Shown piece by piece: positions 1 through 64,000 of a stretch of DNA of 64,000 bases (positions are counted from its first letter, which is position 1; each line of letters begins with the position of its first letter). The notes beneath the pieces were generated by a model. The model was given only the letters and a program-made list of their open reading frames with translations. It did not search any database and was not told the DNA's origin. The translations under genes were made by a program, and so were the position numbers. The stretch covers positions 124,001 through 188,000 of the forward strand of contig NZ_JAVBXX010000019.1 of the NCBI RefSeq assembly GCF_030824335.1, read 5' to 3'. This DNA is from Azonexus sp. Lineage in GTDB: Bacteria; Pseudomonadota; Gammaproteobacteria; Burkholderiales; Rhodocyclaceae.

Positions 1-419
1 CGGCAATTTATTCGAGAACCGGCGGCAATCACGGCATCGGCTTTGCCATCCCGGTTTCCAGCGCCCGCAGCATCATGGAACAGATCATCGAAAGCGGCTC
101 GGTGACGCGCGGCTGGATCGGTGTCGAAGCCCAGGAAATCACCCCGGAACTGGCTGAATCCTTCGGCTTGCCGGATACCGATGGCGCACTGATCGCCGGC
201 GTCGTACGCTCCAGCCCGGCTGACAAAGCAGGCATTCGGCCCGGCGACGTACTGCTATCGGTCGAGGGCAAGCCAGTGACCGATCCGCAAGTCATGCTCG
301 ACCTGATTGCCGACCTGAAACCCGAAGCCCGCGCCAGTTTCCGCCTGCGCCGTGATCGCAGTATCCTTGAACTGGCCGTCCGCATCGGCAAACGCCCACC
401 ACTACGCGCCGAAGAGTAA
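1..419 (+). CDS. DegQ/HtrA-type periplasmic serine protease, C-terminal part
   Basis: Partial gene: the reading frame is open from base 3 and stops with TAA at 417-419. The first residues include GIGFAIPVSS, the conserved end of the trypsin-like domain of S1C (Deg/HtrA) proteases. A single PDZ domain follows (RGWIGVEAQEITPELAESFG, then GVVRSSPADKAGIRPGDVLL). Only one PDZ precedes the stop, as in DegS or short DegQ-like proteins. The family degrades or refolds damaged envelope proteins in the periplasm. The catalytic His-Asp-Ser region lies upstream of the window, so activity cannot be judged. The next gene starts 12 bp downstream on the same strand. The family call is secure; the exact paralogue is not. 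Confidence 0.88.
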   Translation, partial: AIYSRTGGNHGIGFAIPVSSARSIMEQIIESGSVTRGWIGVEAQEITPELAESFGLPDTDGALIAGVVRSSPADKAGIRPGDVLLSVEGKPVTDPQVMLDLIADLKPEARASFRLRRDRSILELAVRIGKRPPLRAEE

Positions 420-431
420 GGAAAAACCCGC

Positions 432-1232
432 ATGTGCCAGCTCCTCGGCATGAACTGCAACGTGCCGACCGACATCTGTTTCTCCTTTTCCGGCTTTCAG
501 GCCAGGGGCGGGGCGACCGATGTGCATGCGGATGGCTGGGGCATCGCTTTTTTTGAAGGCAAGGGCACACGCCTGTTTCTCGATCCGCAGCCTTCGGCCA
601 GTTCGCCAGTGGCCGAACTGGTCAGCCGCTATCCGATACACTCGAAAAACGTCATCGCGCACATCCGCAAGGCGACGCAAGGCTCGATCAAGCTGGAAAA
701 TACGCATCCGTTCATGCGCGAGTTGTGGGGCCGCTACTGGATTTTTGCCCATAACGGCAACCTGCTGGAATTTTCACCCGAACTCGATGGCAGTTTCGTG
801 CCGGTAGGCAACACCGACAGCGAACGCGCTTTTTGCTGGCTATTGCAGCAACTCCGCCAGCGCTTTGGCAACCAGATGCCGACACAGGACGCACTGTTTG
901 CAGCGCTGCATGAATTGACACTGGAAATCGCGACGCATGGCGAATTCAACTTCCTGCTGTCGCATGGCGATTGCCTGTTTGCCCATGCCTCGACGCGCCT
1001 CAGCTACATCGTCCGCAAGGCACCTTTTGCCCAAGCACACCTGAAGGATCAGGACATTACGGTTGATTTCAGCGAAGTGACCACGGCCAATGACCGCGTG
1101 GCAGTTATCGCCACCCTGCCACTGACCGACAACGAAGCATGGACCGTCATGCCGGCCGGTACGCTATGGCGTTTTGCCGAAGGTGAAGTGGTCGAGCACC
1201 GGGCAACCCGACCCGGGCCACCCCGCAACTAG
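432..1232 (+). CDS. class II glutamine amidotransferase, YafJ-like
   Basis: 266 residues. The protein begins MCQLLG, so after Met removal Cys2 would be the N-terminal nucleophile of the Ntn glutamine amidotransferase fold. Other supporting motifs are ADGWGIAFF near residue 34, FAHNGNL near 105 and LSHGDCLFAH near 175. This is the stand-alone YafJ-type family, which has no attached synthase domain and whose acceptor substrate is poorly defined. It would hydrolyse glutamine to glutamate and ammonia. The gene lies 12 bp after the Deg-type protease and converges with tatC, whose stop is only 4 bp away. No signal peptide is seen, so a cytoplasmic location is likely. Confidence 0.85.
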   Translation: MCQLLGMNCNVPTDICFSFSGFQARGGATDVHADGWGIAFFEGKGTRLFLDPQPSASSPVAELVSRYPIHSKNVIAHIRKATQGSIKLENTHPFMRELWGRYWIFAHNGNLLEFSPELDGSFVPVGNTDSERAFCWLLQQLRQRFGNQMPTQDALFAALHELTLEIATHGEFNFLLSHGDCLFAHASTRLSYIVRKAPFAQAHLKDQDITVDFSEVTTANDRVAVIATLPLTDNEAWTVMPAGTLWRFAEGEVVEHRATRPGPPRN

Positions 1233-1235
1233 CGA

Positions 1236-2090
1236 TTACTTGTTGTCCAACTGGCGAAAGGCTGCTTCTGCCTGATCCAGTTCGGCGTCGAGATCCGCAT
1301 CGGTTTTTGCCGATTCTGCAGTGTTGACCGCAGCAGTGGCTGCATCAGCTTCGGCCCGTGTCGTCCCTTTGGACACCAGGCTCGATGCCAGAATCCCCAA
1401 CTCGTAAAGCAGACACATGGGAATGGCGAGCGCCAGTTGCGACACCACATCGGGCGGTGTCACGACCGCAGCCACAACAAAGGCGCCGACGATGAAGTAG
1501 GAGCGCCACTCGCGCAACTTCTCGACCTTGACCACACCCAGTTTGACCATGACAACGAGCGCCACCGGCACCTCGAAAGACAAACCGAAGGCCAGGAACA
1601 TGGTCATCACGAATGACAGATAGGCTTCGATATCTGGCGCCGGCGTAATGCTCTTGGGAGCAAAACTGGAAATGAAATGAAAGACTTGGCCAAATACGAA
1701 GAAGTAACAAAAGGCCATGCCGAGGACAAAAAGCACGGTGGCCGAAATGATTAGCGGGATACCCAATCGCCGCTCATGGGCATACAGCCCTGGCGACACA
1801 AAACCCCAAACTTGAAACAGCACATAGGGCAGCGCCAATACAAAGGCCACCATACCCGTGACTTTGAGTGGCACCATGAAAGGCGTTACCACACCAATCG
1901 CCACCATCTTGGTGCCCTCGGGCAGCGCGCTGGTTAGCGGCGCGGCAAGCATATCGTAGATTTCCCCAGGACCTGGATAGAAGGCCAGCACGCCCATTAC
2001 GACAGCAATCGCAATCAGGCTGCGCAACAAACGGTCACGCAACTCAACCAGATGGGAAACGAAAGACTCTTCCTGCGGGGTGTCGCTCAT
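1236..2090 (-). CDS. tatC: Sec-independent protein translocase subunit TatC
   Basis: 284 residues. Multi-spanning inner-membrane core of the twin-arginine translocase, which receives folded substrates with RR signal peptides. The N-terminal signature HLVELRDRLL (about residues 13-22) and the loop FVSPGLY..ER (about 97-107) are classic TatC motifs, and six hydrophobic segments follow the family layout. After the last helix there is an unusual acidic, Ala-rich tail of about 40 residues. The ATG overlaps the tatB stop by 4 nt, so translation is probably coupled. It is the last gene of the minus-strand his-tat unit; the tat-after-his arrangement is common in betaproteobacteria. Confidence 0.97.
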   Translation of the reverse strand: MSDTPQEESFVSHLVELRDRLLRSLIAIAVVMGVLAFYPGPGEIYDMLAAPLTSALPEGTKMVAIGVVTPFMVPLKVTGMVAFVLALPYVLFQVWGFVSPGLYAHERRLGIPLIISATVLFVLGMAFCYFFVFGQVFHFISSFAPKSITPAPDIEAYLSFVMTMFLAFGLSFEVPVALVVMVKLGVVKVEKLREWRSYFIVGAFVVAAVVTPPDVVSQLALAIPMCLLYELGILASSLVSKGTTRAEADAATAAVNTAESAKTDADLDAELDQAEAAFRQLDNK

Positions 2091-2542
2091 GCGGCGTTCG
2101 TACTCTTTGCACCATCGCCAGCAACAGAAGGTTGGGCAATCGTGGGTTTGTCATTGGCGGCACTCGGTGCCGGCTTGGTCATGGTTGCCGTAGCCGTTTG
2201 CTCAAGTTCGGCACTGGCTGCCCTGGCAGTGGCTTCCAGTTCAGCCACAGCAGAACGCACCGGCGAGCCGAGCGAATCGAAACTGCTGCGCGCTGTGTCG
2301 TATTCCTTACGCACCGAACCCTCAAGCTCACGAGCTGAATCGGCAACCTGCGACTGCAGCTTCTTCAGTTCATCAAGCTGCATTTCGCGATTGATATCGG
2401 ACTTGACGTCGTTAACATAGCGCTGCGCACGACCAAGCAAAAGGCCGAGCGTACGAGCAACCTTGGGCAAGCGTTCAGGACCGATAACCACCAAGGCGAC
2501 GATACCAATCACCATCAGTTCGGAAAAGCCAATATCGAACAT
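2087..2542 (-). CDS. tatB: Sec-independent protein translocase subunit TatB
   Basis: 151 residues. There is one N-terminal transmembrane helix (MFDIGFSELMVIGIVALVVI) followed by GPERLPKVART, an amphipathic helix typical of TatB, then a long charged and Ala-rich tail. With TatC it forms the receptor for twin-arginine signal peptides. The conserved Glu8 of TatB is present (FSEL). It overlaps tatC by 4 nt and lies 86 bp after tatA. The tail beyond about residue 95 is low complexity and probably disordered. Confidence 0.95.
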   Translation of the reverse strand: MFDIGFSELMVIGIVALVVIGPERLPKVARTLGLLLGRAQRYVNDVKSDINREMQLDELKKLQSQVADSARELEGSVRKEYDTARSSFDSLGSPVRSAVAELEATARAASAELEQTATATMTKPAPSAANDKPTIAQPSVAGDGAKSTNAA

Positions 2543-2628
2543 CGGTTATATAAGCCCAGAATACACAACAGAAAAAGCACGGTGACACGTGCCGACTGAC
2601 AGGCCAAGCCTTCCGAAGAAAGATTCCA

Positions 2629-2862
2629 TCAGCTCTTGGTCTTTTCCTGAACCTCGACGTCGATGGTCTGCCCACCCACCTGCTGGGTCGGTTGCGCTGC
2701 ATCGGCAGGCTTGTCGCCGCCACCGGCTTCCTTCATGCCGTCCTTGAAGCCCTTGACCGCGCCACCGAGATCCTGACCGACATTACGCAACTTTTTGGTG
2801 CCAAAGACCAGCATCACGATAACCAGAACGATCAACCAGTGCCAGATGGAAAAACTACCCAT
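2629..2862 (-). CDS. tatA: Sec-independent protein translocase subunit TatA
   Basis: 77 residues, normal for TatA. A short N-terminal helix ([17 protein letters not shown]) is followed by the [10 protein letters not shown] hinge and an amphipathic helix [14 protein letters not shown], then a polar tail. TatA oligomerises to form the transport path after TatBC has bound substrate. The start is set by GGAGACAT just upstream of the ATG on the minus strand. The spacing to the HIT gene is 11 bp, so tatABC is probably co-transcribed with the his genes. Confidence 0.96.
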
Positions 2863-2873
2863 TTTTATGTCTC

Positions 2874-3224
2874 CTAGATTCGCTTGAGCATCGGACCCAC
2901 CGGGTCCGGACCGCCAACGATATGCATGTGCAGATGGGGGACTTCCTGCTGCCCGATCTCACCCGTATTGATGATCGCCCGAAAACCACCGGGACTACCT
3001 TGAGCTACCGCAATTTCATTCGCCGTGACCAGCATCCGGCCCAGCACTTCGGCATCTTCGGCCGTTGCCGAAGCCAGCGACGTAATATGCTTCTTCGGCA
3101 CGACCAGGATGTGTACCGGACGTGCCGGCTGAATGTCCTTGAACGCCAGGATCAACTCGTCTTCATAGACCTTCTGGGATGGAATCGATCCCGCGATGAT
3201 CTTGCAGAAAAGACAGTCGCTCAC
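2874..3224 (-). CDS. hinT: HIT family purine nucleoside phosphoramidase, HinT-like
   Basis: 116 residues. The histidine triad HLHMHIVGG lies near the C-terminus and the N-terminus CLFCKIIAG is typical of HinT. The family hydrolyses AMP-lysine or AMP-phosphoramidate. The start codon is GTG at 3224 and overlaps the hisE stop as GTGA, which fits translational coupling. In many betaproteobacteria a HIT gene sits exactly between hisE and tatA, as here. The protein is cytoplasmic. Confidence 0.94.
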
Positions 3225-3547
3225 TTGCTGCCTCGCGCCGCCTTTTCGTCAATGCCGGAAATCCCTTCGCGACGACGCATTTCTTGCGAAACATCCTCAA
3301 TGGAAAGCCCGTAGAAGGCCAGCAGAACCAGAACGTGATAAATCACATCGGTCGATTCCCAGACCACATTCAGACGCTTGCCTTCCTTGCCGGCCATGAT
3401 CAGTTCGGCACATTCTTCGCCGATTTTCTTCAGGATAGAATCCGGGCCTTCCGAGAACAACTTGGCGGTATAGGACTTTTCCGGATCGGCATTGCGGCGG
3501 GAAGCCAACGTTTCGGAGAGACGATGCAGGATGTCATGCGTACTCAT
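3221..3547 (-). CDS. hisE: phosphoribosyl-ATP pyrophosphatase HisE
   Basis: 108 residues. Removes pyrophosphate from phosphoribosyl-ATP, the second step of histidine synthesis. The helical MazG-like fold is recognisable from [14 protein letters not shown] (about residues 42-55) and the downstream [11 protein letters not shown] helix. It is a stand-alone protein, separate from HisI, unlike the fused HisIE of enterics. Both ends overlap neighbours by 4 nt (hisI upstream, the HIT gene downstream). Confidence 0.96.
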
Positions 3548-3942
3548 TGGTATATTTCCTTCGGATCTTTCAAAACCGGATCAACGGGAACCCAGCGTTC
3601 CCCTTGCAATTCATTGAAAAAACAACTTTCCCGTCCTGTATGACAAGCAATGCCGCCGACCTGTTCAATCGTCAGCAACAACACATCGCCGTCGCAATCG
3701 GTGTGGATGGACTTCACTTTCTGGAAGTGGCCGGATTCCTCACCTTTGCGCCACAAACGTGAACGCGAACGCGACCAGTATACCGCGTTGCCGCAGGCGA
3801 TCGTCTCCGTCAGCGACTGGCGATTCATGTAGGCAAACATGACCACGCGCCCGCCTTCATCCTGCGCGATGGCCGGGATCATGCCGTCGGCGTCCCATTT
3901 GAGCGCCGACAGCCAGGGCAAGGCGTTGTCAAGATCGGCCAT
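3544..3942 (-). CDS. hisI: phosphoribosyl-AMP cyclohydrolase HisI
   Basis: 132 residues. Zn/Mg-dependent enzyme that opens the adenine ring of phosphoribosyl-AMP. The motifs are intact: [14 protein letters not shown], the DCDGDVLL metal-binding Asp residues and the Cys-containing [10 protein letters not shown] near the end. It overlaps the hisF stop by one base (TAATG) and hisE by 4 nt, so it lies in a compact his operon. Confidence 0.96.
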
Positions 3943-4700
3943 TACAGGCGGACCTCGATACCCCGTTCAGCCATGTACTCCTTGGCCTGACGGACGGTGT
4001 ATTCGCCAAAATGGAAAATGGAAGCGGCCAATACCGCATCGGCACGGCCTTCGGTGACGCCATCGGCGAGATGCTGCAAATTGCCGACGCCGCCCGAAGC
4101 GATGACCGGAATCCGGACAGCATCCGAGACAGCGCGGGTCAGCGCCAGATCGAAACCATTCTTGGTGCCATCACGGTCCATGCTGGTCAGCAGGATTTCA
4201 CCGGCTCCGAGCATTTCCACCTTTTTGGCCCAGTCGACCGCAGAAAGCCCGGTGTCGTTACGGCCACCGTGCGTAAACACATGCCATTCACCGGGTGCGG
4301 TCTGCTTCGCATCGATGGCGACAACAATGCACTGCGAACCGACCTTGCTCGACGCGTCGAACACCAGATCCGGGTTCTGCACCGCCGCGGTATTCATCGA
4401 CACCTTGTCGGCCCCGGCATTCAACAGGCGCCGCACATCCTCGACCTTGCGCACGCCACCACCGACGGTCAACGGGATGAAAACCTGCTCGGCACAGGCT
4501 TCGACGATGTGCAGGATGATATCGCGCTGATCACTGGATGCCGTGATATCGAGGAAAGTCACCTCGTCGGCGCCCTGCTCGTTGTAACGGCGGGCAATCT
4601 CGATCGGGTCACCGGCATCGCGCAGCCCGACAAAATTGGTCCCTTTAACGACGCGACCCGCCGTCACATCCAGACAGGGAATGATGCGTTTAGCCAGCAT
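3942..4700 (-). CDS. hisF: imidazole glycerol phosphate synthase cyclase subunit HisF
   Basis: 252 residues, a (beta/alpha)8 barrel that uses ammonia delivered by HisH to convert PRFAR into imidazole glycerol phosphate and AICAR. The N-terminus [11 protein letters not shown] with the catalytic Asp, the phosphate-binding [11 protein letters not shown] and the ASGGVG loop (about 223-228) are conserved. It overlaps hisA by one base. At 4233-4242 the gene carries one copy of the repeated word GTCGACCGCA, here on the strand opposite to the gene (protein context LSAVDW). Confidence 0.97.
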
Positions 4701-5440
4701 CAGGCGCCCAACTCGTCGGCCAGCTTCTGTGCGGCAGCGAAATCGAGCGAACCGTCATATACCGCACGACCGGCAATCGTGCCGACCACGCCTTCGCCTT
4801 CGACGGCGCACAGCGCCTTGATATCGTCGAGATTGGACAAACCGCCGGAAGCGATGACCGGAATGGTCAGCGCCTGGGCCAGACGGACGGTGGCTTCGAT
4901 ATTCAGACCGGACAACATGCCATCGCGACCGATATCGGTATAAATAATTGATTCAACGCCATAATCTTCGTACTTCTTGCCAAGATCGACGACGTCGTGA
5001 CCGGTCAGTTTGGACCAGCCGTCGGTCGCCACCTTGCCATCCTTGGCATCGAGGCCAACGATGATATGACCGGGGAAAGCAACGCAGGCGTCGGCCAGGA
5101 AACCGGGATTCTTGACGGCTGCCGTGCCGATGATGACGTAGGTCAGACCGGCATCCAGGCAACGCTCGATGGTGTCGAGATCGCGAATGCCGCCGCCCAG
5201 CTGCACCGGAATGTCGTCGCCGACTTCAGCCAGGATCGCCTTGATCGCCACCTGGTTTTTCGGCTTGCCGGCAAAGGCGCCATCCAGATCGACCAGATGC
5301 AGGCGACGAGCGCCTTGATCCAGCCAGTGGCGGGCCTGTTCGGCCGGGCTGTCGGAGAAGACGGTAGCCTGTTCCATCAGGCCCTGTTTGAGGCGGACAC
5401 ATTGTCCATCCTTCAGGTCAATCGCAGGAATGATCAGCAT
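4700..5440 (-). CDS. hisA: ProFAR isomerase HisA
   Basis: 246 residues, a (beta/alpha)8 barrel homologous to HisF. It isomerises ProFAR to PRFAR by an Amadori rearrangement. The N-terminus [11 protein letters not shown] with the catalytic Asp8, the QLGGGIRD phosphate site and [10 protein letters not shown] with the second catalytic Asp are present. hisF follows with a one-base overlap. The upstream hisH is separated by 91 bp of A-rich sequence without an obvious gene. Confidence 0.97.
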
Positions 5441-5531
5441 GGGAGAGTCAGAAAGGAAAATTCGAGGAAAAATTCAGAGGGGAATTTCGGCAAACGCGGC
5501 AAAAAAACCCGACACAAAACTGGACACGAAA

Positions 5532-6176
5532 TCAGGGGCGCCACTCGACAAAGTTTTTCAGAAACAGCAGGCCGTCGCGAGCGCTTTTCTCGGGATGGAA
5601 CTGGACCGCAAAGATATTATCCCGGCCCACCGCACAGGTAAAGGGCACGCCGTAATCGGTCGTACCAGTGGTCAGCAGCGGATCGATGTGCTGAACGCAG
5701 TAACTGTGCACGAAATAGAAGCGGGAGCCATCGGCAATGCCGGACCACAAGGCATGCGGTTTTTGCCAGACTTCATTCCAGCCCATGTGCGGCACCTTGA
5801 GACGGTCGCCCTTGCGGTCGACCATCTTTTCATCAGGAAAACGCTTTACCTCGCCCGGAAAGACTGCCAGGCCGGGCACATTGCCTTCCTCGCTGCGCTC
5901 GAACAGCATCTGCTCACCCACACAAATACCCAGGAAAGGTTTGTCCTGCGCCGCTTGCAATACGGCAGCCCGCAGGCCACGGGCTTCCAGTTCGCGCATG
6001 CAGTCGGGCATCGCACCCTGGCCGGGGAAAACCACCCGATCAGCGGCGGCAACGACCGCCGGATCGGCGGTCACGATGACATTTTGTCCGGCCGCCACAT
6101 GCTCCAGCGCTTTCGACACGGAACGCAGGTTGCCCATGCCGTAGTCGATGACGGCGATGGTTTGCGCGCCGGCCAT
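5532..6176 (-). CDS. hisH: imidazole glycerol phosphate synthase glutaminase subunit HisH
   Basis: 214 residues, a class I (triad) glutaminase that feeds ammonia to HisF. The nucleophile Cys lies in FLGICVGEQML (most HisH have GICLGMQ, so VGE is a small variation), and the His-Glu pair is in VQFHPEKS. The N-terminus IAVIDYGMGNL is canonical. The ATG at 6176 is preferred over an upstream in-frame ATG because it overlaps the hisB stop as TAATG and starts just before the conserved region. The repeated 10-mer occurs at 5813-5822 (context MVDRKG). Confidence 0.96.
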   Translation of the reverse strand: MAGAQTIAVIDYGMGNLRSVSKALEHVAAGQNVIVTADPAVVAAADRVVFPGQGAMPDCMRELEARGLRAAVLQAAQDKPFLGICVGEQMLFERSEEGNVPGLAVFPGEVKRFPDEKMVDRKGDRLKVPHMGWNEVWQKPHALWSGIADGSRFYFVHSYCVQHIDPLLTTGTTDYGVPFTCAVGRDNIFAVQFHPEKSARDGLLFLKNFVEWRP

Positions 6177-6763
6177 TACAAGGATCCCTTGGTCGACGGC
6201 ATGCAACCGGCCATGCGCGGATCAGGCGTCACCGCCATGCGCAGGGCGCGACCGAAGGCCTTGAAGATGGTCTCGGCCTGATGGTGGGCATTCTTGCCAC
6301 GCAGATTGTCGATGTGCAGCGTCATGCCGGCGTGATTGACCAGGCCATGGAAAAACTCGTCGAACAGGTCGACATCGAACTGGCCGATCATCGCCCGCGT
6401 AAATTCGCAGTTCATTTCCAGACCGGGCCGGCCAGATAGATCGATGACAACGCGCGACAGGGCTTCGTCCAGCGGCACATAGCTGTGGCCGTAGCGCGTC
6501 AGCCCCTTCTTGTCGCCCCAGGCCTTGGCCAGCGCCTGGCCGAAGGTGATGCCGATATCCTCGACCGTGTGGTGGGCATCGATGTGCAGATCGCCCTTGG
6601 CTTCGATGTCCAGATCGATCAGGCCATGCCGGGCAATCTGGTCCAGCATGTGATCGAGAAAGGGAACGCCGGTGGCAAATTTGCCCTGACCGGTGCCATC
6701 AAGATTCAGACGCACGGTAATCTGCGTCTCCAGGGTATTACGGGTAATTTCGGCTTGCCGCAT
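6176..6763 (-). CDS. hisB: imidazoleglycerol-phosphate dehydratase HisB
   Basis: 195 residues, the usual length of the monofunctional enzyme with no phosphatase domain. It dehydrates IGP to imidazole acetol phosphate. The Mn-binding motifs [10 protein letters not shown] (about 62-71) and [14 protein letters not shown] (about 159-172) are intact. It is the first gene of the minus-strand his-tat unit and is divergent from hisC; 93 bp separate the two start codons and should hold both promoters. No His-rich leader peptide was found there. Confidence 0.97.
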
Positions 6764-6856
6764 GGCTTATCTTCGTGCAGAGGGCTGCAAAAGGCGTAGG
6801 AACGGAGGGGCATGATACCATTTCGTCCCACTTTTACGCCTTTCGTGAAGACACCC

Positions 6857-7942
6857 ATGAGTCGCTTCTGGAGCCAGGTCGTCCGCGACCTCACCCCGTA
6901 TGTCCCGGGCGAACAGCCCAAGATCGCCAACCTGATCAAGCTGAACACCAACGAGCACCCATTTCCGCCCTCACCGCGCGTGCTCGACGCCATCCGCAAC
7001 GAACTGGGCGAAGACGGCGCACGGCTGCGACTTTACCCGGACCCCAATGCCGATCTGCTGAAGCAGGCCATCGCCAAGCGCTATGCCGTCGACAGCAGCA
7101 AGGTATTTGTCGGCAATGGCTCGGACGAGGTGCTGGCGCATATTTTCATGGCACTGCTCAAGCACGATGCGCCCATTCTGTTCCCCGACATCACCTACAG
7201 CTTTTATCCGGTGTATTGCGGGCTGTACGGCGTGGAATACCGCGCGATTCCGCTGGCCGAGGACTTTTCGCTCAACCCGGCAGATTATCGCGGTCAACAG
7301 GGCCAAAACGGGAAAATCGGCGGCATCATTTTCCCCAATCCGAATGCACCGACCGGCCGCCTGTTGCCACTGGCAGCCATTGAGCAGATCGTGTGCGCCA
7401 ATCCGGATTGCGTGGTCGTCGTCGATGAAGCCTATGTCGATTTTGGCGGCGATACCGCCATCCCGCTGACCGAGCGTTACGACAACCTGCTGGTCGTCCA
7501 TACCCTGTCCAAATCCCGCTCGCTGGCCGGCCTGCGCGTCGGTTATGCCATCGGCCACCCGGCGCTGATCGAGGCGCTGGAACGGGTCAAGAACAGCTTC
7601 AACTCCTACCCGCTGGATCGGCTGGCCATCGTCGGCGCGGTGGCGGCCATTGAAGACGAAGCGCATTTCCAGCAATGCTGCCACGCCGTTATTGCCACCC
7701 GCGAGGCGTTGACCGCAAAACTTGAAGAACTGGGCTTCACGGTTCTGCCTTCGGCCGCCAACTTCATTTTTGCCCGTCATCCGCAACACGACGCGGCGGA
7801 GCTCGCCAAGGCGCTGCGCGAGAAGAACATCATCGTCCGCCATTTCAAGCAAGCGCGAATTGATCAGTTCCTGCGCATCACCATCGGCACCGACAGTGAA
7901 TGTGCAACGCTGGTCGATGCCTTGCGCGCGCTAATCGGCTGA
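6857..7942 (+). CDS. hisC: histidinol-phosphate aminotransferase HisC
   Basis: 361 residues from the ATG at 6857; an in-frame ATG at 6812 would add 15 unconserved residues. PLP-dependent fold type I enzyme that transaminates imidazole acetol phosphate. [11 protein letters not shown] near residue 30, [12 protein letters not shown] and the PLP lysine in [16 protein letters not shown] support the call. It is the only his gene on the plus strand. Its 3' end overlaps the convergent HDOD gene by 12 bp. A GTTGACCGCA word lies at 7708-7717. Confidence 0.95.
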
Positions 7943-8815
7943 GGGCACACCGGAGACAGCCTGCTGTTCGGCCGCCGCAATGGCGGCGAGCAGACGCTCA
8001 CGTTGCGGTTCGGACAAGGGCAGCGGCTCGGCTAGCGTAACCAGTGCCTGCGTCGGCAGCATCTTTTTGACTTCCTGCAACAGCGGCACCAGTTGTTCGG
8101 GTGCCGCCTCGCCGATCACCAGCTTCGCCGCGTCATGCCCGAGACGGGCCAGATTGGCGCGCGGCGTATCGGTGCCCTTGATCAGCATGATGATCAGATG
8201 CGGCAGCCCCCATGATTCAGCCAGGGCCATGGTCAACTGGCGAAAGGTGAATTCGATTTCCGACGGACGGTGCTGCAAGGCCCAGTAGCGCTCGTTCCAC
8301 TGGTAGATCGCTACTTCCTTGTCGGTCATCTCCGGGGCGAAATGCCAGAGCAACAACTCACCGGTTTCCGCCAGCAAGGCCGCCATCGCCACTTCGTCCG
8401 GCACCACATCGACCCGCTGCGCAGCCCAGGCTCGAGCCAGCGTTGCGGCCAGCACGGCGCGCCTTTCGCAGGCATGGCAACCGGGCAACATCCCTTCGGA
8501 AAGCCGGCTGGCAGCAACGATCTCCTGCAATTCGTCGTAGCCGGTTTGCAATATTGCACCCAACGGCGTCGTCGTATCGTGTCCGAGCTGGCGCGTGCGG
8601 CGCTCCTCGGCCCGCCGCAACAACTTCAGGGCGAGATAAGGATCGGCATAGACAATATCGACCAGATCGCGGGCCGACAAGGATTCCCTGACTTCCTCAG
8701 CGGCCTGCTGCAGCGCGACCAAGGTCGCGCGCGTCGCCGGCAGGACAGGGGTTTCCTTGTCCCGCAAATACTCGACCCACTGTTTGATCCCCCACGACCG
8801 TTGATGCGCCTGCAT
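7931..8815 (-). CDS. HDOD domain protein
   Basis: 294 residues. An HDOD (HD-related output domain) protein of the signal-transduction class without an attached receiver or GGDEF domain. Recognisable parts are the N-terminal helical region [43 protein letters not shown] and the helical bundle around [16 protein letters not shown]. The strict HD metal ligands are not obvious, as is usual in HDOD proteins, so no phosphohydrolase activity is claimed. It converges on hisC and lies between hisC and the chromate transporter genes, so it interrupts the his cluster. Function unknown; a regulatory role is inferred from the family. Confidence 0.8.
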
Positions 8816-8886
8816 TCCTGGTTTTCCCCACGCGGCTGCTCATGGACAAAAGAATACGCCACTCTCCAGGAGAGTGACACCGCAGA

Positions 8887-9405
8887 TCACACCCAACCCA
8901 GCAAGCCAGCCAGCGCACCCAGCGCGATGAACCAGAGCGGATGCCAGCGGGTACGCAAATTGAGCACGACCACGATGAGCACCAATAGCGCACCGCCCCA
9001 GGCCAGACCGACCGACTGGGCGATCAAGAGCGCACCGGAAAAAATCAACCCGACGGCCAACGGTGCGACGCCGAGACTGATGGCCCGCTGCCAGCGCTGC
9101 CCGGCAAAGCCTTGCCAACGGTCGATCAGCAGGTAAATGACGACACTCATCGGCAGACACATGGCCAGTGTCGTTGCCAGCGCCCCGGCTAGGCCGGCAA
9201 TTTTCCAGCCGATCAGGGTCACCACCAGCACATTCGGCCCCGGTGCAGCCTGGGCGATGGCGTACAGATGCGTGAACGTGGTCTCGTTCAACCACTGATG
9301 CTGCTCGACCACCACCCGGTGCATCTCCGGCAGCAGCGCCGTTGCACCGCCGAAGGCGACAAAGGAAAGCAGGGTGAATTCAAGGAACAATTCGACAACG
9401 ATCAT
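8887..9405 (-). CDS. chromate transporter family half-protein (second gene of pair)
   Basis: 172 residues, the short-chain CHR family (half of ChrA). The motifs are LLSFVAFGGATALLPEM (FGG motif) and AQAAPGPNVLVV (PGPN). The ATG at 9405 overlaps the stop of the upstream half by 4 nt (ATGA), so the two halves are translated together and probably form a heterodimer. The family was named for chromate efflux, but many short-chain members have no proven substrate, so that role is only inferred. The upstream in-frame extension beyond 9405 is antisense to no conserved feature and was not used. Confidence 0.87.
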   Translation of the reverse strand: MIVVELFLEFTLLSFVAFGGATALLPEMHRVVVEQHQWLNETTFTHLYAIAQAAPGPNVLVVTLIGWKIAGLAGALATTLAMCLPMSVVIYLLIDRWQGFAGQRWQRAISLGVAPLAVGLIFSGALLIAQSVGLAWGGALLVLIVVVLNLRTRWHPLWFIALGALAGLLGWV

Positions 9406-9995
9406 TCTGCAGCCTTGCCTTTGCCCTGCGCCCGCTTCCGCCCCAGTCGCCAGTAAGCCAGCAGCCCTGTTGCCAGCAAACCGCCCAGCATGACGAGCGG
9501 CATCGGCCAGCGCAGCCAGGCGATGCCGGCTACGGTCAACACGGTAAATGGCAGAAAATAGCGTTTGTCCTTGAGCGCACTTCCCATGCGCCAGGCCATC
9601 GCGAACAGCAAGGCACAACCGGCGGCAGCAATGCCGCGCAACATGGCTTGCACGACCGGCAGGCCGCCCCATGCGTCGTAGGCCAGCGCCAGCAACAAGA
9701 CAATCAGCAGCGGCCCAAGCAGCAGTCCGACCGGTGCAACAATCGCTCCGGACAGGCCACGGTAGCGCTTGCCGACCAGCACCGCGAGATTAACCACATT
9801 CGGCCCCGGCAGAAACTGACACAATCCCAACTGGGTATTGAAATCCTCGGCAGTCATCCAGCGCTTGTCTTCGACCAGCATATGCCGGGCAAACGGCAAC
9901 ACGCCGCCAAAGCCGGACAGGCCGACCGAGGAAAAACCCAAAAAAAGCGCCCGGAGGTCCGGGCGCTTTTCTGATTCGGTGATTATCGCGGTCAA
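9402..9995 (-). CDS. chromate transporter family half-protein (first gene of pair)
   Basis: 197 residues. The CHR motifs GLSGFGGVLPFARHML and CQFLPGPNVVNLAVLVG are intact. It begins 12 bp after the hisD stop. An intrinsic terminator (9940-9970) lies inside its first 20 codons, between the start and the first transmembrane helix. The conserved helix starts at ALFLGFSSVG, immediately after the hairpin, so the start cannot be moved below the terminator. Expression from the hisD transcript would therefore be attenuated. No start codon with a stronger ribosome-binding site was identified. Confidence 0.85.
   Translation of the reverse strand: MTAIITESEKRPDLRALFLGFSSVGLSGFGGVLPFARHMLVEDKRWMTAEDFNTQLGLCQFLPGPNVVNLAVLVGKRYRGLSGAIVAPVGLLLGPLLIVLLLALAYDAWGGLPVVQAMLRGIAAAGCALLFAMAWRMGSALKDKRYFLPFTVLTVAGIAWLRWPMPLVMLGGLLATGLLAYWRLGRKRAQGKGKAAE
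9938..9970 (-). terminator. intrinsic terminator after hisD, inside the 5' end of the chromate transporter gene
   Basis: GCGCCCGG and CCGGGCGC (9947-9954 and 9959-9966) form an 8-bp GC-rich stem with a 4-nt loop. It is followed on the minus strand by seven T. On the plus strand there are four T, so it could work weakly in both directions. It is 42 bp downstream of the hisD stop codon and encodes part of the N-terminus of the next gene. Confidence 0.8.
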
Positions 9996-10007
9996 CGTGC
10001 TTTCCGG

Positions 10008-11309
10008 TCAGTTTTCCAGCCGGAACTCGGCCGACTTGGCATGCGCCGGCAAACCTTCGCCGTGCGCCAGCGTCGAGGCAATCCGGCCCAGCGTTTGCGC
10101 ACCGGCCTGCGAAACCTTGATCAAGCTGGTCCGCTTCTGGAAATCGTAGACGCCGAGCGGCGAGGAAAAACGCGCGCTGCCGGAAGTCGGCAGAACATGG
10201 TTCGGGCCGGCACAGTAATCGCCCAGCGACTCCGAGGTGTAGTGGCCAATGAAAATCGCCCCTGCATGATGGATTTTTGCCACCCAGGGATCGGGATCGG
10301 CCAGCGCCAGTTCGAGGTGCTCCGGCGCTACCCGGTTGGCGATGGCAATCGCCTCATCCATGTCGCGCACCTGAATGAAGGCACCGCGATTGGTCAGCGA
10401 AGTACGGATGGTTTCGGCCCGCGGCATGGTCGGCAGCAATTTTTCAATGCTGGCCTGCACTCGCTCAAGATAGGCGGCATCCGGGCAGATCAGGATGGAT
10501 TGCGCCAGTTCGTCGTGTTCGGCCTGCGAGAACAGATCCATCGCCACCCAGTCCGGATTGCCGGAACCGTCGGCCACCACCAGAATTTCCGAAGGACCGG
10601 CCACCATGTCGATGCCGACAATGCCGAACACCCGACGTTTGGCCGTTGCCACATAGGCATTACCCGGCCCGACGATCTTGTCGACCTGAGGCACGGTTTG
10701 CGTACCGTAAGCCAGCGCGCCGACCGCCTGCGCACCGCCCAGCGTGAATACGCGATCGACACCGGCCAGACAGGCCGCCGCCAGCACCAGCTGATTCTTT
10801 TCGCCGCCCGGCGTCGGCACCACCATGATCAACTCCTTGACGCCGGCGACCTTGGCCGGAATCGCGTTCATCAGCACCGACGACGGATAGGCCGCCTTGC
10901 CGCCCGGCACGTACAGACCAACGCGGTCGAGCGGCGTGACCATCTGGCCGAGCATGGTGCCATCGGCTTCGGTAAAGGACCACCCTTCAAGACGCTGCTT
11001 CTCGTGATAGACACGTACCCGATTTGCCGCCGCTTCCAGCGCGGCACGCCGTTCGGCCGGCAGGCTGTCGAGCGCCGCCTGCATTTCCGCCTGCGACAGT
11101 TCCAGATCGGCCATCGAAGCAGCAGTCAGACGATCGAACTTGTTGGTGTATTCAAGCACGGCGGCATCACCGCGCGACTTCACATCGGCCAGAATGCCAA
11201 TCACCGTGCGTTCGATGCCTTCATCGGCAGCTGCCTCGAAGGCCAACAGTTCGTCGAGTTTTGCCGTGAAATCGGCGTCGACCGTGGAAAGACGCTTGAT
11301 GGCCACCAT
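10008..11309 (-). CDS. hisD: histidinol dehydrogenase HisD
   Basis: 433 residues from the ATG at 11309, four bases after the hisG stop. Zn-dependent NAD enzyme that oxidises histidinol to histidine in two steps. The motifs [43 protein letters not shown], the catalytic pair in RVAPEHLEL and [17 protein letters not shown] are all present. It follows hisG in the normal order but is separated from hisC by the chromate transporter and HDOD genes. Confidence 0.97.
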
Positions 11310-11313
11310 GATG

Positions 11314-11958
11314 CTAGTTCTCCACCGCCTGGGCAAAGGCGTCGATAATCGGTTGCAGAATTTCGCGCTTGACCTTCAGCGAGGCCTGATTGACGACGAG
11401 GCGCGATGAAATGTCCATGATGTGCTCGCAGGCCACCAGCTTGTTGGCCTTCAGCGTGCCACCCGTAGACACCAGATCGACGATCGCATCCGCCAGTCCG
11501 GCCAGCGGCGCAAGCTCCATCGAGCCGTACAATTTGATCAGATCGACGTGCACACCCTTCGCGGCAAAATGCTCACGGGCTGTCTTAATATACTTCGACG
11601 CCACTTTCAGACGATTCCCCTGACGCACGGCATTCTGATAGTCAAAGCCTTCGGGAATCGCGACCATCATCCGGCACTTGGCGATCTGCAGGTCAAGCGG
11701 CGCATACAAGCCTTCGCCGCCATGCTCGATCAGCACATCCTTGCCCGCCACCCCCAGATCGGCAGCGCCATACTGGACGTAGGTCGGCACATCGGTTGCC
11801 CGCACGATCACCACGCGCACGCCCGGTTGATTGGTTTCAATGATCAGTTTCCGGGAAGTTTCCGGATTTTCCGTCGGCACAATACCGGCAGCCGCCAGCA
11901 AAGGCAGGGTTTCGTCAAAAATGCGGCCCTTGGAAAGGGCGATAGTGATACCGGTCAC
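11314..11958 (-). CDS. hisG: ATP phosphoribosyltransferase catalytic subunit HisG, short form
   Basis: 214 residues when started at the GTG at 11958 ([13 protein letters not shown] follows at once); an upstream in-frame ATG at 12006 would add 16 unconserved residues. This is the short form, which lacks the C-terminal ACT-like regulatory domain and by family knowledge needs HisZ for activity and feedback control. hisZ is not in this window. [18 protein letters not shown] (PRPP loop) supports the call. It catalyses the first and committed step of histidine synthesis. Confidence 0.94.
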
Positions 11959-12020
11959 GGGCTGTCTCGGTGGCAAAAGGTGGATTTTAACGCAAAGGGG
12001 CGGCACTCACCGCGCCCACA

Positions 12021-12050
12021 AAAGCAAAAAGCCCGGCAAGCCGGGCTTTT
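12021..12050. terminator. bidirectional-type intrinsic terminator after cspA
   Basis: AAGCCCGG / CCGGGCTT (12029-12036 and 12041-12048) with a CAAG loop. The hairpin is preceded by A5 and followed by T on both strands. It lies 22 bp past the cspA stop on the minus strand and separates cspA from hisG. Confidence 0.8.
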
Positions 12051-12072
12051 CGATACTGCGATATCCGGGAGC

Positions 12073-12279
12073 TTATTCAGCCGGGCGGATGTTTGCAGCT
12101 TGCTTGCCCTTCGGGCCATTCACGACGTCGAAGGTCACTTTCTGGTTTTCGGCCAAGGTCTTGAAACCATTGCCTTGAATTGCAGAGAAGTGAGCGAAGA
12201 GGTCTTCACCACCTTCAGACGGGGAGATAAAGCCGAAGCCTTTGGAATCATTGAACCACTTAACGGTACCGTTTGCCAT
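12073..12279 (-). CDS. cspA: cold shock protein, CspA family
   Basis: 68 residues, a single cold-shock domain. RNP1 (KGFGFI) and RNP2 (DLFAHF) RNA-binding motifs are intact. These proteins bind single-stranded RNA/DNA and melt RNA secondary structure. It is monocistronic: its own terminator follows, and a 236-bp non-coding stretch precedes it, suggesting a long 5' leader as in cold-inducible csp genes. It lies between murA and hisG, which are adjacent in many betaproteobacteria. Confidence 0.96.
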
Positions 12280-12515
12280 TTATAGCATCCTTGGAAAAAA
12301 ATAATTAATAAAAAAACGAGAACCAAGACCGAGGAGCTGACAAACCGAATACGGTGCAGGAACAACACACTGCCTGGAAATCCCGAGCCCGCAGTATGTA
12401 CCTAGCGGGCTTTTATGCAAAGCTTTTTTTGAACTTTTCAGTAGTTGACCGCGAGAACGGCCAAAACTCACGATAAAACAACAACACTAGGCGAGCTCAA
12501 ACCCACCGTACGAAA
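12280..12515 (-). promoter_or_regulatory. non-coding leader region upstream of cspA
   Basis: 236 bp without a convincing gene between murA and cspA. On the minus strand a possible -35/-10 pair (TTGCAT, then CATACT 16 nt later, about 12394-12420) would give a leader of roughly 110 nt. The same area contains an AGCCCGC/GCGGGCT hairpin (12386-12392 with 12405-12411) that points to the plus strand, where there is no gene to end. A thermoregulated leader is inferred only from csp family habit. Confidence 0.35.
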
Positions 12516-14004
<1,489 letters not shown>

Positions 14005-14010
14005 GAATAT

Positions 14011-14763
14011 TCAGGTTCTCAATTTCCAGCCACGTTTGAGCAAGCTGAGAGTCAGCAAGCTCACTGCAGCAAGACAGACGGCGACCACAGCAAGACTGAA
14101 TTCCGGCGCCACATCAGAGACACCAAAAAAGCCATAGCGGAAGCCATCAATCATGTAAAAAACGGGATTGTAATGCGACAACTGCTGCCAAAACGCCGGC
14201 AAGGTATGAATCGAATAGAACACGCCGGACAACATAGTCAACGGCATGATCAAAAAGTTCTGAAAGGCTGCCAACTGATCGAATTTTTCAACCCAAATAC
14301 CAGCAATCATGCCCAGCGCACCAAACAGGGCGCCACTGAGCAGGGCAAAAGCAAAAACCCAGACAGGTGCCACGACCTGCAAATCAACGAACCATACGGT
14401 CGCCAGCAAGACACCAACGCCCACCATCAACCCGCGCACCATCGCGGCAAGCACATAGGCAACAAAAAAAGCGCTATAGGGAATCGGCGGCAGCAGAACA
14501 AAGACGATCGAACCAGTAATCTTGGCCTGGATCAGACTAGACGACGAGTTAGCAAACGCATTTTGCAACACCTGCATCATAACCAGACCGGGAATCAGGA
14601 AACTGGTGTAGCCCACACCATGCACTTGTACATGATCCTCCAGCACATGGCCAAAGATCAGCAGATAGAGCATAGCCGTCAGCACAGGTGCCGCGACCGT
14701 CTGGAAAGCGACTTTCCAGAAACGCAACACTTCCTTGTAGAACAAGGTCCAGAAACCGATCAT
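14011..14763 (-). CDS. ABC-2 type transporter permease, YadH-like
   Basis: 250 residues with six hydrophobic segments, typical of ABC-2 permeases (about 250-260 aa). Starts WTLFYKEVLRFWKVAFQTV, matching the YadH family. It contains the conserved MPLTMLSGVFYSIHTLP amphipathic/TM loop near residue 175. It overlaps the ATPase gene by 4 nt, so the pair forms one exporter. The substrate is unknown. It lies between ibaG (6 bp away) and the mla genes. Confidence 0.9.
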   Translation of the reverse strand: MIGFWTLFYKEVLRFWKVAFQTVAAPVLTAMLYLLIFGHVLEDHVQVHGVGYTSFLIPGLVMMQVLQNAFANSSSSLIQAKITGSIVFVLLPPIPYSAFFVAYVLAAMVRGLMVGVGVLLATVWFVDLQVVAPVWVFAFALLSGALFGALGMIAGIWVEKFDQLAAFQNFLIMPLTMLSGVFYSIHTLPAFWQQLSHYNPVFYMIDGFRYGFFGVSDVAPEFSLAVVAVCLAAVSLLTLSLLKRGWKLRT

Positions 14764-15479
14764 CGGTGCATGTTCCGCATGAAGACCTCTTCCAGCGAAG
14801 CACCGGGGTACTCGGCCATCAGATTGGCCGTACTATCGAGTGCGATCAGTTGCCCTTGCTTCATGAGCGCAATCCGGTTGCAGAGCGCTTCCGCCTCTTC
14901 CAGATAGTGCGTCGTCAAGATGATGGTATGGCCTTCAGTATTGAGTCGGCGAACAAACTGCCACAACCCCTGACGCAACTCGACGTCGACACCGGCAGTC
15001 GGCTCATCCAGCACAATGACCGGCGGTTTATGCACCAGGGCTTGGGCGACCAGCACACGGCGCTTCATTCCGCCGGACAAACGGCGCATGTTCGCATCGG
15101 CTTTGCCGGTCAGATCAAGGTTATGCAGAACCTCATCGATCCAGTCATCATTTTTTCGGATGCCAAAATAGCCGGACTGAATACGCAAGGTCTCACGCAC
15201 GCTAAAGAAAGGATCAAACACCAGCTCCTGCGGCACGACCCCGAGCAAACGCCGTGCTTCGCGAAATCCGTGCACTACATCATGCCCCATGACCTTGATG
15301 CACCCTGAGTCCAATCGGGACAAACCGGCCAAGCATGAAATCAGGGTAGTTTTGCCAGCGCCATTAGGACCGAGCAAGCCAAAAAAATCCCCTTGGGGAA
15401 TGTCGAGCGACACGCCGGCCAAAGCTTTCAGCGGGCCAAAACTTTTAACGACATCAACAATGGATACAGCCGGCAACAT
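14760..15479 (-). CDS. ABC transporter ATP-binding protein, YadG-like
   Basis: 239 residues. Walker A LLGPNGAGKTTLIS (about 34-47), signature RLSGGMKRR (about 134), Walker B VIVLDEPTAGVD and the H-loop TTHYLEEAE are complete. It pairs with the overlapping ABC-2 permease. The YadGH-type exporter is often near genes for envelope functions, but no substrate can be assigned. Nine bp separate it from mlaB, so it is probably co-transcribed with the mla genes. Confidence 0.93.
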   Translation of the reverse strand: MLPAVSIVDVVKSFGPLKALAGVSLDIPQGDFFGLLGPNGAGKTTLISCLAGLSRLDSGCIKVMGHDVVHGFREARRLLGVVPQELVFDPFFSVRETLRIQSGYFGIRKNDDWIDEVLHNLDLTGKADANMRRLSGGMKRRVLVAQALVHKPPVIVLDEPTAGVDVELRQGLWQFVRRLNTEGHTIILTTHYLEEAEALCNRIALMKQGQLIALDSTANLMAEYPGASLEEVFMRNMHR

Positions 15480-15488
15480 AAGGGCCGA

Positions 15489-15770
15489 TCAGGCCTGAGG
15501 CAGGAGTTCGGCAACCCCATAAAGCTTGGCCAGAGACAACACTCCTGCAGGAACCCCGACAAAACAAACAGTTGACCGCAGCAGCACAGCATGACGCAAC
15601 CAGCCCAGCATGACGGCGACAGCCGAAGAGTCAGCCTCCTCGACCGAAGACAAGTCAAACACAACCTCACCAGGCGCCATCAATGAACGTCCGCTATCCA
15701 GCAAGGCTCTGGCATTTTCCATCACCATCGCACAACCAATATTCAAACGCCCGGCAGATTGGCTGATCAT
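15489..15770 (-). CDS. mlaB: STAS domain protein MlaB
   Basis: 93 residues, one STAS domain. The core VVFDLSSVEEADSSAVAVMLGW contains the conserved D-S-S/A turn of STAS proteins. MlaB binds MlaF and is needed for assembly and activity of the inner-membrane MlaFEDB complex. It overlaps mlaC by 4 nt and is the last mla gene before the YadGH-like pair. A GTTGACCGCA word lies at 15571-15580. Confidence 0.9.
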   Translation of the reverse strand: MISQSAGRLNIGCAMVMENARALLDSGRSLMAPGEVVFDLSSVEEADSSAVAVMLGWLRHAVLLRSTVCFVGVPAGVLSLAKLYGVAELLPQA

Positions 15771-16402
15771 TTCTTGACGACCTTGCCTTGTGTCGCTTCC
15801 AGAGATTGATTTTTGGACACCAAGCTGGCAACCAACCCATCAACGCCGCCCTCGCGGACTTCCTTGGAGAACTGACTGCGGTAATTGGTAACCAAGCTAA
15901 TCCCGGCAACCACGACATCGTAAACTCGCCACTTTCCATCCGCCAACTCAAGCCAGTAATCGATTTGCACTGGCTGGCTACCGGGCTGAATTACTTCAGA
16001 GCGCACCAGAACATCGGTTTCGCCTGGCTTCATCTTGAAGGGCTTGTAATCGATGCGCTGATTGCTGTAACTGCGCAGGGCATTCGAATAAGTACGCACC
16101 AGCAGCATCTTGAACTCTTCAACCAGACGATTTTTTTGTGCGGGACTGGCCGTACGCCAATCTCGCCCTACAGCCAGAGAAGTCATGCGCTGGAAATTGA
16201 AATTGGGCAGCACCTTGGCATCGACCAGCGCCACAATTTTCTTCATGTCGCCATTCTGGACATCCTTGTCCTGGCGAACGATATCCAGAACCTCCTCGGA
16301 CACCCGTTTGATCATGGCATCCGGTGCCTCAAGCGCCAAAGCCGGCAACGAAAGGAAACAAATAGCAAAAAAAGCAAAAACACGACTCATCATGGCACTC
16401 AC
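15767..16402 (-). CDS. mlaC: periplasmic phospholipid-binding protein MlaC
   Basis: 211 residues with a cleavable signal peptide (RVFAFFAICFLSLPALALEA). MlaC shuttles phospholipid between the MlaA-porin complex and MlaFEDB. Conserved features include LPNFNFQRMTSLAVGRDWRTA and the C-terminal region YDVVVAGISLVTNYRSQF. It lies 3 bp after mlaA and overlaps mlaB by 4 nt. Confidence 0.95.
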   Translation of the reverse strand: MSAMMSRVFAFFAICFLSLPALALEAPDAMIKRVSEEVLDIVRQDKDVQNGDMKKIVALVDAKVLPNFNFQRMTSLAVGRDWRTASPAQKNRLVEEFKMLLVRTYSNALRSYSNQRIDYKPFKMKPGETDVLVRSEVIQPGSQPVQIDYWLELADGKWRVYDVVVAGISLVTNYRSQFSKEVREGGVDGLVASLVSKNQSLEATQGKVVKK

Positions 16403-16405
16403 GGG

Positions 16406-17128
16406 TTAATCATCCTGGCGCGGAGGGCGACCATCATAAATAAGGCTACGACGACGCTGCAAATAGGCATCGCGAACATAGGCGTATTTGTCCAAGGCTG
16501 CTTCCTCAAGGACTTTGTCAGCCGGCAGGAGACCCGCGCGAATATCTACCACGCGCAATACATTCGCCCCCACACGCACAGAAGCAGGACGGACATCGGA
16601 CAAGGGATCTGTATAGACATCTACCGCCCAACCGGCAAAATCACGCGTCGTGCGTGAGCCGATTAACGGCAGGAATAGATAGGGGCCATCGTCAACCCCC
16701 CAGACCGCCAATGTCTGACCGAAATCTTCGTTATAGCGCTCAAAACCAAGTTCACTGGCTACGTCGAAAAGACCAAAAATACCAACACTGGAATTGATCA
16801 ACAACCGGGCAAAACTACTTCCTGCGTCATCCACTTTGCCTTGCAACGCACTGTTAGCCCCAACCCAGAGCTCTCCAACATTGCCAAAGAAATTCCCGAT
16901 GCCTGCCTTGACCGGCAAAGGAGATACTGTGTCGTAGGCCTGCGCCACAGGACGGAGTGCATATTTATCAAGCGCTTCGTTCACTGAGAACATAGCGCGA
17001 TTAAAGCCCTCGAAGCGATCAACCTCCTCCTGACCTGTCGCCTGCCCGATAAGCAGCACCATCAGCAAAGCGGCACGGGCAACCAAGCGGCAGCGTTGCC
17101 AAATCGAGAATCCAGCCATCACGGTCAT
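16406..17128 (-). CDS. mlaA: MlaA/VacJ family outer-membrane phospholipid-transport protein
   Basis: 240 residues. Conserved VacJ features: FEGFNRAMFSVNEALDKY, GNFFGNVGELW, EDFGQTLAVWGV and GPYLFLPLIGSRTTRDFAG. E. coli MlaA is a lipoprotein; here the signal region ends LLIGQATGQEEVDRFEG and no lipobox Cys is present after the hydrophobic stretch (the only nearby Cys, about residue 13, precedes it). The protein may therefore be released or anchored differently. It sits inside the mla operon between mlaD (4-nt overlap) and mlaC. Confidence 0.94.
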   Translation of the reverse strand: MTVMAGFSIWQRCRLVARAALLMVLLIGQATGQEEVDRFEGFNRAMFSVNEALDKYALRPVAQAYDTVSPLPVKAGIGNFFGNVGELWVGANSALQGKVDDAGSSFARLLINSSVGIFGLFDVASELGFERYNEDFGQTLAVWGVDDGPYLFLPLIGSRTTRDFAGWAVDVYTDPLSDVRPASVRVGANVLRVVDIRAGLLPADKVLEEAALDKYAYVRDAYLQRRRSLIYDGRPPRQDD

Positions 17129-17598
17129 TGAGCCCCCTGTCCTTCCGTTGCCTTGCTGAAAAGGAACTGACTGATTAGCTTTTCCAAAACAACAGCAGAC
17201 TGGGTTTTGGTAATCAGATCGCCTGCCAGCAACATTTTTTCGTCGCCCCCAACATCCAATCCAATGTATTGCTCGCCGAGCAAGCCAGCGGTGTAGATGG
17301 AAGCAAACGAATCCTTCGGAAAACGATAACGCCCGTCAATCTCCATTGTCACCACGGCTTCATAACTTTCGGGGTCGAAGCGGATGTTGGCGATGCGGCC
17401 AACCAGCACACCTGCGCTTTTGACCGGGCCACGAGCTTTCAAGCCGCCGATGTTATCAAACTTGGCCTGCAGCACGTATGTATCGGACAGATGGGCGCTG
17501 GAAAGGTTGCCTACCTTGAGGGCCAAAAACAACACCGCAGCGAAGCCCAGCGCCACAAAAAGACCGACCCACAAGTCGAGAACAGTACGGTTCATCAA
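17125..17598 (-). CDS. mlaD: MCE-domain phospholipid transporter subunit MlaD
   Basis: 157 residues. One N-terminal transmembrane helix (LWVGLFVALGFAAVLFLAL) is followed by a single MCE domain (FDNIGGLKARGPVKSAGV, then GLLGEQYIGLDVGG). MlaD forms a hexameric ring on MlaE in the periplasm that passes lipid to or from MlaC. It overlaps both mlaE and mlaA by 4 nt. Confidence 0.96.
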   Translation of the reverse strand: MMNRTVLDLWVGLFVALGFAAVLFLALKVGNLSSAHLSDTYVLQAKFDNIGGLKARGPVKSAGVLVGRIANIRFDPESYEAVVTMEIDGRYRFPKDSFASIYTAGLLGEQYIGLDVGGDEKMLLAGDLITKTQSAVVLEKLISQFLFSKATEGQGAQ

Positions 17599-18386
17599 TT
17601 ACCCCGGAACATGAACGAAGTGAGAATAAAATCCAGCGCCAGTATGGCCATGGCAGAAGTCACCACCGTGCGAGTGATGGCCCGCGAAACCCCCTCGGCC
17701 GTCGGGACAGAGTCATAACCTTCAAATACGGCAATCAGTGAAACAGCAAAACCGAATACAGCACTTTTGATGACGCCATTCATGATGTCATAGCGAAAAT
17801 CCACACTGGACTGCATCTGGGACCAGAACGCACCGTCATCAACGCCAATAAACACAACGCCAATCAACCAGCCACCGAAAACCCCCATTGCTGAAAACAT
17901 TGCTGCCAGCAAAGGCATGGAAATCACCCCAGCCCAAAATCGGGGCGCTACAACGCGAGCAAGCGGATTTACCGCCATCATGTCCATGGCCTTCAGTTGT
18001 TCGGTTGCTTTCATCAGACCAATTTCTGCCGTAACCGAAGATCCGGCACGCGACGCAAAAAGCAAGCCGGCCACAACCGGCCCCAACTCCCTGACCAGAG
18101 AGAGCGCAACAAGGACACCAAGTGCCTCGGTCGACCCGTAGCGCTGCAAGGTTTCATAACCTTGCAAGCCCAGCACCAAGCCAACAAACAACCCGGAAAC
18201 CAGAATAATCAACAACGACAGCACGCCGCTAAAATAAATCTCGCGCAACGTCAGAGGAAGACGACGAAAAGCCGTACCCGAATGCGCCAGAATGGCAAAC
18301 AGGAAACGCGTGGCAAAACCAAGTCGCCAGACACGATTAACAGTGGCATGTCCGATGTGGCGCAATAAATCAATCGGCCCTGGCAT
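17595..18386 (-). CDS. mlaE: ABC transporter permease MlaE
   Basis: 263 residues, MlaE/YrbE permease family. The conserved LVRELGPVVAGLLFASRAGS, AEIGLMKATEQLKAMDMM and the C-terminal segments match. It forms the membrane core of MlaFEDB. It overlaps mlaF by 17 nt and mlaD by 4 nt. Confidence 0.96.
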   Translation of the reverse strand: MPGPIDLLRHIGHATVNRVWRLGFATRFLFAILAHSGTAFRRLPLTLREIYFSGVLSLLIILVSGLFVGLVLGLQGYETLQRYGSTEALGVLVALSLVRELGPVVAGLLFASRAGSSVTAEIGLMKATEQLKAMDMMAVNPLARVVAPRFWAGVISMPLLAAMFSAMGVFGGWLIGVVFIGVDDGAFWSQMQSSVDFRYDIMNGVIKSAVFGFAVSLIAVFEGYDSVPTAEGVSRAITRTVVTSAMAILALDFILTSFMFRGN

Positions 18387-19194
18387 TTACCCCCCCGCTC
18401 AAAAAATCCTGCCGCACGGATGGGGCCGGATAGTCAAAATGTACGGGACCATCCGCTTCGGCATAGACAAACTGGTGCACATACGGATCGTTCGAGGCAC
18501 GAATTTCATCCGGCGTACCTTGCGCAACCACCTTGCCGCCACTCAAAAAATAGATGTAATCGACGATCAGCAGGGATTCCTGAATATCGTGCGTCACCAT
18601 GATCGATGTTGCCCCGAGCGCATCGTTGAGCGAACGAATCAAGCGACCAATGACGCCCAGCGCAATCGGATCAAGACCGGCGAATGGCTCGTCATACATC
18701 ATTAGCATGGGATCAAGGGCTATGGCCCTGGCTAGCGCAACACGTCGCGCCATGCCCCCGGAAAGCTCTGCAGGCATCAAGGCATGCGCGCCGCGCAAGC
18801 CCGCTGCTTCCAGCTTCATCAATACAAGATCGCGGATCATCTCTTCCGAGAGATCAGTGTGCTCCCTCAACGGGAAAGCCACATTATCGAAAACAGACAA
18901 GTCAGTAAATAATGCACCAAACTGAAAAAGCATGCCCATCTGACGGCGCAGGCGATACAACTCCGCTTCAGACATCTGGCAAACTTGGTGTTTTTCAAGG
19001 CGCACGCTACCGCCAGTCGGGCGTAGTTGACCACCAATGCAGCGCAACAAGGTTGTTTTGCCACAACCAGACCCCCCCATGATGGCCACCACCTTGCCAC
19101 GAGGAATCTTCATATTGATTCCCTGTAACACAGGCCGCTCGTCATAGGTGAAATGAAGGTCCTGAATATCGACCAGGATGTCGTCCGACTGCAC
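18370..19194 (-). CDS. mlaF: ABC transporter ATP-binding protein MlaF
   Basis: 274 residues if started at the GTG at 19194 (then QSDDILVDIQDLHF); a farther upstream start at 19275 adds 27 residues unlike the family. Walker A MGGSGCGKTTLLR, signature ELSGGMARR, Walker B LMMYDEPFAGLDP and the switch His in VTHDIQESL are present. It energises the Mla phospholipid transport complex. First gene of the minus-strand mla operon; 142 bp separate it from the divergent pilus operon. Confidence 0.95.
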   Translation of the reverse strand: MQSDDILVDIQDLHFTYDERPVLQGINMKIPRGKVVAIMGGSGCGKTTLLRCIGGQLRPTGGSVRLEKHQVCQMSEAELYRLRRQMGMLFQFGALFTDLSVFDNVAFPLREHTDLSEEMIRDLVLMKLEAAGLRGAHALMPAELSGGMARRVALARAIALDPMLMMYDEPFAGLDPIALGVIGRLIRSLNDALGATSIMVTHDIQESLLIVDYIYFLSGGKVVAQGTPDEIRASNDPYVHQFVYAEADGPVHFDYPAPSVRQDFLSGGVNARAD

Positions 19195-19336
19195 GGGATT
19201 CCCCAAAAAAAACAGGCTGCATTCTATCAGAAATCGCAGCCGTACCCGGCCGACGGGGAAGCAAGAACAGCACAATTAATGACAAAGTCGTATTTTATCG
19301 CTAACATGCAATGCGAAACGCATAAACAAGGATCTC

Positions 19337-20968
19337 ATGACGGCTCAGACCATATTATTGCTGGGATTTGCCATTCTGCTCGGCGGTTGCAGCGCCCCAT
19401 TGCCCAAAGCGCCACTACGTGGCCACCTGCAAAATCAGACACCTGAGGCAAGCGGCAGCATTCCGCAGATCGTCGAACGCCTGGCCGAGCCTCAGGACGT
19501 CGCCATACCCCGGCAACGCCTGGGCAGCGAAAAGTTCAGCGTAACGGTGCATCGTGTACCGGTTCGCGACTTGTTATTTGCTTTGGCTCGCGATGCCGGA
19601 ATCGACATCGATATAGCCCCCGGCATTAACGGACTAATCACCCTGAATGCACTTGAGCAGCCTTTGCCCGCACTACTCGCCCGCATCGCCCGCCAAGTGC
19701 CATTGCGCTTCGAGCTCACGGCAGACAGCCTGCTTATCCTGCCAGACACGCCCTACCTCAGACACTACCCGGTCGATTACGTCAATCTGGCCAGGACAGT
19801 GAATAGTGCAGTGTCAAACAATATGCAAATCGGCAATACAGCAGGCAATACCGGCAACAGCATTGGCGCCGGCAGCCTGTCGAATACCCGCATTGAAAAC
19901 ACAACACAGCATCGCTTCTGGGAAAACCTGGAGAAGAATCTGCGCATTTTGTTGGCCGAGCAGGCAACAACAACTTCTGCGACCGACACCGGAGAAGCCG
20001 AAAAAAACCCGACCAGAACAGCGCCCACGACATTGCTCATCAACCCGGAAGCCGGCCTGATTTCGGTGTTTGCGACACGCAACCAGCACTTGGGCATCCA
20101 AGCATTCATCGATCGTGTCGGACAGTCGGCCCGCCGCCAGGTGATGATCGAAGCCACCATCGTTGAAGTGGCGCTCGGCGAAGGTCACGAGCAAGGTATC
20201 GACTGGAATGGACTGGTCCGCGGAGGCTTACTTGAATTTGCCGGGAATTCACTAAAAAACACAGTCAATCTGCGCTACAGCCGGGATGACACGCCGCGCG
20301 CCCTGATCAGCCTGCTCGACAGCTTCGGGACCAGTCGCGTTCTCTCAAGCCCACGAATTTCAGTACTCAACAATCAAAGCGCACTACTCAAGGTGGTCGA
20401 AAACTATGTCTATTTCACTGTCCGTGCTGACACGACGACGACCGCCAATGTCGGAACCACGGTTACCTATTCGACTACGCCGCAGACTGTCTCGGTCGGT
20501 CTGGTACTCGGGGTAACGCCACAAATATCAGCCGATGATTCGGTACTGCTCAACATCCGGCCAACCATCACCAGCATTGGGCGGGAAGTCCCTGACCCCA
20601 ACCCTGACCTGCGCAAGAACGGGATAGAGAATCTTGTCCCAATGATCCGAACGCGGGAAATCGAATCGGTAATGCGGGTATCCAACGGACAAATTGCCGT
20701 ACTCGGTGGCCTGATGGAGGATCGCATCAATCAACGGAACAATCGCCTGCCCGGTCTCGGAGACATTCCACTAGCCGGCGAACTATTCAACAACCGGAAC
20801 AATCAAGCGCAAAAAACCGAGCTAGTAATCTTCCTGCGCCCGGTGGTCATTCGCGAAGCCAGTCTGCGAGGCGATTTTTCTGGTTTGGCGGATTACCTTC
20901 CGGATACGGGCTTTTTTCGGCCAAGCGAACACCTCCCCTCATCCAGATATACCGGAGCGGAACACTGA
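19337..20968 (+). CDS. mshL: outer-membrane secretin, MshL/PilQ-like
   Basis: 543 residues. Lipoprotein signal with lipobox LLGGC (Cys18). An N-terminal secretin/TonB-like STN region (about 60-130) is followed by a Ser/Asn/Gly-rich stretch (about 155-190) and the secretin domain (about 265-520). Motifs include VMIEATIVEVALGEGHEQG, SRVLSSPRISVLNNQSA, GLVLGVTPQIS and NGQIAVLGGLMED...LPGLGDIPLAGELF. Secretins form the outer-membrane channel of type IV pili and T2SS; domain order and size match MshL best. It starts a ten-gene plus-strand operon and abuts the next gene (TGAATG). Confidence 0.9.
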   Translation: MTAQTILLLGFAILLGGCSAPLPKAPLRGHLQNQTPEASGSIPQIVERLAEPQDVAIPRQRLGSEKFSVTVHRVPVRDLLFALARDAGIDIDIAPGINGLITLNALEQPLPALLARIARQVPLRFELTADSLLILPDTPYLRHYPVDYVNLARTVNSAVSNNMQIGNTAGNTGNSIGAGSLSNTRIENTTQHRFWENLEKNLRILLAEQATTTSATDTGEAEKNPTRTAPTTLLINPEAGLISVFATRNQHLGIQAFIDRVGQSARRQVMIEATIVEVALGEGHEQGIDWNGLVRGGLLEFAGNSLKNTVNLRYSRDDTPRALISLLDSFGTSRVLSSPRISVLNNQSALLKVVENYVYFTVRADTTTTANVGTTVTYSTTPQTVSVGLVLGVTPQISADDSVLLNIRPTITSIGREVPDPNPDLRKNGIENLVPMIRTREIESVMRVSNGQIAVLGGLMEDRINQRNNRLPGLGDIPLAGELFNNRNNQAQKTELVIFLRPVVIREASLRGDFSGLADYLPDTGFFRPSEHLPSSRYTGAEH

Positions 20969-21412
20969 ATGCGAGCCCTGCACAAACTACTGCTCAGCCT
21001 GACTCTGGCAAGTGCGAACATTCCGCTCGCTGCCCACTCAAGCGAACAACTCGCCACGCTGGGCATGCGCAATCTTGCAGCCTACAGCCCGCAGGAGCAG
21101 GAAAGTCACTTGCACCTCCTGATCTCCGAACACCCGGGCGATATGGCACTACATTTTCACCTCGGCAACCTGCTGGCCGGCCAACAACGCTGGGCGGCTG
21201 CAAGAACGGCGTACGCCCGTGCCGCCGAGTTGTCCATCGAACACCCGGATATCCATTACAACCTGGCCATCGCGCTTGACCACTTGGGGCAATCGACGCA
21301 GGCAGCACGCCACTACCGGATGGCCCTTCGTGCGGCAAAAAACCGACCTCACATGTTTCACCCGACGACGGCCGAACAACGCCTGAGAGAAATCGGAGCA
21401 AGCGCATCATGA
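20969..21412 (+). CDS. tetratricopeptide repeat protein in pilus operon
   Basis: 147 residues. A signal peptide is likely (LHKLLLSLTLASANIPLAAHS). Two or three TPR units follow from about residue 50 (HFHLGNLLAGQQRWAAARTAYARA, here split by repeat boundaries, then YNLAIALDHLGQSTQAARHYRMAL). It resembles the TPR part of MshN, which follows mshM in canonical MSHA loci, but is much shorter and lacks a recognised transmembrane N-terminus. It would act in the periplasm, perhaps as a secretin pilotin or assembly helper like PilF/PilW. That role is inferred only from context. Confidence 0.8.
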   Translation: MRALHKLLLSLTLASANIPLAAHSSEQLATLGMRNLAAYSPQEQESHLHLLISEHPGDMALHFHLGNLLAGQQRWAAARTAYARAAELSIEHPDIHYNLAIALDHLGQSTQAARHYRMALRAAKNRPHMFHPTTAEQRLREIGASAS

Positions 21413-23076
21413 AGCAGCGAATACTTGGTCAACGTCTGCTTGACGCCGGCTTGATCAATCAGGATCAATTACGCATTGCCTTGATCGAACAGGAAAAAAC
21501 CCGCCAACGACTCGGCCAGTTGTTGCACCAGCTGGGTTTTGCTGCGGAAAGTACAGTCCACGACATCCTGGCCGAGCAGCTAAATTTGCCACGCTACAAA
21601 CCGGCCAAACATCAAATCAGGCCGGAAGCCATACGCCTGATCCCTGCGGACATGGCACGCCGTCACCGCCTGTTGCCGATTGCACTGGATAGCACAGGGC
21701 GTCGCCTGCAACTGGCGATGGCAACACCCAACGACCCCGCGACACTTGCTGGCATGCAGACACCGGCTCTGGCCGGCCTCGATCTGGATATCCTGCTTGC
21801 CGGCAACAACGAAATCGAACACGCCATCGATCTACACTATGGCCACAGCTTGGCGATCGACGACATACTTGCCGAACTCGAAGGCAAGCCCTTGGCGAGC
21901 ACATCGACTGGCGACACACCTGGCAAATCTCCGGCCGTCAGGCTGATCGATGCAGTGCTCGGCGATGCAGTCCGCGAACAAGCCTCCGACATTCATTTCG
22001 AACCCGAGGCTGCCTGCCTGCGCATCCGTTACCGGATCGACGGCGTACTCGACACCATTCGCATCCTGCATAAATCGACCTGGCCTGCCTTGTCGAGTCG
22101 GCTGAAAATACTGGCCGGCATGAATATCGCCGAAACTCGTGCCCCGCAGGATGGCCAGATCAGCCAGCAGATCGCCGCCCGCCAGATCGATTTTCGTGTT
22201 GCCAGCCAGCCGACCATGCATGGCGAAAATATTGTCTTGCGCATCCTGGATCGCCAGAAAGGCATCGTACCGCTCGCCGCGCTAGGCCTCGATGCAACCC
22301 AGTTCAAGCTGTTCGAGCGCATGCTCAGTCGCCCGGAAGGCCTGTTGCTGGTCAGCGGCCCCACCGGCAGCGGCAAAACCACAACGCTTTATTCTGTCCT
22401 CAATCAGCTCAACCACCCAAGCGTGCACATCATGACGCTGGAAGATCCCGTCGAATACCCGTTTCCGTTGATCCGCCAAACCTCACTTTCGGACAACGTC
22501 AAACTCGACTTTGCCGGCGGCGTCCGTTCGATTCTTCGTCAGGACCCCGACATCATGCTGATCGGCGAAATCCGCGATGGCGAAACCGCCAGCATGGCAC
22601 TGCGCGCAGCTCTGACCGGCCATCAGGTATTCGCCACCCTGCACGCAGCCAGCGCCATCGCCGCCTTGACGCGCCTGCGCGAACTCGGCGTCGAACAACA
22701 CATGCTGCATGGCAACCTGATCGGCGTCGTTGCGCAACGGCTGATCCGTCGACTGTGCCCGCATTGCCGGAGCAGCCGACCGGCCAGCTCGGCGGAAATG
22801 GCCTGGCTCAAGCTGCCGCACCTTGCCATAGCCGGCCAATGCGTCAACTGCAAGCAGCAAGGCTACAGCGGCCGCTTGGCACTGCTCGAAATCCTGCGCA
22901 TCGATCCGGCACTCGACAATCTACTGGCCGAAGGTGCCAGTCCGCCGCGATTACTCGAACAAGCCCGGGCGAGCGGTTTTCGGCCATTGAGCGAAGGGGG
23001 ACTGGATTTGCTCAGAGCCGGCGAAACAACGCTCGAAGAAATTGCTCGCAACGTCGATCTGAGCGAGTGGGTCTAA
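21409..23076 (+). CDS. mshE: pilus assembly/secretion ATPase, MshE-like
   Basis: 555 residues. The N-terminal about 140 residues are a MshEN (T2SSE_N) domain with the repeated pattern LGQRLLDAGLINQDQL and RLGQLLHQLGFA, the arrangement known to bind cyclic di-GMP in MshE. The C-terminal motor has Walker A GPTGSGKTTT (about 318), an Asp box, Walker B LRQDPDIMLIGEIRDGE and the His box LTGHQVFATLHA. A tetracysteine zinc motif CPHC...CVNC lies near 447-490. It would power extension of the pilus or pseudopilus from the cytoplasm. It overlaps the TPR gene by 4 nt. No retraction ATPase (PilT) is encoded in this operon. Confidence 0.93.
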   Translation: MKQRILGQRLLDAGLINQDQLRIALIEQEKTRQRLGQLLHQLGFAAESTVHDILAEQLNLPRYKPAKHQIRPEAIRLIPADMARRHRLLPIALDSTGRRLQLAMATPNDPATLAGMQTPALAGLDLDILLAGNNEIEHAIDLHYGHSLAIDDILAELEGKPLASTSTGDTPGKSPAVRLIDAVLGDAVREQASDIHFEPEAACLRIRYRIDGVLDTIRILHKSTWPALSSRLKILAGMNIAETRAPQDGQISQQIAARQIDFRVASQPTMHGENIVLRILDRQKGIVPLAALGLDATQFKLFERMLSRPEGLLLVSGPTGSGKTTTLYSVLNQLNHPSVHIMTLEDPVEYPFPLIRQTSLSDNVKLDFAGGVRSILRQDPDIMLIGEIRDGETASMALRAALTGHQVFATLHAASAIAALTRLRELGVEQHMLHGNLIGVVAQRLIRRLCPHCRSSRPASSAEMAWLKLPHLAIAGQCVNCKQQGYSGRLALLEILRIDPALDNLLAEGASPPRLLEQARASGFRPLSEGGLDLLRAGETTLEEIARNVDLSEWV

Positions 23077-23078
23077 GC

Positions 23079-24269
23079 ATGTATTTTCGCTTCAAGGCAC
23101 TCGACGCGCGGCAGCAATTGATTAACGGCGAAAGCGAAGCGCTCGACCTCGATGCACTGATCCAGCAACTGCAGCAACAGGGGCTTGAGTTGCTGCACGT
23201 TCGTCGCAAACGCAAACGGCGTGTACCGCGTATATCACGGCGCGACATCATCGATTTCTGTTTTCAGATCGAGCACTTGCTCAATGCCGGCATCCCGCTA
23301 CTCGATGCACTGCACGATCTGGCCGAACACAGCGCCAGTACGCACCTGCGCGCGCTTTGCCAACGGCTGAGCAGAGCAGTCAGTAACGGACAAGCGCTGT
23401 CAGCCGCCCTGCAAACAGAAGGGCGGCAATTGGAACCGGCTTTCATCGGCCTGATCCGGGCTGGTGAAATCAGCGGTCGCCTACCCGACGTACTACAACG
23501 CATGGGCCACAATCTGCAGCAAGCCGAAGCGCTTGCCGCCCGAACCAGTCAGGCGCTGACCTATCCCGCCGTGGCCGGGGCCCTGGTCATTGGCGCCAGC
23601 ATTTTCCTGATGCGTTTCCTGGTTCCCCAAGTTCGTGTTTTTCTCGACGAGGCCGGACTTGCCTTGCCACTGCATACCCGCCTGCTGTTTGCCCTCAGTG
23701 ATTTTCTCGACCGCTACTGGGGATGGGTAGCCGGCCTGCCGCCCTCCTTGCTGCTTATCGCCATCCTTGCAGCCCGCAGCAGTCCAGGCATCCGCCTGCA
23801 ACTTGACCGCTATGCGCTAAAAGTGCCACTGACTGGCGCGTTGCGGCGAAAAACACTGATCGCCCGCCAAGCCGATTTACTCGCACTGCTTTACGCTACC
23901 GGCATTCCTTTGCTCGAAGCGCTGGAGGCGCTGCACAAAAGCTGCGCCAATCGATTCCTTGCCCAAGCCCTGAAGCAAACGCGCGACGCCGTTGAGCAAG
24001 GCAGCAGCCTGGCCGACGCCTTCGCCCGACACGAAATTTTCCCCCCGCTGCTGATTCGCATGTTGCAAGTTGGCGAAAGGAGTGGCGCGCTCGAAAAATC
24101 CTTGGGCAATATTGCCCGACTTTACGAACGCGAAGCCAGTACCTCGATGAAGCGGCTGCAAACGCTGATCGAACCAGCCCTGACCTTGAGCATCGGCATC
24201 CTGCTCGGCTGGATCATGCTATCTATCCTGCAACCGATCTACAGCATCATCGGGCAGACCGCGCGATGA
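23079..24269 (+). CDS. mshG: inner-membrane platform protein, MshG/GspF-like
   Basis: 396 residues from the ATG at 23079, two bases after the mshE stop. Two GspF domains (about 60-190 and 265-390) with three transmembrane regions. Diagnostic strings are FCFQIEHLLNAGIPLLDAL, LIRAGEISGRLPDVLQRM, LLALLYATGIPLLEALEAL and LIRMLQVGERSGALEKSL. It forms the rotor platform through which the MshE motor adds pilin subunits. It overlaps the next gene by 4 nt. Confidence 0.93.
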   Translation: MYFRFKALDARQQLINGESEALDLDALIQQLQQQGLELLHVRRKRKRRVPRISRRDIIDFCFQIEHLLNAGIPLLDALHDLAEHSASTHLRALCQRLSRAVSNGQALSAALQTEGRQLEPAFIGLIRAGEISGRLPDVLQRMGHNLQQAEALAARTSQALTYPAVAGALVIGASIFLMRFLVPQVRVFLDEAGLALPLHTRLLFALSDFLDRYWGWVAGLPPSLLLIAILAARSSPGIRLQLDRYALKVPLTGALRRKTLIARQADLLALLYATGIPLLEALEALHKSCANRFLAQALKQTRDAVEQGSSLADAFARHEIFPPLLIRMLQVGERSGALEKSLGNIARLYEREASTSMKRLQTLIEPALTLSIGILLGWIMLSILQPIYSIIGQTAR

Positions 24270-25621
24270 CCCGACATTGCCAGCTTTACCTTGAAGCCGG
24301 AGAGCTATCCGCCTGGCAGCGCAAACAAGGGCAAGCACAAGAAATCGCCCGGTTTGCCGACACACCGGACGGCTTGGCACGTTTTTCCGCTTTCCTCGCG
24401 GTTGACCGCAAAACTCGCTATTCGCTGCTGGTCAACCTGCCCGACGAAATTTTTGTCAGTGAATCGCTCCCTCGACTACGCCGCAGCGAACGTCAGGAAG
24501 TCCTTGCCGCCAAGGCGCGCCGCTTATTCCCGGACACACCATGGCACTGCGCCACCCGCAGCCAGTCCGACGAAACCCGTTTCCTTTTGCTGGCACTGGG
24601 CCAAAGCGCCCCGCTAAGCCGCTGGACAGATCGCATCAAAGCTGCCAACAGCGCGCTGGACAGCCTGCACAGCTTGCCGCAACTCTTGCCGGTGTTGCTC
24701 AAAAAATCTCTGCCACACAAGCCAAGCCAACCCAACCCAGCCCTGCTCACGCTTTCATTGCACGACAACAGCGCCCGCTTCAGCCTTCTGACGCATGGCT
24801 ACCTGCGTATTTCACGCCTGAGCCAACTCACCGAAGGCGCCACACTGGCCGACGAATACCGCCGTTTTGTCGATCACATCACCCGCCAATGCGGCCTTGA
24901 AGCGGGCACTGCGCTCTGCGTGATCGGCGATGCCGAACAACTGGCACAAATTGACCTACCGAATATCGTCGACCGCATCACGAGCCCAGCAACCAATAGC
25001 GCCGGCCTGTTTCTGGCTATCCCACGTCAGCAATGGCCGCGCGAGCAATTCGCCCCGCTGGCGATGCGTCAGCCGGCCAGACAACAAAGGCAGACTGAGT
25101 GGCTCTGGCGCAGCGCGGTGCTACTGCTTCTGCTTGGAGCAGCCATCTCGCTCGAGCGCCTGAACAGCGAGTTGCGCAACCAGGCTGCCATCGAAACAAT
25201 CCAGGATGCGACACGACGCATCGACACAGCAATTGCACAAAATGACCAGTTGCTGACGCACAGTTCGCTGAACCGCGAGCAGTTGCAACAACTGGCCCAA
25301 GACCATCCAAAGCTGCTCGCCCAAAGCGATGCCTTCAGCGCCTCACTCCTTGCACTAAGCCAAAGCCTGGAGCGGTCGCCGGCCATCGAACTCGCACGTA
25401 TCGACTGGAAAATCGACGGTTTTCCACCGTCGACCGCAACAATGCAAGTAGATGGACAAATCAAGCACCACAACGGTACGTCGGCCAATTTGTCGTTACG
25501 CCATTTCCACGAGCAGCTCAAAGCCAGGCAGGCGGTCAGCATACTCAACGCACCCAGCGCACAACCGGGCGCGACCGACTTGCCGTTCAGCCTCCTGCTG
25601 AGCCAGCGGGAGAAGCCATGA
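24266..25621 (+). CDS. pilus alignment-complex protein (PilM/PilN- or MshI/GspL-like)
   Basis: 451 residues. A cytoplasmic N-terminal half (to about 275) is followed by one transmembrane helix (about 283-299, AVLLLLLGAAISLERL) and a periplasmic part with a heptad-rich helix (about 300-375). This layout equals PilM joined to PilN, or GspL/MshI. Sequence conservation is low, so the assignment rests on position between the platform protein and a PilO-like protein. It contains one GTTGACCGCA (24411, read as AVDRK) and two GTCGACCGCA words (24968 and 25429). Confidence 0.7.
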   Translation: MTRHCQLYLEAGELSAWQRKQGQAQEIARFADTPDGLARFSAFLAVDRKTRYSLLVNLPDEIFVSESLPRLRRSERQEVLAAKARRLFPDTPWHCATRSQSDETRFLLLALGQSAPLSRWTDRIKAANSALDSLHSLPQLLPVLLKKSLPHKPSQPNPALLTLSLHDNSARFSLLTHGYLRISRLSQLTEGATLADEYRRFVDHITRQCGLEAGTALCVIGDAEQLAQIDLPNIVDRITSPATNSAGLFLAIPRQQWPREQFAPLAMRQPARQQRQTEWLWRSAVLLLLLGAAISLERLNSELRNQAAIETIQDATRRIDTAIAQNDQLLTHSSLNREQLQQLAQDHPKLLAQSDAFSASLLALSQSLERSPAIELARIDWKIDGFPPSTATMQVDGQIKHHNGTSANLSLRHFHEQLKARQAVSILNAPSAQPGATDLPFSLLLSQREKP

Positions 25622-26169
25622 AACACGACGCTCTGCCACGCCAGATCACCCTCCCTCAGCCTCTACGTCTGCCGCTTGCCGCCGTACTGATCGCTGGTGC
25701 ACTGGCGACCGGCAGTATCGTCTGGCGCATTGATCGTGCAGCAACGACCGAGGCGCTGCGGCTAAGCCGCCAGAGCCATTATGATTTGCGCGCCAAACAA
25801 CTGATGCAACAAATCGCCAGCGCCGATACCGTATCCGCCGGACTGGCGATTTACCACAGACTTCACGCTGCTCAACAAGCATCCACTGCGCCTTACGAGA
25901 CCGCCATGGGCTTCCCCCCTGGCGCCACAATCGAGATCGAACAGCCCCAGCCGACACGCAGCACAACAGACCTATGGCGCGAATACACGAGCCGTCTGCA
26001 GCTGACCATTCCACACGAAGGCCACTTGCTCAAATTGCTGGCCGACTGGCGCAGCCAATCAGATGGACTTCACCAGCTACGCGCCTGCCGAATCGAACGG
26101 CTGGCCGATGCACTCCAGGCCGATTGCCAACTTACCCGCTTTGAACTGACAACTAAGCGAGCGCCATGA
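25618..26169 (+). CDS. pilus alignment-complex protein, PilO/MshJ-like
   Basis: 183 residues. One transmembrane helix near the N-terminus (about 17-37, RLPLAAVLIAGALATGSIVW) is followed by a heptad-like helix and a small periplasmic domain with LAKLL-type helices. Size, topology and position after the PilM/N-like gene match PilO, MshJ or GspM. It overlaps both neighbours by 4 nt. No diagnostic residue motif is visible; the call is context-based. Confidence 0.6.
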   Translation: MKHDALPRQITLPQPLRLPLAAVLIAGALATGSIVWRIDRAATTEALRLSRQSHYDLRAKQLMQQIASADTVSAGLAIYHRLHAAQQASTAPYETAMGFPPGATIEIEQPQPTRSTTDLWREYTSRLQLTIPHEGHLLKLLADWRSQSDGLHQLRACRIERLADALQADCQLTRFELTTKRAP

Positions 26170-26471
26170 AAAAAACCCTGTTGTTGAGCAGCCTCCTGAT
26201 CTGCACGCCTGGCTACTGCGAAGCGCCGGGAAGATTGTTCTTCACCCCGGCGGAACGACTGAGCATCGACCAAGGCGCCCCCGCGGCAGACACGCAGGCC
26301 CACTATCGGCTGGATGGCACCGTAAAATCCAGCAACGGACAGCCAATTTACTGGCTCAACGGACAAACCGGCAATCAACCGAACCCCACGCTGGCCGTTG
26401 GCGACAGCAGTGATGCGCCACTCCTCCCGGCCAACAGCATCCGTACTCATCGCAACGCGGCCAGTCGATGA
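26166..26471 (+). CDS. small periplasmic pilus-operon protein, PilP/MshK-like
   Basis: 101 residues with a signal peptide (KKTLLLSSLLICTPGYC, cleavage near residue 20). The mature part begins GRLFFTPAERLSID and contains LDGTVKSSNGQPIYWLNG, a pattern seen in small periplasmic proteins that follow PilO-like genes. PilP/MshK link the inner-membrane complex to the secretin. The function is inferred from position. It overlaps both neighbours by 4 nt. Confidence 0.55.
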   Translation: MKKTLLLSSLLICTPGYCEAPGRLFFTPAERLSIDQGAPAADTQAHYRLDGTVKSSNGQPIYWLNGQTGNQPNPTLAVGDSSDAPLLPANSIRTHRNAASR

Positions 26472-28441
26472 GCCGAGCACCAGCGCACCCGTCATCTTCA
26501 CGTCAACGACAAGGCGGCGCCATCCTGTTTGCGCTGCTGGCCTTCAGCCTGTTCGGCATGGTTGCTTACCTGTATCTCGCCAACGGCCGAGCACCACGCA
26601 CCGCCCAAAGTGCTGAAGCGGCCCTGCAAAAGACGCTGGCCCGGGCCAGTGAAGCCCTGATTGCCCGAGCAATGGCCGACGACAACCGCCCAGGCAGCCT
26701 GCCTTGCCCCGATTTATTGACCGACACACCGAGTCTTGCCAATTACCCAGGCGACGGCAAAACCGATTTGCTGACGCGCAATCAATGTCCGAGCCAGATC
26801 GGCTGGCTACCCTGGGTCACCCTGGACATGCCGCAAACACGCGATGACCACCAGGGTACGCTGTGGTACGTCATCGCACCGGGCTTGTCCGACGATGAAA
26901 GCGCCATGCCAATCAACAGCGACAAAACAACCGGCCTCGCCCTGCATGGCACTGGCGAAATTGCTGCCCTGCTGATCGCCGCCCGCGCCCCCTTACCCGG
27001 ACAACACCGCCCATCGGCATTGCCGGAAAATCATCTCGAAGGTCAATTAAAAGTCGGCCCAACGCTCGACTATATCGGCCACACGAGACCTGACAATGAC
27101 AAAATCCTGGCCATCAGCCGGGGCGAACTGATGGCGGCAGTGGAACAAGGCATCGCACAGCGCGTCCGTCATTGCCTGTCGGCACACGCTGGGCAAACCG
27201 GTCGTTACCCCTGGCCCGCGCCACTCAGCAGCACGGCGCGCCAAGGACAAAGAGATGCCTTGTTTGGTCGGGTGCCGCTCACCCAGCCGAGTGACGGCAT
27301 CAGCCGCGACATCGCCCAAGCCAGCGCCGACCTGACGAGACGAAGTGCCAACCTGACTGCCGCAACGGATGCGCCGGGCAAGCTGACCGCACTGAGCCAA
27401 CTGGCGGAATTTTCCACGCGGGCTAAAAATCTATTCACCAATGTTGATGACGTCGCCGACGAAGTAAAAATCCTCGGTGACAAGGTCACGCTGGCCCTGA
27501 ATAAAGTGCAAGCCAGCATCGCCAGCGCGGCGGAAAACGATCGCATCGCCGTTAGCGAAGGGAATGCCATCCTGACTCAGCAAACGGCCGCAATTATTGC
27601 GGTCAACACGCTAAGTGATGCACTTTTCCGCTACGGTCTAGACGCCCTGTCGTGGCAAGCGGGTCAGCCCGGCCTCCCCATGGGCGTTGGCGCAGAAAAT
27701 GCACACGCTGCGCTAACCGATCAGCTCAAGCAACTACAAGAAGCCGGTGAAACGTTCGCCGCGCAACACAACGCGCAACCCCGTCCATTGCAAGCGCTGC
27801 TCGTCGCCCCGGCCCAAGCCATCGCGACACGGGCCGACGAAACTGCCCGCCTGAGCCAAGTGATTGCCAAGCATGCGACGGCAATCATCCAACTGGCGAC
27901 AGCCAACTTTGCTCTGGCTGCACAGATGTCTGATGCCAATAGTAAAGCGAGCACGGCAATAAGCACCTGGCAAGACAAACCAAGCGCCAGCAATCGCAAC
28001 AAGATGGACACAGCGCTGAGCGAACTCGCCCAAACCACCACGCGACTCTCTACCGGCCTGCAAGACCAAACAGCAACGACCACCAGTAGCGCTGCTGCGG
28101 CCTGGCCCATCAGCTGGGCATCCGCCCACTGCGCCTTCCTGAAAAAAGGCCCGGGCTGGTGGAATGACAACGCCTGGGCCGAACTGTTTTTTTACCAGAT
28201 CACGACACCAGACAGCCTCATCCAAGGTGACCTGCGGGTTGGCGGCAAGGACAAGCTGCCCCTGCTGGTGCTCAGCGCCGGTCCGGCCTTGACTGGTCAA
28301 ACACGCCCCGCCAACCGGATTGAAAATTATCTTGAGCGGCGGAATGCCGACCCGTCACGCAACGGCGAAGCCCGCAGCCCAAGCCCGTTTTTTGACCTCC
28401 CGAGCAACCGTGAGCCGATCAATGACCGCATCGCCTACTAA
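26468..28441 (+). CDS. large prepilin-like protein with split LPCP domain and helical insert
   Basis: 657 residues. The N-terminus QRQGGAILFALLAFSLFGMV resembles a PilX-type prepilin leader and hydrophobic helix, but there is no Glu at +5, so processing is uncertain. SLPCPDLL (LPCP at 78-81), Cys107, GWLPWVTL (114) and LWYVIAPG follow. A long Ala/Gln/Thr-rich helical region (about 275-540) then intervenes. The C-terminal part (546-657) has WNDNAWAELFFYQI and LVLSAGPALTGQTRPANRI. The next gene has the same LPCP / C-x6-LPW module without the insert. Its 3' end overlaps the next gene by 20 bp. A minor or tip pilin is a plausible role; no close family is recognised. Confidence 0.75.
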   Translation: MSRAPAHPSSSRQRQGGAILFALLAFSLFGMVAYLYLANGRAPRTAQSAEAALQKTLARASEALIARAMADDNRPGSLPCPDLLTDTPSLANYPGDGKTDLLTRNQCPSQIGWLPWVTLDMPQTRDDHQGTLWYVIAPGLSDDESAMPINSDKTTGLALHGTGEIAALLIAARAPLPGQHRPSALPENHLEGQLKVGPTLDYIGHTRPDNDKILAISRGELMAAVEQGIAQRVRHCLSAHAGQTGRYPWPAPLSSTARQGQRDALFGRVPLTQPSDGISRDIAQASADLTRRSANLTAATDAPGKLTALSQLAEFSTRAKNLFTNVDDVADEVKILGDKVTLALNKVQASIASAAENDRIAVSEGNAILTQQTAAIIAVNTLSDALFRYGLDALSWQAGQPGLPMGVGAENAHAALTDQLKQLQEAGETFAAQHNAQPRPLQALLVAPAQAIATRADETARLSQVIAKHATAIIQLATANFALAAQMSDANSKASTAISTWQDKPSASNRNKMDTALSELAQTTTRLSTGLQDQTATTTSSAAAAWPISWASAHCAFLKKGPGWWNDNAWAELFFYQITTPDSLIQGDLRVGGKDKLPLLVLSAGPALTGQTRPANRIENYLERRNADPSRNGEARSPSPFFDLPSNREPINDRIAY

Positions 28442-29111
28442 AGATTCGCCACAGGCCGGCTTTTCGCTCTTCGAACTGGCCCTTGTGTTGATTGTTTTCG
28501 GTCTACTGGCAGGCGGCATGCTGAGTAACTTATCCGGTCAACGCCGGTACGGCGAAGAACAACGCGCCCAAGGACAACTCGAACTCAGCCAGGAAGCGCT
28601 CTACGGCTTTGCGATCAGCCATGGCCGCCTGCCTTGCCCGGCCAACCCGACACTGGATAGCGCCGCAAGCGATGCCGGCAACGAAGATTGCAGTCGCGAA
28701 TACGGCGTCTTGCCGTGGCGCACACTTGGCTTGGGCGAAACCGATCCATGGGGACAGCGGTTGAGTTACTACGTGCGCCAGACATTTACGACACCACCAG
28801 CCAGCGGCGCCCGAGCCGGCTTCAGTCTGGACAGTATCGGCAACGCCAATATCCGCCCGGCCGCCAATGCAGGCAACAAACTGGCCGACGCACTGCCTGC
28901 CGTGCTGGTCAGCCATGGCCGCAACGGATTTGGTGGCTATCGCCAAAACGGCCAGAGAACTTCAGCCAGCCATCTGGACGAACAGGAAAACGCCGATGCC
29001 GACCTGATTTTTGTCAATCGACTACCTGACGACAATTACGACGACCAAGTGATCTGGCTTACCTCGAGCATTCTGAACAGCCGACTGCTTGCCGCAGGAC
29101 GAATGCCCTGA
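28422..29111 (+). CDS. prepilin-like protein with LPCP/LPW module
   Basis: 229 residues from the ATG at 28422, which lies inside the end of the preceding gene. Type III leader: SPQAG/FSLFELALVLIVFG, cleavage after Gly13, Glu at +5 present. The mature part has GRLPCPANP (LPCP 70-73), Cys90, GVLPWRTLGLGETDPWG (LPW 97-99) and PAVLVSHGRNGFGGY. The two Cys may form a disulfide. It is probably a minor pilin or pseudopilin processed by a PilD-type peptidase, which is not encoded in this window. Confidence 0.85.
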   Translation: MTASPTKDSPQAGFSLFELALVLIVFGLLAGGMLSNLSGQRRYGEEQRAQGQLELSQEALYGFAISHGRLPCPANPTLDSAASDAGNEDCSREYGVLPWRTLGLGETDPWGQRLSYYVRQTFTTPPASGARAGFSLDSIGNANIRPAANAGNKLADALPAVLVSHGRNGFGGYRQNGQRTSASHLDEQENADADLIFVNRLPDDNYDDQVIWLTSSILNSRLLAAGRMP

Positions 29112-29137
29112 CTCATTCCACCACCAAGGAGCGCAGC

Positions 29138-29770
29138 ATGCCCGCAAAACAACACGGCTTTACTCTGGTCGAAATTGCCATCGTACTGGTCATTATCGGC
29201 ATCCTGCTGGGTGGCATTTTGAAGGGCCAGGAAATGATTACCCAAGGCAAAATTCGCAGCGTCGAGAAGGAGATGGACAGCATCTCGATTGCCCTCCTCA
29301 GCTATCAGGATCGTTACAAGGCACTTCCTGGAGACGATGACAAAGCAAAAAGCCGGTGGACAAACACCGAAAACGGCAATTTCAGCGGGACCATTGACGA
29401 AGCCTTCAATTCAGTTAACGACGCACATGAAACCCGTCGCCTGTGGAATCATTTACGTCGCGCCGGCTTCATCAACGGCGACAGCGAATCTTTCTCCCAA
29501 CCCGGCAATGCCGTTGGCGGCCTGGTCGGGGTACAAACCGACATTCGCAACGGCACCAGTATCGTGGTTAGCGGGGTGGTCATATGCTCGACCAATCTGC
29601 CGGCCAAAGTCGCCAATGCCGTCGACGCCCAACAGGACGACGGCAACCCAGCCCGGGGAAGCCTGCGCGGCTTTTCTCAGAGTGCCAGCAACACCCCTGA
29701 TTTTGCCACCACCATCAGTGCCTACGTTGATGACGGCAACAAGCTTTACACATTATGCAAAACCACTTGA
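29138..29770 (+). CDS. type IV prepilin / pseudopilin
   Basis: 210 residues. Classic type III signal: PAKQHG/FTLVEIAIVLVIIGIL, cleavage after Gly7, Glu at +5. The mature part continues LKGQEMITQGKIRSVEKEMD and YQDRYKALPGDDD, a pattern frequent in betaproteobacterial prepilins of this class. A Cys pair (VVICSTN at about 151 and the C-terminal LCKTT) may close a disulfide loop as in major pilins. It is preceded by a good ribosome-binding site (AAGGAG) and follows a 26-bp gap, larger than elsewhere in the operon, so it may be translated separately and more strongly. A candidate for the major subunit. Confidence 0.9.
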   Translation: MPAKQHGFTLVEIAIVLVIIGILLGGILKGQEMITQGKIRSVEKEMDSISIALLSYQDRYKALPGDDDKAKSRWTNTENGNFSGTIDEAFNSVNDAHETRRLWNHLRRAGFINGDSESFSQPGNAVGGLVGVQTDIRNGTSIVVSGVVICSTNLPAKVANAVDAQQDDGNPARGSLRGFSQSASNTPDFATTISAYVDDGNKLYTLCKTT

Positions 29771-29779
29771 ATGCCCCAC

Positions 29780-31741
29780 TCAACGCTTGAGCAAACGCTC
29801 TTCGGCTGCCACAACAGCCCCCTGCTCACCCAGCACGACAACGACATCGCCCTCATCCAGCCGCGTTTCCGCTGCGGGCTCCAGCGCACGGATGCCACGT
29901 CGACGAATCGCACTGACTTCGCAACCGAGCAACTCGAGTCCGAGCTCGCCCAACGTCTGACCAATGGCCGCCGCGCCCGGCGTCAACCAGATTGAATGCA
30001 GGCGCGGCTGACTCCCTTCATCCTCATCGCGATCGGACAAGCCCCGATAGAAACCGCGCAGCAAGCGATAGCGCTGTGATCGGGTCTGGCGAATTCGCTT
30101 CAGGACACGATTGATCGGCACGCCAACCAGCACCAGTGCATGCGACGCCAGCATCAGGCTGGCCTCCAGGGTTTCCGGCACAACCTCCGCAGCACCGGCA
30201 CTGGCCAGACGGTTCATGTCTTTTTCATCCGAGGTCCGCACCACCACCGGCAGGTCGGGGCGCATTTCCTGAACATGATGCAAGACCTTTTCGGCCAACG
30301 GCGTATCACTCATTGTGACAATCACCACGCTGGCCCGCATCAAACCGGCCGCCATCAGCGCTTCCTTGCGTCCGGCATCTCCGAAAACCACACTTTCACC
30401 ACCGGCCGCAGCTTCCCGTACGCGATCCGGATCAAGATCCAGAGCAATGCTCTGCACGCCTTCCTGCGCCAGAAAGCGCGCCAGATACTGACCATTGCGC
30501 CCGAAGCCGCAAAGAATGGCATGTTTTTCCGAGGTCATAGAATGGGCGGCAATCTGCGTCACCTGCATGGAGCGCAGTAACCACTCACTGGCCACGAAAC
30601 GCATAACCAGCCGTTCGCTGTACTGCACGATGAAAGGCGCAATCAACATCGACAACACCAGCGCGGTCAGGGCAACCTGCTCGATTGCCTTCGGCATGTT
30701 GGCGATCACCCCGAGCAGCACGAAACCGAACTCGCCCCCCGCACACAACCACAGCGCCGAGCGAATGGAATTACCCGGTGTCCCGCCAAGCTTCCAGGAC
30801 AATGCCCCCACAATCAGCGCCTTGAAAAGCAGCAGAGAAATCAATACCAGCCCGACCTGCCACCATAAGCCGACCAGAATGTTCATATCGAGTTTCACAC
30901 CGATGGTGACGAAAAACAGCCCCATCAGCACATCACGAAATGGCTTGATGTCCTCCTCCACCTGCATGCGGAACTCGGTTTCGGAAATCAGCATGCCCGC
31001 GACAAAGGCACCCAGCGCCAACGACAGGCCGGCATGCTCGGTAATCGTTGCCAAACCAAGCGTAATCAGCAAGACGTTTAGCACGAACACTTCGCCGGAC
31101 TTGGCCCGGGCAACGAAGTGAAACCATTTGCGCATCAGCTTCTGCCCGAAAACCAGGATCAAGGCCAGAACGGCCACGGCCTTGAGCATCGCAATACCCA
31201 TCAACATGGCCAATTCGCCGGGTGGCTGGGTCAGCGAGGGCAGCAGGACCAGCAAGGGAACGACCGCCAGATCCTGGAACAGCAACACACCGATTACCTG
31301 GCGACCGTGCGCTGAATCAAGCTCCATGCGTTCGGCCAGCAACTTGGTCAACACCGCCGTGGACGACATGGCAAACACCGCGCCAAGAGCGATTCCCAAT
31401 TGCCAACCAATACCGAGCGCAATGACCAATACCATCACCAGCAGCAAGGTCAGCACCACCTGCAGCAAGCCCAAGCCAAAAACGATGCGCTTCATCGCAT
31501 GTAACTTGGGCAACGAAAACTCCAGGCCAATCGAGAACATCAGGAAGACCACGCCAAACTCGGCCAGATACTCAGCCCGATGAATGTCCGACATCAAATT
31601 CAGCGCATGCGGACCAATGATGCTACCGACGGCCAGATAGCCGAGCACAGGCGGCAAATTGAAACGACGAAAGAGCACCACGGCGAGAACCGAGGCACCA
31701 AGCAGAAGGAGAACGAGGGAGAGTGCGCTCAAAGCGGGCAA
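29780..31741 (-). CDS. monovalent cation:proton antiporter, KefB/KefC-type (CPA2)
   Basis: 653 residues. An N-terminal CPA2 exchanger domain of about 12 helices (residues 1-380; FLMFSIGLEFSLPKL, MSSTAVLTKLLAER) is followed by a TrkA-N/RCK nucleotide-binding domain (AILCGFGRNGQYLARFLAQEG, about 405-425). A TrkA-C domain ends the protein (about 560-650). It would mediate K+ or Na+ efflux coupled to protons, gated by nucleotide or thiol ligands. No ATG lies in frame before the first helix, so it probably starts at the TTG at 31741 or at a TTG three codons later. It converges on the pilin gene with a 9-bp gap and is divergent from kdsD. Confidence 0.92.
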   Translation of the reverse strand: MPALSALSLVLLLLGASVLAVVLFRRFNLPPVLGYLAVGSIIGPHALNLMSDIHRAEYLAEFGVVFLMFSIGLEFSLPKLHAMKRIVFGLGLLQVVLTLLLVMVLVIALGIGWQLGIALGAVFAMSSTAVLTKLLAERMELDSAHGRQVIGVLLFQDLAVVPLLVLLPSLTQPPGELAMLMGIAMLKAVAVLALILVFGQKLMRKWFHFVARAKSGEVFVLNVLLITLGLATITEHAGLSLALGAFVAGMLISETEFRMQVEEDIKPFRDVLMGLFFVTIGVKLDMNILVGLWWQVGLVLISLLLFKALIVGALSWKLGGTPGNSIRSALWLCAGGEFGFVLLGVIANMPKAIEQVALTALVLSMLIAPFIVQYSERLVMRFVASEWLLRSMQVTQIAAHSMTSEKHAILCGFGRNGQYLARFLAQEGVQSIALDLDPDRVREAAAGGESVVFGDAGRKEALMAAGLMRASVVIVTMSDTPLAEKVLHHVQEMRPDLPVVVRTSDEKDMNRLASAGAAEVVPETLEASLMLASHALVLVGVPINRVLKRIRQTRSQRYRLLRGFYRGLSDRDEDEGSQPRLHSIWLTPGAAAIGQTLGELGLELLGCEVSAIRRRGIRALEPAAETRLDEGDVVVVLGEQGAVVAAEERLLKR

Positions 31742-31785
31742 CTTGAAGTCAGGTATACTGCGGCCATCATAACCTTTGCGCGCTC

Positions 31786-32784
31786 ATGAACCCAAATCCG
31801 CTTCCCGCCAGCTTCTCGCCGGAACGTGCCCTGATGCTGGGTCGCCAGACGCTGGCCATCGAAGCTGCGGCGGTCGACGCCCTGAAAAACCGGATAAACG
31901 GTGAGTTCTCGGCCGCCGTCGAGATGATTCTCATCAGCCGGGGACGCCTGATCGTCAGCGGCATGGGTAAATCCGGGCATATTGCGCGCAAGATTGCCGC
32001 CACCATGGCCAGTACGGGCACTCCCGCCTATTTTGTCCATCCCGCCGAGGCTAGTCATGGCGACCTGGGCATGATTACCCGTCACGACATCCTGCTTGCA
32101 CTATCCAATTCCGGGGAATCCGAAGAACTGCTGCGTATCGTGCCAGCCATCAAGCGCCAAGGTGCCAACCTGATCGCCATGACCGGCGTCGCCGATTCAA
32201 CGCTGGCCCGGGAAGCCGACATCCATCTCGACGCAGGGGTCGCACAGGAAGCCTGCCCGCACAACCTGGCACCAACAGCCAGCACCACTGCAGCACTGGC
32301 TCTGGGTGATGCACTGGCTGTCGCGCTGCTTGATGCGCGAGGTTTCGGGCCGGATGATTTTGCCCGCTCACATCCCGGCGGCTCGCTGGGACGACGCTTG
32401 CTGACGCACGTGCGCGATGTCATGCGCCCCCTGGCCCGAGTGCCAACCGTACTTCCCGGCGCGCCGATCGGCGATGCCATCGTTGCGATGTCGCGCGGCG
32501 GCCTGGGTCTGGTCGCGATAGTTAATTCAGAAAATCAGGTAATCGGGATTTTTACCGATGGCGACCTGCGCAGAGCTTTTGAAAAGAGGCTTGACCTGCA
32601 GCATGGCAGCATCGCCGATGTCATGCACCCGACACCGCACCATATCGGGCCAGACTGTCTGGCGGTCGAAGCCGTTGAAATGATGGAGCGCTTGCGCATC
32701 AATGGCCTGCTCGTCTGCACCAACGATGGCCAGCTTCAAGGAGCCCTTAACATGCATGACTTGTTCACTGCGAAGGTTATCTGA
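31786..32784 (+). CDS. kdsD: D-arabinose-5-phosphate isomerase KdsD
   Basis: 332 residues. An N-terminal SIS domain (VSGMGKSGHIARKIAATMAS, HGDLGMITRHD, SNSGESEELLRIVP) is followed by two CBS domains (about 205-325). It makes arabinose 5-phosphate from ribulose 5-phosphate for KDO and so for lipopolysaccharide core. Neighbouring lptC and lptA fit the normal kdsD-kdsC-lptC-lptA-lptB cluster, but kdsC is absent. The stop overlaps an ATG of a 21-codon open frame (TGATG). Confidence 0.95.
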   Translation: MNPNPLPASFSPERALMLGRQTLAIEAAAVDALKNRINGEFSAAVEMILISRGRLIVSGMGKSGHIARKIAATMASTGTPAYFVHPAEASHGDLGMITRHDILLALSNSGESEELLRIVPAIKRQGANLIAMTGVADSTLAREADIHLDAGVAQEACPHNLAPTASTTAALALGDALAVALLDARGFGPDDFARSHPGGSLGRRLLTHVRDVMRPLARVPTVLPGAPIGDAIVAMSRGGLGLVAIVNSENQVIGIFTDGDLRRAFEKRLDLQHGSIADVMHPTPHHIGPDCLAVEAVEMMERLRINGLLVCTNDGQLQGALNMHDLFTAKVI

Positions 32785-32849
32785 TGGATACCGAAACCCG
32801 CACCAGCCACACCGGGCAAAAGCAAGACTACCTTCGTAACGCATCTTGA
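32784..32849 (+). other. 21-codon open frame where kdsC normally lies
   Basis: An ATG overlapping the kdsD stop opens a 21-residue frame (starts MDTETRTSHTGQ, ends NAS) that stops 7 bp before the lptC start. It occupies the position normally held by kdsC (about 170-180 residues). It may be a leader, a deletion scar or chance; it has no similarity I recognise. Confidence 0.25.
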
Positions 32850-32856
32850 TGCCTCA

Positions 32857-33438
32857 ATGAAACATTCGTCCGGACAACTCTTTTCCATCGCCCTGCTGTC
32901 CACGATCGCCGGGCTGACCTTCATGCTTCAGGCTGCGCTAACCCCCGACGCAGCCAAGCCGGACCGGCACCTGACGCACGATCCCGATGCAATGGCAGAG
33001 AATTTCGAAATTCGGCGACTCGACGATCAGGGCAAACTCAAATATCGGCTCACAGCACCGTATATCGTACATTTCTCGGATGATGACAGCTCCGAAGTGA
33101 AGACACCGCGCCTCATCGCCTATCGACAGGATGCCCCGCCACTCACCCTGACCGCCGACCAAGCAAAGATTACCGCACGCGGGGAGATGATCTACCTTAA
33201 TGAAAACGTCAAAATCCTCCGCGAGGCCACCACGCAATCCCCCGCGCTCCTCGCCAGCACTTCCCTGCTGACGGTGGAACCTGATGCCGGACTGGCCTAC
33301 ACTGATAAAGCGATAGAAATTACTCAGGGTGCCTCATGGATCAAAGGTATCGGCGCCCGCATCGACAGCAATGCTTCAACCTTCGAACTGCAGTCACGCG
33401 TTCGGGGACACCATGTCGCCTCAAGAGTCCAACCATGA
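32857..33438 (+). CDS. lptC: LPS export protein LptC
   Basis: 193 residues. One N-terminal membrane anchor (LFSIALLSTIAGLTFMLQAAL) and a periplasmic beta-jellyroll domain (NFEIRRLDDQGKLKYRLTAP, VHFSDDDSSEVKTPRL, NENVKILRE). It links the inner-membrane LptBFG motor to LptA in the lipopolysaccharide bridge. It overlaps lptA by 4 nt. lptB is not found next to lptA here. Confidence 0.93.
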   Translation: MKHSSGQLFSIALLSTIAGLTFMLQAALTPDAAKPDRHLTHDPDAMAENFEIRRLDDQGKLKYRLTAPYIVHFSDDDSSEVKTPRLIAYRQDAPPLTLTADQAKITARGEMIYLNENVKILREATTQSPALLASTSLLTVEPDAGLAYTDKAIEITQGASWIKGIGARIDSNASTFELQSRVRGHHVASRVQP

Positions 33439-34034
33439 TTCCGCACATCGTCATACTTACACTCGCCACCTTCGTCAGCCTACCGGCATTTGCCGAAAAG
33501 GCCGACCGGGACAAGCCGATGCAACTGGAAGCCAACCGGATGTCCATCGATGACGCAAAAAAAATTCAGACACTGGAAGGTGACGTAGTTATCACCAAAG
33601 GTACGCTGATACTAAAAGCGGAACGCATCGTCATCACGGAAGATCAATACGGATTCCAGAAAGGCAGCGCCTTTGCCGGCAACTCGGGCAAAAAAGCCAC
33701 TTTCCGTCAGAAACGTGAGGGACGTGATGATTACGTCGAAGGCGAAGCAGAGCGAGTCGAATACAACAGCAACAGTGAAGTCGTCGAACTATTCCATCGC
33801 GCCCGCGTACGCAGTGGCGAAGATGAAGTCAAAGGCGACTACATCTGGTACGACGCAGTTAGCGAAAAGTTTCTCGCCAGCGCCAACGACACTCGCGCCG
33901 CGAATGCGCCTCCGGGACGGGTGCGCGCCATCATTCAGCCACGCACCAAAGGCAGCGAACCAGCCCGGCCGGAAGGACGCGGAGAACGCTTGCAGCTAAA
34001 GGGAACCAATACCATTCTCCCCCCCCTGGACTGA
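33435..34034 (+). CDS. lptA: periplasmic LPS bridge protein LptA
   Basis: 199 residues with a signal peptide (MIPHIVILTLATFVSLPAFA). The OstA/LptA beta-jellyroll is recognised from DKPMQLEANRMSIDDAKKI, LEGDVVITKGTLILKAERI and VELFHRARVRSGEDEVKGD. Repeats of this fold stack to form the periplasmic bridge. The usual next genes (lptB, then rpoN) are not present; a promoter and phasin genes follow. The C-terminus (GERLQLKGTNTILPPLD) appears normal. Confidence 0.93.
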   Translation: MIPHIVILTLATFVSLPAFAEKADRDKPMQLEANRMSIDDAKKIQTLEGDVVITKGTLILKAERIVITEDQYGFQKGSAFAGNSGKKATFRQKREGRDDYVEGEAERVEYNSNSEVVELFHRARVRSGEDEVKGDYIWYDAVSEKFLASANDTRAANAPPGRVRAIIQPRTKGSEPARPEGRGERLQLKGTNTILPPLD

Positions 34035-34085
34035 GGGACTCTGCTCGTTGCTCAAGGTCGGGATGGCAGCAAGCCATTTGATTTG

Positions 34086-34094
34086 TGCACTGCA
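34086..34094. promoter_or_regulatory. possible PhaR operator, upstream copy
   Basis: TGCACTGCA, a near-palindrome that fits the TGCRNYGCA pattern I associate with PhaR, the repressor of phasin and PHA genes. It lies 11 bp upstream of the -35 box. A second copy lies at 34144. The motif assignment is from memory of the family and has not been tested. Confidence 0.5.
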
Positions 34095-34104
34095 CAACAT
34101 TTTG

Positions 34105-34132
34105 TTGACAACCCAACATTGCTGTCTATAAT
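34105..34132 (+). promoter_or_regulatory. sigma-70 promoter of the first phasin gene
   Basis: Perfect consensus boxes: TTGACA at 34105-34110 and TATAAT at 34127-34132, spaced by 16 bp. The expected start (about 34139) gives a leader of roughly 85 nt ending in the ribosome-binding site AGGAGAT before ATG 34225. This is the best promoter match noticed in the window and predicts high expression. Confidence 0.88.
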
Positions 34133-34143
34133 CATGAACATGG

Positions 34144-34152
34144 TGCGGTGCA
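34144..34152. promoter_or_regulatory. possible PhaR operator, downstream copy
   Basis: TGCGGTGCA, a second match to TGCRNYGCA, placed 11 bp after the -10 box at or just after the expected transcription start, where a bound repressor would block initiation or early elongation. Spacing between the two sites is 58 bp. Confidence 0.5.
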
Positions 34153-34224
34153 ACATCGCCTGAACGGGTAAGCACTGCTACAGCAATGACTGTTCAGCAC
34201 GACCTTTTCACTTAGGAGATTTCC

Positions 34225-34779
34225 ATGTTCAAGACCCCCGAGCAATTCGCATCTGCCAACAAGGCAACCGTTGATTCCCTGCTGTCGCTGGCCAACACCG
34301 CTCTGGCATCGGCCGAGCGCATCGCCGCCCTGAATCTGAACACCGCCCGTTCGCTGATGGAAGACTCCGTTTCCGGCGCCAAGGCCCTGATGGGTGCCAA
34401 GGACGTACAAGAAGCCATCTCCATCCAAGCCTCCCTGGCACAACCGAATGTTGAAAAGGCTGTTGCCTACTCACGTTCCGTGTATGAAATTTCTGCCCAG
34501 ACGCAGGAAGAATTGTCCAAGATGGTTGAGTCGCAATTTGGCGACTTCCAGAAGACTGTTGCCGGTCTGCTCGACCAGGCTGCCAAGTCTGCGCCGGCCG
34601 GTTCCGATGTGGCCGTTGCTGCAGTCAAGAGCGCCATCGCTGCCGCCAACTCCGCCTTCGACAACATGAACAAGGCTGCCAAGCAAGTTGCTGAAATCGC
34701 CGAAGCCAATGTTGCTGCTGCGACCAATGCTACTGTCAAGGCGGTCAGCGCCACTACCGCTGCTTCGAAGAAAAAGTAA
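34225..34779 (+). CDS. phaP: phasin PhaP (first copy)
   Basis: 184 residues, normal phasin length. Starts KTPEQFASANKATVDSLLSL and continues as an almost entirely helical, Ala-rich protein with no Cys (NTALASAERIAALNLNTARS; VAYSRSVYEISAQTQEELSK). Phasins coat polyhydroxyalkanoate granules and control their number and size. The C-terminus is Ala/Thr/Lys-rich. It has its own promoter and a terminator between it and the second phasin. Confidence 0.93.
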   Translation: MFKTPEQFASANKATVDSLLSLANTALASAERIAALNLNTARSLMEDSVSGAKALMGAKDVQEAISIQASLAQPNVEKAVAYSRSVYEISAQTQEELSKMVESQFGDFQKTVAGLLDQAAKSAPAGSDVAVAAVKSAIAAANSAFDNMNKAAKQVAEIAEANVAAATNATVKAVSATTAASKKK

Positions 34780-34792
34780 TTCGTTGTATAAA

Positions 34793-34823
34793 GAGGCCTT
34801 CACCATGGTGAAGGCCTTGTTTC
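34793..34823 (+). terminator. hairpin between the two phasin genes
   Basis: GGCCTTCACC (34795-34804) and GGTGAAGGCC (34807-34816) form a perfect 10-bp stem, followed by TTGTTTC. The weak T tract suggests partial termination, so some transcripts may read into the second phasin. Confidence 0.7.
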
Positions 34824-34856
34824 ATCCATGCCCGTAAAAATACATTGGAGAAGATG

Positions 34857-35426
34857 ATGAGCAACCCGAATTTCGAGCAACTGACCGCCGCCCAGCAAGC
34901 CAATGCGGAAGTCATGACCACCCTGATGCGCACCGCCTTCAACGGCCTCGAGCGCCTGACCGCGCTGAACATGGCTGCCTCCCGCGAGTTTTTCAACGCG
35001 ACCGTCGCCAATGCCCAGCAGTTGATGGCCGCCAAGGATGCCGCTGCAGTAGCCAAGCTGAACAGCGAATTGGCTCAGCCGAATGTCGACAAGCTGATGG
35101 GTTACTCACGCAGCGTGTACGACCTGGTTTCCGAAATGCAGAAGGAAGTCACTTCGGTCATGGAAGCCCAGTACAGCAGCTTCTCCAAGAATGCCGCCAG
35201 TGCCGTTGAAAAAGCCAAGACCTCTTCTCCGGTCGGTGGCGATGTGTTCGCAGCCACCATGCAATCCATGCTTGGCGCTTCCACCAAGGCCTTTGACCAG
35301 ATGACCTCGATGGCTCGTCAGCTGTCGGACATCGCCGAAGCCAACATGCAGGTTGCCGCCAAGGCCGCAACGCCGGCCAAGACCAGCGCAACCGCCGCTG
35401 CCGCCAAGAAGACCGCAGCCAAGTAA
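34857..35426 (+). CDS. phaP: phasin PhaP (second copy)
   Basis: 189 residues from the ATG at 34857, six bases after GGAG; an ATG at 34854 is possible. Paralogue of the upstream gene, with the same pattern (NPNFEQLTAAQQANAEVMTT; RLTALNMAASREFFNATVAN; LMGYSRSVYDLVSEMQKEV) and a Lys/Ala-rich tail (AKKTAAK). No separate consensus promoter was found in the 77-bp gap, so it probably depends on read-through of the hairpin. A strong terminator follows. Confidence 0.93.
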   Translation: MSNPNFEQLTAAQQANAEVMTTLMRTAFNGLERLTALNMAASREFFNATVANAQQLMAAKDAAAVAKLNSELAQPNVDKLMGYSRSVYDLVSEMQKEVTSVMEAQYSSFSKNAASAVEKAKTSSPVGGDVFAATMQSMLGASTKAFDQMTSMARQLSDIAEANMQVAAKAATPAKTSATAAAAKKTAAK

Positions 35427-35455
35427 TCTGGCGCCGTCCTGGCTGCCTGCAGCCC

Positions 35456-35490
35456 AGAAAAAAGCCCGCGCAAATATCGCGGGCTTTTTT
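35456..35490 (+). terminator. intrinsic terminator after the second phasin
   Basis: GCCCGCG (35464-35470), loop CAAATAT, CGCGGGC (35478-35484), then T6; A6 precedes it, so it may also act on the opposite strand for the CinA-like gene. Immediately after it at 35493 is a copy of GTCGACCGCA. Confidence 0.88.
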
Positions 35491-35541
35491 ACGTCGACCG
35501 CAGCCATGCCGCGTGCCGGCCTTTTCCCGGCCGGCTGTCGT

Positions 35542-36306
35542 TCAGGGGCGCCAGGTCCAGGTGATGCCGCGCTGTTCGACTGCCAGACGAATTTCCTCCA
35601 TCGCCTGATCGACCAGCTCCGTGGCACCTTCAACCCCCAGCTCCAGATGTTTGCGCTCCTTGCCGACCAGCGACGGTAACGAGAACAGGCGCAAGCTCGG
35701 GTAGGCGGCTACGATATGCTCCATCAAATCGAGCAGCGCACTCTCGTAAGCCGTCGGCCCGGTCAGCAGAAAGGCTTTCTCGACCTTGTCGCCGACCGGT
35801 TTGAATTCGTCCCGGTAGAAGGTATCGAGCGCCCATTCGATCATCGGGTGCGCCATCTGCGGAAAGCCCGGCACGAAGTAATGGTCGTTGGCCATGAAAC
35901 CGGGAATCCGGTTGAACGGGTTGGGGACGATGTGCACGCCCTGCGGAAAGGTCACCAGCAGCTTGCGCTTGTCGGTGATTTCTTCGCCGGCGAAGCGCAC
36001 TTTCAGCTCCTCGTAGCCCTCGGGGTGCAATGCCAGTTCGACACCGAGTGCCGCCGCAACCGCCTGCCGCGTGTGGTCATCCGGCGTATTGCCGATCCCG
36101 CCGCAGGAAAAAACCACGTCGCCGCTGGCCATCGTGCGCTTGAAAGTCGCGGCCAGACGCGCCCGATCGTCGCCCAGGTATTCCACCCAGGAGAGTTGCA
36201 GCCCCCGCTGACCGAGCATTTCGGCAATTTTTGCAAAGTGTTTGTCCTGCCGCTTGCCGGACAATATCTCGTCACCAATGATGATGGCGCCAAAAGTACG
36301 ACTCAT
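35542..36306 (-). CDS. molybdopterin-binding-domain protein, CinA N-terminal-like
   Basis: 254 residues. The MoCF_biosynth (MoaB/Mog/CinA-N) fold is recognised from FGAIIIGDEILSGKRQDKHF and SCGGIGNTPDDHTRQAVA. The protein lacks the C-terminal deamidase domain of full-length CinA, so it belongs to the stand-alone family that may hydrolyse ADP-ribose or related nucleotides; the substrate is not known. It overlaps the EI24 gene by 4 nt and is transcribed after hrpA. Confidence 0.85.
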   Translation of the reverse strand: MSRTFGAIIIGDEILSGKRQDKHFAKIAEMLGQRGLQLSWVEYLGDDRARLAATFKRTMASGDVVFSCGGIGNTPDDHTRQAVAAALGVELALHPEGYEELKVRFAGEEITDKRKLLVTFPQGVHIVPNPFNRIPGFMANDHYFVPGFPQMAHPMIEWALDTFYRDEFKPVGDKVEKAFLLTGPTAYESALLDLMEHIVAAYPSLRLFSLPSLVGKERKHLELGVEGATELVDQAMEEIRLAVEQRGITWTWRP

Positions 36307-37037
36307 ACCTGCTCCCCCTCGACACTGACAATGGCGCCGCCACGCGAACGCCGCAAGGCTTCCAGCCCGTAATGCACGAATGATAGCGCGGCCAGCGCCG
36401 GCACCAGCAGGCCGACCAGCGGCACATGGGCGAGCAGCGCCATGCTCAGGCCGAGCATGAACAGCGGCAGCCGGTGCTGACGGCGCAGCGCATGCCATTC
36501 ATCGGCCGTCGCATGCAGCGACAGGGCGTCGTAAGCAAAGGTTTTGCGATTCAACCAGCCCATCAACAAAAGCGGCACGAGCAGCGAAAAGCCGGGGATC
36601 AGCCACAACGGGATGGTGACCAGCCAGGCGAACATGAACAAAAATGCGGCCAGCAGACTGTTGACCGTAGCAGCGACAAACGAATCCTTGCCCATCGGCG
36701 CCACATCACGATACGCGCCAGCCGAAAGATGCTTGAGCAGCAAGGGCATGATGACGATTGCCGCGAGCAGCGAAGCGCTCATGTAGGCCAGGGCAAAGAT
36801 CGCCATCCAGCCACCGAGATAAGCCAGCACATGCGCCAGCCAGACCAGCCCCCAGCCGACCAGCAAGGTCATCGGCGGATATTCCATCATCTGCTGCACC
36901 ATGGCCTCCAGTGCCCAGACCGCCAGCCCGATGCCGAGCAACAAGGAAAACAGCGCCGGCATCAGCACATACAGCCAGACCCTTGGGCTTCTCAAACTGG
37001 CGAAAGTCCGCGCCAGTGCGAGCATGACTTCATTCAT
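36303..37037 (-). CDS. EI24 (CysZ-like) family membrane protein
   Basis: 244 residues from the ATG at 37037. About six hydrophobic segments; conserved motifs of the EI24 family such as LPLLMGWLNRKTFAYDALS with the RHR-like helix after it (WHALRRQHRLPLFMLG), and VPLVGLLVPALAALSFVHYGLEAL. CysZ imports sulfate, but many family members have no known substrate. It is 5 bp downstream of hrpA and overlaps the CinA-like gene. Confidence 0.82.
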   Translation of the reverse strand: MNEVMLALARTFASLRSPRVWLYVLMPALFSLLLGIGLAVWALEAMVQQMMEYPPMTLLVGWGLVWLAHVLAYLGGWMAIFALAYMSASLLAAIVIMPLLLKHLSAGAYRDVAPMGKDSFVAATVNSLLAAFLFMFAWLVTIPLWLIPGFSLLVPLLLMGWLNRKTFAYDALSLHATADEWHALRRQHRLPLFMLGLSMALLAHVPLVGLLVPALAALSFVHYGLEALRRSRGGAIVSVEGEQV

Positions 37038-37042
37038 GTGCG

Positions 37043-41050
<4,008 letters not shown>

Positions 41051-41355
41051 CGACAGGGCAGCTAGAGCGGGAGGCCGATTTTACCGCGCCCGAGCGGCCG
41101 CTTACGCAGAAGCCACCAGTAGATTGACGCAACCCGGCCCGAGGATTTTCCGCTATTTTTTGCGGTCGACCGCAAAAAAACGGGCAAAACCCGCCGACCC
41201 GGCATGGCCGGGCGCCGCCGCACAATCGAAGCGATTGTCACGGCTGCGGGGCTGAAATATAGTAGAGCGCTTAGTTCAGGCCGTATTTTTCTCACGAAAA
41301 AATCCAGCGCCAGAGACAAAGAAATCCGACTCATCCTTTAAAAAAGCCACCGAGC
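41051..41355. other. 305-bp non-coding region between hrpA and an unknown gene
   Basis: No gene recognised. It holds the perfect palindrome at 41156-41179 (separate entry) and a small CCCGGC-ATG-GCCGGG hairpin near 41198-41212. It should also contain the promoters of both flanking divergent genes. No consensus promoter could be fixed. Confidence 0.5.
41156..41179. repeat. perfect palindrome built from the repeated word GTCGACCGCA
   Basis: T6-GCGGTCGACCGC-A6 (with one extra A), a 24-bp perfect inverted repeat with a GTCGAC centre. It contains the 10-mer on both strands. The same 10-mer occurs in the window on the plus strand at 4233, 24968, 25429, 35493, 39272, 40289, 41165, 46410, 48648, 54464 and 63202, and on the minus strand at 5813, 40523, 41161 and 51057. 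The variant GTTGACCGCA lies at 1323, 7708, 15571, 24411, 54246, 60546 (plus) and 27598, 57473 (minus). The T/A flanks could make it a bidirectional terminator. Confidence 0.85.
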
Positions 41356-42339
41356 ATGCCAGATCAGGACACCCCTGCCACAACAGTCCACGACCAGATT
41401 GCCAATGCGATCCGGGCAAAACGGGAAGGCCGCAGCCACAAGTTGATCCAGGATGAGCTTGATGCAATGGAAGCCTCGTTGCTCGCCGACCTGGAAAAAT
41501 TCGACCCGGAAGCCATCGCCCGGCAAGTCAACGCCGATGAACAAAAAGCCCGGCTGAGCAGCCTGGTCAACAACATCGACCTGGCTTTCCCCGACATTGA
41601 CGCCAATGCCGCTACGCGCAAAACGCAGAAAGCCGGCGGCGCAACAGATATGGCAGCGGGCCGCCCGGATCAAGCGCAGCAGCTACCGGGCAATGGCCTG
41701 CTCGACCAGTTACGTCACCAGGCGGAAGCCATTCAACATCGCCAGCATGTCGAGCACCAACAGCTTTCCAGGATAGAAGCGCAGATGGACTCAGCCCTGC
41801 GCCAGGTTTTTTCCTACCTGCACGAACTGGGTCAGCAACTGAATGTACTCAAGCCGCCAATTCCCCGCAGCTACTTCGTCGCCAGCTCACAGGAGTTGCG
41901 GGGCCTCGTCTGGCAACAAGGCTTTAGCGACTACCGCTCGCTACCGGAAAGTGCCGGATCGCTGATTGAGTTTGTCAGCTTCAACTATCGCCTGTGCGGC
42001 ACACAAGCGCTGGAAATGGAACGCGATGGCACGGTAGCCGAAAGCTTCAGGAAATTTCTGTTTGATCGCAATCTCAACGTTAAAACGGAAGAGTTTCGCA
42101 ACGAACGCCATTACCTGGAAAAGGCACGCTTCACCATCGCCCCCGAAATCAAGGTGAACATTCGCTGGGAAGCCGACGCAAGAAATGGCAAGTTACTGGT
42201 GCACACACGCAACCTGGAACGCCTTGGCAGCGCCTGCTACCAACTGGCACCGAATGCCGTGAATCAATCCCTGCTGGATGAGTTCGGTCGCCTGATCCTC
42301 GATCAGCCACAACAATTCACCCGCTTGGCCAATCGCTGA
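41356..42339 (+). CDS. hypothetical protein, coiled-coil N-terminal half
   Basis: 327 residues, no signal peptide or transmembrane helix, so probably cytoplasmic. The N-terminal 80 residues are helical and charged (AIRAKREGRSHKLIQDELDA), followed by a Gln/Gly-rich linker (about 88-115) and a coiled-coil candidate (QHRQHVEHQQLSRIEAQMDS). The second half (from about 165) looks like a compact alpha/beta domain (LIEFVSFNYRLCGTQALEME). Not recognised. It stands alone between hrpA and an unknown gene. Confidence 0.8.
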   Translation: MPDQDTPATTVHDQIANAIRAKREGRSHKLIQDELDAMEASLLADLEKFDPEAIARQVNADEQKARLSSLVNNIDLAFPDIDANAATRKTQKAGGATDMAAGRPDQAQQLPGNGLLDQLRHQAEAIQHRQHVEHQQLSRIEAQMDSALRQVFSYLHELGQQLNVLKPPIPRSYFVASSQELRGLVWQQGFSDYRSLPESAGSLIEFVSFNYRLCGTQALEMERDGTVAESFRKFLFDRNLNVKTEEFRNERHYLEKARFTIAPEIKVNIRWEADARNGKLLVHTRNLERLGSACYQLAPNAVNQSLLDEFGRLILDQPQQFTRLANR

Positions 42340-42404
42340 CCGATCACCCGCTTCACTACCCGGCGACATTTTGCAAATACCACTGCAGGAAGCAGCACTT
42401 CAAC

Positions 42405-42432
42405 TTGCCAGCGCCATAGCACTCCCTATAAT
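42405..42432 (+). promoter_or_regulatory. sigma-70-type promoter
   Basis: TTGCCA at 42405-42410 and TATAAT at 42427-42432, spacing 16 bp. It is followed by a 38-nt leader with the ribosome-binding site GGGAGG before ATG 42471. Confidence 0.75.
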
Positions 42433-42470
42433 CATCCGGCTTACAAAACCAAACTCGGGAGGCATATCAA

Positions 42471-43151
42471 ATGGCGGCAAGTTTCAACTTAAGTGACAAC
42501 AAACTGAAGGTCGACGTGATTCAAGTCGGCGACACCCTGGTCGAATTTGTCAATGTGACCCTGAACCAATTCTCCGTGCTGGGCGTTAGCGGTACTGGAC
42601 TTTGCTCCAGCTTCGACCCAAGCAACAACACGCTATTCCTGGCCTCGGTCACGGTAGGCAACGAAACCTTCCGCGGCGTGACGCTACGCCTTGATGCCGT
42701 CTCAAATCTGACCACCGATGGCTTAGCGCCGGTACTACCGGGCAAACAGGTGGTCAATCTCAACGACATCGTGACCAACACGGCGAATACGGGAAAAGCC
42801 ACTGTCGATGCAAGCAGCGGCTCCTACCAGTTTTTCGATGACGTCCTGCAAAAAGGCTGGGCTGGCAACGTCGCGCACGATGTCATCATCAACAATTTCG
42901 GTGCAGACGACGCGGTTTACTTCGACGGCAACGGCATCAATGGTGTCGCCTCGACCAGCGAACTCTACTTTCTCCGGCACGACGCCGGCTCGGGCAATGT
43001 GATCGCCACGGCCAAACCCGCATCAACGAACTCCGGCCTGAGCATGTCCCAAGTCACGCTGGTCGGCGTGGGATCGAATGGCGGCTACTTCCCGTCGCTG
43101 AACGACTTCAACGGTTCAGCCACTGGCGACATCTATCTAGGTTTGCCCTGA
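42471..43151 (+). CDS. unknown Asn/Asp/Gly-rich protein, possibly secreted
   Basis: 226 residues rich in Asn, Val, Gly, Ser and Thr with few Lys/Arg, pointing to an extracellular beta-rich protein. There is no N-terminal signal peptide (starts MAASFNLSDNKLKVDVIQVG). The C-terminal part has HDVIINNFGADDAVYFDG, reminiscent of proteins exported by type I systems, but canonical GGxGxDxxx repeats are absent. It has its own promoter, strong ribosome-binding site and terminator, so it is a single-gene unit likely to be well expressed. Function unknown. Confidence 0.75.
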   Translation: MAASFNLSDNKLKVDVIQVGDTLVEFVNVTLNQFSVLGVSGTGLCSSFDPSNNTLFLASVTVGNETFRGVTLRLDAVSNLTTDGLAPVLPGKQVVNLNDIVTNTANTGKATVDASSGSYQFFDDVLQKGWAGNVAHDVIINNFGADDAVYFDGNGINGVASTSELYFLRHDAGSGNVIATAKPASTNSGLSMSQVTLVGVGSNGGYFPSLNDFNGSATGDIYLGLP

Positions 43152-43179
43152 CTTCCGGCAATTTCGGCGTTTTCTGCCA

Positions 43180-43210
43180 GGCCAACGGCTCGTACCCGTT
43201 GGCCTTTTTC
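43180..43210 (+). terminator. intrinsic terminator after the 42471 gene
   Basis: GGCCAACGG (43180-43188), 7-nt loop, CCGTTGGCC (43196-43204) and T5. It lies between convergent genes. Confidence 0.88.
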
Positions 43211-43240
43211 ATGGCCGAGCATTCTCCGCGACACCGCAAA

Positions 43241-44761
43241 TCACATGCTTCCCTGACGCAGATAACGCACATGCCAGCTCAGCGCCTCTTCGAGCAGGTG
43301 CGGCGTCTGCTTGCCCGGCGAGTGATCGAGGGCACGCTTGTAGTAATCGCTCAAGGCCGGCTTGAAGTGCGGATGAGCGCAATGCTCGATGATCGCCTTG
43401 GCCCGTTGTTTGGGCGACAGACCGCGCAAATCGGCCAAGCCCTGTTCGGTCACCAGGATCTGCACATCGTGCTCGGTGTGATCGACATGGGAAGCCATCG
43501 GCACGATGCAGGAAATCTCGCCCCCCTTGGCCTGCGACGGCGTCATGAAGATGGACAGGTAGGCGTTGCGGGCAAAATCGCCCGAGCCGCCAATCCCGTT
43601 CATGATCTTGGTCCCCATGACGTGAGTCGAATTGACGTTGCCGTAAATATCCGCTTCGATCATCCCGTTCATCGCGATGACACCCAGACGACGAATGATT
43701 TCCGGATGATTGGAAATTTCCTGCGGGCGCAGGATGATGTTGTTCTTGTAACGACCGAGATCGGCATTCAGTTCCGCCAGCGCGCCGGAGCTCAACGAAA
43801 AGGCCGTGGCCGAGGCGCAAGTCAGCTTGCCCGACTTGATCATCTCCAGCATGCCGTCCTGCAAGACTTCGGTATACGCCGTCAGGTTTTCGAAAGGCCC
43901 CTGATTCAACCCGGCCATCACCGCATTGGCGATATTGCCCACACCGGACTGCAAAGGCAGCAAATCAGCCGGTAAACGGCCTTTCTTCACCTCATGCTCG
44001 AAAAATTCCAGGATATGGCCGGCGATCTTGCGCGAATTTTCATCCGGTGCCGAAAAAGCGGAATTGCGATCCGGACTATGCGTTTCCACCACCGCAATCA
44101 CTTTGTTCGGATCGCAACGCAGGTAAGCCTCGCCGATGCGGTCGTCGGTCAGGGTCAACGGAATCGGTTTGCGGTTTGGCGGCAGCTGGGTGCCGTAGTA
44201 AATATCGTGCATCCCCTCCAAGGCCGGGTTCTGCCAGGAATTCACTTCCAGGATGATCTTGTCAGCCTGATCCAGCCAGGTCTTGTTATTGCCGATCGAC
44301 GACGAGGGAATCAGACGTCCGTCTTCGAGTATCCCCGACACTTCAACCACGGCAATGTCCAGCTGGCCGAGAAAGCCCGACCAGACGAACTGCGCGACAT
44401 GCGACAGGTGAATATCGATGTATTCCATCTCCCCGGCATTGATCCGCTTGCGACAGGTCGGGTCGGATTGATAGGGCAGACGCATTTCGACGCCATCCAC
44501 CATGGCCAGCGCGCCATCCAGATCGGGGGCCGTCGATGCGCCGGTCCACACGCCAATCTTGAATTTTTTACCGTAAAGATTGGCGTCCATGATGCGTTTG
44601 GCCAAGGCCGACGGCACGGCCTTCGGATAACCGGCACCAGTAAAGCCGCTCATACCGACATTGACGCCGGAAGGAATCAGCCCGGCAGCCTCTTCGGCTG
44701 ACATGATTTTGCTGCGCAGTTTGGCGCACAGGACGCGCGATGCTTCGCTCGGAGTCTGCAT
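43241..44761 (-). CDS. acetyl-CoA hydrolase/transferase family, succinate/propionate CoA-transferase-like
   Basis: 506 residues, class I CoA-transferase of the Cat1/ScpC/AarC type. Recognised from VGMSGFTGAGYPKAVP, SIGNNKTWLDQADKII, the Glu-bearing NGMIEADIYGNVNSTHVMGT and GSGDFARNAYLSIF. It would move CoA between succinyl-CoA, acetyl-CoA or propionyl-CoA and acids. It is divergent from a LysR gene with 194 bp between them, suggesting that regulator controls it. A terminator-like hairpin sits in its leader (separate entry). Confidence 0.92.
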   Translation of the reverse strand: MQTPSEASRVLCAKLRSKIMSAEEAAGLIPSGVNVGMSGFTGAGYPKAVPSALAKRIMDANLYGKKFKIGVWTGASTAPDLDGALAMVDGVEMRLPYQSDPTCRKRINAGEMEYIDIHLSHVAQFVWSGFLGQLDIAVVEVSGILEDGRLIPSSSIGNNKTWLDQADKIILEVNSWQNPALEGMHDIYYGTQLPPNRKPIPLTLTDDRIGEAYLRCDPNKVIAVVETHSPDRNSAFSAPDENSRKIAGHILEFFEHEVKKGRLPADLLPLQSGVGNIANAVMAGLNQGPFENLTAYTEVLQDGMLEMIKSGKLTCASATAFSLSSGALAELNADLGRYKNNIILRPQEISNHPEIIRRLGVIAMNGMIEADIYGNVNSTHVMGTKIMNGIGGSGDFARNAYLSIFMTPSQAKGGEISCIVPMASHVDHTEHDVQILVTEQGLADLRGLSPKQRAKAIIEHCAHPHFKPALSDYYKRALDHSPGKQTPHLLEEALSWHVRYLRQGSM

Positions 44762-44769
44762 GATTGATC

Positions 44770-44805
44770 CTGAGAAAGAAAAAGGAGCCCGCTCACGGCG
44801 GGCTC
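44770..44805 (-). terminator. terminator-like hairpin in the leader of the CoA-transferase gene
   Basis: GAGCCCGC (44785-44792) and GCGGGCTC (44798-44805) form an 8-bp stem with a 5-nt loop, followed on the minus strand by C-T5-C-T3. It lies only 24 nt before the start codon at 44761, with AGGATC as ribosome-binding site between. As no minus-strand gene ends just upstream, it looks like an attenuator. Confidence 0.7.
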
Positions 44806-44955
44806 AAGCCCGATACATCAAGGGCGCATGATCGTCAGAGGAGACTGACAAGGATGAGACGGTAAAAAAGCAGAAGGCGAAACGATAAAACCGCCATTGC
44901 CGCCAGACAAACGACACTTTATGATGCGACAAGTAAGAAAAACTTAAGCATCCCA

Positions 44956-45909
44956 ATGAGCTATCGTCTTCCCCCGCTGGCAGCATTGCGCGCCTTCGAA
45001 GCAGCAGCCCGCCACCGTAGTTTCAAACAGGCAGCGGAGGAGTTGCACGTCACCCCGGCGGCGATCAGTCAGCAAATCCGCCAACTGGAAACCTACCTCG
45101 GTCTGCGTTTGTTCCACCGACTGACCCGAGCCATTGAGCTGACCCCGCAGGCCAAGGCCATGCTACCCAAGCTGCGGGAAGGTTTCGACTGTCTGGCCGC
45201 CGCCGTTGAAAGCAGCCGCCAAAGCAACGACGGGCCACTCACCGTCACCGCCCCGCCATCCTTTGCCTCGCGCTGGCTGATTCCCCGCCTGCCACGCTTT
45301 TCCAGCCTCCATCCGGGGATCGAATTGCACCTGTCGAGCAGTGCCGACACGGTGGACCGGCAAGGCGAGGCGATTGTCTTTGACGAACTGCGGACAGACC
45401 CACGCAGCGCTGCCAGCGAAGTCGCCATTCGCTACGGTTTGGGCAACTATCCGGGACGCCGGGTCGACAAGATATTTTCCCCGGACTACCTGCCGGTGTG
45501 CAGCCCGCGCCTGCCGACACCGGATAAACCCCTGGATACCCCGGCCGATCTGGCGCATCACGTCCTGATTCACGATGAAACCATCGGCCATGAAGGAGCA
45601 CGTCCCGACTGGGCGGCATGGTTGGGCAGCATTGGCATCAAAGGCGTGGATGCCCGGCGTGGCCTGCACTTTTCCAACTCGGTACTGGCCGTGGAAGCGG
45701 CACTGGATGGCCAAGGCGTCGCCCTCGCACCGTTCCCGCTGATTGAAGCCGATGTCGCCGCCGGACGTTTACTGACGCCCTTCACCCAGACCACACCCTC
45801 GCCCTACGCCTACTACCTGGTGATGTCAGAAACCATCGCCAGCCGCCCGGCCGTCGCGGCATTCTGTGCCTGGCTGCTCGACGAAGGCCGCCAGCAGCAG
45901 TCCGTCTAA
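44956..45909 (+). CDS. LysR-type regulator, GcvA-like
   Basis: 317 residues. Winged HTH at the N-terminus (PPLAALRAFEAAARHRSFKQ, AAEELHVTPAAISQQIRQLE) with the GcvA-type PxLxxLRxFE start; a LysR substrate-binding domain follows (TVTAPPSFASRWLIPRL from about 95). The ligand is unknown. It is divergent from the CoA-transferase gene and its stop overlaps the convergent crcB stop by 4 bp. Confidence 0.92.
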   Translation: MSYRLPPLAALRAFEAAARHRSFKQAAEELHVTPAAISQQIRQLETYLGLRLFHRLTRAIELTPQAKAMLPKLREGFDCLAAAVESSRQSNDGPLTVTAPPSFASRWLIPRLPRFSSLHPGIELHLSSSADTVDRQGEAIVFDELRTDPRSAASEVAIRYGLGNYPGRRVDKIFSPDYLPVCSPRLPTPDKPLDTPADLAHHVLIHDETIGHEGARPDWAAWLGSIGIKGVDARRGLHFSNSVLAVEAALDGQGVALAPFPLIEADVAAGRLLTPFTQTTPSPYAYYLVMSETIASRPAVAAFCAWLLDEGRQQQSV

Positions 45910-46295
45910 GCCCAGATCCGGCTGGCGCCGACCGTCAGCAAGCCCAGGTAGGTCGCCGTCAGCGACCCCGCCAGATGGAGCATGGCGAGACCGAGTGCCC
46001 AGAGGGGTTGGCCGGCCAACAGACGTTCCACGACCTCGGCAGAAAATGTCGAAAACGTCGTCAAACCGCCAAGAAATCCGGTGATGACAAACAATTTGAG
46101 CGCCAACGGCAAACCGGAGTTCAGGTGAAAAACCCCCACGGCAATGCCGATCAGATATCCACCGGTCAAATTGGCCGCCAAGGTGCCGAGCGGCACGGCG
46201 AGAAACAGGGGATTAAGCATTAATCCCAGCAACCAGCGTACCCATGCCCCCAATGCGGCCCCCAGTCCCACTGCGGCAAATCCAATAGCGTTCAT
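45906..46295 (-). CDS. crcB: fluoride exporter CrcB/FluC
   Basis: 129 residues from the ATG at 46295, which has a strong ribosome-binding site (AGGAGGG). The four transmembrane helices and the family motifs GALGAWVRW-like (about 12-22), GTLAANLTGGYLIG and FLGGLTTFSTFSAE are present. FluC forms a dual-topology dimeric fluoride channel in the inner membrane. No fluoride riboswitch could be recognised upstream. Confidence 0.94.
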   Translation of the reverse strand: MNAIGFAAVGLGAALGAWVRWLLGLMLNPLFLAVPLGTLAANLTGGYLIGIAVGVFHLNSGLPLALKLFVITGFLGGLTTFSTFSAEVVERLLAGQPLWALGLAMLHLAGSLTATYLGLLTVGASRIWA

Positions 46296-46473
46296 GCCCC
46301 CTCCTTTTGGCAGGATTCTACCGTGCCGGGCTGAATCTCCTGTTGCAGACAATACATCATGAAAACAAACCTTCAATGTCACAATAACGCTTTTGCAACC
46401 CGGAGCACCGTCGACCGCAAGTGTCGACACCCTGCTGCTCGCTGCAGACGGGCCACCGGACTAGGAAGAAAAC

Positions 46474-48045
46474 ATGGAACTGAAAGACTTCAACGATATC
46501 GAGAAAGCCACCCAGAAAGGCCGCCGCGAGTTTTTCCGGCTGGGCAGCGGGCTGCTTTTTGTCGTCGGCATCATGATTTACACCGCGCTTGGCATTGGCG
46601 TTACGGGACCGCAAGGCATCATGCTGGTTGTTGCGGCGATGATCGGTGGCTACATGGCCATGAACATCGGTGCCAACGACGTTGCCAACAATGTCGGTCC
46701 TGCGGTTGGTTCGCACGCCATCACGATGACCGGCGCCATCATCATTGCCGGCATTTTCGAAGTAGCCGGGGCATTGATTGCCGGCGGCGAGGTCGTCTCG
46801 ACCATTCGGGGCGGCATCATCAATCCAGCCAGCATCGCCGACAGCAACCGCTTCATCTGGGTCATGACCTCGGCACTGCTGGCAGGAGCCGTGTGGCTCA
46901 ACATCGCTACCGCAGTTGGCGCACCGGTATCGACCACCCACTCCATCGTCGGTGCGGTGCTTGGTGCCGGCGTGGCTGCCGGCGGCATGGGCGCAGCCAA
47001 CTGGAACACGATGGGCAGCATTGCCGCCAGCTGGGTCGTTTCGCCGGTGCTCGGCGGCGCCGTGGCGGCAGGCTTTCTGTTCTGGATCAAGCGCGCCATC
47101 ACCTACAAGGCCGACATGGTCGTTGCGGCACAAAAAACCGTCCCCATCCTGATCGGTTTGATGGCTTTTTCATTCAGCACTTACTTGATCCTGAAGGGCT
47201 TGAATAAAGTATGGAAGGTTGAATTTACAACGGCCTGCGCCATCGGTGCGGTCATTGGCATTGCAACCTGGCTGCTGATGTCAGCCTCAGTACGTCGGCG
47301 CGCCACGCACCTGAGCAATGACAAGGAGAGCATCAACTCCCTGTTCACCGTACCGCTGATTTTTGCTGCAGCACTACTCAGTTTTGCCCACGGCGCCAAC
47401 GATGTCGCCAATGCCATCGGCCCACTGGCGGCCATCGCTGACACCGTGATTCACGGCCAGGTTTCCGGTAAAGCCGGCATTCCGCTATGGATCATGCTGG
47501 TTGGCGCGCTGGGTATTGCGCTCGGGCTGGCCCTGTACGGCCCGAAACTGATCCGCACCGTCGGCAGTGAAATCACCGAACTCGACCAGATGCGCGCTTT
47601 CTGTATCGCCATGTCGGCTGCCCTGACGGTCATTGTCGCCTCGCAAATGGGGCTACCGGTCAGCTCCACGCATATCGCACTGGGCGGCGTATTCGGGGTC
47701 GGTTTTCTGCGTGAATTCATCAAGAGCAGCTACTCGCAGATGATTGAGGAAATAAAGGAACATCACCTGGGAGCCGACAAGGACAACGTCGAAGCCTTCC
47801 TGAACAAGTTTGCCAAGGCAAGCGTCCAGGACAAACGGGAAATGCTGGATCAGTTGAAAGCGCGTACCGCGCAGGCCAATCTGTCGAAATACGACCGCAA
47901 GCAGATGCGCAAGGTATATCGGCATGAACTGGTCAAGCGCTCAGCCGCTTTCCGGATCGCCGCAGCGTGGATTATCACGGTACCGGCCTCCGCGTTGATG
48001 GCGGCGATGCTCTACTTCATGATTTTCGGCATCGTTCACGCCTGA
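46474..48045 (+). CDS. inorganic phosphate transporter, Pit/PHO4 family
   Basis: 523 residues with about ten transmembrane segments. The duplicated family signature is GANDVANNVGPAVGSHA near 66 and HGANDVANAIGPLAA near 307, each followed by a VSTTH-type motif (GAPVSTTHSIVGAV; GLPVSSTHIALGGV). A cytoplasmic loop of about 70 charged residues precedes the last helix (about 420-495). It takes up metal-phosphate driven by protons. Phosphate-accumulating Rhodocyclales rely on Pit transport, but that link is only context. A GTCGACCGCA copy lies upstream at 46410. Confidence 0.93.
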   Translation: MELKDFNDIEKATQKGRREFFRLGSGLLFVVGIMIYTALGIGVTGPQGIMLVVAAMIGGYMAMNIGANDVANNVGPAVGSHAITMTGAIIIAGIFEVAGALIAGGEVVSTIRGGIINPASIADSNRFIWVMTSALLAGAVWLNIATAVGAPVSTTHSIVGAVLGAGVAAGGMGAANWNTMGSIAASWVVSPVLGGAVAAGFLFWIKRAITYKADMVVAAQKTVPILIGLMAFSFSTYLILKGLNKVWKVEFTTACAIGAVIGIATWLLMSASVRRRATHLSNDKESINSLFTVPLIFAAALLSFAHGANDVANAIGPLAAIADTVIHGQVSGKAGIPLWIMLVGALGIALGLALYGPKLIRTVGSEITELDQMRAFCIAMSAALTVIVASQMGLPVSSTHIALGGVFGVGFLREFIKSSYSQMIEEIKEHHLGADKDNVEAFLNKFAKASVQDKREMLDQLKARTAQANLSKYDRKQMRKVYRHELVKRSAAFRIAAAWIITVPASALMAAMLYFMIFGIVHA

Positions 48046-48111
48046 ACCGGGCCTGTCGGCTGGTAAAATCGGGGCTTTGTGGCTCACCACATTGCCCCCG
48101 AACAGCCCTCC

Positions 48112-49911
48112 ATGTCCAAAGATCATTCCGCTCCCGTCGCGCCAGCCGCCAATTTCATCAAAAACATCGTCGAGGCCGATCTGGCCGCCGGCAAACATGC
48201 CCAGCGTCACTGGGCCGGCCGCCCCGGTACGGCGGCTGACCACGCCGCTGCGCCGCTCGACCCGGCAAAAATCCGCACTCGCTTCCCGCCTGAGCCGAAC
48301 GGCTACCTGCACTTCGGCCACGCCAAGTCCATCCTGCTCAATTTCGGCCTCGCCGAAGCTTACGGCGGCCGCTGCCACCTGCGCTTTGACGACACCAATC
48401 CGGAGAAGGAAGAACAGGAATACGTCGATGCCATCATCGACTCGGTCAAATGGCTCGGCTGTTCTTGGGAAGGCACTGGCGAAACCAATCTCTACCAGGC
48501 CTCCAACTATTTCGACTGGATGGCCCAGTTTGCCGAATACCTGATCTCGGCCGGCCACGCCTACGTGGACAGCCAGTCGCCAGACGAAATGCGCGCCAAT
48601 CGCGGCACGCTGACCCAGCCGGGCAAGGATTCGCCTTTCCGCAGCCGGTCGACCGCAGAAAACATTGATCTATTCAAGCGCATGCAGGCCGGCGAGTTCC
48701 CCGATGGCGCACACATCCTGCGCGCCAAAATCGACATGGCCGCACCGAACATCAACCTGCGCGACCCGGCCATTTACCGCATCCGCCACGCCACGCACCA
48801 CAACACTGGCGACAAATGGTGCATCTATCCGATGTACACCTTTGCCCACCCGATTGAAGACGCGCTGGAAAACATCACCCACTCGATCTGCACACTGGAA
48901 TTCGAAGATCAGCGCCCGTTCTACGACTGGCTGCTCGAACGCCTGGCCGAGGGCGGCCTGCTGCAACGGCCCCTGCCGCAGCAGATCGAATTCTCGCGCC
49001 TTAACCTGACCTACGTCGTGCTGTCCAAGCGCAAGCTGATCCAACTGGTTGACGAAAAGCACGTCGATGGCTGGGACGACCCGCGCATGCCCACCCTGGT
49101 CGGCGCACGTCGGCGCGGCTACTCGGCCGATGGCTTCCGCCTGTTCATGGAGCGCGTTGGCGTAACCAAGAACGATTCGCTGATCGACTACGTGCTGTTC
49201 GAAGATGCGATGCGCGAAGTGATGAACGAATCCGACCAGCGCCGCATCGCCGTGCTCGACCCGGTCAAGCTGATCATCGACAACTACCCCGAGGGCCAGG
49301 TCGAGGAGTGCTTCGCGCCGAACCACCCGCTGCACCCGGAACTTGGCCAGCGTACCGTACCGTTCAGCCGCGAACTGTGGATCGAGGGCGAGGATTTCAT
49401 GGAAGTACCGAGCAAGGGCTTCCGCCGCCTGTTTCCGGGCAACATGGCGCGCCTGCGTTATGGCTACGTGGTCGAATGCACCGGCTGCGACAAGGATGAA
49501 AACGGCAAGATTATTGCGGTCCACTGCAATTATTTGCCCGAAACCAAATCCGGCACGCCGGGCGCCGACAGCGTCAAGGTCAAGGGCAACCTGCACTGGG
49601 TCTCCGCCGGCCACGCCTATCAAGCCGAGATTCGCCTGTTCGACCGCCTGTTCAAGGTCCCCGCCCCCGGCGCCCGCCGCGAAGGCGACGCCCCCGATCT
49701 GGAGCGCGACTTCCTCGACGACCTGAACCCGGACTCGCGCCAGACCATCACCGCCCAGCTAGAAGCCTGCCTGAAGGATGCCCAACCGGAAGAACGCTTC
49801 CAGTTCGAACGCCACGGCTACTTCGTTGCCGACCGCGTGGATTCGAAACCGGGTGCACCGGTGTTCAACCGGACGGTGACCTTGAAGGATTCGTGGGGCA
49901 AGGCAGGCTGA
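48112..49911 (+). CDS. glnS: glutaminyl-tRNA synthetase GlnS
   Basis: 599 residues from the ATG at 48112. Class I synthetase: HIGH-type motif PPEPNGYLHFGHAKS (about 62-76) and KMSKS-type VVLSKRKL (about 302). The C-terminal beta-barrel anticodon domains start near 370. It has about 45 extra residues at the N-terminus compared with E. coli GlnS (554 aa). It charges tRNA-Gln directly. A short Cys-rich gene follows after one base. The repeated 10-mer lies at 48648 (read as RSTAEN). Confidence 0.97.
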   Translation: MSKDHSAPVAPAANFIKNIVEADLAAGKHAQRHWAGRPGTAADHAAAPLDPAKIRTRFPPEPNGYLHFGHAKSILLNFGLAEAYGGRCHLRFDDTNPEKEEQEYVDAIIDSVKWLGCSWEGTGETNLYQASNYFDWMAQFAEYLISAGHAYVDSQSPDEMRANRGTLTQPGKDSPFRSRSTAENIDLFKRMQAGEFPDGAHILRAKIDMAAPNINLRDPAIYRIRHATHHNTGDKWCIYPMYTFAHPIEDALENITHSICTLEFEDQRPFYDWLLERLAEGGLLQRPLPQQIEFSRLNLTYVVLSKRKLIQLVDEKHVDGWDDPRMPTLVGARRRGYSADGFRLFMERVGVTKNDSLIDYVLFEDAMREVMNESDQRRIAVLDPVKLIIDNYPEGQVEECFAPNHPLHPELGQRTVPFSRELWIEGEDFMEVPSKGFRRLFPGNMARLRYGYVVECTGCDKDENGKIIAVHCNYLPETKSGTPGADSVKVKGNLHWVSAGHAYQAEIRLFDRLFKVPAPGARREGDAPDLERDFLDDLNPDSRQTITAQLEACLKDAQPEERFQFERHGYFVADRVDSKPGAPVFNRTVTLKDSWGKAG

Positions 49912-49912
49912 C

Positions 49913-50101
49913 ATGGCCGGTAGCTGGGGTTGTCCGCACGAGGTGGCTGATCGCTGTAGCAAGATCAACCACCTGCCGTGCAATCCGGGCATGAAAGGCT
50001 GCGAACTTGCCGGTCGCTACCGCTTCGTCGACGAAAGCAAGAACGAACGCTACTGGGAAAAGAAGGCACGCGAGCAGTCGGCCAAGGAAGGCAAAAAATG
50101 A
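49913..50101 (+). CDS. small Cys-rich protein downstream of glnS
   Basis: 62 residues with four Cys and one His in the pattern WGCPHEVADRC, then LPCNPGMKGC: C-x7-C and C-x6-C with a His next to the first Cys. A structural metal (zinc) site is possible. The C-terminal half is charged and helical. The gene begins one base after glnS and overlaps the next gene by 4 nt, so expression is coupled with GlnS. I do not recognise a named family; a translation-related role is only suggested by position. Confidence 0.75.
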   Translation: MAGSWGCPHEVADRCSKINHLPCNPGMKGCELAGRYRFVDESKNERYWEKKAREQSAKEGKK

Positions 50102-50586
50102 TCTACCTCGACCTGTTTCAGGCGCTACACGATCACAAAGTGCGTTACTTGCTCGTTGGCGGCTTGGCCATGAACCTCCATGGCGTCCCGCGCATGACCA
50201 TGGATGTCGATCTCGTACTGCTGATGGACGAGGAAAATCTTGACCATTTTATTAGTTGTGCCCAGAAGCTGAATCTTGAACCGGTCGCGCCAGTAAAGCT
50301 CTCGGCCATCAAGGACCCCGAACAGCGGCGAATCTGGCGGGAACAAAAGCACATGATTGCTTTTGGCTTACAGAACAATCAAGCGAGCATACCGACCATG
50401 GTCGATATCTTGATTGCACCAGCCCTCGATATCGAAAATGCCTTTTCACGCGCCATCATCCGTGACCTAAATGGCTTGCCTGTTTCCCTAGCGGCAATTG
50501 ACGACATGATTGCGCTCAAGTCGGGCACCGGGCGCCAACAGGATGAAAGCGATATCGAACATCTGGAGCGGATTCGTGCCTGCTGA
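50098..50586 (+). CDS. nucleotidyltransferase-fold protein (MNT/AbiEii-like)
   Basis: 162 residues from the ATG at 50098. The nucleotidyltransferase signature is seen as YLLVGGLAMNLHGVPRMTMD followed by VDLVL: a GG-x-A helix and a D-x-D metal pair (MDVDL, about residues 37-41). A third acidic residue may be in TMVDILIA. The family includes minimal nucleotidyltransferases and AbiEii-type toxins. It overlaps a small downstream gene by 11 bp. The sequence here looks less GC-rich than the flanks, which may mean transfer. Confidence 0.75.
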   Translation: MIYLDLFQALHDHKVRYLLVGGLAMNLHGVPRMTMDVDLVLLMDEENLDHFISCAQKLNLEPVAPVKLSAIKDPEQRRIWREQKHMIAFGLQNNQASIPTMVDILIAPALDIENAFSRAIIRDLNGLPVSLAAIDDMIALKSGTGRQQDESDIEHLERIRAC

Positions 50587-50776
50587 CACACCACAATCTC
50601 CCGGCGGCTTCCGCTACTACGTCAGTGACGAACAACTTGCCGCCTTCGGCCGCATGACGGCAATGCAACGTCTCGAATGGGTCGAAGCTGCACGAGAATT
50701 TTCCTGGCTGGGGCAGTCTGAGGAAAGCCGAGCCCGTTATCAGCGTTTACGCGAAGGCAAACCAATCCAGGCATGA
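50576..50776 (+). CDS. small helical protein paired with the nucleotidyltransferase
   Basis: 66 residues if started at the GTG at 50576, inside the end of the nucleotidyltransferase gene. The sequence FGRMTAMQRLEWVEAAREFSW resembles short helical proteins that accompany nucleotidyltransferase genes in two-gene modules; partner or antitoxin-like activity is a guess. It overlaps the methylase start by 4 nt. No strong ribosome-binding site; translational coupling is likely. Confidence 0.6.
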   Translation: MPADTPQSPGGFRYYVSDEQLAAFGRMTAMQRLEWVEAAREFSWLGQSEESRARYQRLREGKPIQA

Positions 50777-51954
50777 CACGTAACGTCGAACAACTCGGCC
50801 AGGTCTTCACCCCGCCCAACGTGGTGGCGTTCATGCTTGATCTCTGCCAGAACACCGGCCGGGTGCTGGAGCCATCGGCCGGGGATGGGGCTTTTTTTGC
50901 TGAGTTGCAAACGCGGCGCAAGGATTGCGTTGGCATCGAGTACGACCGGCAAGTCGCGCCGACGGGCGTTCTGGTCCAGGATTTCTTTGCTTATCCGACG
51001 ACCGAGCAGTTCGATACCATCATCGGCAACCCGCCTTACGTGCGTTTTCAGGATGTTGCGGTCGACACCAAAAAAAGACTGAAATCCGGGCTGTTCGATG
51101 CGCGCAGCAACCTGTTTCTGTTCTTCATCGAAAAGTGCATCCGCCACCTGAAGCCGGGCGGCGAATTGGTCTTCATCGTGCCGCGCGAATTCATCAAGCT
51201 GACCGCTGCCAAAAAACTCAATGCCTGGCTCTACGCACAGGGCAGCATCACACATTTTTATGAAACTGGTGACGTGCGCATCTTCGGTAAGCACACACCT
51301 AACTGTGCCATTTTCCGCTTCGAAAAAGGCCGCTTCGACCGGCGCATGGCCGATGGCCGGACTTTCACCGAAGTCGATGGCCAGTTGATGTTCCTGCGCG
51401 ACAACCACGCGATCAAGTTTTCCGATGTGTTCACCGTCCGGGTCGGCGCCGTTTCCGGGGCGGACAAGATTTTTACGCATCCCAAGGGCAACATGGAGTT
51501 CGTCTGCTCGAAGACCGTGGAAACCGGCGAAACCCGGCGCATGTTCTACAACATGAAGCACCCGCACCTGGACAAGCACAAGACCGAACTGCTCGCCCGT
51601 CGTGTCACCACTTTCGACGAAAGCAACTGGTGGCAATGGGGCCGCGCCTGCCCGCTCAACGATCACCCGCGTATTTACGTCAATGGCCGGACGCGCAAGC
51701 CGGAACCTTTCTTCCTGCACGATTGCCACAGCTTCGACGGTTCGATCCTGGCACTGTTCCCCCGGAACCAGCGCATCTCGCGCCGTGAACTGATCCGCTG
51801 CATGATGCTGCTGAACAAGGAAGTCGATTGGCAGCAACTTGGCTTCGTCTGCGACGGACGTTTCATCTTTACCCAGCGCAGCCTGCAAAACTGCCTGCTG
51901 CCCGACCAGTTTTCCCAATTTCTCCCGTCTGATCCGAAAAAGGACGCTGCATGA
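50773..51954 (+). CDS. N6-adenine-specific DNA methyltransferase, orphan
   Basis: 393 residues. N-terminal [14 protein letters not shown] is the FTP(x) start typical of N-6 DNA methylases. SAM motif I is [14 protein letters not shown] (about 31-44) and the catalytic motif IV is [10 protein letters not shown] (NPPY, about 85). The C-terminal half (from about 200) would hold the target-recognition region. No restriction endonuclease lies nearby, so it is probably a solitary or modified-defence methylase. It overlaps pyrF by 4 nt and the small upstream gene by 4 nt. The sequence target is unknown. A TGCGGTCGAC word lies at 51057. Confidence 0.85.
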
Positions 51955-52778
51955 CCTTTACCCAAACGCTCGCCGCCGCCTGGCAGAAAAACAACTCGCT
52001 GCTCTGCGTCGGCCTCGATCCCGACCCGGCCAAATTCCCGGCACACCTGCACGGTCGCGATGATGCGATTTTCGAATTCTGCAAGGGCATCGTCGATGCC
52101 ACCGCCGACCTCGCCTGTTCGTTCAAGCCGCAGATCGCCTACTTCGCCGCCCGCCGGGCTGAAGATCAACTGGAAGCGCTGATCGCCCACATTCACGAGA
52201 AACATCCGGGCATTCCAGTGATTCTCGATGCCAAGCGCGGCGATATCGGCTCGACCGCCGAGCAGTACGCTATCGAAGCCTTCGAGCGCTTCCAGGCTGA
52301 CGCGGTCACGGTCAACCCCTATATGGGCCGCGATTCGGTCGATCCCTACCTGGCTTACCCGGACAAGGGCGTCATCCTGCTCTGCCGCACCTCGAATGCC
52401 GGCGGCTCCGACCTGCAGTTCCTCGACGTCGGCGGGGAGAAGCTCTATGAGCGCGTCGCCCGCCTGGCCGCCGAACAATGGAATACGACCGGCCAGATCG
52501 GGCTGGTGGTCGGCGCCACCTTCCCGGCCGAAATCGCCCGTGTGCGTGAAATCGTCGGCGACATGCCGCTGTTAGTGCCGGGCATCGGCGCGCAGGGCGG
52601 CGACATCGAAGCGACGGTCAACGCCGGGAAAACAGGAAAAAATGCGACAGTAAAAGCCAGCGGCCTGATGATCAACTCGTCGCGCGCCATCCTGTACGCC
52701 GGCAAGGATGAAAATTTTGCCGCCGCGGCTCGCCGGGTCGCACTCGAAACCCGCGACGCAATCAACCTTTACCGGTAA
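51951..52778 (+). CDS. pyrF: orotidine 5'-phosphate decarboxylase PyrF, type 2
   Basis: 275 residues, the longer type 2 PyrF. The signature [16 protein letters not shown] (about 91-106) includes the catalytic Lys and Asp of the DxKxxD motif. The start [15 protein letters not shown] and the end LINPGG-like region (here [13 protein letters not shown]) agree. It decarboxylates OMP to UMP. It is linked to the upstream methylase by a 4-nt overlap, so the upstream cassette has been inserted into or in front of a housekeeping unit. Confidence 0.96.
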
Positions 52779-52790
52779 AGGACGCACAGC

Positions 52791-53669
52791 ATGCGCATGG
52801 ATGACCACCGCGAAAGCGACAACATCGAAGACCGCCGCGGCCAACGCAGCAGCGGTGGCGGCCTGCGCCTGGGCGGCGGACGGATGGGTCTGGGCACCAT
52901 TGCCATCGCGCTGGTGGCCAGCTACTTCCTCGGCATCAATCCGCTGACCGTACTCAACATGCTGAGCGGTGGCGACATGCCGGCCATCGAGCAAAGCGCG
53001 ACTAGCGCCAGCCGACCACCGGCGAACGACGAGACGGCAATTTTCGTCTCGAAAGTCCTGGCCTCGACCGAAGACACCTGGAACGAAGCTTTTCAGCGCA
53101 TGGGCAAGCAATACCAGGAGCCTAAACTGGTCCTCTTTTCCGACGTAACGCCGACCGCCTGCGGGACCGGGCAGTCGGCGATGGGGCCGTTCTATTGCCC
53201 GGGCGACCAGAATGTGTACATCGACCTGACCTTCTTCCGCGAACTGAAGGATCGTTTCAAGGCGCCGGGCGAATTCGCCCAGGCCTACGTCATCGCCCAT
53301 GAAGTCGGCCATCACGTACAGAACCTGCTGGGTATTGCCGACAAAATTCATCAGACCCAGCAGCGGGTCGGCAAAGCGGAAGCCAACGCGCTGTCCGTGC
53401 GCATGGAATTGCAGGCCGACTGTCTGGCCGGCGTCTGGGGCAAGCGCACCGACACGATGCAGAATGTGCTCGAGCCGGGCGACCTCGAAGCTGCGTTGAC
53501 CGCCGCCTCGGCCATCGGCGACGACCGCCTGCAGCAACAGACGCAAGGCCGCATCGTGCCGGAAAGCTTCACCCACGGCAGTTCGGCACAGCGCATGCGC
53601 TGGTTCAAGCGCGGCTTCGAATCGGGCGACATGAATCAGTGCAACACCTTCAACACGAAACAATTGTGA
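52791..53669 (+). CDS. putative zinc metallopeptidase, YpfJ/neutral-zinc family
   Basis: 292 residues. One transmembrane helix near the N-terminus (about 38-56, [18 protein letters not shown]), then a periplasmic domain with [16 protein letters not shown], the HExxH zinc site (about 167-171), and the downstream Glu region [12 protein letters not shown]. Also typical: [19 protein letters not shown]. Role unknown; a membrane-anchored protease is inferred. It starts 12 bp after pyrF. Confidence 0.9.
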
Positions 53670-53673
53670 GCCA

Positions 53674-54219
53674 ATGAGCAAGCTTCCCGCGCCACGCAAA
53701 ACCTCACGCTGGCGCCGCTGGATACTGGAAATTGTCATCTTCACTGCCCTCTTCATCGGCTTCCAGATGTGGCAATTGCGCGATACGACACGCGGCCCGC
53801 TGCCACACTTCCACGGTCCACTGCTCGATGGCAGCCGTTTTGATTCCGCCGCCTGGCGGCGTCAGCACCCTGACCGGGCGCTCCTGATCTACTTCTGGGC
53901 CGACTGGTGCCCGATCTGCAAGACCACCGCCGCCAGCGTTTCCAGCCTGGCCGAAGACCAAGTGCTGATCACCATCGCCACGCAAAGCGGTGATGCCGCC
54001 GCGCTCAGCCGCTTCATGAGCGAAAACGGCTACCGCTGGCCGACACTCAACGACCCGCAAGGCATTTTCATGAAAACCTTCGGCATTCCTGGCACGCCAG
54101 CCTTCGTCATCATCGCGCCAGACGGCAACATCCGTTTCGTCACGGTGGGTTACACCAGCGAAATCGGCCTGTGCCTGCGCTTGTGGTGGGCCAATCGGAC
54201 CACAGGATCAAGTACGTGA
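53674..54219 (+). CDS. membrane-anchored thioredoxin-like protein (ScsD/TlpA-like)
   Basis: 181 residues. One N-terminal anchor (about 15-33, WILEIVIFTALFIGFQMW), then a thioredoxin fold with active site WADWCPICKTTAA (CPIC, about 81-84) and the cis-Pro in GIPGTPAFVII (about 140). CPIC with this topology matches ScsD, which acts as a periplasmic thiol oxidoreductase. It overlaps the next gene by 4 nt (GTGA). Confidence 0.88.
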   Translation: MSKLPAPRKTSRWRRWILEIVIFTALFIGFQMWQLRDTTRGPLPHFHGPLLDGSRFDSAAWRRQHPDRALLIYFWADWCPICKTTAASVSSLAEDQVLITIATQSGDAAALSRFMSENGYRWPTLNDPQGIFMKTFGIPGTPAFVIIAPDGNIRFVTVGYTSEIGLCLRLWWANRTTGSST

Positions 54220-55034
54220 AAAAAACCATTTTTGCCCTCTGGCTGGCGTTGACCGCAAGTGTGGCCTGGGCCTTGCCGACGCATGCACCGGTACCCGGCG
54301 GGGTCGCCGTCATCGACCTCGGATCGAGCAGCAAGCCACGGCCACAGGCCGACTGGGATGGCCAGCCGCTGGCAGTCGTTGCCGAAAAAGGCCGCTGGTA
54401 CGCACTGTTCGGCATTCCACTCGATGCCCTGCCGGTGCCACTGGAAATTCGCGTTTCAGGCCGGTCGACCGCAACAGCGGAAAGCATCAGCGTCCCTATC
54501 GGTAGCAAGAACTACCCGGAACAACGACTGACGATCAAGGAAAAACGCAAGGTCGAACCCGATCCGGACGATCTGGTGCGCATTGCCCGCGAAAAAGCCC
54601 ACACCGAGCAGATCAAGCAGCGCTTCAGCGATGCCTTGCCCGATACCAATTTTGCCCGACCGGCCGATGGCCGCTTGTCGTCACGCTTCGGCCTGCGCCG
54701 CATTTTCAACGGCCTGCCGCGCAATCCGCACAGCGGACTGGATTTTGCCGCGCCCAGCGGCGCACCGGTACGCACGCCAGCGGCCGGCGTGGTGGTCGAC
54801 ACCGGCAATTATTTCTTCAACGGCAATACGGTGTTCATCGATCACGGACAAGGGCTGATCAGTGCCTACATGCACCTGTCGCGCATCGATGTACGCAATG
54901 GGCAGAAAATCGGCAAGGGCGAGCAGATTGGTGCAGTGGGTTCGACCGGCCGCTCGACCGGCGCACATTTGCACTGGACCGTCATTCTGAACAATACGGC
55001 GGTCGATCCGGAATTATTTCTGCCCCGGCCGTGA
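54216..55034 (+). CDS. M23 family peptidase (LytM-type)
   Basis: 272 residues from the GTG at 54216, with a signal peptide (KKTIFALWLALTASVAWALP). The C-terminal M23 domain has SRFGLRRIFNG, the zinc ligands in HSGLDFAAPSG (H and D) and the second pair in GAHLHWTV. An N-terminal beta-rich domain (about 25-130) and a helical link precede it. It would cut peptide cross-links in peptidoglycan or act as a regulator. The repeated words occur at 54246 and 54464 (context GRSTATA). Confidence 0.93.
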   Translation: MKKTIFALWLALTASVAWALPTHAPVPGGVAVIDLGSSSKPRPQADWDGQPLAVVAEKGRWYALFGIPLDALPVPLEIRVSGRSTATAESISVPIGSKNYPEQRLTIKEKRKVEPDPDDLVRIAREKAHTEQIKQRFSDALPDTNFARPADGRLSSRFGLRRIFNGLPRNPHSGLDFAAPSGAPVRTPAAGVVVDTGNYFFNGNTVFIDHGQGLISAYMHLSRIDVRNGQKIGKGEQIGAVGSTGRSTGAHLHWTVILNNTAVDPELFLPRP

Positions 55035-55066
55035 ATTCATACGGAACCGGGGGCTGTTAGCCGGGA

Positions 55067-55756
55067 TTACATACCCAGCGACTTGAGCAGGTCGTCGTGT
55101 TCGCTGGATTCTGCTTGCGCTGCCGGCTTGGCTGCATCACTACCCTTGTTAGCCTGGGCAATCAGCGCATCGGGATCGGTGATTTCCTGGGCATCGAAAT
55201 CAAACAATTTGATGAACTCGGTACGGTCGATGGCCATTTCCAGATAGAAAATGTTGTTCCGTGCGGTAAAGAACGTAACCCGACGGGCTTCCGGCTTGTC
55301 GAGATTGGCGTCCACGCTCAACATCACCTGCTTGTTGAGAACCAGCATCTTAGGCTGATTCTGCGTGATATGCGTCTGCAACTCGCGCGACACCTTGCCG
55401 GTAAAGTTGCCGACGATCTGGTTCATCAATTCGCCCATGACGTTGCTCACTTCATCGGCCGTATGCGAAGTCGCCAGGTCTTCCTTGGCCATCGCCATGC
55501 TCAGCATGTAGGTTTCGTACAACTCCATCGCCGCCTGTGCCGAGAAGTTGATCACCACCAGCCCGGAGAAGCCACCATCGAACAGCACAAAACAGCCGAT
55601 ATCCGGCTTCAGGCAGGTCTTGGTGATCCGCTGCACCATGCCGGAATAGCGAATCTGGGTCTGGGTCGCGACACTCAGGACATCGGTTACTGAATTGCAC
55701 AGGCTCATCAGGATGTCTTCAGTCCCATAAACGGTGGGATTTTCTTTTGCGTTCAT
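55067..55756 (-). CDS. CheX-like (DUF3334-type) protein
   Basis: 229 residues from the ATG at 55756. Helical/beta pattern of the CheC/CheX superfamily with E-x2-N-x3-G: EVSNVMGELMNQIVGNF (about 105-121). It appears to belong to the DUF3334 group, single-domain relatives of the CheX phosphatase. A role in dephosphorylating a CheY-like protein is possible, but no receiver or chemotaxis gene is close. The C-terminal 30 residues are acidic/Ala-rich and end SLGM. It is convergent with the M23 gene. Confidence 0.7.
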   Translation of the reverse strand: MNAKENPTVYGTEDILMSLCNSVTDVLSVATQTQIRYSGMVQRITKTCLKPDIGCFVLFDGGFSGLVVINFSAQAAMELYETYMLSMAMAKEDLATSHTADEVSNVMGELMNQIVGNFTGKVSRELQTHITQNQPKMLVLNKQVMLSVDANLDKPEARRVTFFTARNNIFYLEMAIDRTEFIKLFDFDAQEITDPDALIAQANKGSDAAKPAAQAESSEHDDLLKSLGM

Positions 55757-55871
55757 AATTTTCGCCAAATCAAGCAGGAAAGAATGCCCGCATATATATC
55801 ACAGTCCCGCAGCATGTCGCTGGGTCAGGAGATATTTGCGCAATTTATCCGGACGTGATTCATTACCCGGC

Positions 55872-56195
55872 ATGGCAGAACAAATCATTCACCTCCACCA
55901 GGCGGCCCCCGCCAAGCCGGCCGAAGGTGCCGTATGCAACGGCTGCGGCGTGTGCTGCGCGCTGGATACCTGCCCGGTCGGCCGCCTGCGCTTCCTGCAG
56001 ATCAAGGGGCCCTGCCCGGCCTTGGCATGGTCGGACGAAACACAGCGTTATCACTGCGGCCTGCTACTTGATCCTGGTGCGTATTTCCCTTACTTGCCGG
56101 CTGGCGGGAAAAAGTTGGCAAGCCGCCTGCTGGCGCGTTGGATTTCGGCCGGCAGCGGCTGCGATTGCAGCGCTGAAACGCTAGCCGAATCCTGA
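55872..56195 (+). CDS. Cys-cluster protein, YkgJ-like
   Basis: 107 residues. Cys cluster CNGCGVCCALDTCPVG (about 22-37), plus CPALAW and later YHCGLL and GCDCSAE: about eight Cys, suggesting an Fe-S or zinc cluster. It is shorter than typical YkgJ proteins and is therefore only loosely assigned. Monocistronic, with a hairpin just after its stop. Confidence 0.75.
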   Translation: MAEQIIHLHQAAPAKPAEGAVCNGCGVCCALDTCPVGRLRFLQIKGPCPALAWSDETQRYHCGLLLDPGAYFPYLPAGGKKLASRLLARWISAGSGCDCSAETLAES

Positions 56196-56200
56196 AAGCG

Positions 56201-56236
56201 AGAAGCCCATGTTGTTGAGACATGGGCTTCTGTTGC
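56201..56236 (+). terminator. hairpin after the Cys-cluster gene
   Basis: AGAAGCCCATG (56201-56211) and CATGGGCTTCT (56221-56231) form an 11-bp stem; only GTTG follows, so the T tract is weak. Confidence 0.5.
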
Positions 56237-56520
56237 AGCAACCCTGACCACGGTCAGGGAAATCGGCTTACGCCGTTTGTGGAGGACTACACGGTAATCT
56301 CAAGAACTGCTTCCTTTGACAACAACCATAGAATCTCCTTCAACGCAGCATTCACTGCCACTGAATGTCGAGCTTGCTGCACACTCGACACGGGCTCAGC
56401 TTAGCACTTTGAAAATAAAAAACCACCTTGTTTTTCCGGCCGGAAAAAATAAACACTGGCGGTTGGTCAAACGCTGCCAATCGGCGAGAATGATGGAATT
56501 CGCACCATTCCAATCGGATC
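56237..56520 (+). other. non-coding leader before the 56521 gene
   Basis: About 285 bp without a recognisable gene after the hairpin. It contains a small inverted repeat (GACCACGGTC near 56249) and an AT-richer block with A-runs near 56410-56450. The promoter for the next gene is expected here, but no convincing -35/-10 pair was identified. Confidence 0.4.
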
Positions 56521-57108
56521 ATGGACAACCTGATCAAGGGTACTGCAACGCTGGAATTGTTCTGCTGGCTTGATCCCGCTGCGGATCTGCCGGGCTGGGA
56601 CATTCTGAAGGGCAGTCCGTTCGGTGCCACGCTGGCGGCGCCGGAAGGCAATGCCCCGAGCGCAGGCGATCAGTTGCTCTCGGTGCGCAATTACTTTGCC
56701 GAATACCACCTCGAATTTTTCCGCCAGCGCCGCTACAACCATCTGCCCAGTCGCCTGCATGCAATGCTGCAGTTCGCCACGCGCATCGATGCCATGGCTT
56801 TTCGCGACAAGCACCCTGAACGCGTGTTTGGCAAAAACCTCTCCTGCGCGCGCAGCAAGAATGCCTACCTGTGCTCGTTTCACGATGCGAGCTGGCTCGA
56901 CTATCTGCGCTTGCCGCATAGTCTGTCCTTGTCCGCACTCGATGAGGTTGCGCACTATTATTGGTCGGGGAAGACCGTTGAAGACGTCGGCCTGACTTTC
57001 ATGAACGAACCCTGGCGAGAAGTCCCCGTCATCGAAGCGCTCTATCAAGGCACCCTGGAGCCCGTCCAGGACAACGAACCCTCCGGGTGGCTCCCCGGTT
57101 TCCGTTAG
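56521..57108 (+). CDS. hypothetical protein
   Basis: 195 residues, no signal or transmembrane segments. It has aromatic-rich helical stretches (LSVRNYFAEYHLEFFRQRRY; HAMLQFATRIDAMAFRDKHP). The conserved-looking KNLSCARSKNAYLCSFHDAS contains two Cys. It lies 7 bp before the MacA-like gene, so it is probably co-transcribed with the exporter genes, though it may equally be a separate unit. No family recognised. Start chosen at the only ATG preceding the compact region. Confidence 0.7.
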   Translation: MDNLIKGTATLELFCWLDPAADLPGWDILKGSPFGATLAAPEGNAPSAGDQLLSVRNYFAEYHLEFFRQRRYNHLPSRLHAMLQFATRIDAMAFRDKHPERVFGKNLSCARSKNAYLCSFHDASWLDYLRLPHSLSLSALDEVAHYYWSGKTVEDVGLTFMNEPWREVPVIEALYQGTLEPVQDNEPSGWLPGFR

Positions 57109-57115
57109 GACACTC

Positions 57116-58255
57116 ATGCGTCGCATCGTCATCATCGCGCTCATTCTCGCCGTACTGGCCGGAGCAGGTTTCTGGTTCACTCGGGAGAAGGCAGTTTCCG
57201 TCCTGCTCACCGAGGTTGCCACCGGCACCGTCGAAGCGACGCTGGCCAATACCCGCGCCGGCACCGTCGAAGCCTGCCAGCGCACCAAGCTGTCGACGAT
57301 TGTCGGCGGGCGCATCGAATACCTCGGCGTCAAGGAAGGCGACAAGGTGAAGCAGGGACAATTGCTGCTGAAATTGTGGAACGACGATCAGCAGGCCAAC
57401 TCGGCGCTGGCTGCCGCGCAGGTCGCGCTGGCCGGCAAACGCAGCGAGGAAGTGTGCATTGCTGCGGTCAACGCGGAAAAAGAAGCAAAAAGACAGGCTG
57501 AACTGCAGCAAAAAGGCTTCGTCTCGCCCAGCCGCGAAGAAGCCGCGCGAACCGAGGCGGCAGTCCGTCGGGCGTCCTGCGACACGGCCAAGGCGGATAT
57601 CGCGCAGGCCGAGGCCAAGCTCAAGTCCACCCGCGTCGAGCAGGGGCGCGTTGCGCTCTATGCGCCATTCGACGGCATTGTCGCCAAGATCGTCGGCGAA
57701 TTGGGCGAATACTCGACCCCGTCGCCCCCCGGCGTGCCGACGCCACCGGCCATCGACCTGATCGACGATTCCTGTCTCTACGTCAATGCGCCGATGGACG
57801 AAGTCGATGCGCCCAAAATCAGCGTCGGCCAGACGGTACGCATCACGCTCGACGCCCTGCCCGGCCAAACCCTGCCCGGCACGGTCAAACGTGTCGCACC
57901 TTATGTTTCAGCGGTGGAAAAGCAGGCCCGCACAGTCGACATCGAGGTCGATTTCACCCAGCCGGAAAACACCGGCAAGCTGCTGGTTGGCTATAGCGCC
58001 GATGTCGAGATCATCCTGCAGCGCCGGGAAAACGTGCTGCGCATCCCGAGCGCCAGCATTCTGGAAGGCAACAAGGTGCTGGTACTCAAGGAGGGCAAGC
58101 TGGAAGCCCGGAGTATCAAGACCGGCATTGCCAACTGGCAGCACACCGAGGTCAGCGAAGGCTTGCAGGCGGGCGAACGCATCGTCACCTCGCTGGAGCG
58201 GGCTGGCGTCGTGGCCGGCGCCAAGGCCGTGCAGGACGAAAAAGTGGCCAAATAG
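57116..58255 (+). CDS. periplasmic adaptor protein of ABC exporter, MacA/HlyD-like
   Basis: 379 residues. N-terminal anchor RIVIIALILAVLAGAGFWF, then a split biotinyl-lipoyl domain (GGRIEYLGVKEGDKVKQGQL and VALYAPFDGIVAKIVGELG), an alpha-helical hairpin (about 105-190, with repeated AEA-type heptads) and a beta-barrel/membrane-proximal region. It connects the inner-membrane transporter to an outer-membrane TolC-like duct, which is not encoded here. It abuts the ATPase gene (TAG/ATG). A TGCGGTCAAC word lies at 57473. Confidence 0.92.
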   Translation: MRRIVIIALILAVLAGAGFWFTREKAVSVLLTEVATGTVEATLANTRAGTVEACQRTKLSTIVGGRIEYLGVKEGDKVKQGQLLLKLWNDDQQANSALAAAQVALAGKRSEEVCIAAVNAEKEAKRQAELQQKGFVSPSREEAARTEAAVRRASCDTAKADIAQAEAKLKSTRVEQGRVALYAPFDGIVAKIVGELGEYSTPSPPGVPTPPAIDLIDDSCLYVNAPMDEVDAPKISVGQTVRITLDALPGQTLPGTVKRVAPYVSAVEKQARTVDIEVDFTQPENTGKLLVGYSADVEIILQRRENVLRIPSASILEGNKVLVLKEGKLEARSIKTGIANWQHTEVSEGLQAGERIVTSLERAGVVAGAKAVQDEKVAK

Positions 58256-58948
58256 ATGGCCTTGATCGAACTTTCCGGCATCGAACGCCGCTTCCTGCTC
58301 GGTGATACCACGGTCAACGCGCTGGCCGGGCTGAATTTGTCCATCGCCGCCGGTGAATACGTTGCCGTAATGGGGCCATCCGGCTCGGGCAAATCGACGC
58401 TGCTCAATCTGCTCGGCCTGCTCGACCGTCCCAACGCGGGCAGCTACCGGCTTGAAGGGCGCGATGTCACGACACTGAGCGCCGACGAACAGGCCACAGT
58501 GCGCAGTCTGCGCATCGGCTTCGTCTTCCAGAGTTTTCATCTGGTGCCACGGTTGAGTGCGGCGGAAAACATCGCGCTGCCGATGATGCTGGCCGGCATC
58601 GCACCGGCCGAGCGCAAGCAGCGCGTCAGCCAGGCCTTGATCAATTTCGGGCTGGAAAACCGCGCCGACCACAAGCCGGACCAACTCTCCGGCGGGCAAC
58701 GCCAGCGCGTCGCCATTGCCCGCGCCACCATCATGCAGCCCGCCTTGATCCTGGCCGACGAACCGACCGGCAATCTCGACCGCCATACCGGTGACGAAGT
58801 GGTCAACCTGCTTGAAGCGCTCAACGCCAGCGGCGTCACGCTGGTTGTCGTCACGCACGACCAGCGCATGGGCGCCCGCGCCCGCCGGCAGCTCGTCATG
58901 GAAGACGGCCGCCTGAAATTCGACAGTGCCGTAGATGCGGCTGTCTGA
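58256..58948 (+). CDS. ABC transporter ATP-binding protein, MacB/LolD-like
   Basis: 230 residues. Walker [21 protein letters not shown] (about 40-60), Q-loop [10 protein letters not shown], signature QLSGGQRQR, Walker [13 protein letters not shown] and the H-loop VVVTHDQRM are complete. In MacB the ATPase and permease are fused; here it is separate. It serves the two downstream permeases, overlapping the first by 14 bp. Confidence 0.95.
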
Positions 58949-60143
58949 CACCCTGCGCTTCGCCCGCGATGCGGCGACCGGTTATCCGATGCGCACTGCA
59001 CTATCCGTGTTCGCCATGGCCATCGGCGTTGCCGCCGTCGTCTTGCTGACGGCGCTGGGCGATGGCGCCAGACGCTATGTCGTGGGCCAGTTTTCTGCCC
59101 TCGGCACCAACCTGGTCATGGTCTTGCCCGGCCGTACCGGCACCGGCGGCTTCAATCCGGCCACCGCCATCACCAGCACGCCGCGCGATCTTACGGTCGA
59201 CGATGCGGCAGCGGTCAAAAGAGCAACTTCGGTACTGCGCGTGGCACCGCTGCTCGTTGGCACATCGGAAATCAATTTTGCCGGGCGCCTGCGTGAAGTC
59301 ATGGTCGCCGGCACCGTGGCGGATTACTTTGCCATTCGCGATTTCCAGGTGGCGCAAGGCGACATCCTGCCCGATGAGGACTGGAACCGTGGCGCGTCGG
59401 TTGCTGTCATCGGCAACAAGATACGCCAGGAATTGTTCGGCAACACGCCAGCGGTTGGCCAATTGGTGCGCATCGGCGACCGGCGGGTGCGGGTGATCGG
59501 CGTGCTCAAGTCAACCGGCCAAGGGTTGGGCATGAATACCGACGAACTGGTCATCGTACCGGTTTCGCTGGCCCTGTCGATGTTCAACACCAATACGCTG
59601 TTCCGGGTTCTGGTCGAGGCGCGCAATCGCGAACTGATTCCGCAAGCCAAGGAGCAGACGCTGGCGATCATCAAGCAACGCCATCGCGGCGAGGAAGACA
59701 TCACGGTGATCACCCAGGATGCGGTGCTCGCCACCTTCGACAAGCTGCTCGGTGCGCTGACTCTGGCGGTCGCCGGCATTGCCGCGATCAGTCTGGCGGT
59801 GGCCGGCATTTTGGTGATGAACGTGATGCTCGTCGCGGTCACCCAGCGCACCGGCGAAATCGGACTGCTCAAGGCGCTCGGCGCACCGGCCCGGACCATC
59901 CGCTTGGCCTTCCTCAGCGAAGCAGCGATGCTGTCGGCGGTCGGTGCGCTACTCGGCTACCTGCTCGGCCAACTCGGTGCCTTCATCCTGCGCCAGATTT
60001 TTCCGGTATTCCCGGCGTATCCGCCTGACTGGGCGGTCATCGCCGGCCTCGGTACGGCCATCGGCACCGGTTTGCTGTTCGGCTTCCTGCCGGCCCGCCG
60101 CGCCGCCCGGCTCGATCCAGTGCAAGCCTTGATGAAGCACTGA
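58935..60143 (+). CDS. FtsX/MacB-type permease, first copy
   Basis: 402 residues. Four transmembrane helices: one at the N-terminus ([20 protein letters not shown]) and three at the C-terminus. A large periplasmic MacB-type domain lies between (about 55-275). The FtsX signature is [17 protein letters not shown]-like ([16 protein letters not shown]) and the end [17 protein letters not shown]. It is followed after one base by a second permease that is clearly divergent in sequence. Confidence 0.93.
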
Positions 60144-60144
60144 G

Positions 60145-61344
60145 ATGCTGCTAACCGACGCCTTGCAACTCGCCAGCCGCGCCGTCACCGCACAGCGTCT
60201 GCGCAGCTTCCTGACGCTGCTCGGCATTGCCGTCGGCATTGCGTCGGTCATCCTGCTGACCTCGATCGGCGAAGGCATTCATCGTTACGTGCTGGGCGAG
60301 TTCACCCAGTTCGGCACCAACGTGGTCAGCGTTGCGCCGGGCAAGACCAAAACCGGCGGCGCGCCGTCGGGACTACCTTCGAGCGCACGCCCCTTGACGC
60401 TGGAAGATGCCACATCGCTCAAGCACCTGCCCGGCATCGTCGCGGTGACACCCAATGTACGCGGCAACGCCGAGGTTCATGGCAACGGACGCACGCGACG
60501 CACACTGATTTCCGGGGTCAACGCCGATTCTGCCGTGGTTTTCAAGTTGACCGCAAAAAGCGGCCAATACCTGCCGGATGACGATGGTGCCAATGCCCGC
60601 GCTTTCGTCGTGCTGGGTGCCAAGCTGAAAGATGAATTGTTCGGGGTGGACAACGCGCTCGGCCAGCGGGTACGCATCGGCGGTCTGCAATTCCGGGTGA
60701 TTGGCATCATGGCTGCGAAAGGGCAGTTTCTCGGCATCGATCTCGACGACGCCGCTTTCATTCCAGCCGGTCGCGCCCAGGAGTTGTTCAATCGCGAAGG
60801 GGTCGATGAAATCAATATCGCCGCTGCCGCGGGCATCCCATCCAGCAAAGTGGCCGAGAACATCCGTCGCCACCTGATCGAACGCCACGGGCGCGAGGAT
60901 TTCACCATCGTCACCCAGGAAGAAATGCTGAAAACGCTGTCCAACATCCTCAATGTACTGACCATGGCGGTCGGCGCGCTGGGTGGCATTTCACTGCTGG
61001 TCGGCGGTGTCGGCATCGTCACCATCATGACCATCGCGGTCAGCGAACGCACCAGCGAGATCGGCCTGCTGGTCGCGCTGGGCGCCCGTCGGCGCACCAT
61101 CCTCGGCTTGTTTCTCGGCGAAGCCATCGCGCTGTCCGCCCTGGGTGGATTGCTCGGCCTGCTGCTCGGAATCGGGCTGGCGCAGTTGATCCATCTGCTG
61201 GTACCGGCCTTGCCGGTGCATACGCCGATCAGTTTTGTGCTGCTGGCCGAAGCCCTTGCCATCAGCATCGGACTCGCCGCCGGCGTTCTGCCCGCCCGCC
61301 GGGCCGCACAACTCGACCCGGTTGAAGCATTACGGTCAGAATGA
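60145..61344 (+). CDS. FtsX/MacB-type permease, second copy
   Basis: 399 residues with the same architecture as the upstream gene (N-terminal helix RSFLTLLGIAVGIASVILLT, periplasmic domain, ISERTSEIGLLVALGA-type loop, and PARRAAQLDPVEALRSE at the end). The two copies differ throughout, so they are not a recent duplication. A heterodimeric membrane core is likely. A GTTGACCGCA word lies at 60546. The substrate (lipopeptide, macrolide, envelope lipid) cannot be told. Confidence 0.93.
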   Translation: MLLTDALQLASRAVTAQRLRSFLTLLGIAVGIASVILLTSIGEGIHRYVLGEFTQFGTNVVSVAPGKTKTGGAPSGLPSSARPLTLEDATSLKHLPGIVAVTPNVRGNAEVHGNGRTRRTLISGVNADSAVVFKLTAKSGQYLPDDDGANARAFVVLGAKLKDELFGVDNALGQRVRIGGLQFRVIGIMAAKGQFLGIDLDDAAFIPAGRAQELFNREGVDEINIAAAAGIPSSKVAENIRRHLIERHGREDFTIVTQEEMLKTLSNILNVLTMAVGALGGISLLVGGVGIVTIMTIAVSERTSEIGLLVALGARRRTILGLFLGEAIALSALGGLLGLLLGIGLAQLIHLLVPALPVHTPISFVLLAEALAISIGLAAGVLPARRAAQLDPVEALRSE

Positions 61345-61389
61345 CGTGCTAAAGTCTCGCCACAATTTTTTCAACTCAGGAAAACAGCC

Positions 61390-61812
61390 ATGACCTATTA
61401 CATCGACCAACTCGAACCCGGCATGTCCGCCAGCACCTCTAAGACCGTCACCGAAACCGACATCATCCTGTTCGCCGGCATCTCGACCGACGTCAACCCG
61501 GCTCACCTCGATGAGGAATACTGCAAGGGCACGATGTTCGGCACCCGCATTGCCCACGGCATGCTGTCCGCCGGCTTCATCTCGGCAACGCTGGCCAACA
61601 AGCTGCCCGGACCTGGCACCATCTACCTGTCGCAAACGCTGAAGTTCAAGGCACCGGTCAAGCCGGGCGACACCGTCACCGCAACCGTCACGGTGCGCGA
61701 AGTCAATGCCGCGAAGAATCGCGTCATTCTCGACACCGTGTGCACGGTCGCCGGCAAAACCGTCATCGAAGGCGAATGCCAGATGATGCCGCCGGTTCGC
61801 CCCGCCGCCTGA
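61390..61812 (+). CDS. phaJ: (R)-specific enoyl-CoA hydratase, PhaJ/MaoC family
   Basis: 140 residues, a single hot-dog fold. The hydratase-2 motif is seen as DVNPAHLDEEYCKGTMFG (about 37-54), with the catalytic Asp-His pair, then RIAHGMLSAGF. Family members such as PhaJ turn trans-enoyl-CoA from beta-oxidation into (R)-3-hydroxyacyl-CoA for PHA synthase. The two phasin genes in this window support a PHA role, though other MaoC functions remain possible. It has an AGGAAA-type site before ATG and a strong terminator after it. Confidence 0.85.
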   Translation: MTYYIDQLEPGMSASTSKTVTETDIILFAGISTDVNPAHLDEEYCKGTMFGTRIAHGMLSAGFISATLANKLPGPGTIYLSQTLKFKAPVKPGDTVTATVTVREVNAAKNRVILDTVCTVAGKTVIEGECQMMPPVRPAA

Positions 61813-61828
61813 TTTCTGCTCGCCAATG

Positions 61829-61865
61829 AAAAACGCCGGCCGGGTCGCCCCGCCGGCGTTTTTGT
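61829..61865 (+). terminator. intrinsic terminator after phaJ
   Basis: AAACGCCGGC (61831-61840), 11-nt loop, GCCGGCGTTT (61852-61861) followed by more T. The A-rich 5' side makes it bidirectional in form. Confidence 0.88.
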
Positions 61866-61909
61866 CTTCCTGATTACAGTTTTTAACGATTTCCTGCGTT
61901 CGACCGTGC

Positions 61910-61986
61910 GGCCAGCCTTTGTTTCTATGGTCCTAGGGCCAGCCCTTGTTTCTATGGTCCTAGGGCCAGCCCTTGTTTCTATGGTC
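61910..61986. repeat. 27-bp tandem repeat, 2.9 copies
   Basis: Units start at 61910, 61937 and 61964. The unit begins GGCCAGCCCTTGTTTCTATG and ends GTCCTAG; the first copy has one C-to-T change and the third ends after GTC. The junction gives the palindromic block GGTCCTAGGGCC. It lies between the phaJ terminator and the end of the pseudouridine synthase gene. Unit length is divisible by three but no gene uses it. Confidence 0.9.
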
Positions 61987-62010
61987 GCAAAAACCGAACA
62001 ATAATCCCGC

Positions 62011-63264
62011 TCAGAATGCCTCGTCAGCGCGCAGGAAACGCCACTGCCCCATCGGCAGGTCGCCCAGCCGCACACGACCGATACGCACGCGTTTCAAGCC
62101 GATGACCTGCAAGCCGACCAGTTCGCACATGCGACGAATCTGGCGCTTCTTGCCTTCCTTCAGGATGAAGTGAAGCTGATCCTCGTTGAGCTGCTTGACC
62201 CAGGCTGGACGCAGCGGTTTGCCGTCCAGTTCCAAGCCATGCTTCAACAAGTCCAGGCCATTCGGAATCATCTTGCCGGACACCCGGACCAAGTATTCTT
62301 TTTCCGCCTGACTATCGTCACCGACCAGCTTCCGTGCCACGCGACCATCGCTGGTCAGCACCAGCAAACCGGTCGAATCGATGTCCAGCCGACCGGCTGG
62401 CGCCAGACCGCGCAACATCCACGGCTTGAACTCCATGTCGCCCGACTGATGCATCTGTGTCTCGGCCGTAATCAGCGTCACCGCCGGAATACAACCCGGT
62501 TCCGGCTGACCGGAGACGTAACCGACAGGCTTGTGCAGCAGGATGGTGACCAGCTTGGCCTGATCCTTCTTGGCCTCGGTCGAGATGGTGATTTCGGCCG
62601 ACGGATCGATCCGCGAACCCAGTTCGCAGACCTGTTCGCCATTGACGAAAACCCAGCCACGTTCGATCCACAAATCGGCCTCACGGCGCGAGCACATGCC
62701 ACGCTCGGACATCACCTTGGACAGACGAGTCCCTTCGGGCGGCGGCCCGCTACGCACGAAGGGCACATGCGGTGTAGCCGATGCCTCCTTGCGCACCGGA
62801 CGATCCGTACGCGGACGGTCGGTACGTGCCGGACGATCATCGCGAGCGGAATAATCCGACCGGTCAGCACGCACCGGTTTGGTCGTTGAAGCAGCCCGGC
62901 CGGCAGACTTTGCCCACGGGTTGTCAGACGACTTTTCAACGGCTTTGGCTGGTGGTAAATCGCGTTTCGACACCGGGCCACCGCGCAAAGGCTTGTGGCG
63001 CCCAGGGCGTTCTTCACGTGGCATATCCCGGCGCACACTCAAAGTACCTTCCGGCTTGGCCGGCGCAGGCGACGCTGGATCAGTCGATGGTGCGGGTCGT
63101 ACCGGGCGCTGGGTCGGCGCACGAGCCGGCGCACTATCCGCCGAACTGTCGCCCAAATCAGGGCTCCGGTCAGACGCCGGCGTTTTTTCAGTTTTTTCGC
63201 CGTCGACCGCAGCAGCGGTGTCCGACTTGCGCCATTTGGCCCAGGGATCGTCGCCAGTACTCAT
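62011..63264 (-). CDS. 23S rRNA pseudouridine synthase, RsuA/RluB/RluF family, with long N-terminal extension
   Basis: 417 residues. The catalytic part is in the second half: S4 domain ([20 protein letters not shown], about 185-205) then the synthase with [17 protein letters not shown] (catalytic Asp in GRLD, about 305), EKEYLVRV and [17 protein letters not shown]. It isomerises a uridine in 23S rRNA; RluF-like is most likely. The first about 170 residues are low complexity (Pro, Arg, Asp, Ser) and contain two copies of a D/NPWAK motif (about 6-11 and 114-119). The 3' end is 25 bp from the tandem repeat. It overlaps the FKBP gene by 4 nt. Confidence 0.9.
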
Positions 63265-63605
63265 TGGATATCGAGCAACTCAACCTCGAAAACCAGCGTC
63301 GCATTCGGCGGGATCACCCCACCTGCGCCGCGTGCACCATAGCCGAGTTGCGGCGGAATGGTCAGTTTGCGCGTGCCGCCGATCTTCATGCCTTGCACGC
63401 CTTCGTCCCAACCGGCGATCACGTTACGCTGACCGAGCGGAAACTGGAAGGGATCGTTGCGATCCTTGCTCGAATCGAACTTGCTGCCATCGGTCAGCCA
63501 GCCCGTGTAATGCACTGTGACGAAAGCGCCAGCGGTGGCTTCAGCGCCTGCGCCGACAACGGTATCTTCATAGACCAGCCCGGAGGCGGTGGTGATTTCA
63601 GCCAT
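63261..63605 (-). CDS. FKBP-type peptidyl-prolyl cis-trans isomerase
   Basis: 114 residues, a single FKBP domain without a signal peptide, so cytoplasmic. Motifs: [52 protein letters not shown] and [16 protein letters not shown]. It lies upstream of and overlaps the pseudouridine synthase gene by 4 nt, so both are co-transcribed away from rplU. Confidence 0.95.
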
Positions 63606-63669
63606 GGCGTTCTCCTCGTAAAGCGCGGCAGTTTATCACAGAGATGCGCACAAACCAGGCGACAAACCT

Positions 63670-63697
63670 TTGACTCACCGGGATTTTTCCGTATAAT
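63670..63697 (+). promoter_or_regulatory. sigma-70 promoter of rplU
   Basis: TTGACT at 63670-63675 and TATAAT at 63692-63697, 16-bp spacing. The start would be near 63704, with a leader of about 43 nt before the ATG, which has CGGAG as ribosome-binding site. Confidence 0.88.
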
Positions 63698-63746
63698 GCG
63701 CGGTTCTTTGTAGCACCTTTTTTGGTTTATTTTCGGAGTCCAACCC

Positions 63747-64000
63747 ATGTATGCGGTCATAAAAACCGGCGGTAAGCAGTATCGCGTTACCAACGGTCTA
63801 AAATTTAAAGTAGAACAGATACCGGCAGACGTTGGCGCAGAAATTACCCTTGACCAGATCCTCATGGTAGGCGAAGGCGAGTCGGTAAAGATCGGCGCCC
63901 CCTTCCTTGCTGGCGCCACCGTCAAAGCAACCGTGCTGTCGCATGGCCGCCACGACAAGGTCCGGATCTTCAAGATGCGCCGTCGTAAGCACTACCAGAA
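63747..64000 (+). CDS. rplU: 50S ribosomal protein L21, 5' part
   Basis: The first 84 codons are in the window; the gene runs off its end. Translation starts [20 protein letters not shown] and continues [38 protein letters not shown] near the break is the conserved rRNA-binding part of L21. In most bacteria rplU is followed by rpmA and obg, which would lie beyond the window. Confidence 0.97.

Follow-up and report, generated by a model that had tools for sequence, protein, structure and literature searches.

The canonical MSHA pilus locus has the gene order I-J-K-L-M-N-E-G-pilins, and the same order was seen in the canonical loci of the present analysis. In the MSH model of Denise et al. 2019, mshM is listed as mandatory, with only 3 mandatory genes being required. 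According to the accessible part of a published survey, a peptidase is lacking in all MSH loci (PMC6668835). In betaproteobacterial Sideroxydans and Gallionella, MSH-homologous clusters rearranged relative to Vibrio have been described in a paper that gives no gene list (PMC3770913). By description these clusters are likely the same as the sister family treated below, which is carried with mshM by the Gallionellales loci L122, L139, and L152. An MSH operon is also mentioned for Herminiimonas (PMC5670224). In Dechloromonas aromatica RCB, VIMSS581889-581898 were regarded in 2009 as an export secreton of unassigned function, with pulDEFG-type genes, an exeA-like ATPase, a histidine kinase, an adenylate cyclase, and a glnG-like regulator, adjoining a toluene-resistance cluster that reads as mla (PMC2907700). 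No pilus is assigned in that paper, and the secreton, matched by description and not by sequence, is apparently equivalent to the wide form of the sister family. For type II secretion, an excerpt reports that ExeAB is needed for assembly of the ExeD secretin (PMC4098917). Among open-licence PMC papers, none was found on MSHA in Rhodocyclaceae or in Dechloromonas, none with an experiment on any member of the family, and the accessible part of PMC12019908 holds nothing specific to it. Combining mshE with Betaproteobacteria in the same literature leads to work on phage N4.

The window analyzed here is a stretch of 64,000 nucleotides from an Azonexus/Dechloromonas-type bacterium. Ten intact genes, g1 to g10, are tightly packed on its + strand at 19337-29770, with successive junctions of 0, -4, +2, -4, -4, -4, -4, -20, and +26 nt. 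The compact ten-gene operon of the initial annotation is thus confirmed, 8 of the 9 junctions being overlapping, abutting or at most 2 nt apart. The only real gap, 26 nt at 29112..29137 with a strong AAGGAG ribosome-binding site, precedes the last pilin as had been claimed; the stoichiometry tuning proposed from it is conjectural. Family models recognize the secretin, the TPR protein, the ATPase, the platform, and signals in g9 and g10. The MshL-type secretin g1 (19337..20968, 543 aa) matches Secretin PF00263, passes TIGR02519 (MshL) marginally at 253.0 bits against a cut-off of 250.2, and has a lipoprotein-like signal, LGGC, called by pattern. Gene g2 (20969..21412, 147 aa) is a truncated MshN with a signal-peptide-like start and TPR families, the cytosolic/membrane half being missing. 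The MshE-like extension ATPase g3 (21409..23076, 555 aa) is followed by the MshG/PilC-type platform protein g4 (23079..24269, 396 aa, start codon placed at 23079), which matches T2SSF PF00482 at 172.8 bits, a general family not specific to MshG. None of g5 to g8 reaches a Pfam or NCBIfam cut-off, and their names come from position, topology, and synteny. A putative MshI-like (PilM+PilN-like) inner-membrane protein is encoded by g5 (24266..25621, 451 aa), a member of a conserved family of its own with a lone sub-threshold match, DUF7490 (13.1 versus 27). At conserved positions and with no family match follow the putative MshJ/PilO-like g6 (25618..26169, 183 aa) and the putative MshK/PilP-like g7 (26166..26471, 101 aa), the latter with a signal-peptide-like start.

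In g3, T2SSE is matched at 397.7 bits and the N-terminal c-di-GMP-binding-type domain, MshEN, at 49.6 bits. This domain also passes NF053729 (50.0 bits, cut-off 38), and residues 4-112 match the MshE structure 5htl (E 1.8e-12); the naming as mshE was judged through the domain. Two c-di-GMP residue patterns fit 77 and 105 of 115 family ATPases, and 1 and 7 of 8 canonical ones; the first was discarded as an unfair test, since it fits only 1 of 8 canonical ATPases. The family model, on which the reading relies, suggests that g3 may be switched by c-di-GMP.

Three pilin-like genes close the operon. The large g8 (26468..28441, 657 aa) lacks Glu5: the G|FxxxE pattern was present in 0 of 93 g8 family proteins, 70 of 88 of g9, and 36 of 38 of g10, and under a more permissive criterion 5 of 93 g8 proteins have a Glu close to where the hydrophobic stretch begins, 1 having no such stretch. 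Its AF2 model (pLDDT 87.0, pTM 0.83) displays an N domain, a helical insert at about 278-537, and a C domain in which part of the N domain recurs (hhalign 98.3%). The minor pilin g9 (28422..29111, 229 aa, start codon placed at 28422) is related to the g8 N domain (hhalign 99.4%) and scores 20.6 bits to N_methyl against a cut-off of 21.2, or 24.0 in the genome-wide search. The reading frames of g8 across the family are between about 300 and 2,480 aa long. A domain search of 32 members returned one EryCIII-like_C, one UDPGT, one DUF6490, and no adhesin domain. A PDB sequence search with g8 gave no match, and structure searches by Foldseek and VIA, run with the whole protein, gave only generic helical bundles of the PDB over 275-538. 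The N-terminal helix and the kinship with g9, not a structural match, lead us to infer that g8 is pilin-like. The last gene, g10 (29138..29770, 210 aa), matches N_methyl at 33.7 bits, has conserved Cys150 and Cys207, and drew two weak matches in the PDB sequence search. For its AF2 model (pLDDT 81.7), type IVb major pilins rank first among the fold matches (Z 9.2, 158 residues, 3.5 A), with pseudopilins at 6.0 or below; the match is moderate, with a TM of about 0.5. The predicted fold resembles type IVb pilins of enterotoxigenic E. coli (9iuf/CofA) and TcpA at 12-15% identity, and g10 is likely a major pilin with a predicted type IVb-like fold. Unlike in type IVb pili, however, the machinery and secretin of the operon are MSH-like.

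The description of the operon as MSHA-like but of unusual composition can be upheld. Shared with Vibrio and Shewanella MSHA are the MshL model, an MshE-type ATPase with a c-di-GMP domain, an MshG-type platform, a TPR MshN, I-J-K-like genes, a peptidase-free locus, and a pilin without E5; a canonical MshP-like gene scores 22 bits to the g8 profile. In contrast to MSHA, the sister family forms a separate clade with the order M-L-N-E-G-I-J-K-pilins, has three pilins and no MshQ, and its copy in the window also lacks mshM and half of MshN. In the mixture-model tree with canonical MSH as root, canonical MSH and the sister family each form a single clade (support 100), and the window operon falls outside the former. 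Its g1, g3, and g4 lie in the family clade, and its order is L-(N)-E-G-I-J-K-g8-g9. On phylogeny and gene order, then, the operon is a member of a separate, widespread MSH-related sister family and not of canonical MSH.

Sampling of 276 genomes across the class showed this family in 58. With profiles built from its own members, scores for g1 are bimodal (622-977 bits in the family versus 254-313 for canonical MshL, with two stray matches at 143), and those for mshM are 460-803 bits versus at most 358 for others, low values including pieces cut at locus ends. The same succession of secretin, ATPase, platform, g5, and g8 was observed in 34 of the 39 loci taken from related genomes and in 56 of the 80 named loci; no locus of either set has them in a different order. 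Exceptions among the 39 are L064, L068, and L070, where no secretin is visible, and L033 and L042, which have no scored g5. Among the 80, 15 are incomplete at their ends, and 8 with enough DNA show no recognized g8 (L096, L101, L130, L132, L134, L136, L149, L160). Genome G034 likewise keeps the machine with no g8 match.

The operon is not the MSHA pilus of its genome, which is 91.8% complete. The canonical MSHA locus, with mshM and an MshQ-like gene, sits apart on contig C13. In this genome the family stands beside true MSHA. Within the genus, 73 of 76 genomes retain a secretin of the family, as do all 51 of good quality, 12 of them of the compact kind. Contig C25 bears PilB, PilC, and the only prepilin peptidase found, and C30 bears PilT/PilU. 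The reported absence of mshM, the mshABCD block, a retraction ATPase, and a prepilin peptidase therefore holds within the ten-gene operon but not for the cell, where these parts are present at other loci. A separate type IVa pilus is indicated by PilB, PilT/PilU, and TfpB-type ATPases; the genome's own PilB scores 828.4 bits to the PilB model, whereas the operon proteins miss the type IVa cut-offs (PilB 458.8/675.65, PilQ 115.5/284.35 bits). The canonical MshL scores 252.8 bits to the MshL model, nearly equal to g1, so annotation by that one model merges two systems.

The compact form, judged from phylogeny and synteny, is a derived, fast-evolving reduction in place in which the machine core was kept. 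The shared, ancestral site lies between mla and kefB-kpsF; of the 59 family loci for which 5 kb of upstream DNA was available, 14 show no MlaF, the intermediate L100 included. Gone from the compact locus are mshM, a sigma-54 regulator, a cyclase, and a kinase-like gene, and the last pilin directly follows the other pilins. Among isolates, Azonexus sp. R2A61 (L081) has the compact form and Dechloromonas agitata (L087) the wide one. In the tree rooted on canonical MSH, which took 6 of 10 compact loci and left out the most divergent (L033, L035, L036, L042), the compact loci are nested among those of their genus behind three mshM-less intermediates, with a long stem branch (0.81 in the mixture-model tree). 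In the outgroup-free mixture-model tree, all 10 compact loci adjoin L100, L153, and L040, and the 20 other-family rows group together on one side (support 100), the midpoint drawing making the compact loci look deepest. Contrary to the nesting, the LG FastTree rooted on PilB/PilC placed the compact group as the deepest family branch (0.99-1.00). A separate ancient lineage was nevertheless rejected, and this depth was attributed to long-branch attraction, given that both the mixture-model tree and the shared site contradict it; the mixture-model runs used other row sets.

Taken together, the operon probably builds a type IV filament machine, a surface pilus of the sister family reduced in place. 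The preferred reading is a surface pilus that responds to c-di-GMP and borrows PilD, and probably PilT as well. Of the functions proposed in the initial annotation, a reduced surface appendage fits best, the reduction being backed by phylogeny and synteny and the appendage being the most likely reading; the phylogeny met with no characterized system of identical gene content. The lipoprotein secretin g1 would form the outer-membrane pore, and g3, under c-di-GMP control, would drive the platform g4 in subunit addition. The filament would be polymerized from g10, with g8 and g9 as a tip or priming complex, g8 being the likely tip and displaying its helical insert and second pilin-like domain as a head that varies between lineages. 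The single prepilin peptidase encoded elsewhere would process g9, g10, and probably g8, retraction would probably depend on the distant PilT/PilU, and a role in adhesion may be supposed.

The secretion system also proposed survives as a rival, although an unlikely one. The three pilins could instead form a short pseudopilus that pushes specific proteins through the secretin in a dedicated type II-like manner. The best, sub-threshold NCBIfam scores are GspF for g4 and GspG for g9, and the type II niche looks free, since 0 of 7 scored ATPases of the genome pass the GspE cut-off (10 T2SSE matches, 3 small or fragmentary ones left out). The operon proteins, however, miss the cut-offs of GspD (159.9/351.35), GspE (460.2/630.25), and GspF (297.7/424 bits). 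Only three pilins are present versus the five pseudopilins GspG-K, none above a Gsp pseudopilin cut-off, no cargo gene was recognized in the operon, and the predicted g10 fold prefers type IVb major pilins (Z 9.2) to GspG (at most 6.0). That the locus is instead a decaying relic of an MSH-like system heading for loss is very improbable: the lost mshM and three regulatory genes, the truncated MshN, and the long stem branch would suit it, but all 10 genes are intact with dN/dS of 0.11-0.55 against the nearest relative, indicating purifying selection with synonymous sites near saturation, and the family secretin is retained in nearly all genomes of the genus. A DNA-uptake pilus, the remaining proposal, can hardly be credited, as it has only the general kinship among type IV filament machines in its favor, no competence genes were recognized when the ORF list of the surrounding DNA was read by eye, and a type IVa pilus already exists in the genome.

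For the surface pilus, the reduction implies that the secretin has to get to the outer membrane unaided by the MshM-MshN axis of the family, as the compact form appears to have shed MshM, the half of MshN that faces MshM, and three regulatory or signaling genes of the locus. The three-frame search found no mshM upstream of the compact operon. The genome has no family mshM at E<=1e-80, its only MshM relative being the C13 gene, and in 5 of 10 compact genomes examined (G030, G037, G044, G045, G058) a relative at E<=1e-5 is missing. In the wide form, MshM is an AAA ATPase that also bears a SPOR domain and, like ExeA beside ExeB, adjoins MshN, a membrane protein with a predicted periplasmic TPR part; unlike ExeA-ExeB, the window form lacks both the ATPase and the cytosolic end of its partner. 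We tentatively suggest that secretin placement has become independent of MshM and the MshN cytosolic tail, in which case MSLLxDALK would be where MshM docks, and that the compact machine shows the variable g8 head on a type IVb-like filament as a rapidly evolving tip that recognizes a surface, partner cell or phage. If so, the locus would be a natural experiment in dismantling a pilus machine. The reduction series inside one genus, with its intermediates, allows a direct test of which components bring a pilus secretin to the outer membrane, a problem that MSHA and ExeAB-type systems share, and the compact locus exemplifies how a pilus locus can naturally shed local regulators and helper proteins.

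In mshM-bearing relatives, MshN is mostly about 400 aa and starts with MSLLxDALK. In 100 scored loci this start, a pattern written and widened after the sequences were inspected, is missing in 29 of 37 without mshM versus 3 of 63 with it. Ten of 110 rows were dropped from the count (mshM not scorable or contig end); 7 named loci had been removed earlier as duplicates, namely 5 exact copies plus L088 and L104, both with mshM and motif and not shown identical. A motif-like start, in some cases decayed, is kept without mshM in L060, L130, L132, L143, L155, L158, L159, and L207, and L122, L139, and L141 have mshM without the motif. Ten independent phylogenetic contrasts gave 3.6 the same way, 0 opposite, and 6.4 with no difference (sign test, median p 0.125), which is not significant after phylogenetic correction, and the correlated loss may be taken as a lead and not as a law. 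Where g10 was seen, g9 and g10 are adjacent in 17 of 17 loci without mshM versus 2 of 17 with it (4 independent pairs, median p 0.25). The g10-type pilin lies more than 500 nt away in 15 of the 17 mshM-bearing relatives in which both were seen, which fits a separately expressed major pilin.

Ten intact genes (g1 to g10) occupy 19337-29770 on the plus strand of the window, and eight of their nine junctions overlap, abut or are no more than 2 nt apart, while g10 is preceded by a 26-nt gap containing AAGGAG. The secretin g1 passes the MshL equivalog model (253.0 bits; cut-off 250.2), and the ATPase g3 is recognised by the T2SSE and MshEN models, its c-di-GMP domain model scoring 50.0 against a cut-off of 38. 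Family models also match the platform g4 and the TPR protein g2, which in the window starts with a signal-peptide-like stretch. The N-terminal pilin signals of g9 and g10 are recognised by the family model, that of g9 scoring 20.6 (cut-off 21.2) in one search and 24.0 in the genome search. No Pfam or NCBIfam match at cut-off was obtained for g5-g8, and their presumptive names (MshI-, MshJ- and MshK-like, and tip pilin) derive from place, topology and synteny. The neighbours, named by eye, are a divergent mla lipid-transport operon (15767-19275) and kefB, kpsF and lptC/lptA-like genes (29780-34034); this mla/kefB-kpsF neighbourhood is kept in most related loci.

According to the initial annotation, the operon lacks mshM, the usual pilin block, a retraction ATPase and a prepilin peptidase. 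These parts are indeed absent from the operon but exist elsewhere in the genome, a 3.77 Mb draft (completeness 91.8%) with Azonexus/Dechloromonas as its kin. PilB (828 bits, above cut-off) lies beside a PilC-like platform gene and the only Peptidase_A24 match of the genome, PilT/PilU-family ATPases form a tandem pair (512 and 457 bits; cut-off 319), and a TfpB-type ATPase is also encoded (912; cut-off 850). Contig C13 carries an apparently canonical MSHA locus, with the order MshE-/MshG-like genes, two pilins, O/P/C/D-like pilins, an MshQ-like protein (DUF6701, 228 bits), I/J/K-like genes, MshL, MshM and MshN, several of these names being tentative and based on place. The operon in the window is a second system, different from this canonical MSHA. 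The C13 MshL also passes TIGR02519 (252.8 bits), as does g1, so a single model cannot separate the two systems. Of the 12 N_methyl matches in the genome, two are g9 and g10, five belong to the C13 locus, four form a cluster on C28 and the last lies at C7:97555; those on C28 and C7 are taken as putative type IVa pilins, and this genome search revealed no additional pilin near the operon. Outside the window on the same contig (G000:C7:105659-106897; L074:7639-9999), a PilB/GspE-type ATPase of 786 aa with about 200 extra N-terminal residues scored below every extension-ATPase cut-off applied.

A published survey describes every MSH locus as lacking a peptidase (PMC6668835); the stronger reason for not filing the operon as MSHA is its position outside the canonical clade. 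It belongs to a sister family whose profile scores divide from canonical MSH. The secretin, ATPase, platform, g5 and g8 were all recognised in 34 of 39 fetched loci and 56 of 80 named loci, and wherever all five were recognised their order was invariant. Of 149 related genomes, 105 encode a g8 relative. Searches with the g5 profile place the family in 58 of 276 genomes from a sample of the class and in 21 of 249 from a sample of the phylum, the latter extending to other classes, with several copies. Among the named carriers are Azonexus, Dechloromonas, Zoogloea, Accumulibacter, Methyloversatilis, Propionivibrio, Gallionellaceae, Rugamonas and Pseudoduganella; some, such as Zoogloea, have no recognised g8. 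Four loci of Zoogloea and Zoogloeaceae (L130, L132, L134, L136) contain g1, g3, g4 and g5 with no g8 recognised within 10-12 kb downstream, and their pilin set may have been replaced. In seven genomes of another class (G443, G446, G449, G470, G474, G482, G507), two g5-family copies occur on a single contig at a distance of about 4-5 kb, and one copy of each pair falls within a frame of roughly 900-1000 aa; the machine may be fused or doubled there. One family operon, spanning mshM to g10 (L203, about 3000-19057; G217:C1:77000-96900), stands immediately upstream of canonical msh genes. It is the only one observed in such a position, and may hint at an origin by tandem duplication.

Within the family, a wide and a compact form can be distinguished. 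In the wide form, mshM (454 aa in L051, with AAA and SPOR domains) lies upstream of the secretin and is itself preceded by a response-regulator gene (observed in L084 and in L113, where Pfam assigns it to the sigma-54 type), and MshN has about 400 aa. An adenylate cyclase gene (186 bits) and a second gene, read as a histidine kinase and having no Pfam match, stand between g9 and g10 in L051; relatives of the two were found in 25 and 23 loci. The divergent mla operon lies upstream in most loci of both forms (MlaF in 45 of 59 loci with 5 kb upstream), and kefB-kpsF lies downstream in both where the DNA suffices. The window's group has lost all four extra genes from this locus. Of ten compact loci, six have an MshN of 143-160 aa, L033 and L035 have none, and in L032 and L042 its reading frame is longer; g10 lies 20-30 nt after g9 in eight of the ten, its first start codon overlapping in the other two.

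A secretin match is present in 73 of 76 genomes of the genus and family mshM in 51 of 76 (51 and 33, respectively, of 51 good-quality genomes). Ten compact loci were assigned by tree, and G021 and G037 were added by secretin match only. None of these twelve genomes contains family mshM at E<=1e-80. At E<=1e-5, no MshM relative was found in five of the ten genomes examined out of these twelve (G030, G037, G044, G045 and G058; completeness 83% for G037, 77% for G058). A weak relative (30% identity) exists in G050. A shorter one (43-47%) is encoded by G008, G018, G064 and the genome of the window, where it is part of the C13 locus. In Zoogloeaceae and unclassified Betaproteobacteria MAGs (L096, L097, L107, L112, L115, L135), mshM and MshN are likewise absent, apparently through parallel reductions; g10, seen in L107 and L135, is close behind g9.

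In a FastTree rooted on PilB/PilC, the window's group came out deepest, a placement attributed to long-branch attraction. The opposite result came from a mixture-model tree with canonical MSH as outgroup, where six compact loci, on a long stem (0.81), are nested among same-genus loci behind the intermediates L040, L153 and L100 (support along the path 100*, 96* and 91). These intermediates lack mshM, and their MshN is short or absent. A branch at 100* separates the Azonexus-type rows, whether compact, intermediate or wide, from the rest of the tree. Of 63 scored loci with mshM, 60 have an MshN that begins MSLLxDALK(K/R)A or something close to it, and 29 of 37 loci without mshM lack such a start; phylogenetically independent contrasts give a median p of 0.125, thin independent evidence for the link. 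Between the window and L031, dN/dS is 0.11 to 0.55 over all ten genes, rough values because synonymous sites are near saturation, and these speak for a living system.

Most economically, the operon would encode a surface pilus responsive to c-di-GMP and relying on PilD, and probably PilT, from elsewhere in the genome; the MSHA pilus of Vibrio cholerae likewise depends on PilT (PMC9815625). Open-licence PMC literature yielded neither an experiment on the sister family nor a name for it. The 2009 Dechloromonas aromatica RCB genome paper lists, as an export secreton to which no function is assigned (PMC2907700), what is apparently the equivalent of the wide locus, and a 2013 Sideroxydans/Gallionella paper mentions rearranged MSH-homologous clusters (PMC3770913). 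The predicted structure of g10 (pLDDT 81.7, from nine sequences) best matches the type IVb major pilin 9iuf of an enterotoxigenic E. coli pilus (Z 9.2, 158 residues, 3.5 A), followed by the type IVb TCP pilin 8uhf (Z 8.7), whereas T2SS major pseudopilins score lower, at Z <=6.0.

The g8 prediction (pLDDT 87.0, pTM 0.83, from 24 sequences) has an N-terminal hydrophobic helix without Glu5, and none of 93 family members carries the G|FxxxE signal. Pilins without Glu5 stand at filament tips in T2SS (GspK), and by this analogy g8 would be the filament tip pilin. Its first domain shows kinship with g9 (hhalign 99.4%) and is followed by a predicted helical insert at about 278-537; the C-terminal domain partly repeats the first (98.3%). 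Over the family, its length by reading frame varies from about 300 to 2,480 aa. The longest frame (L046:10104-17546, genome G029) compares with 869 aa in the near twin G031, and may represent a genuine giant head or a fusion to an adjacent gene. The 32 g8 relatives of one alignment include one with an EryCIII-like_C match and one with a UDPGT match, the glycosyltransferase-like domain apparently sharing the reading frame of the pilin.
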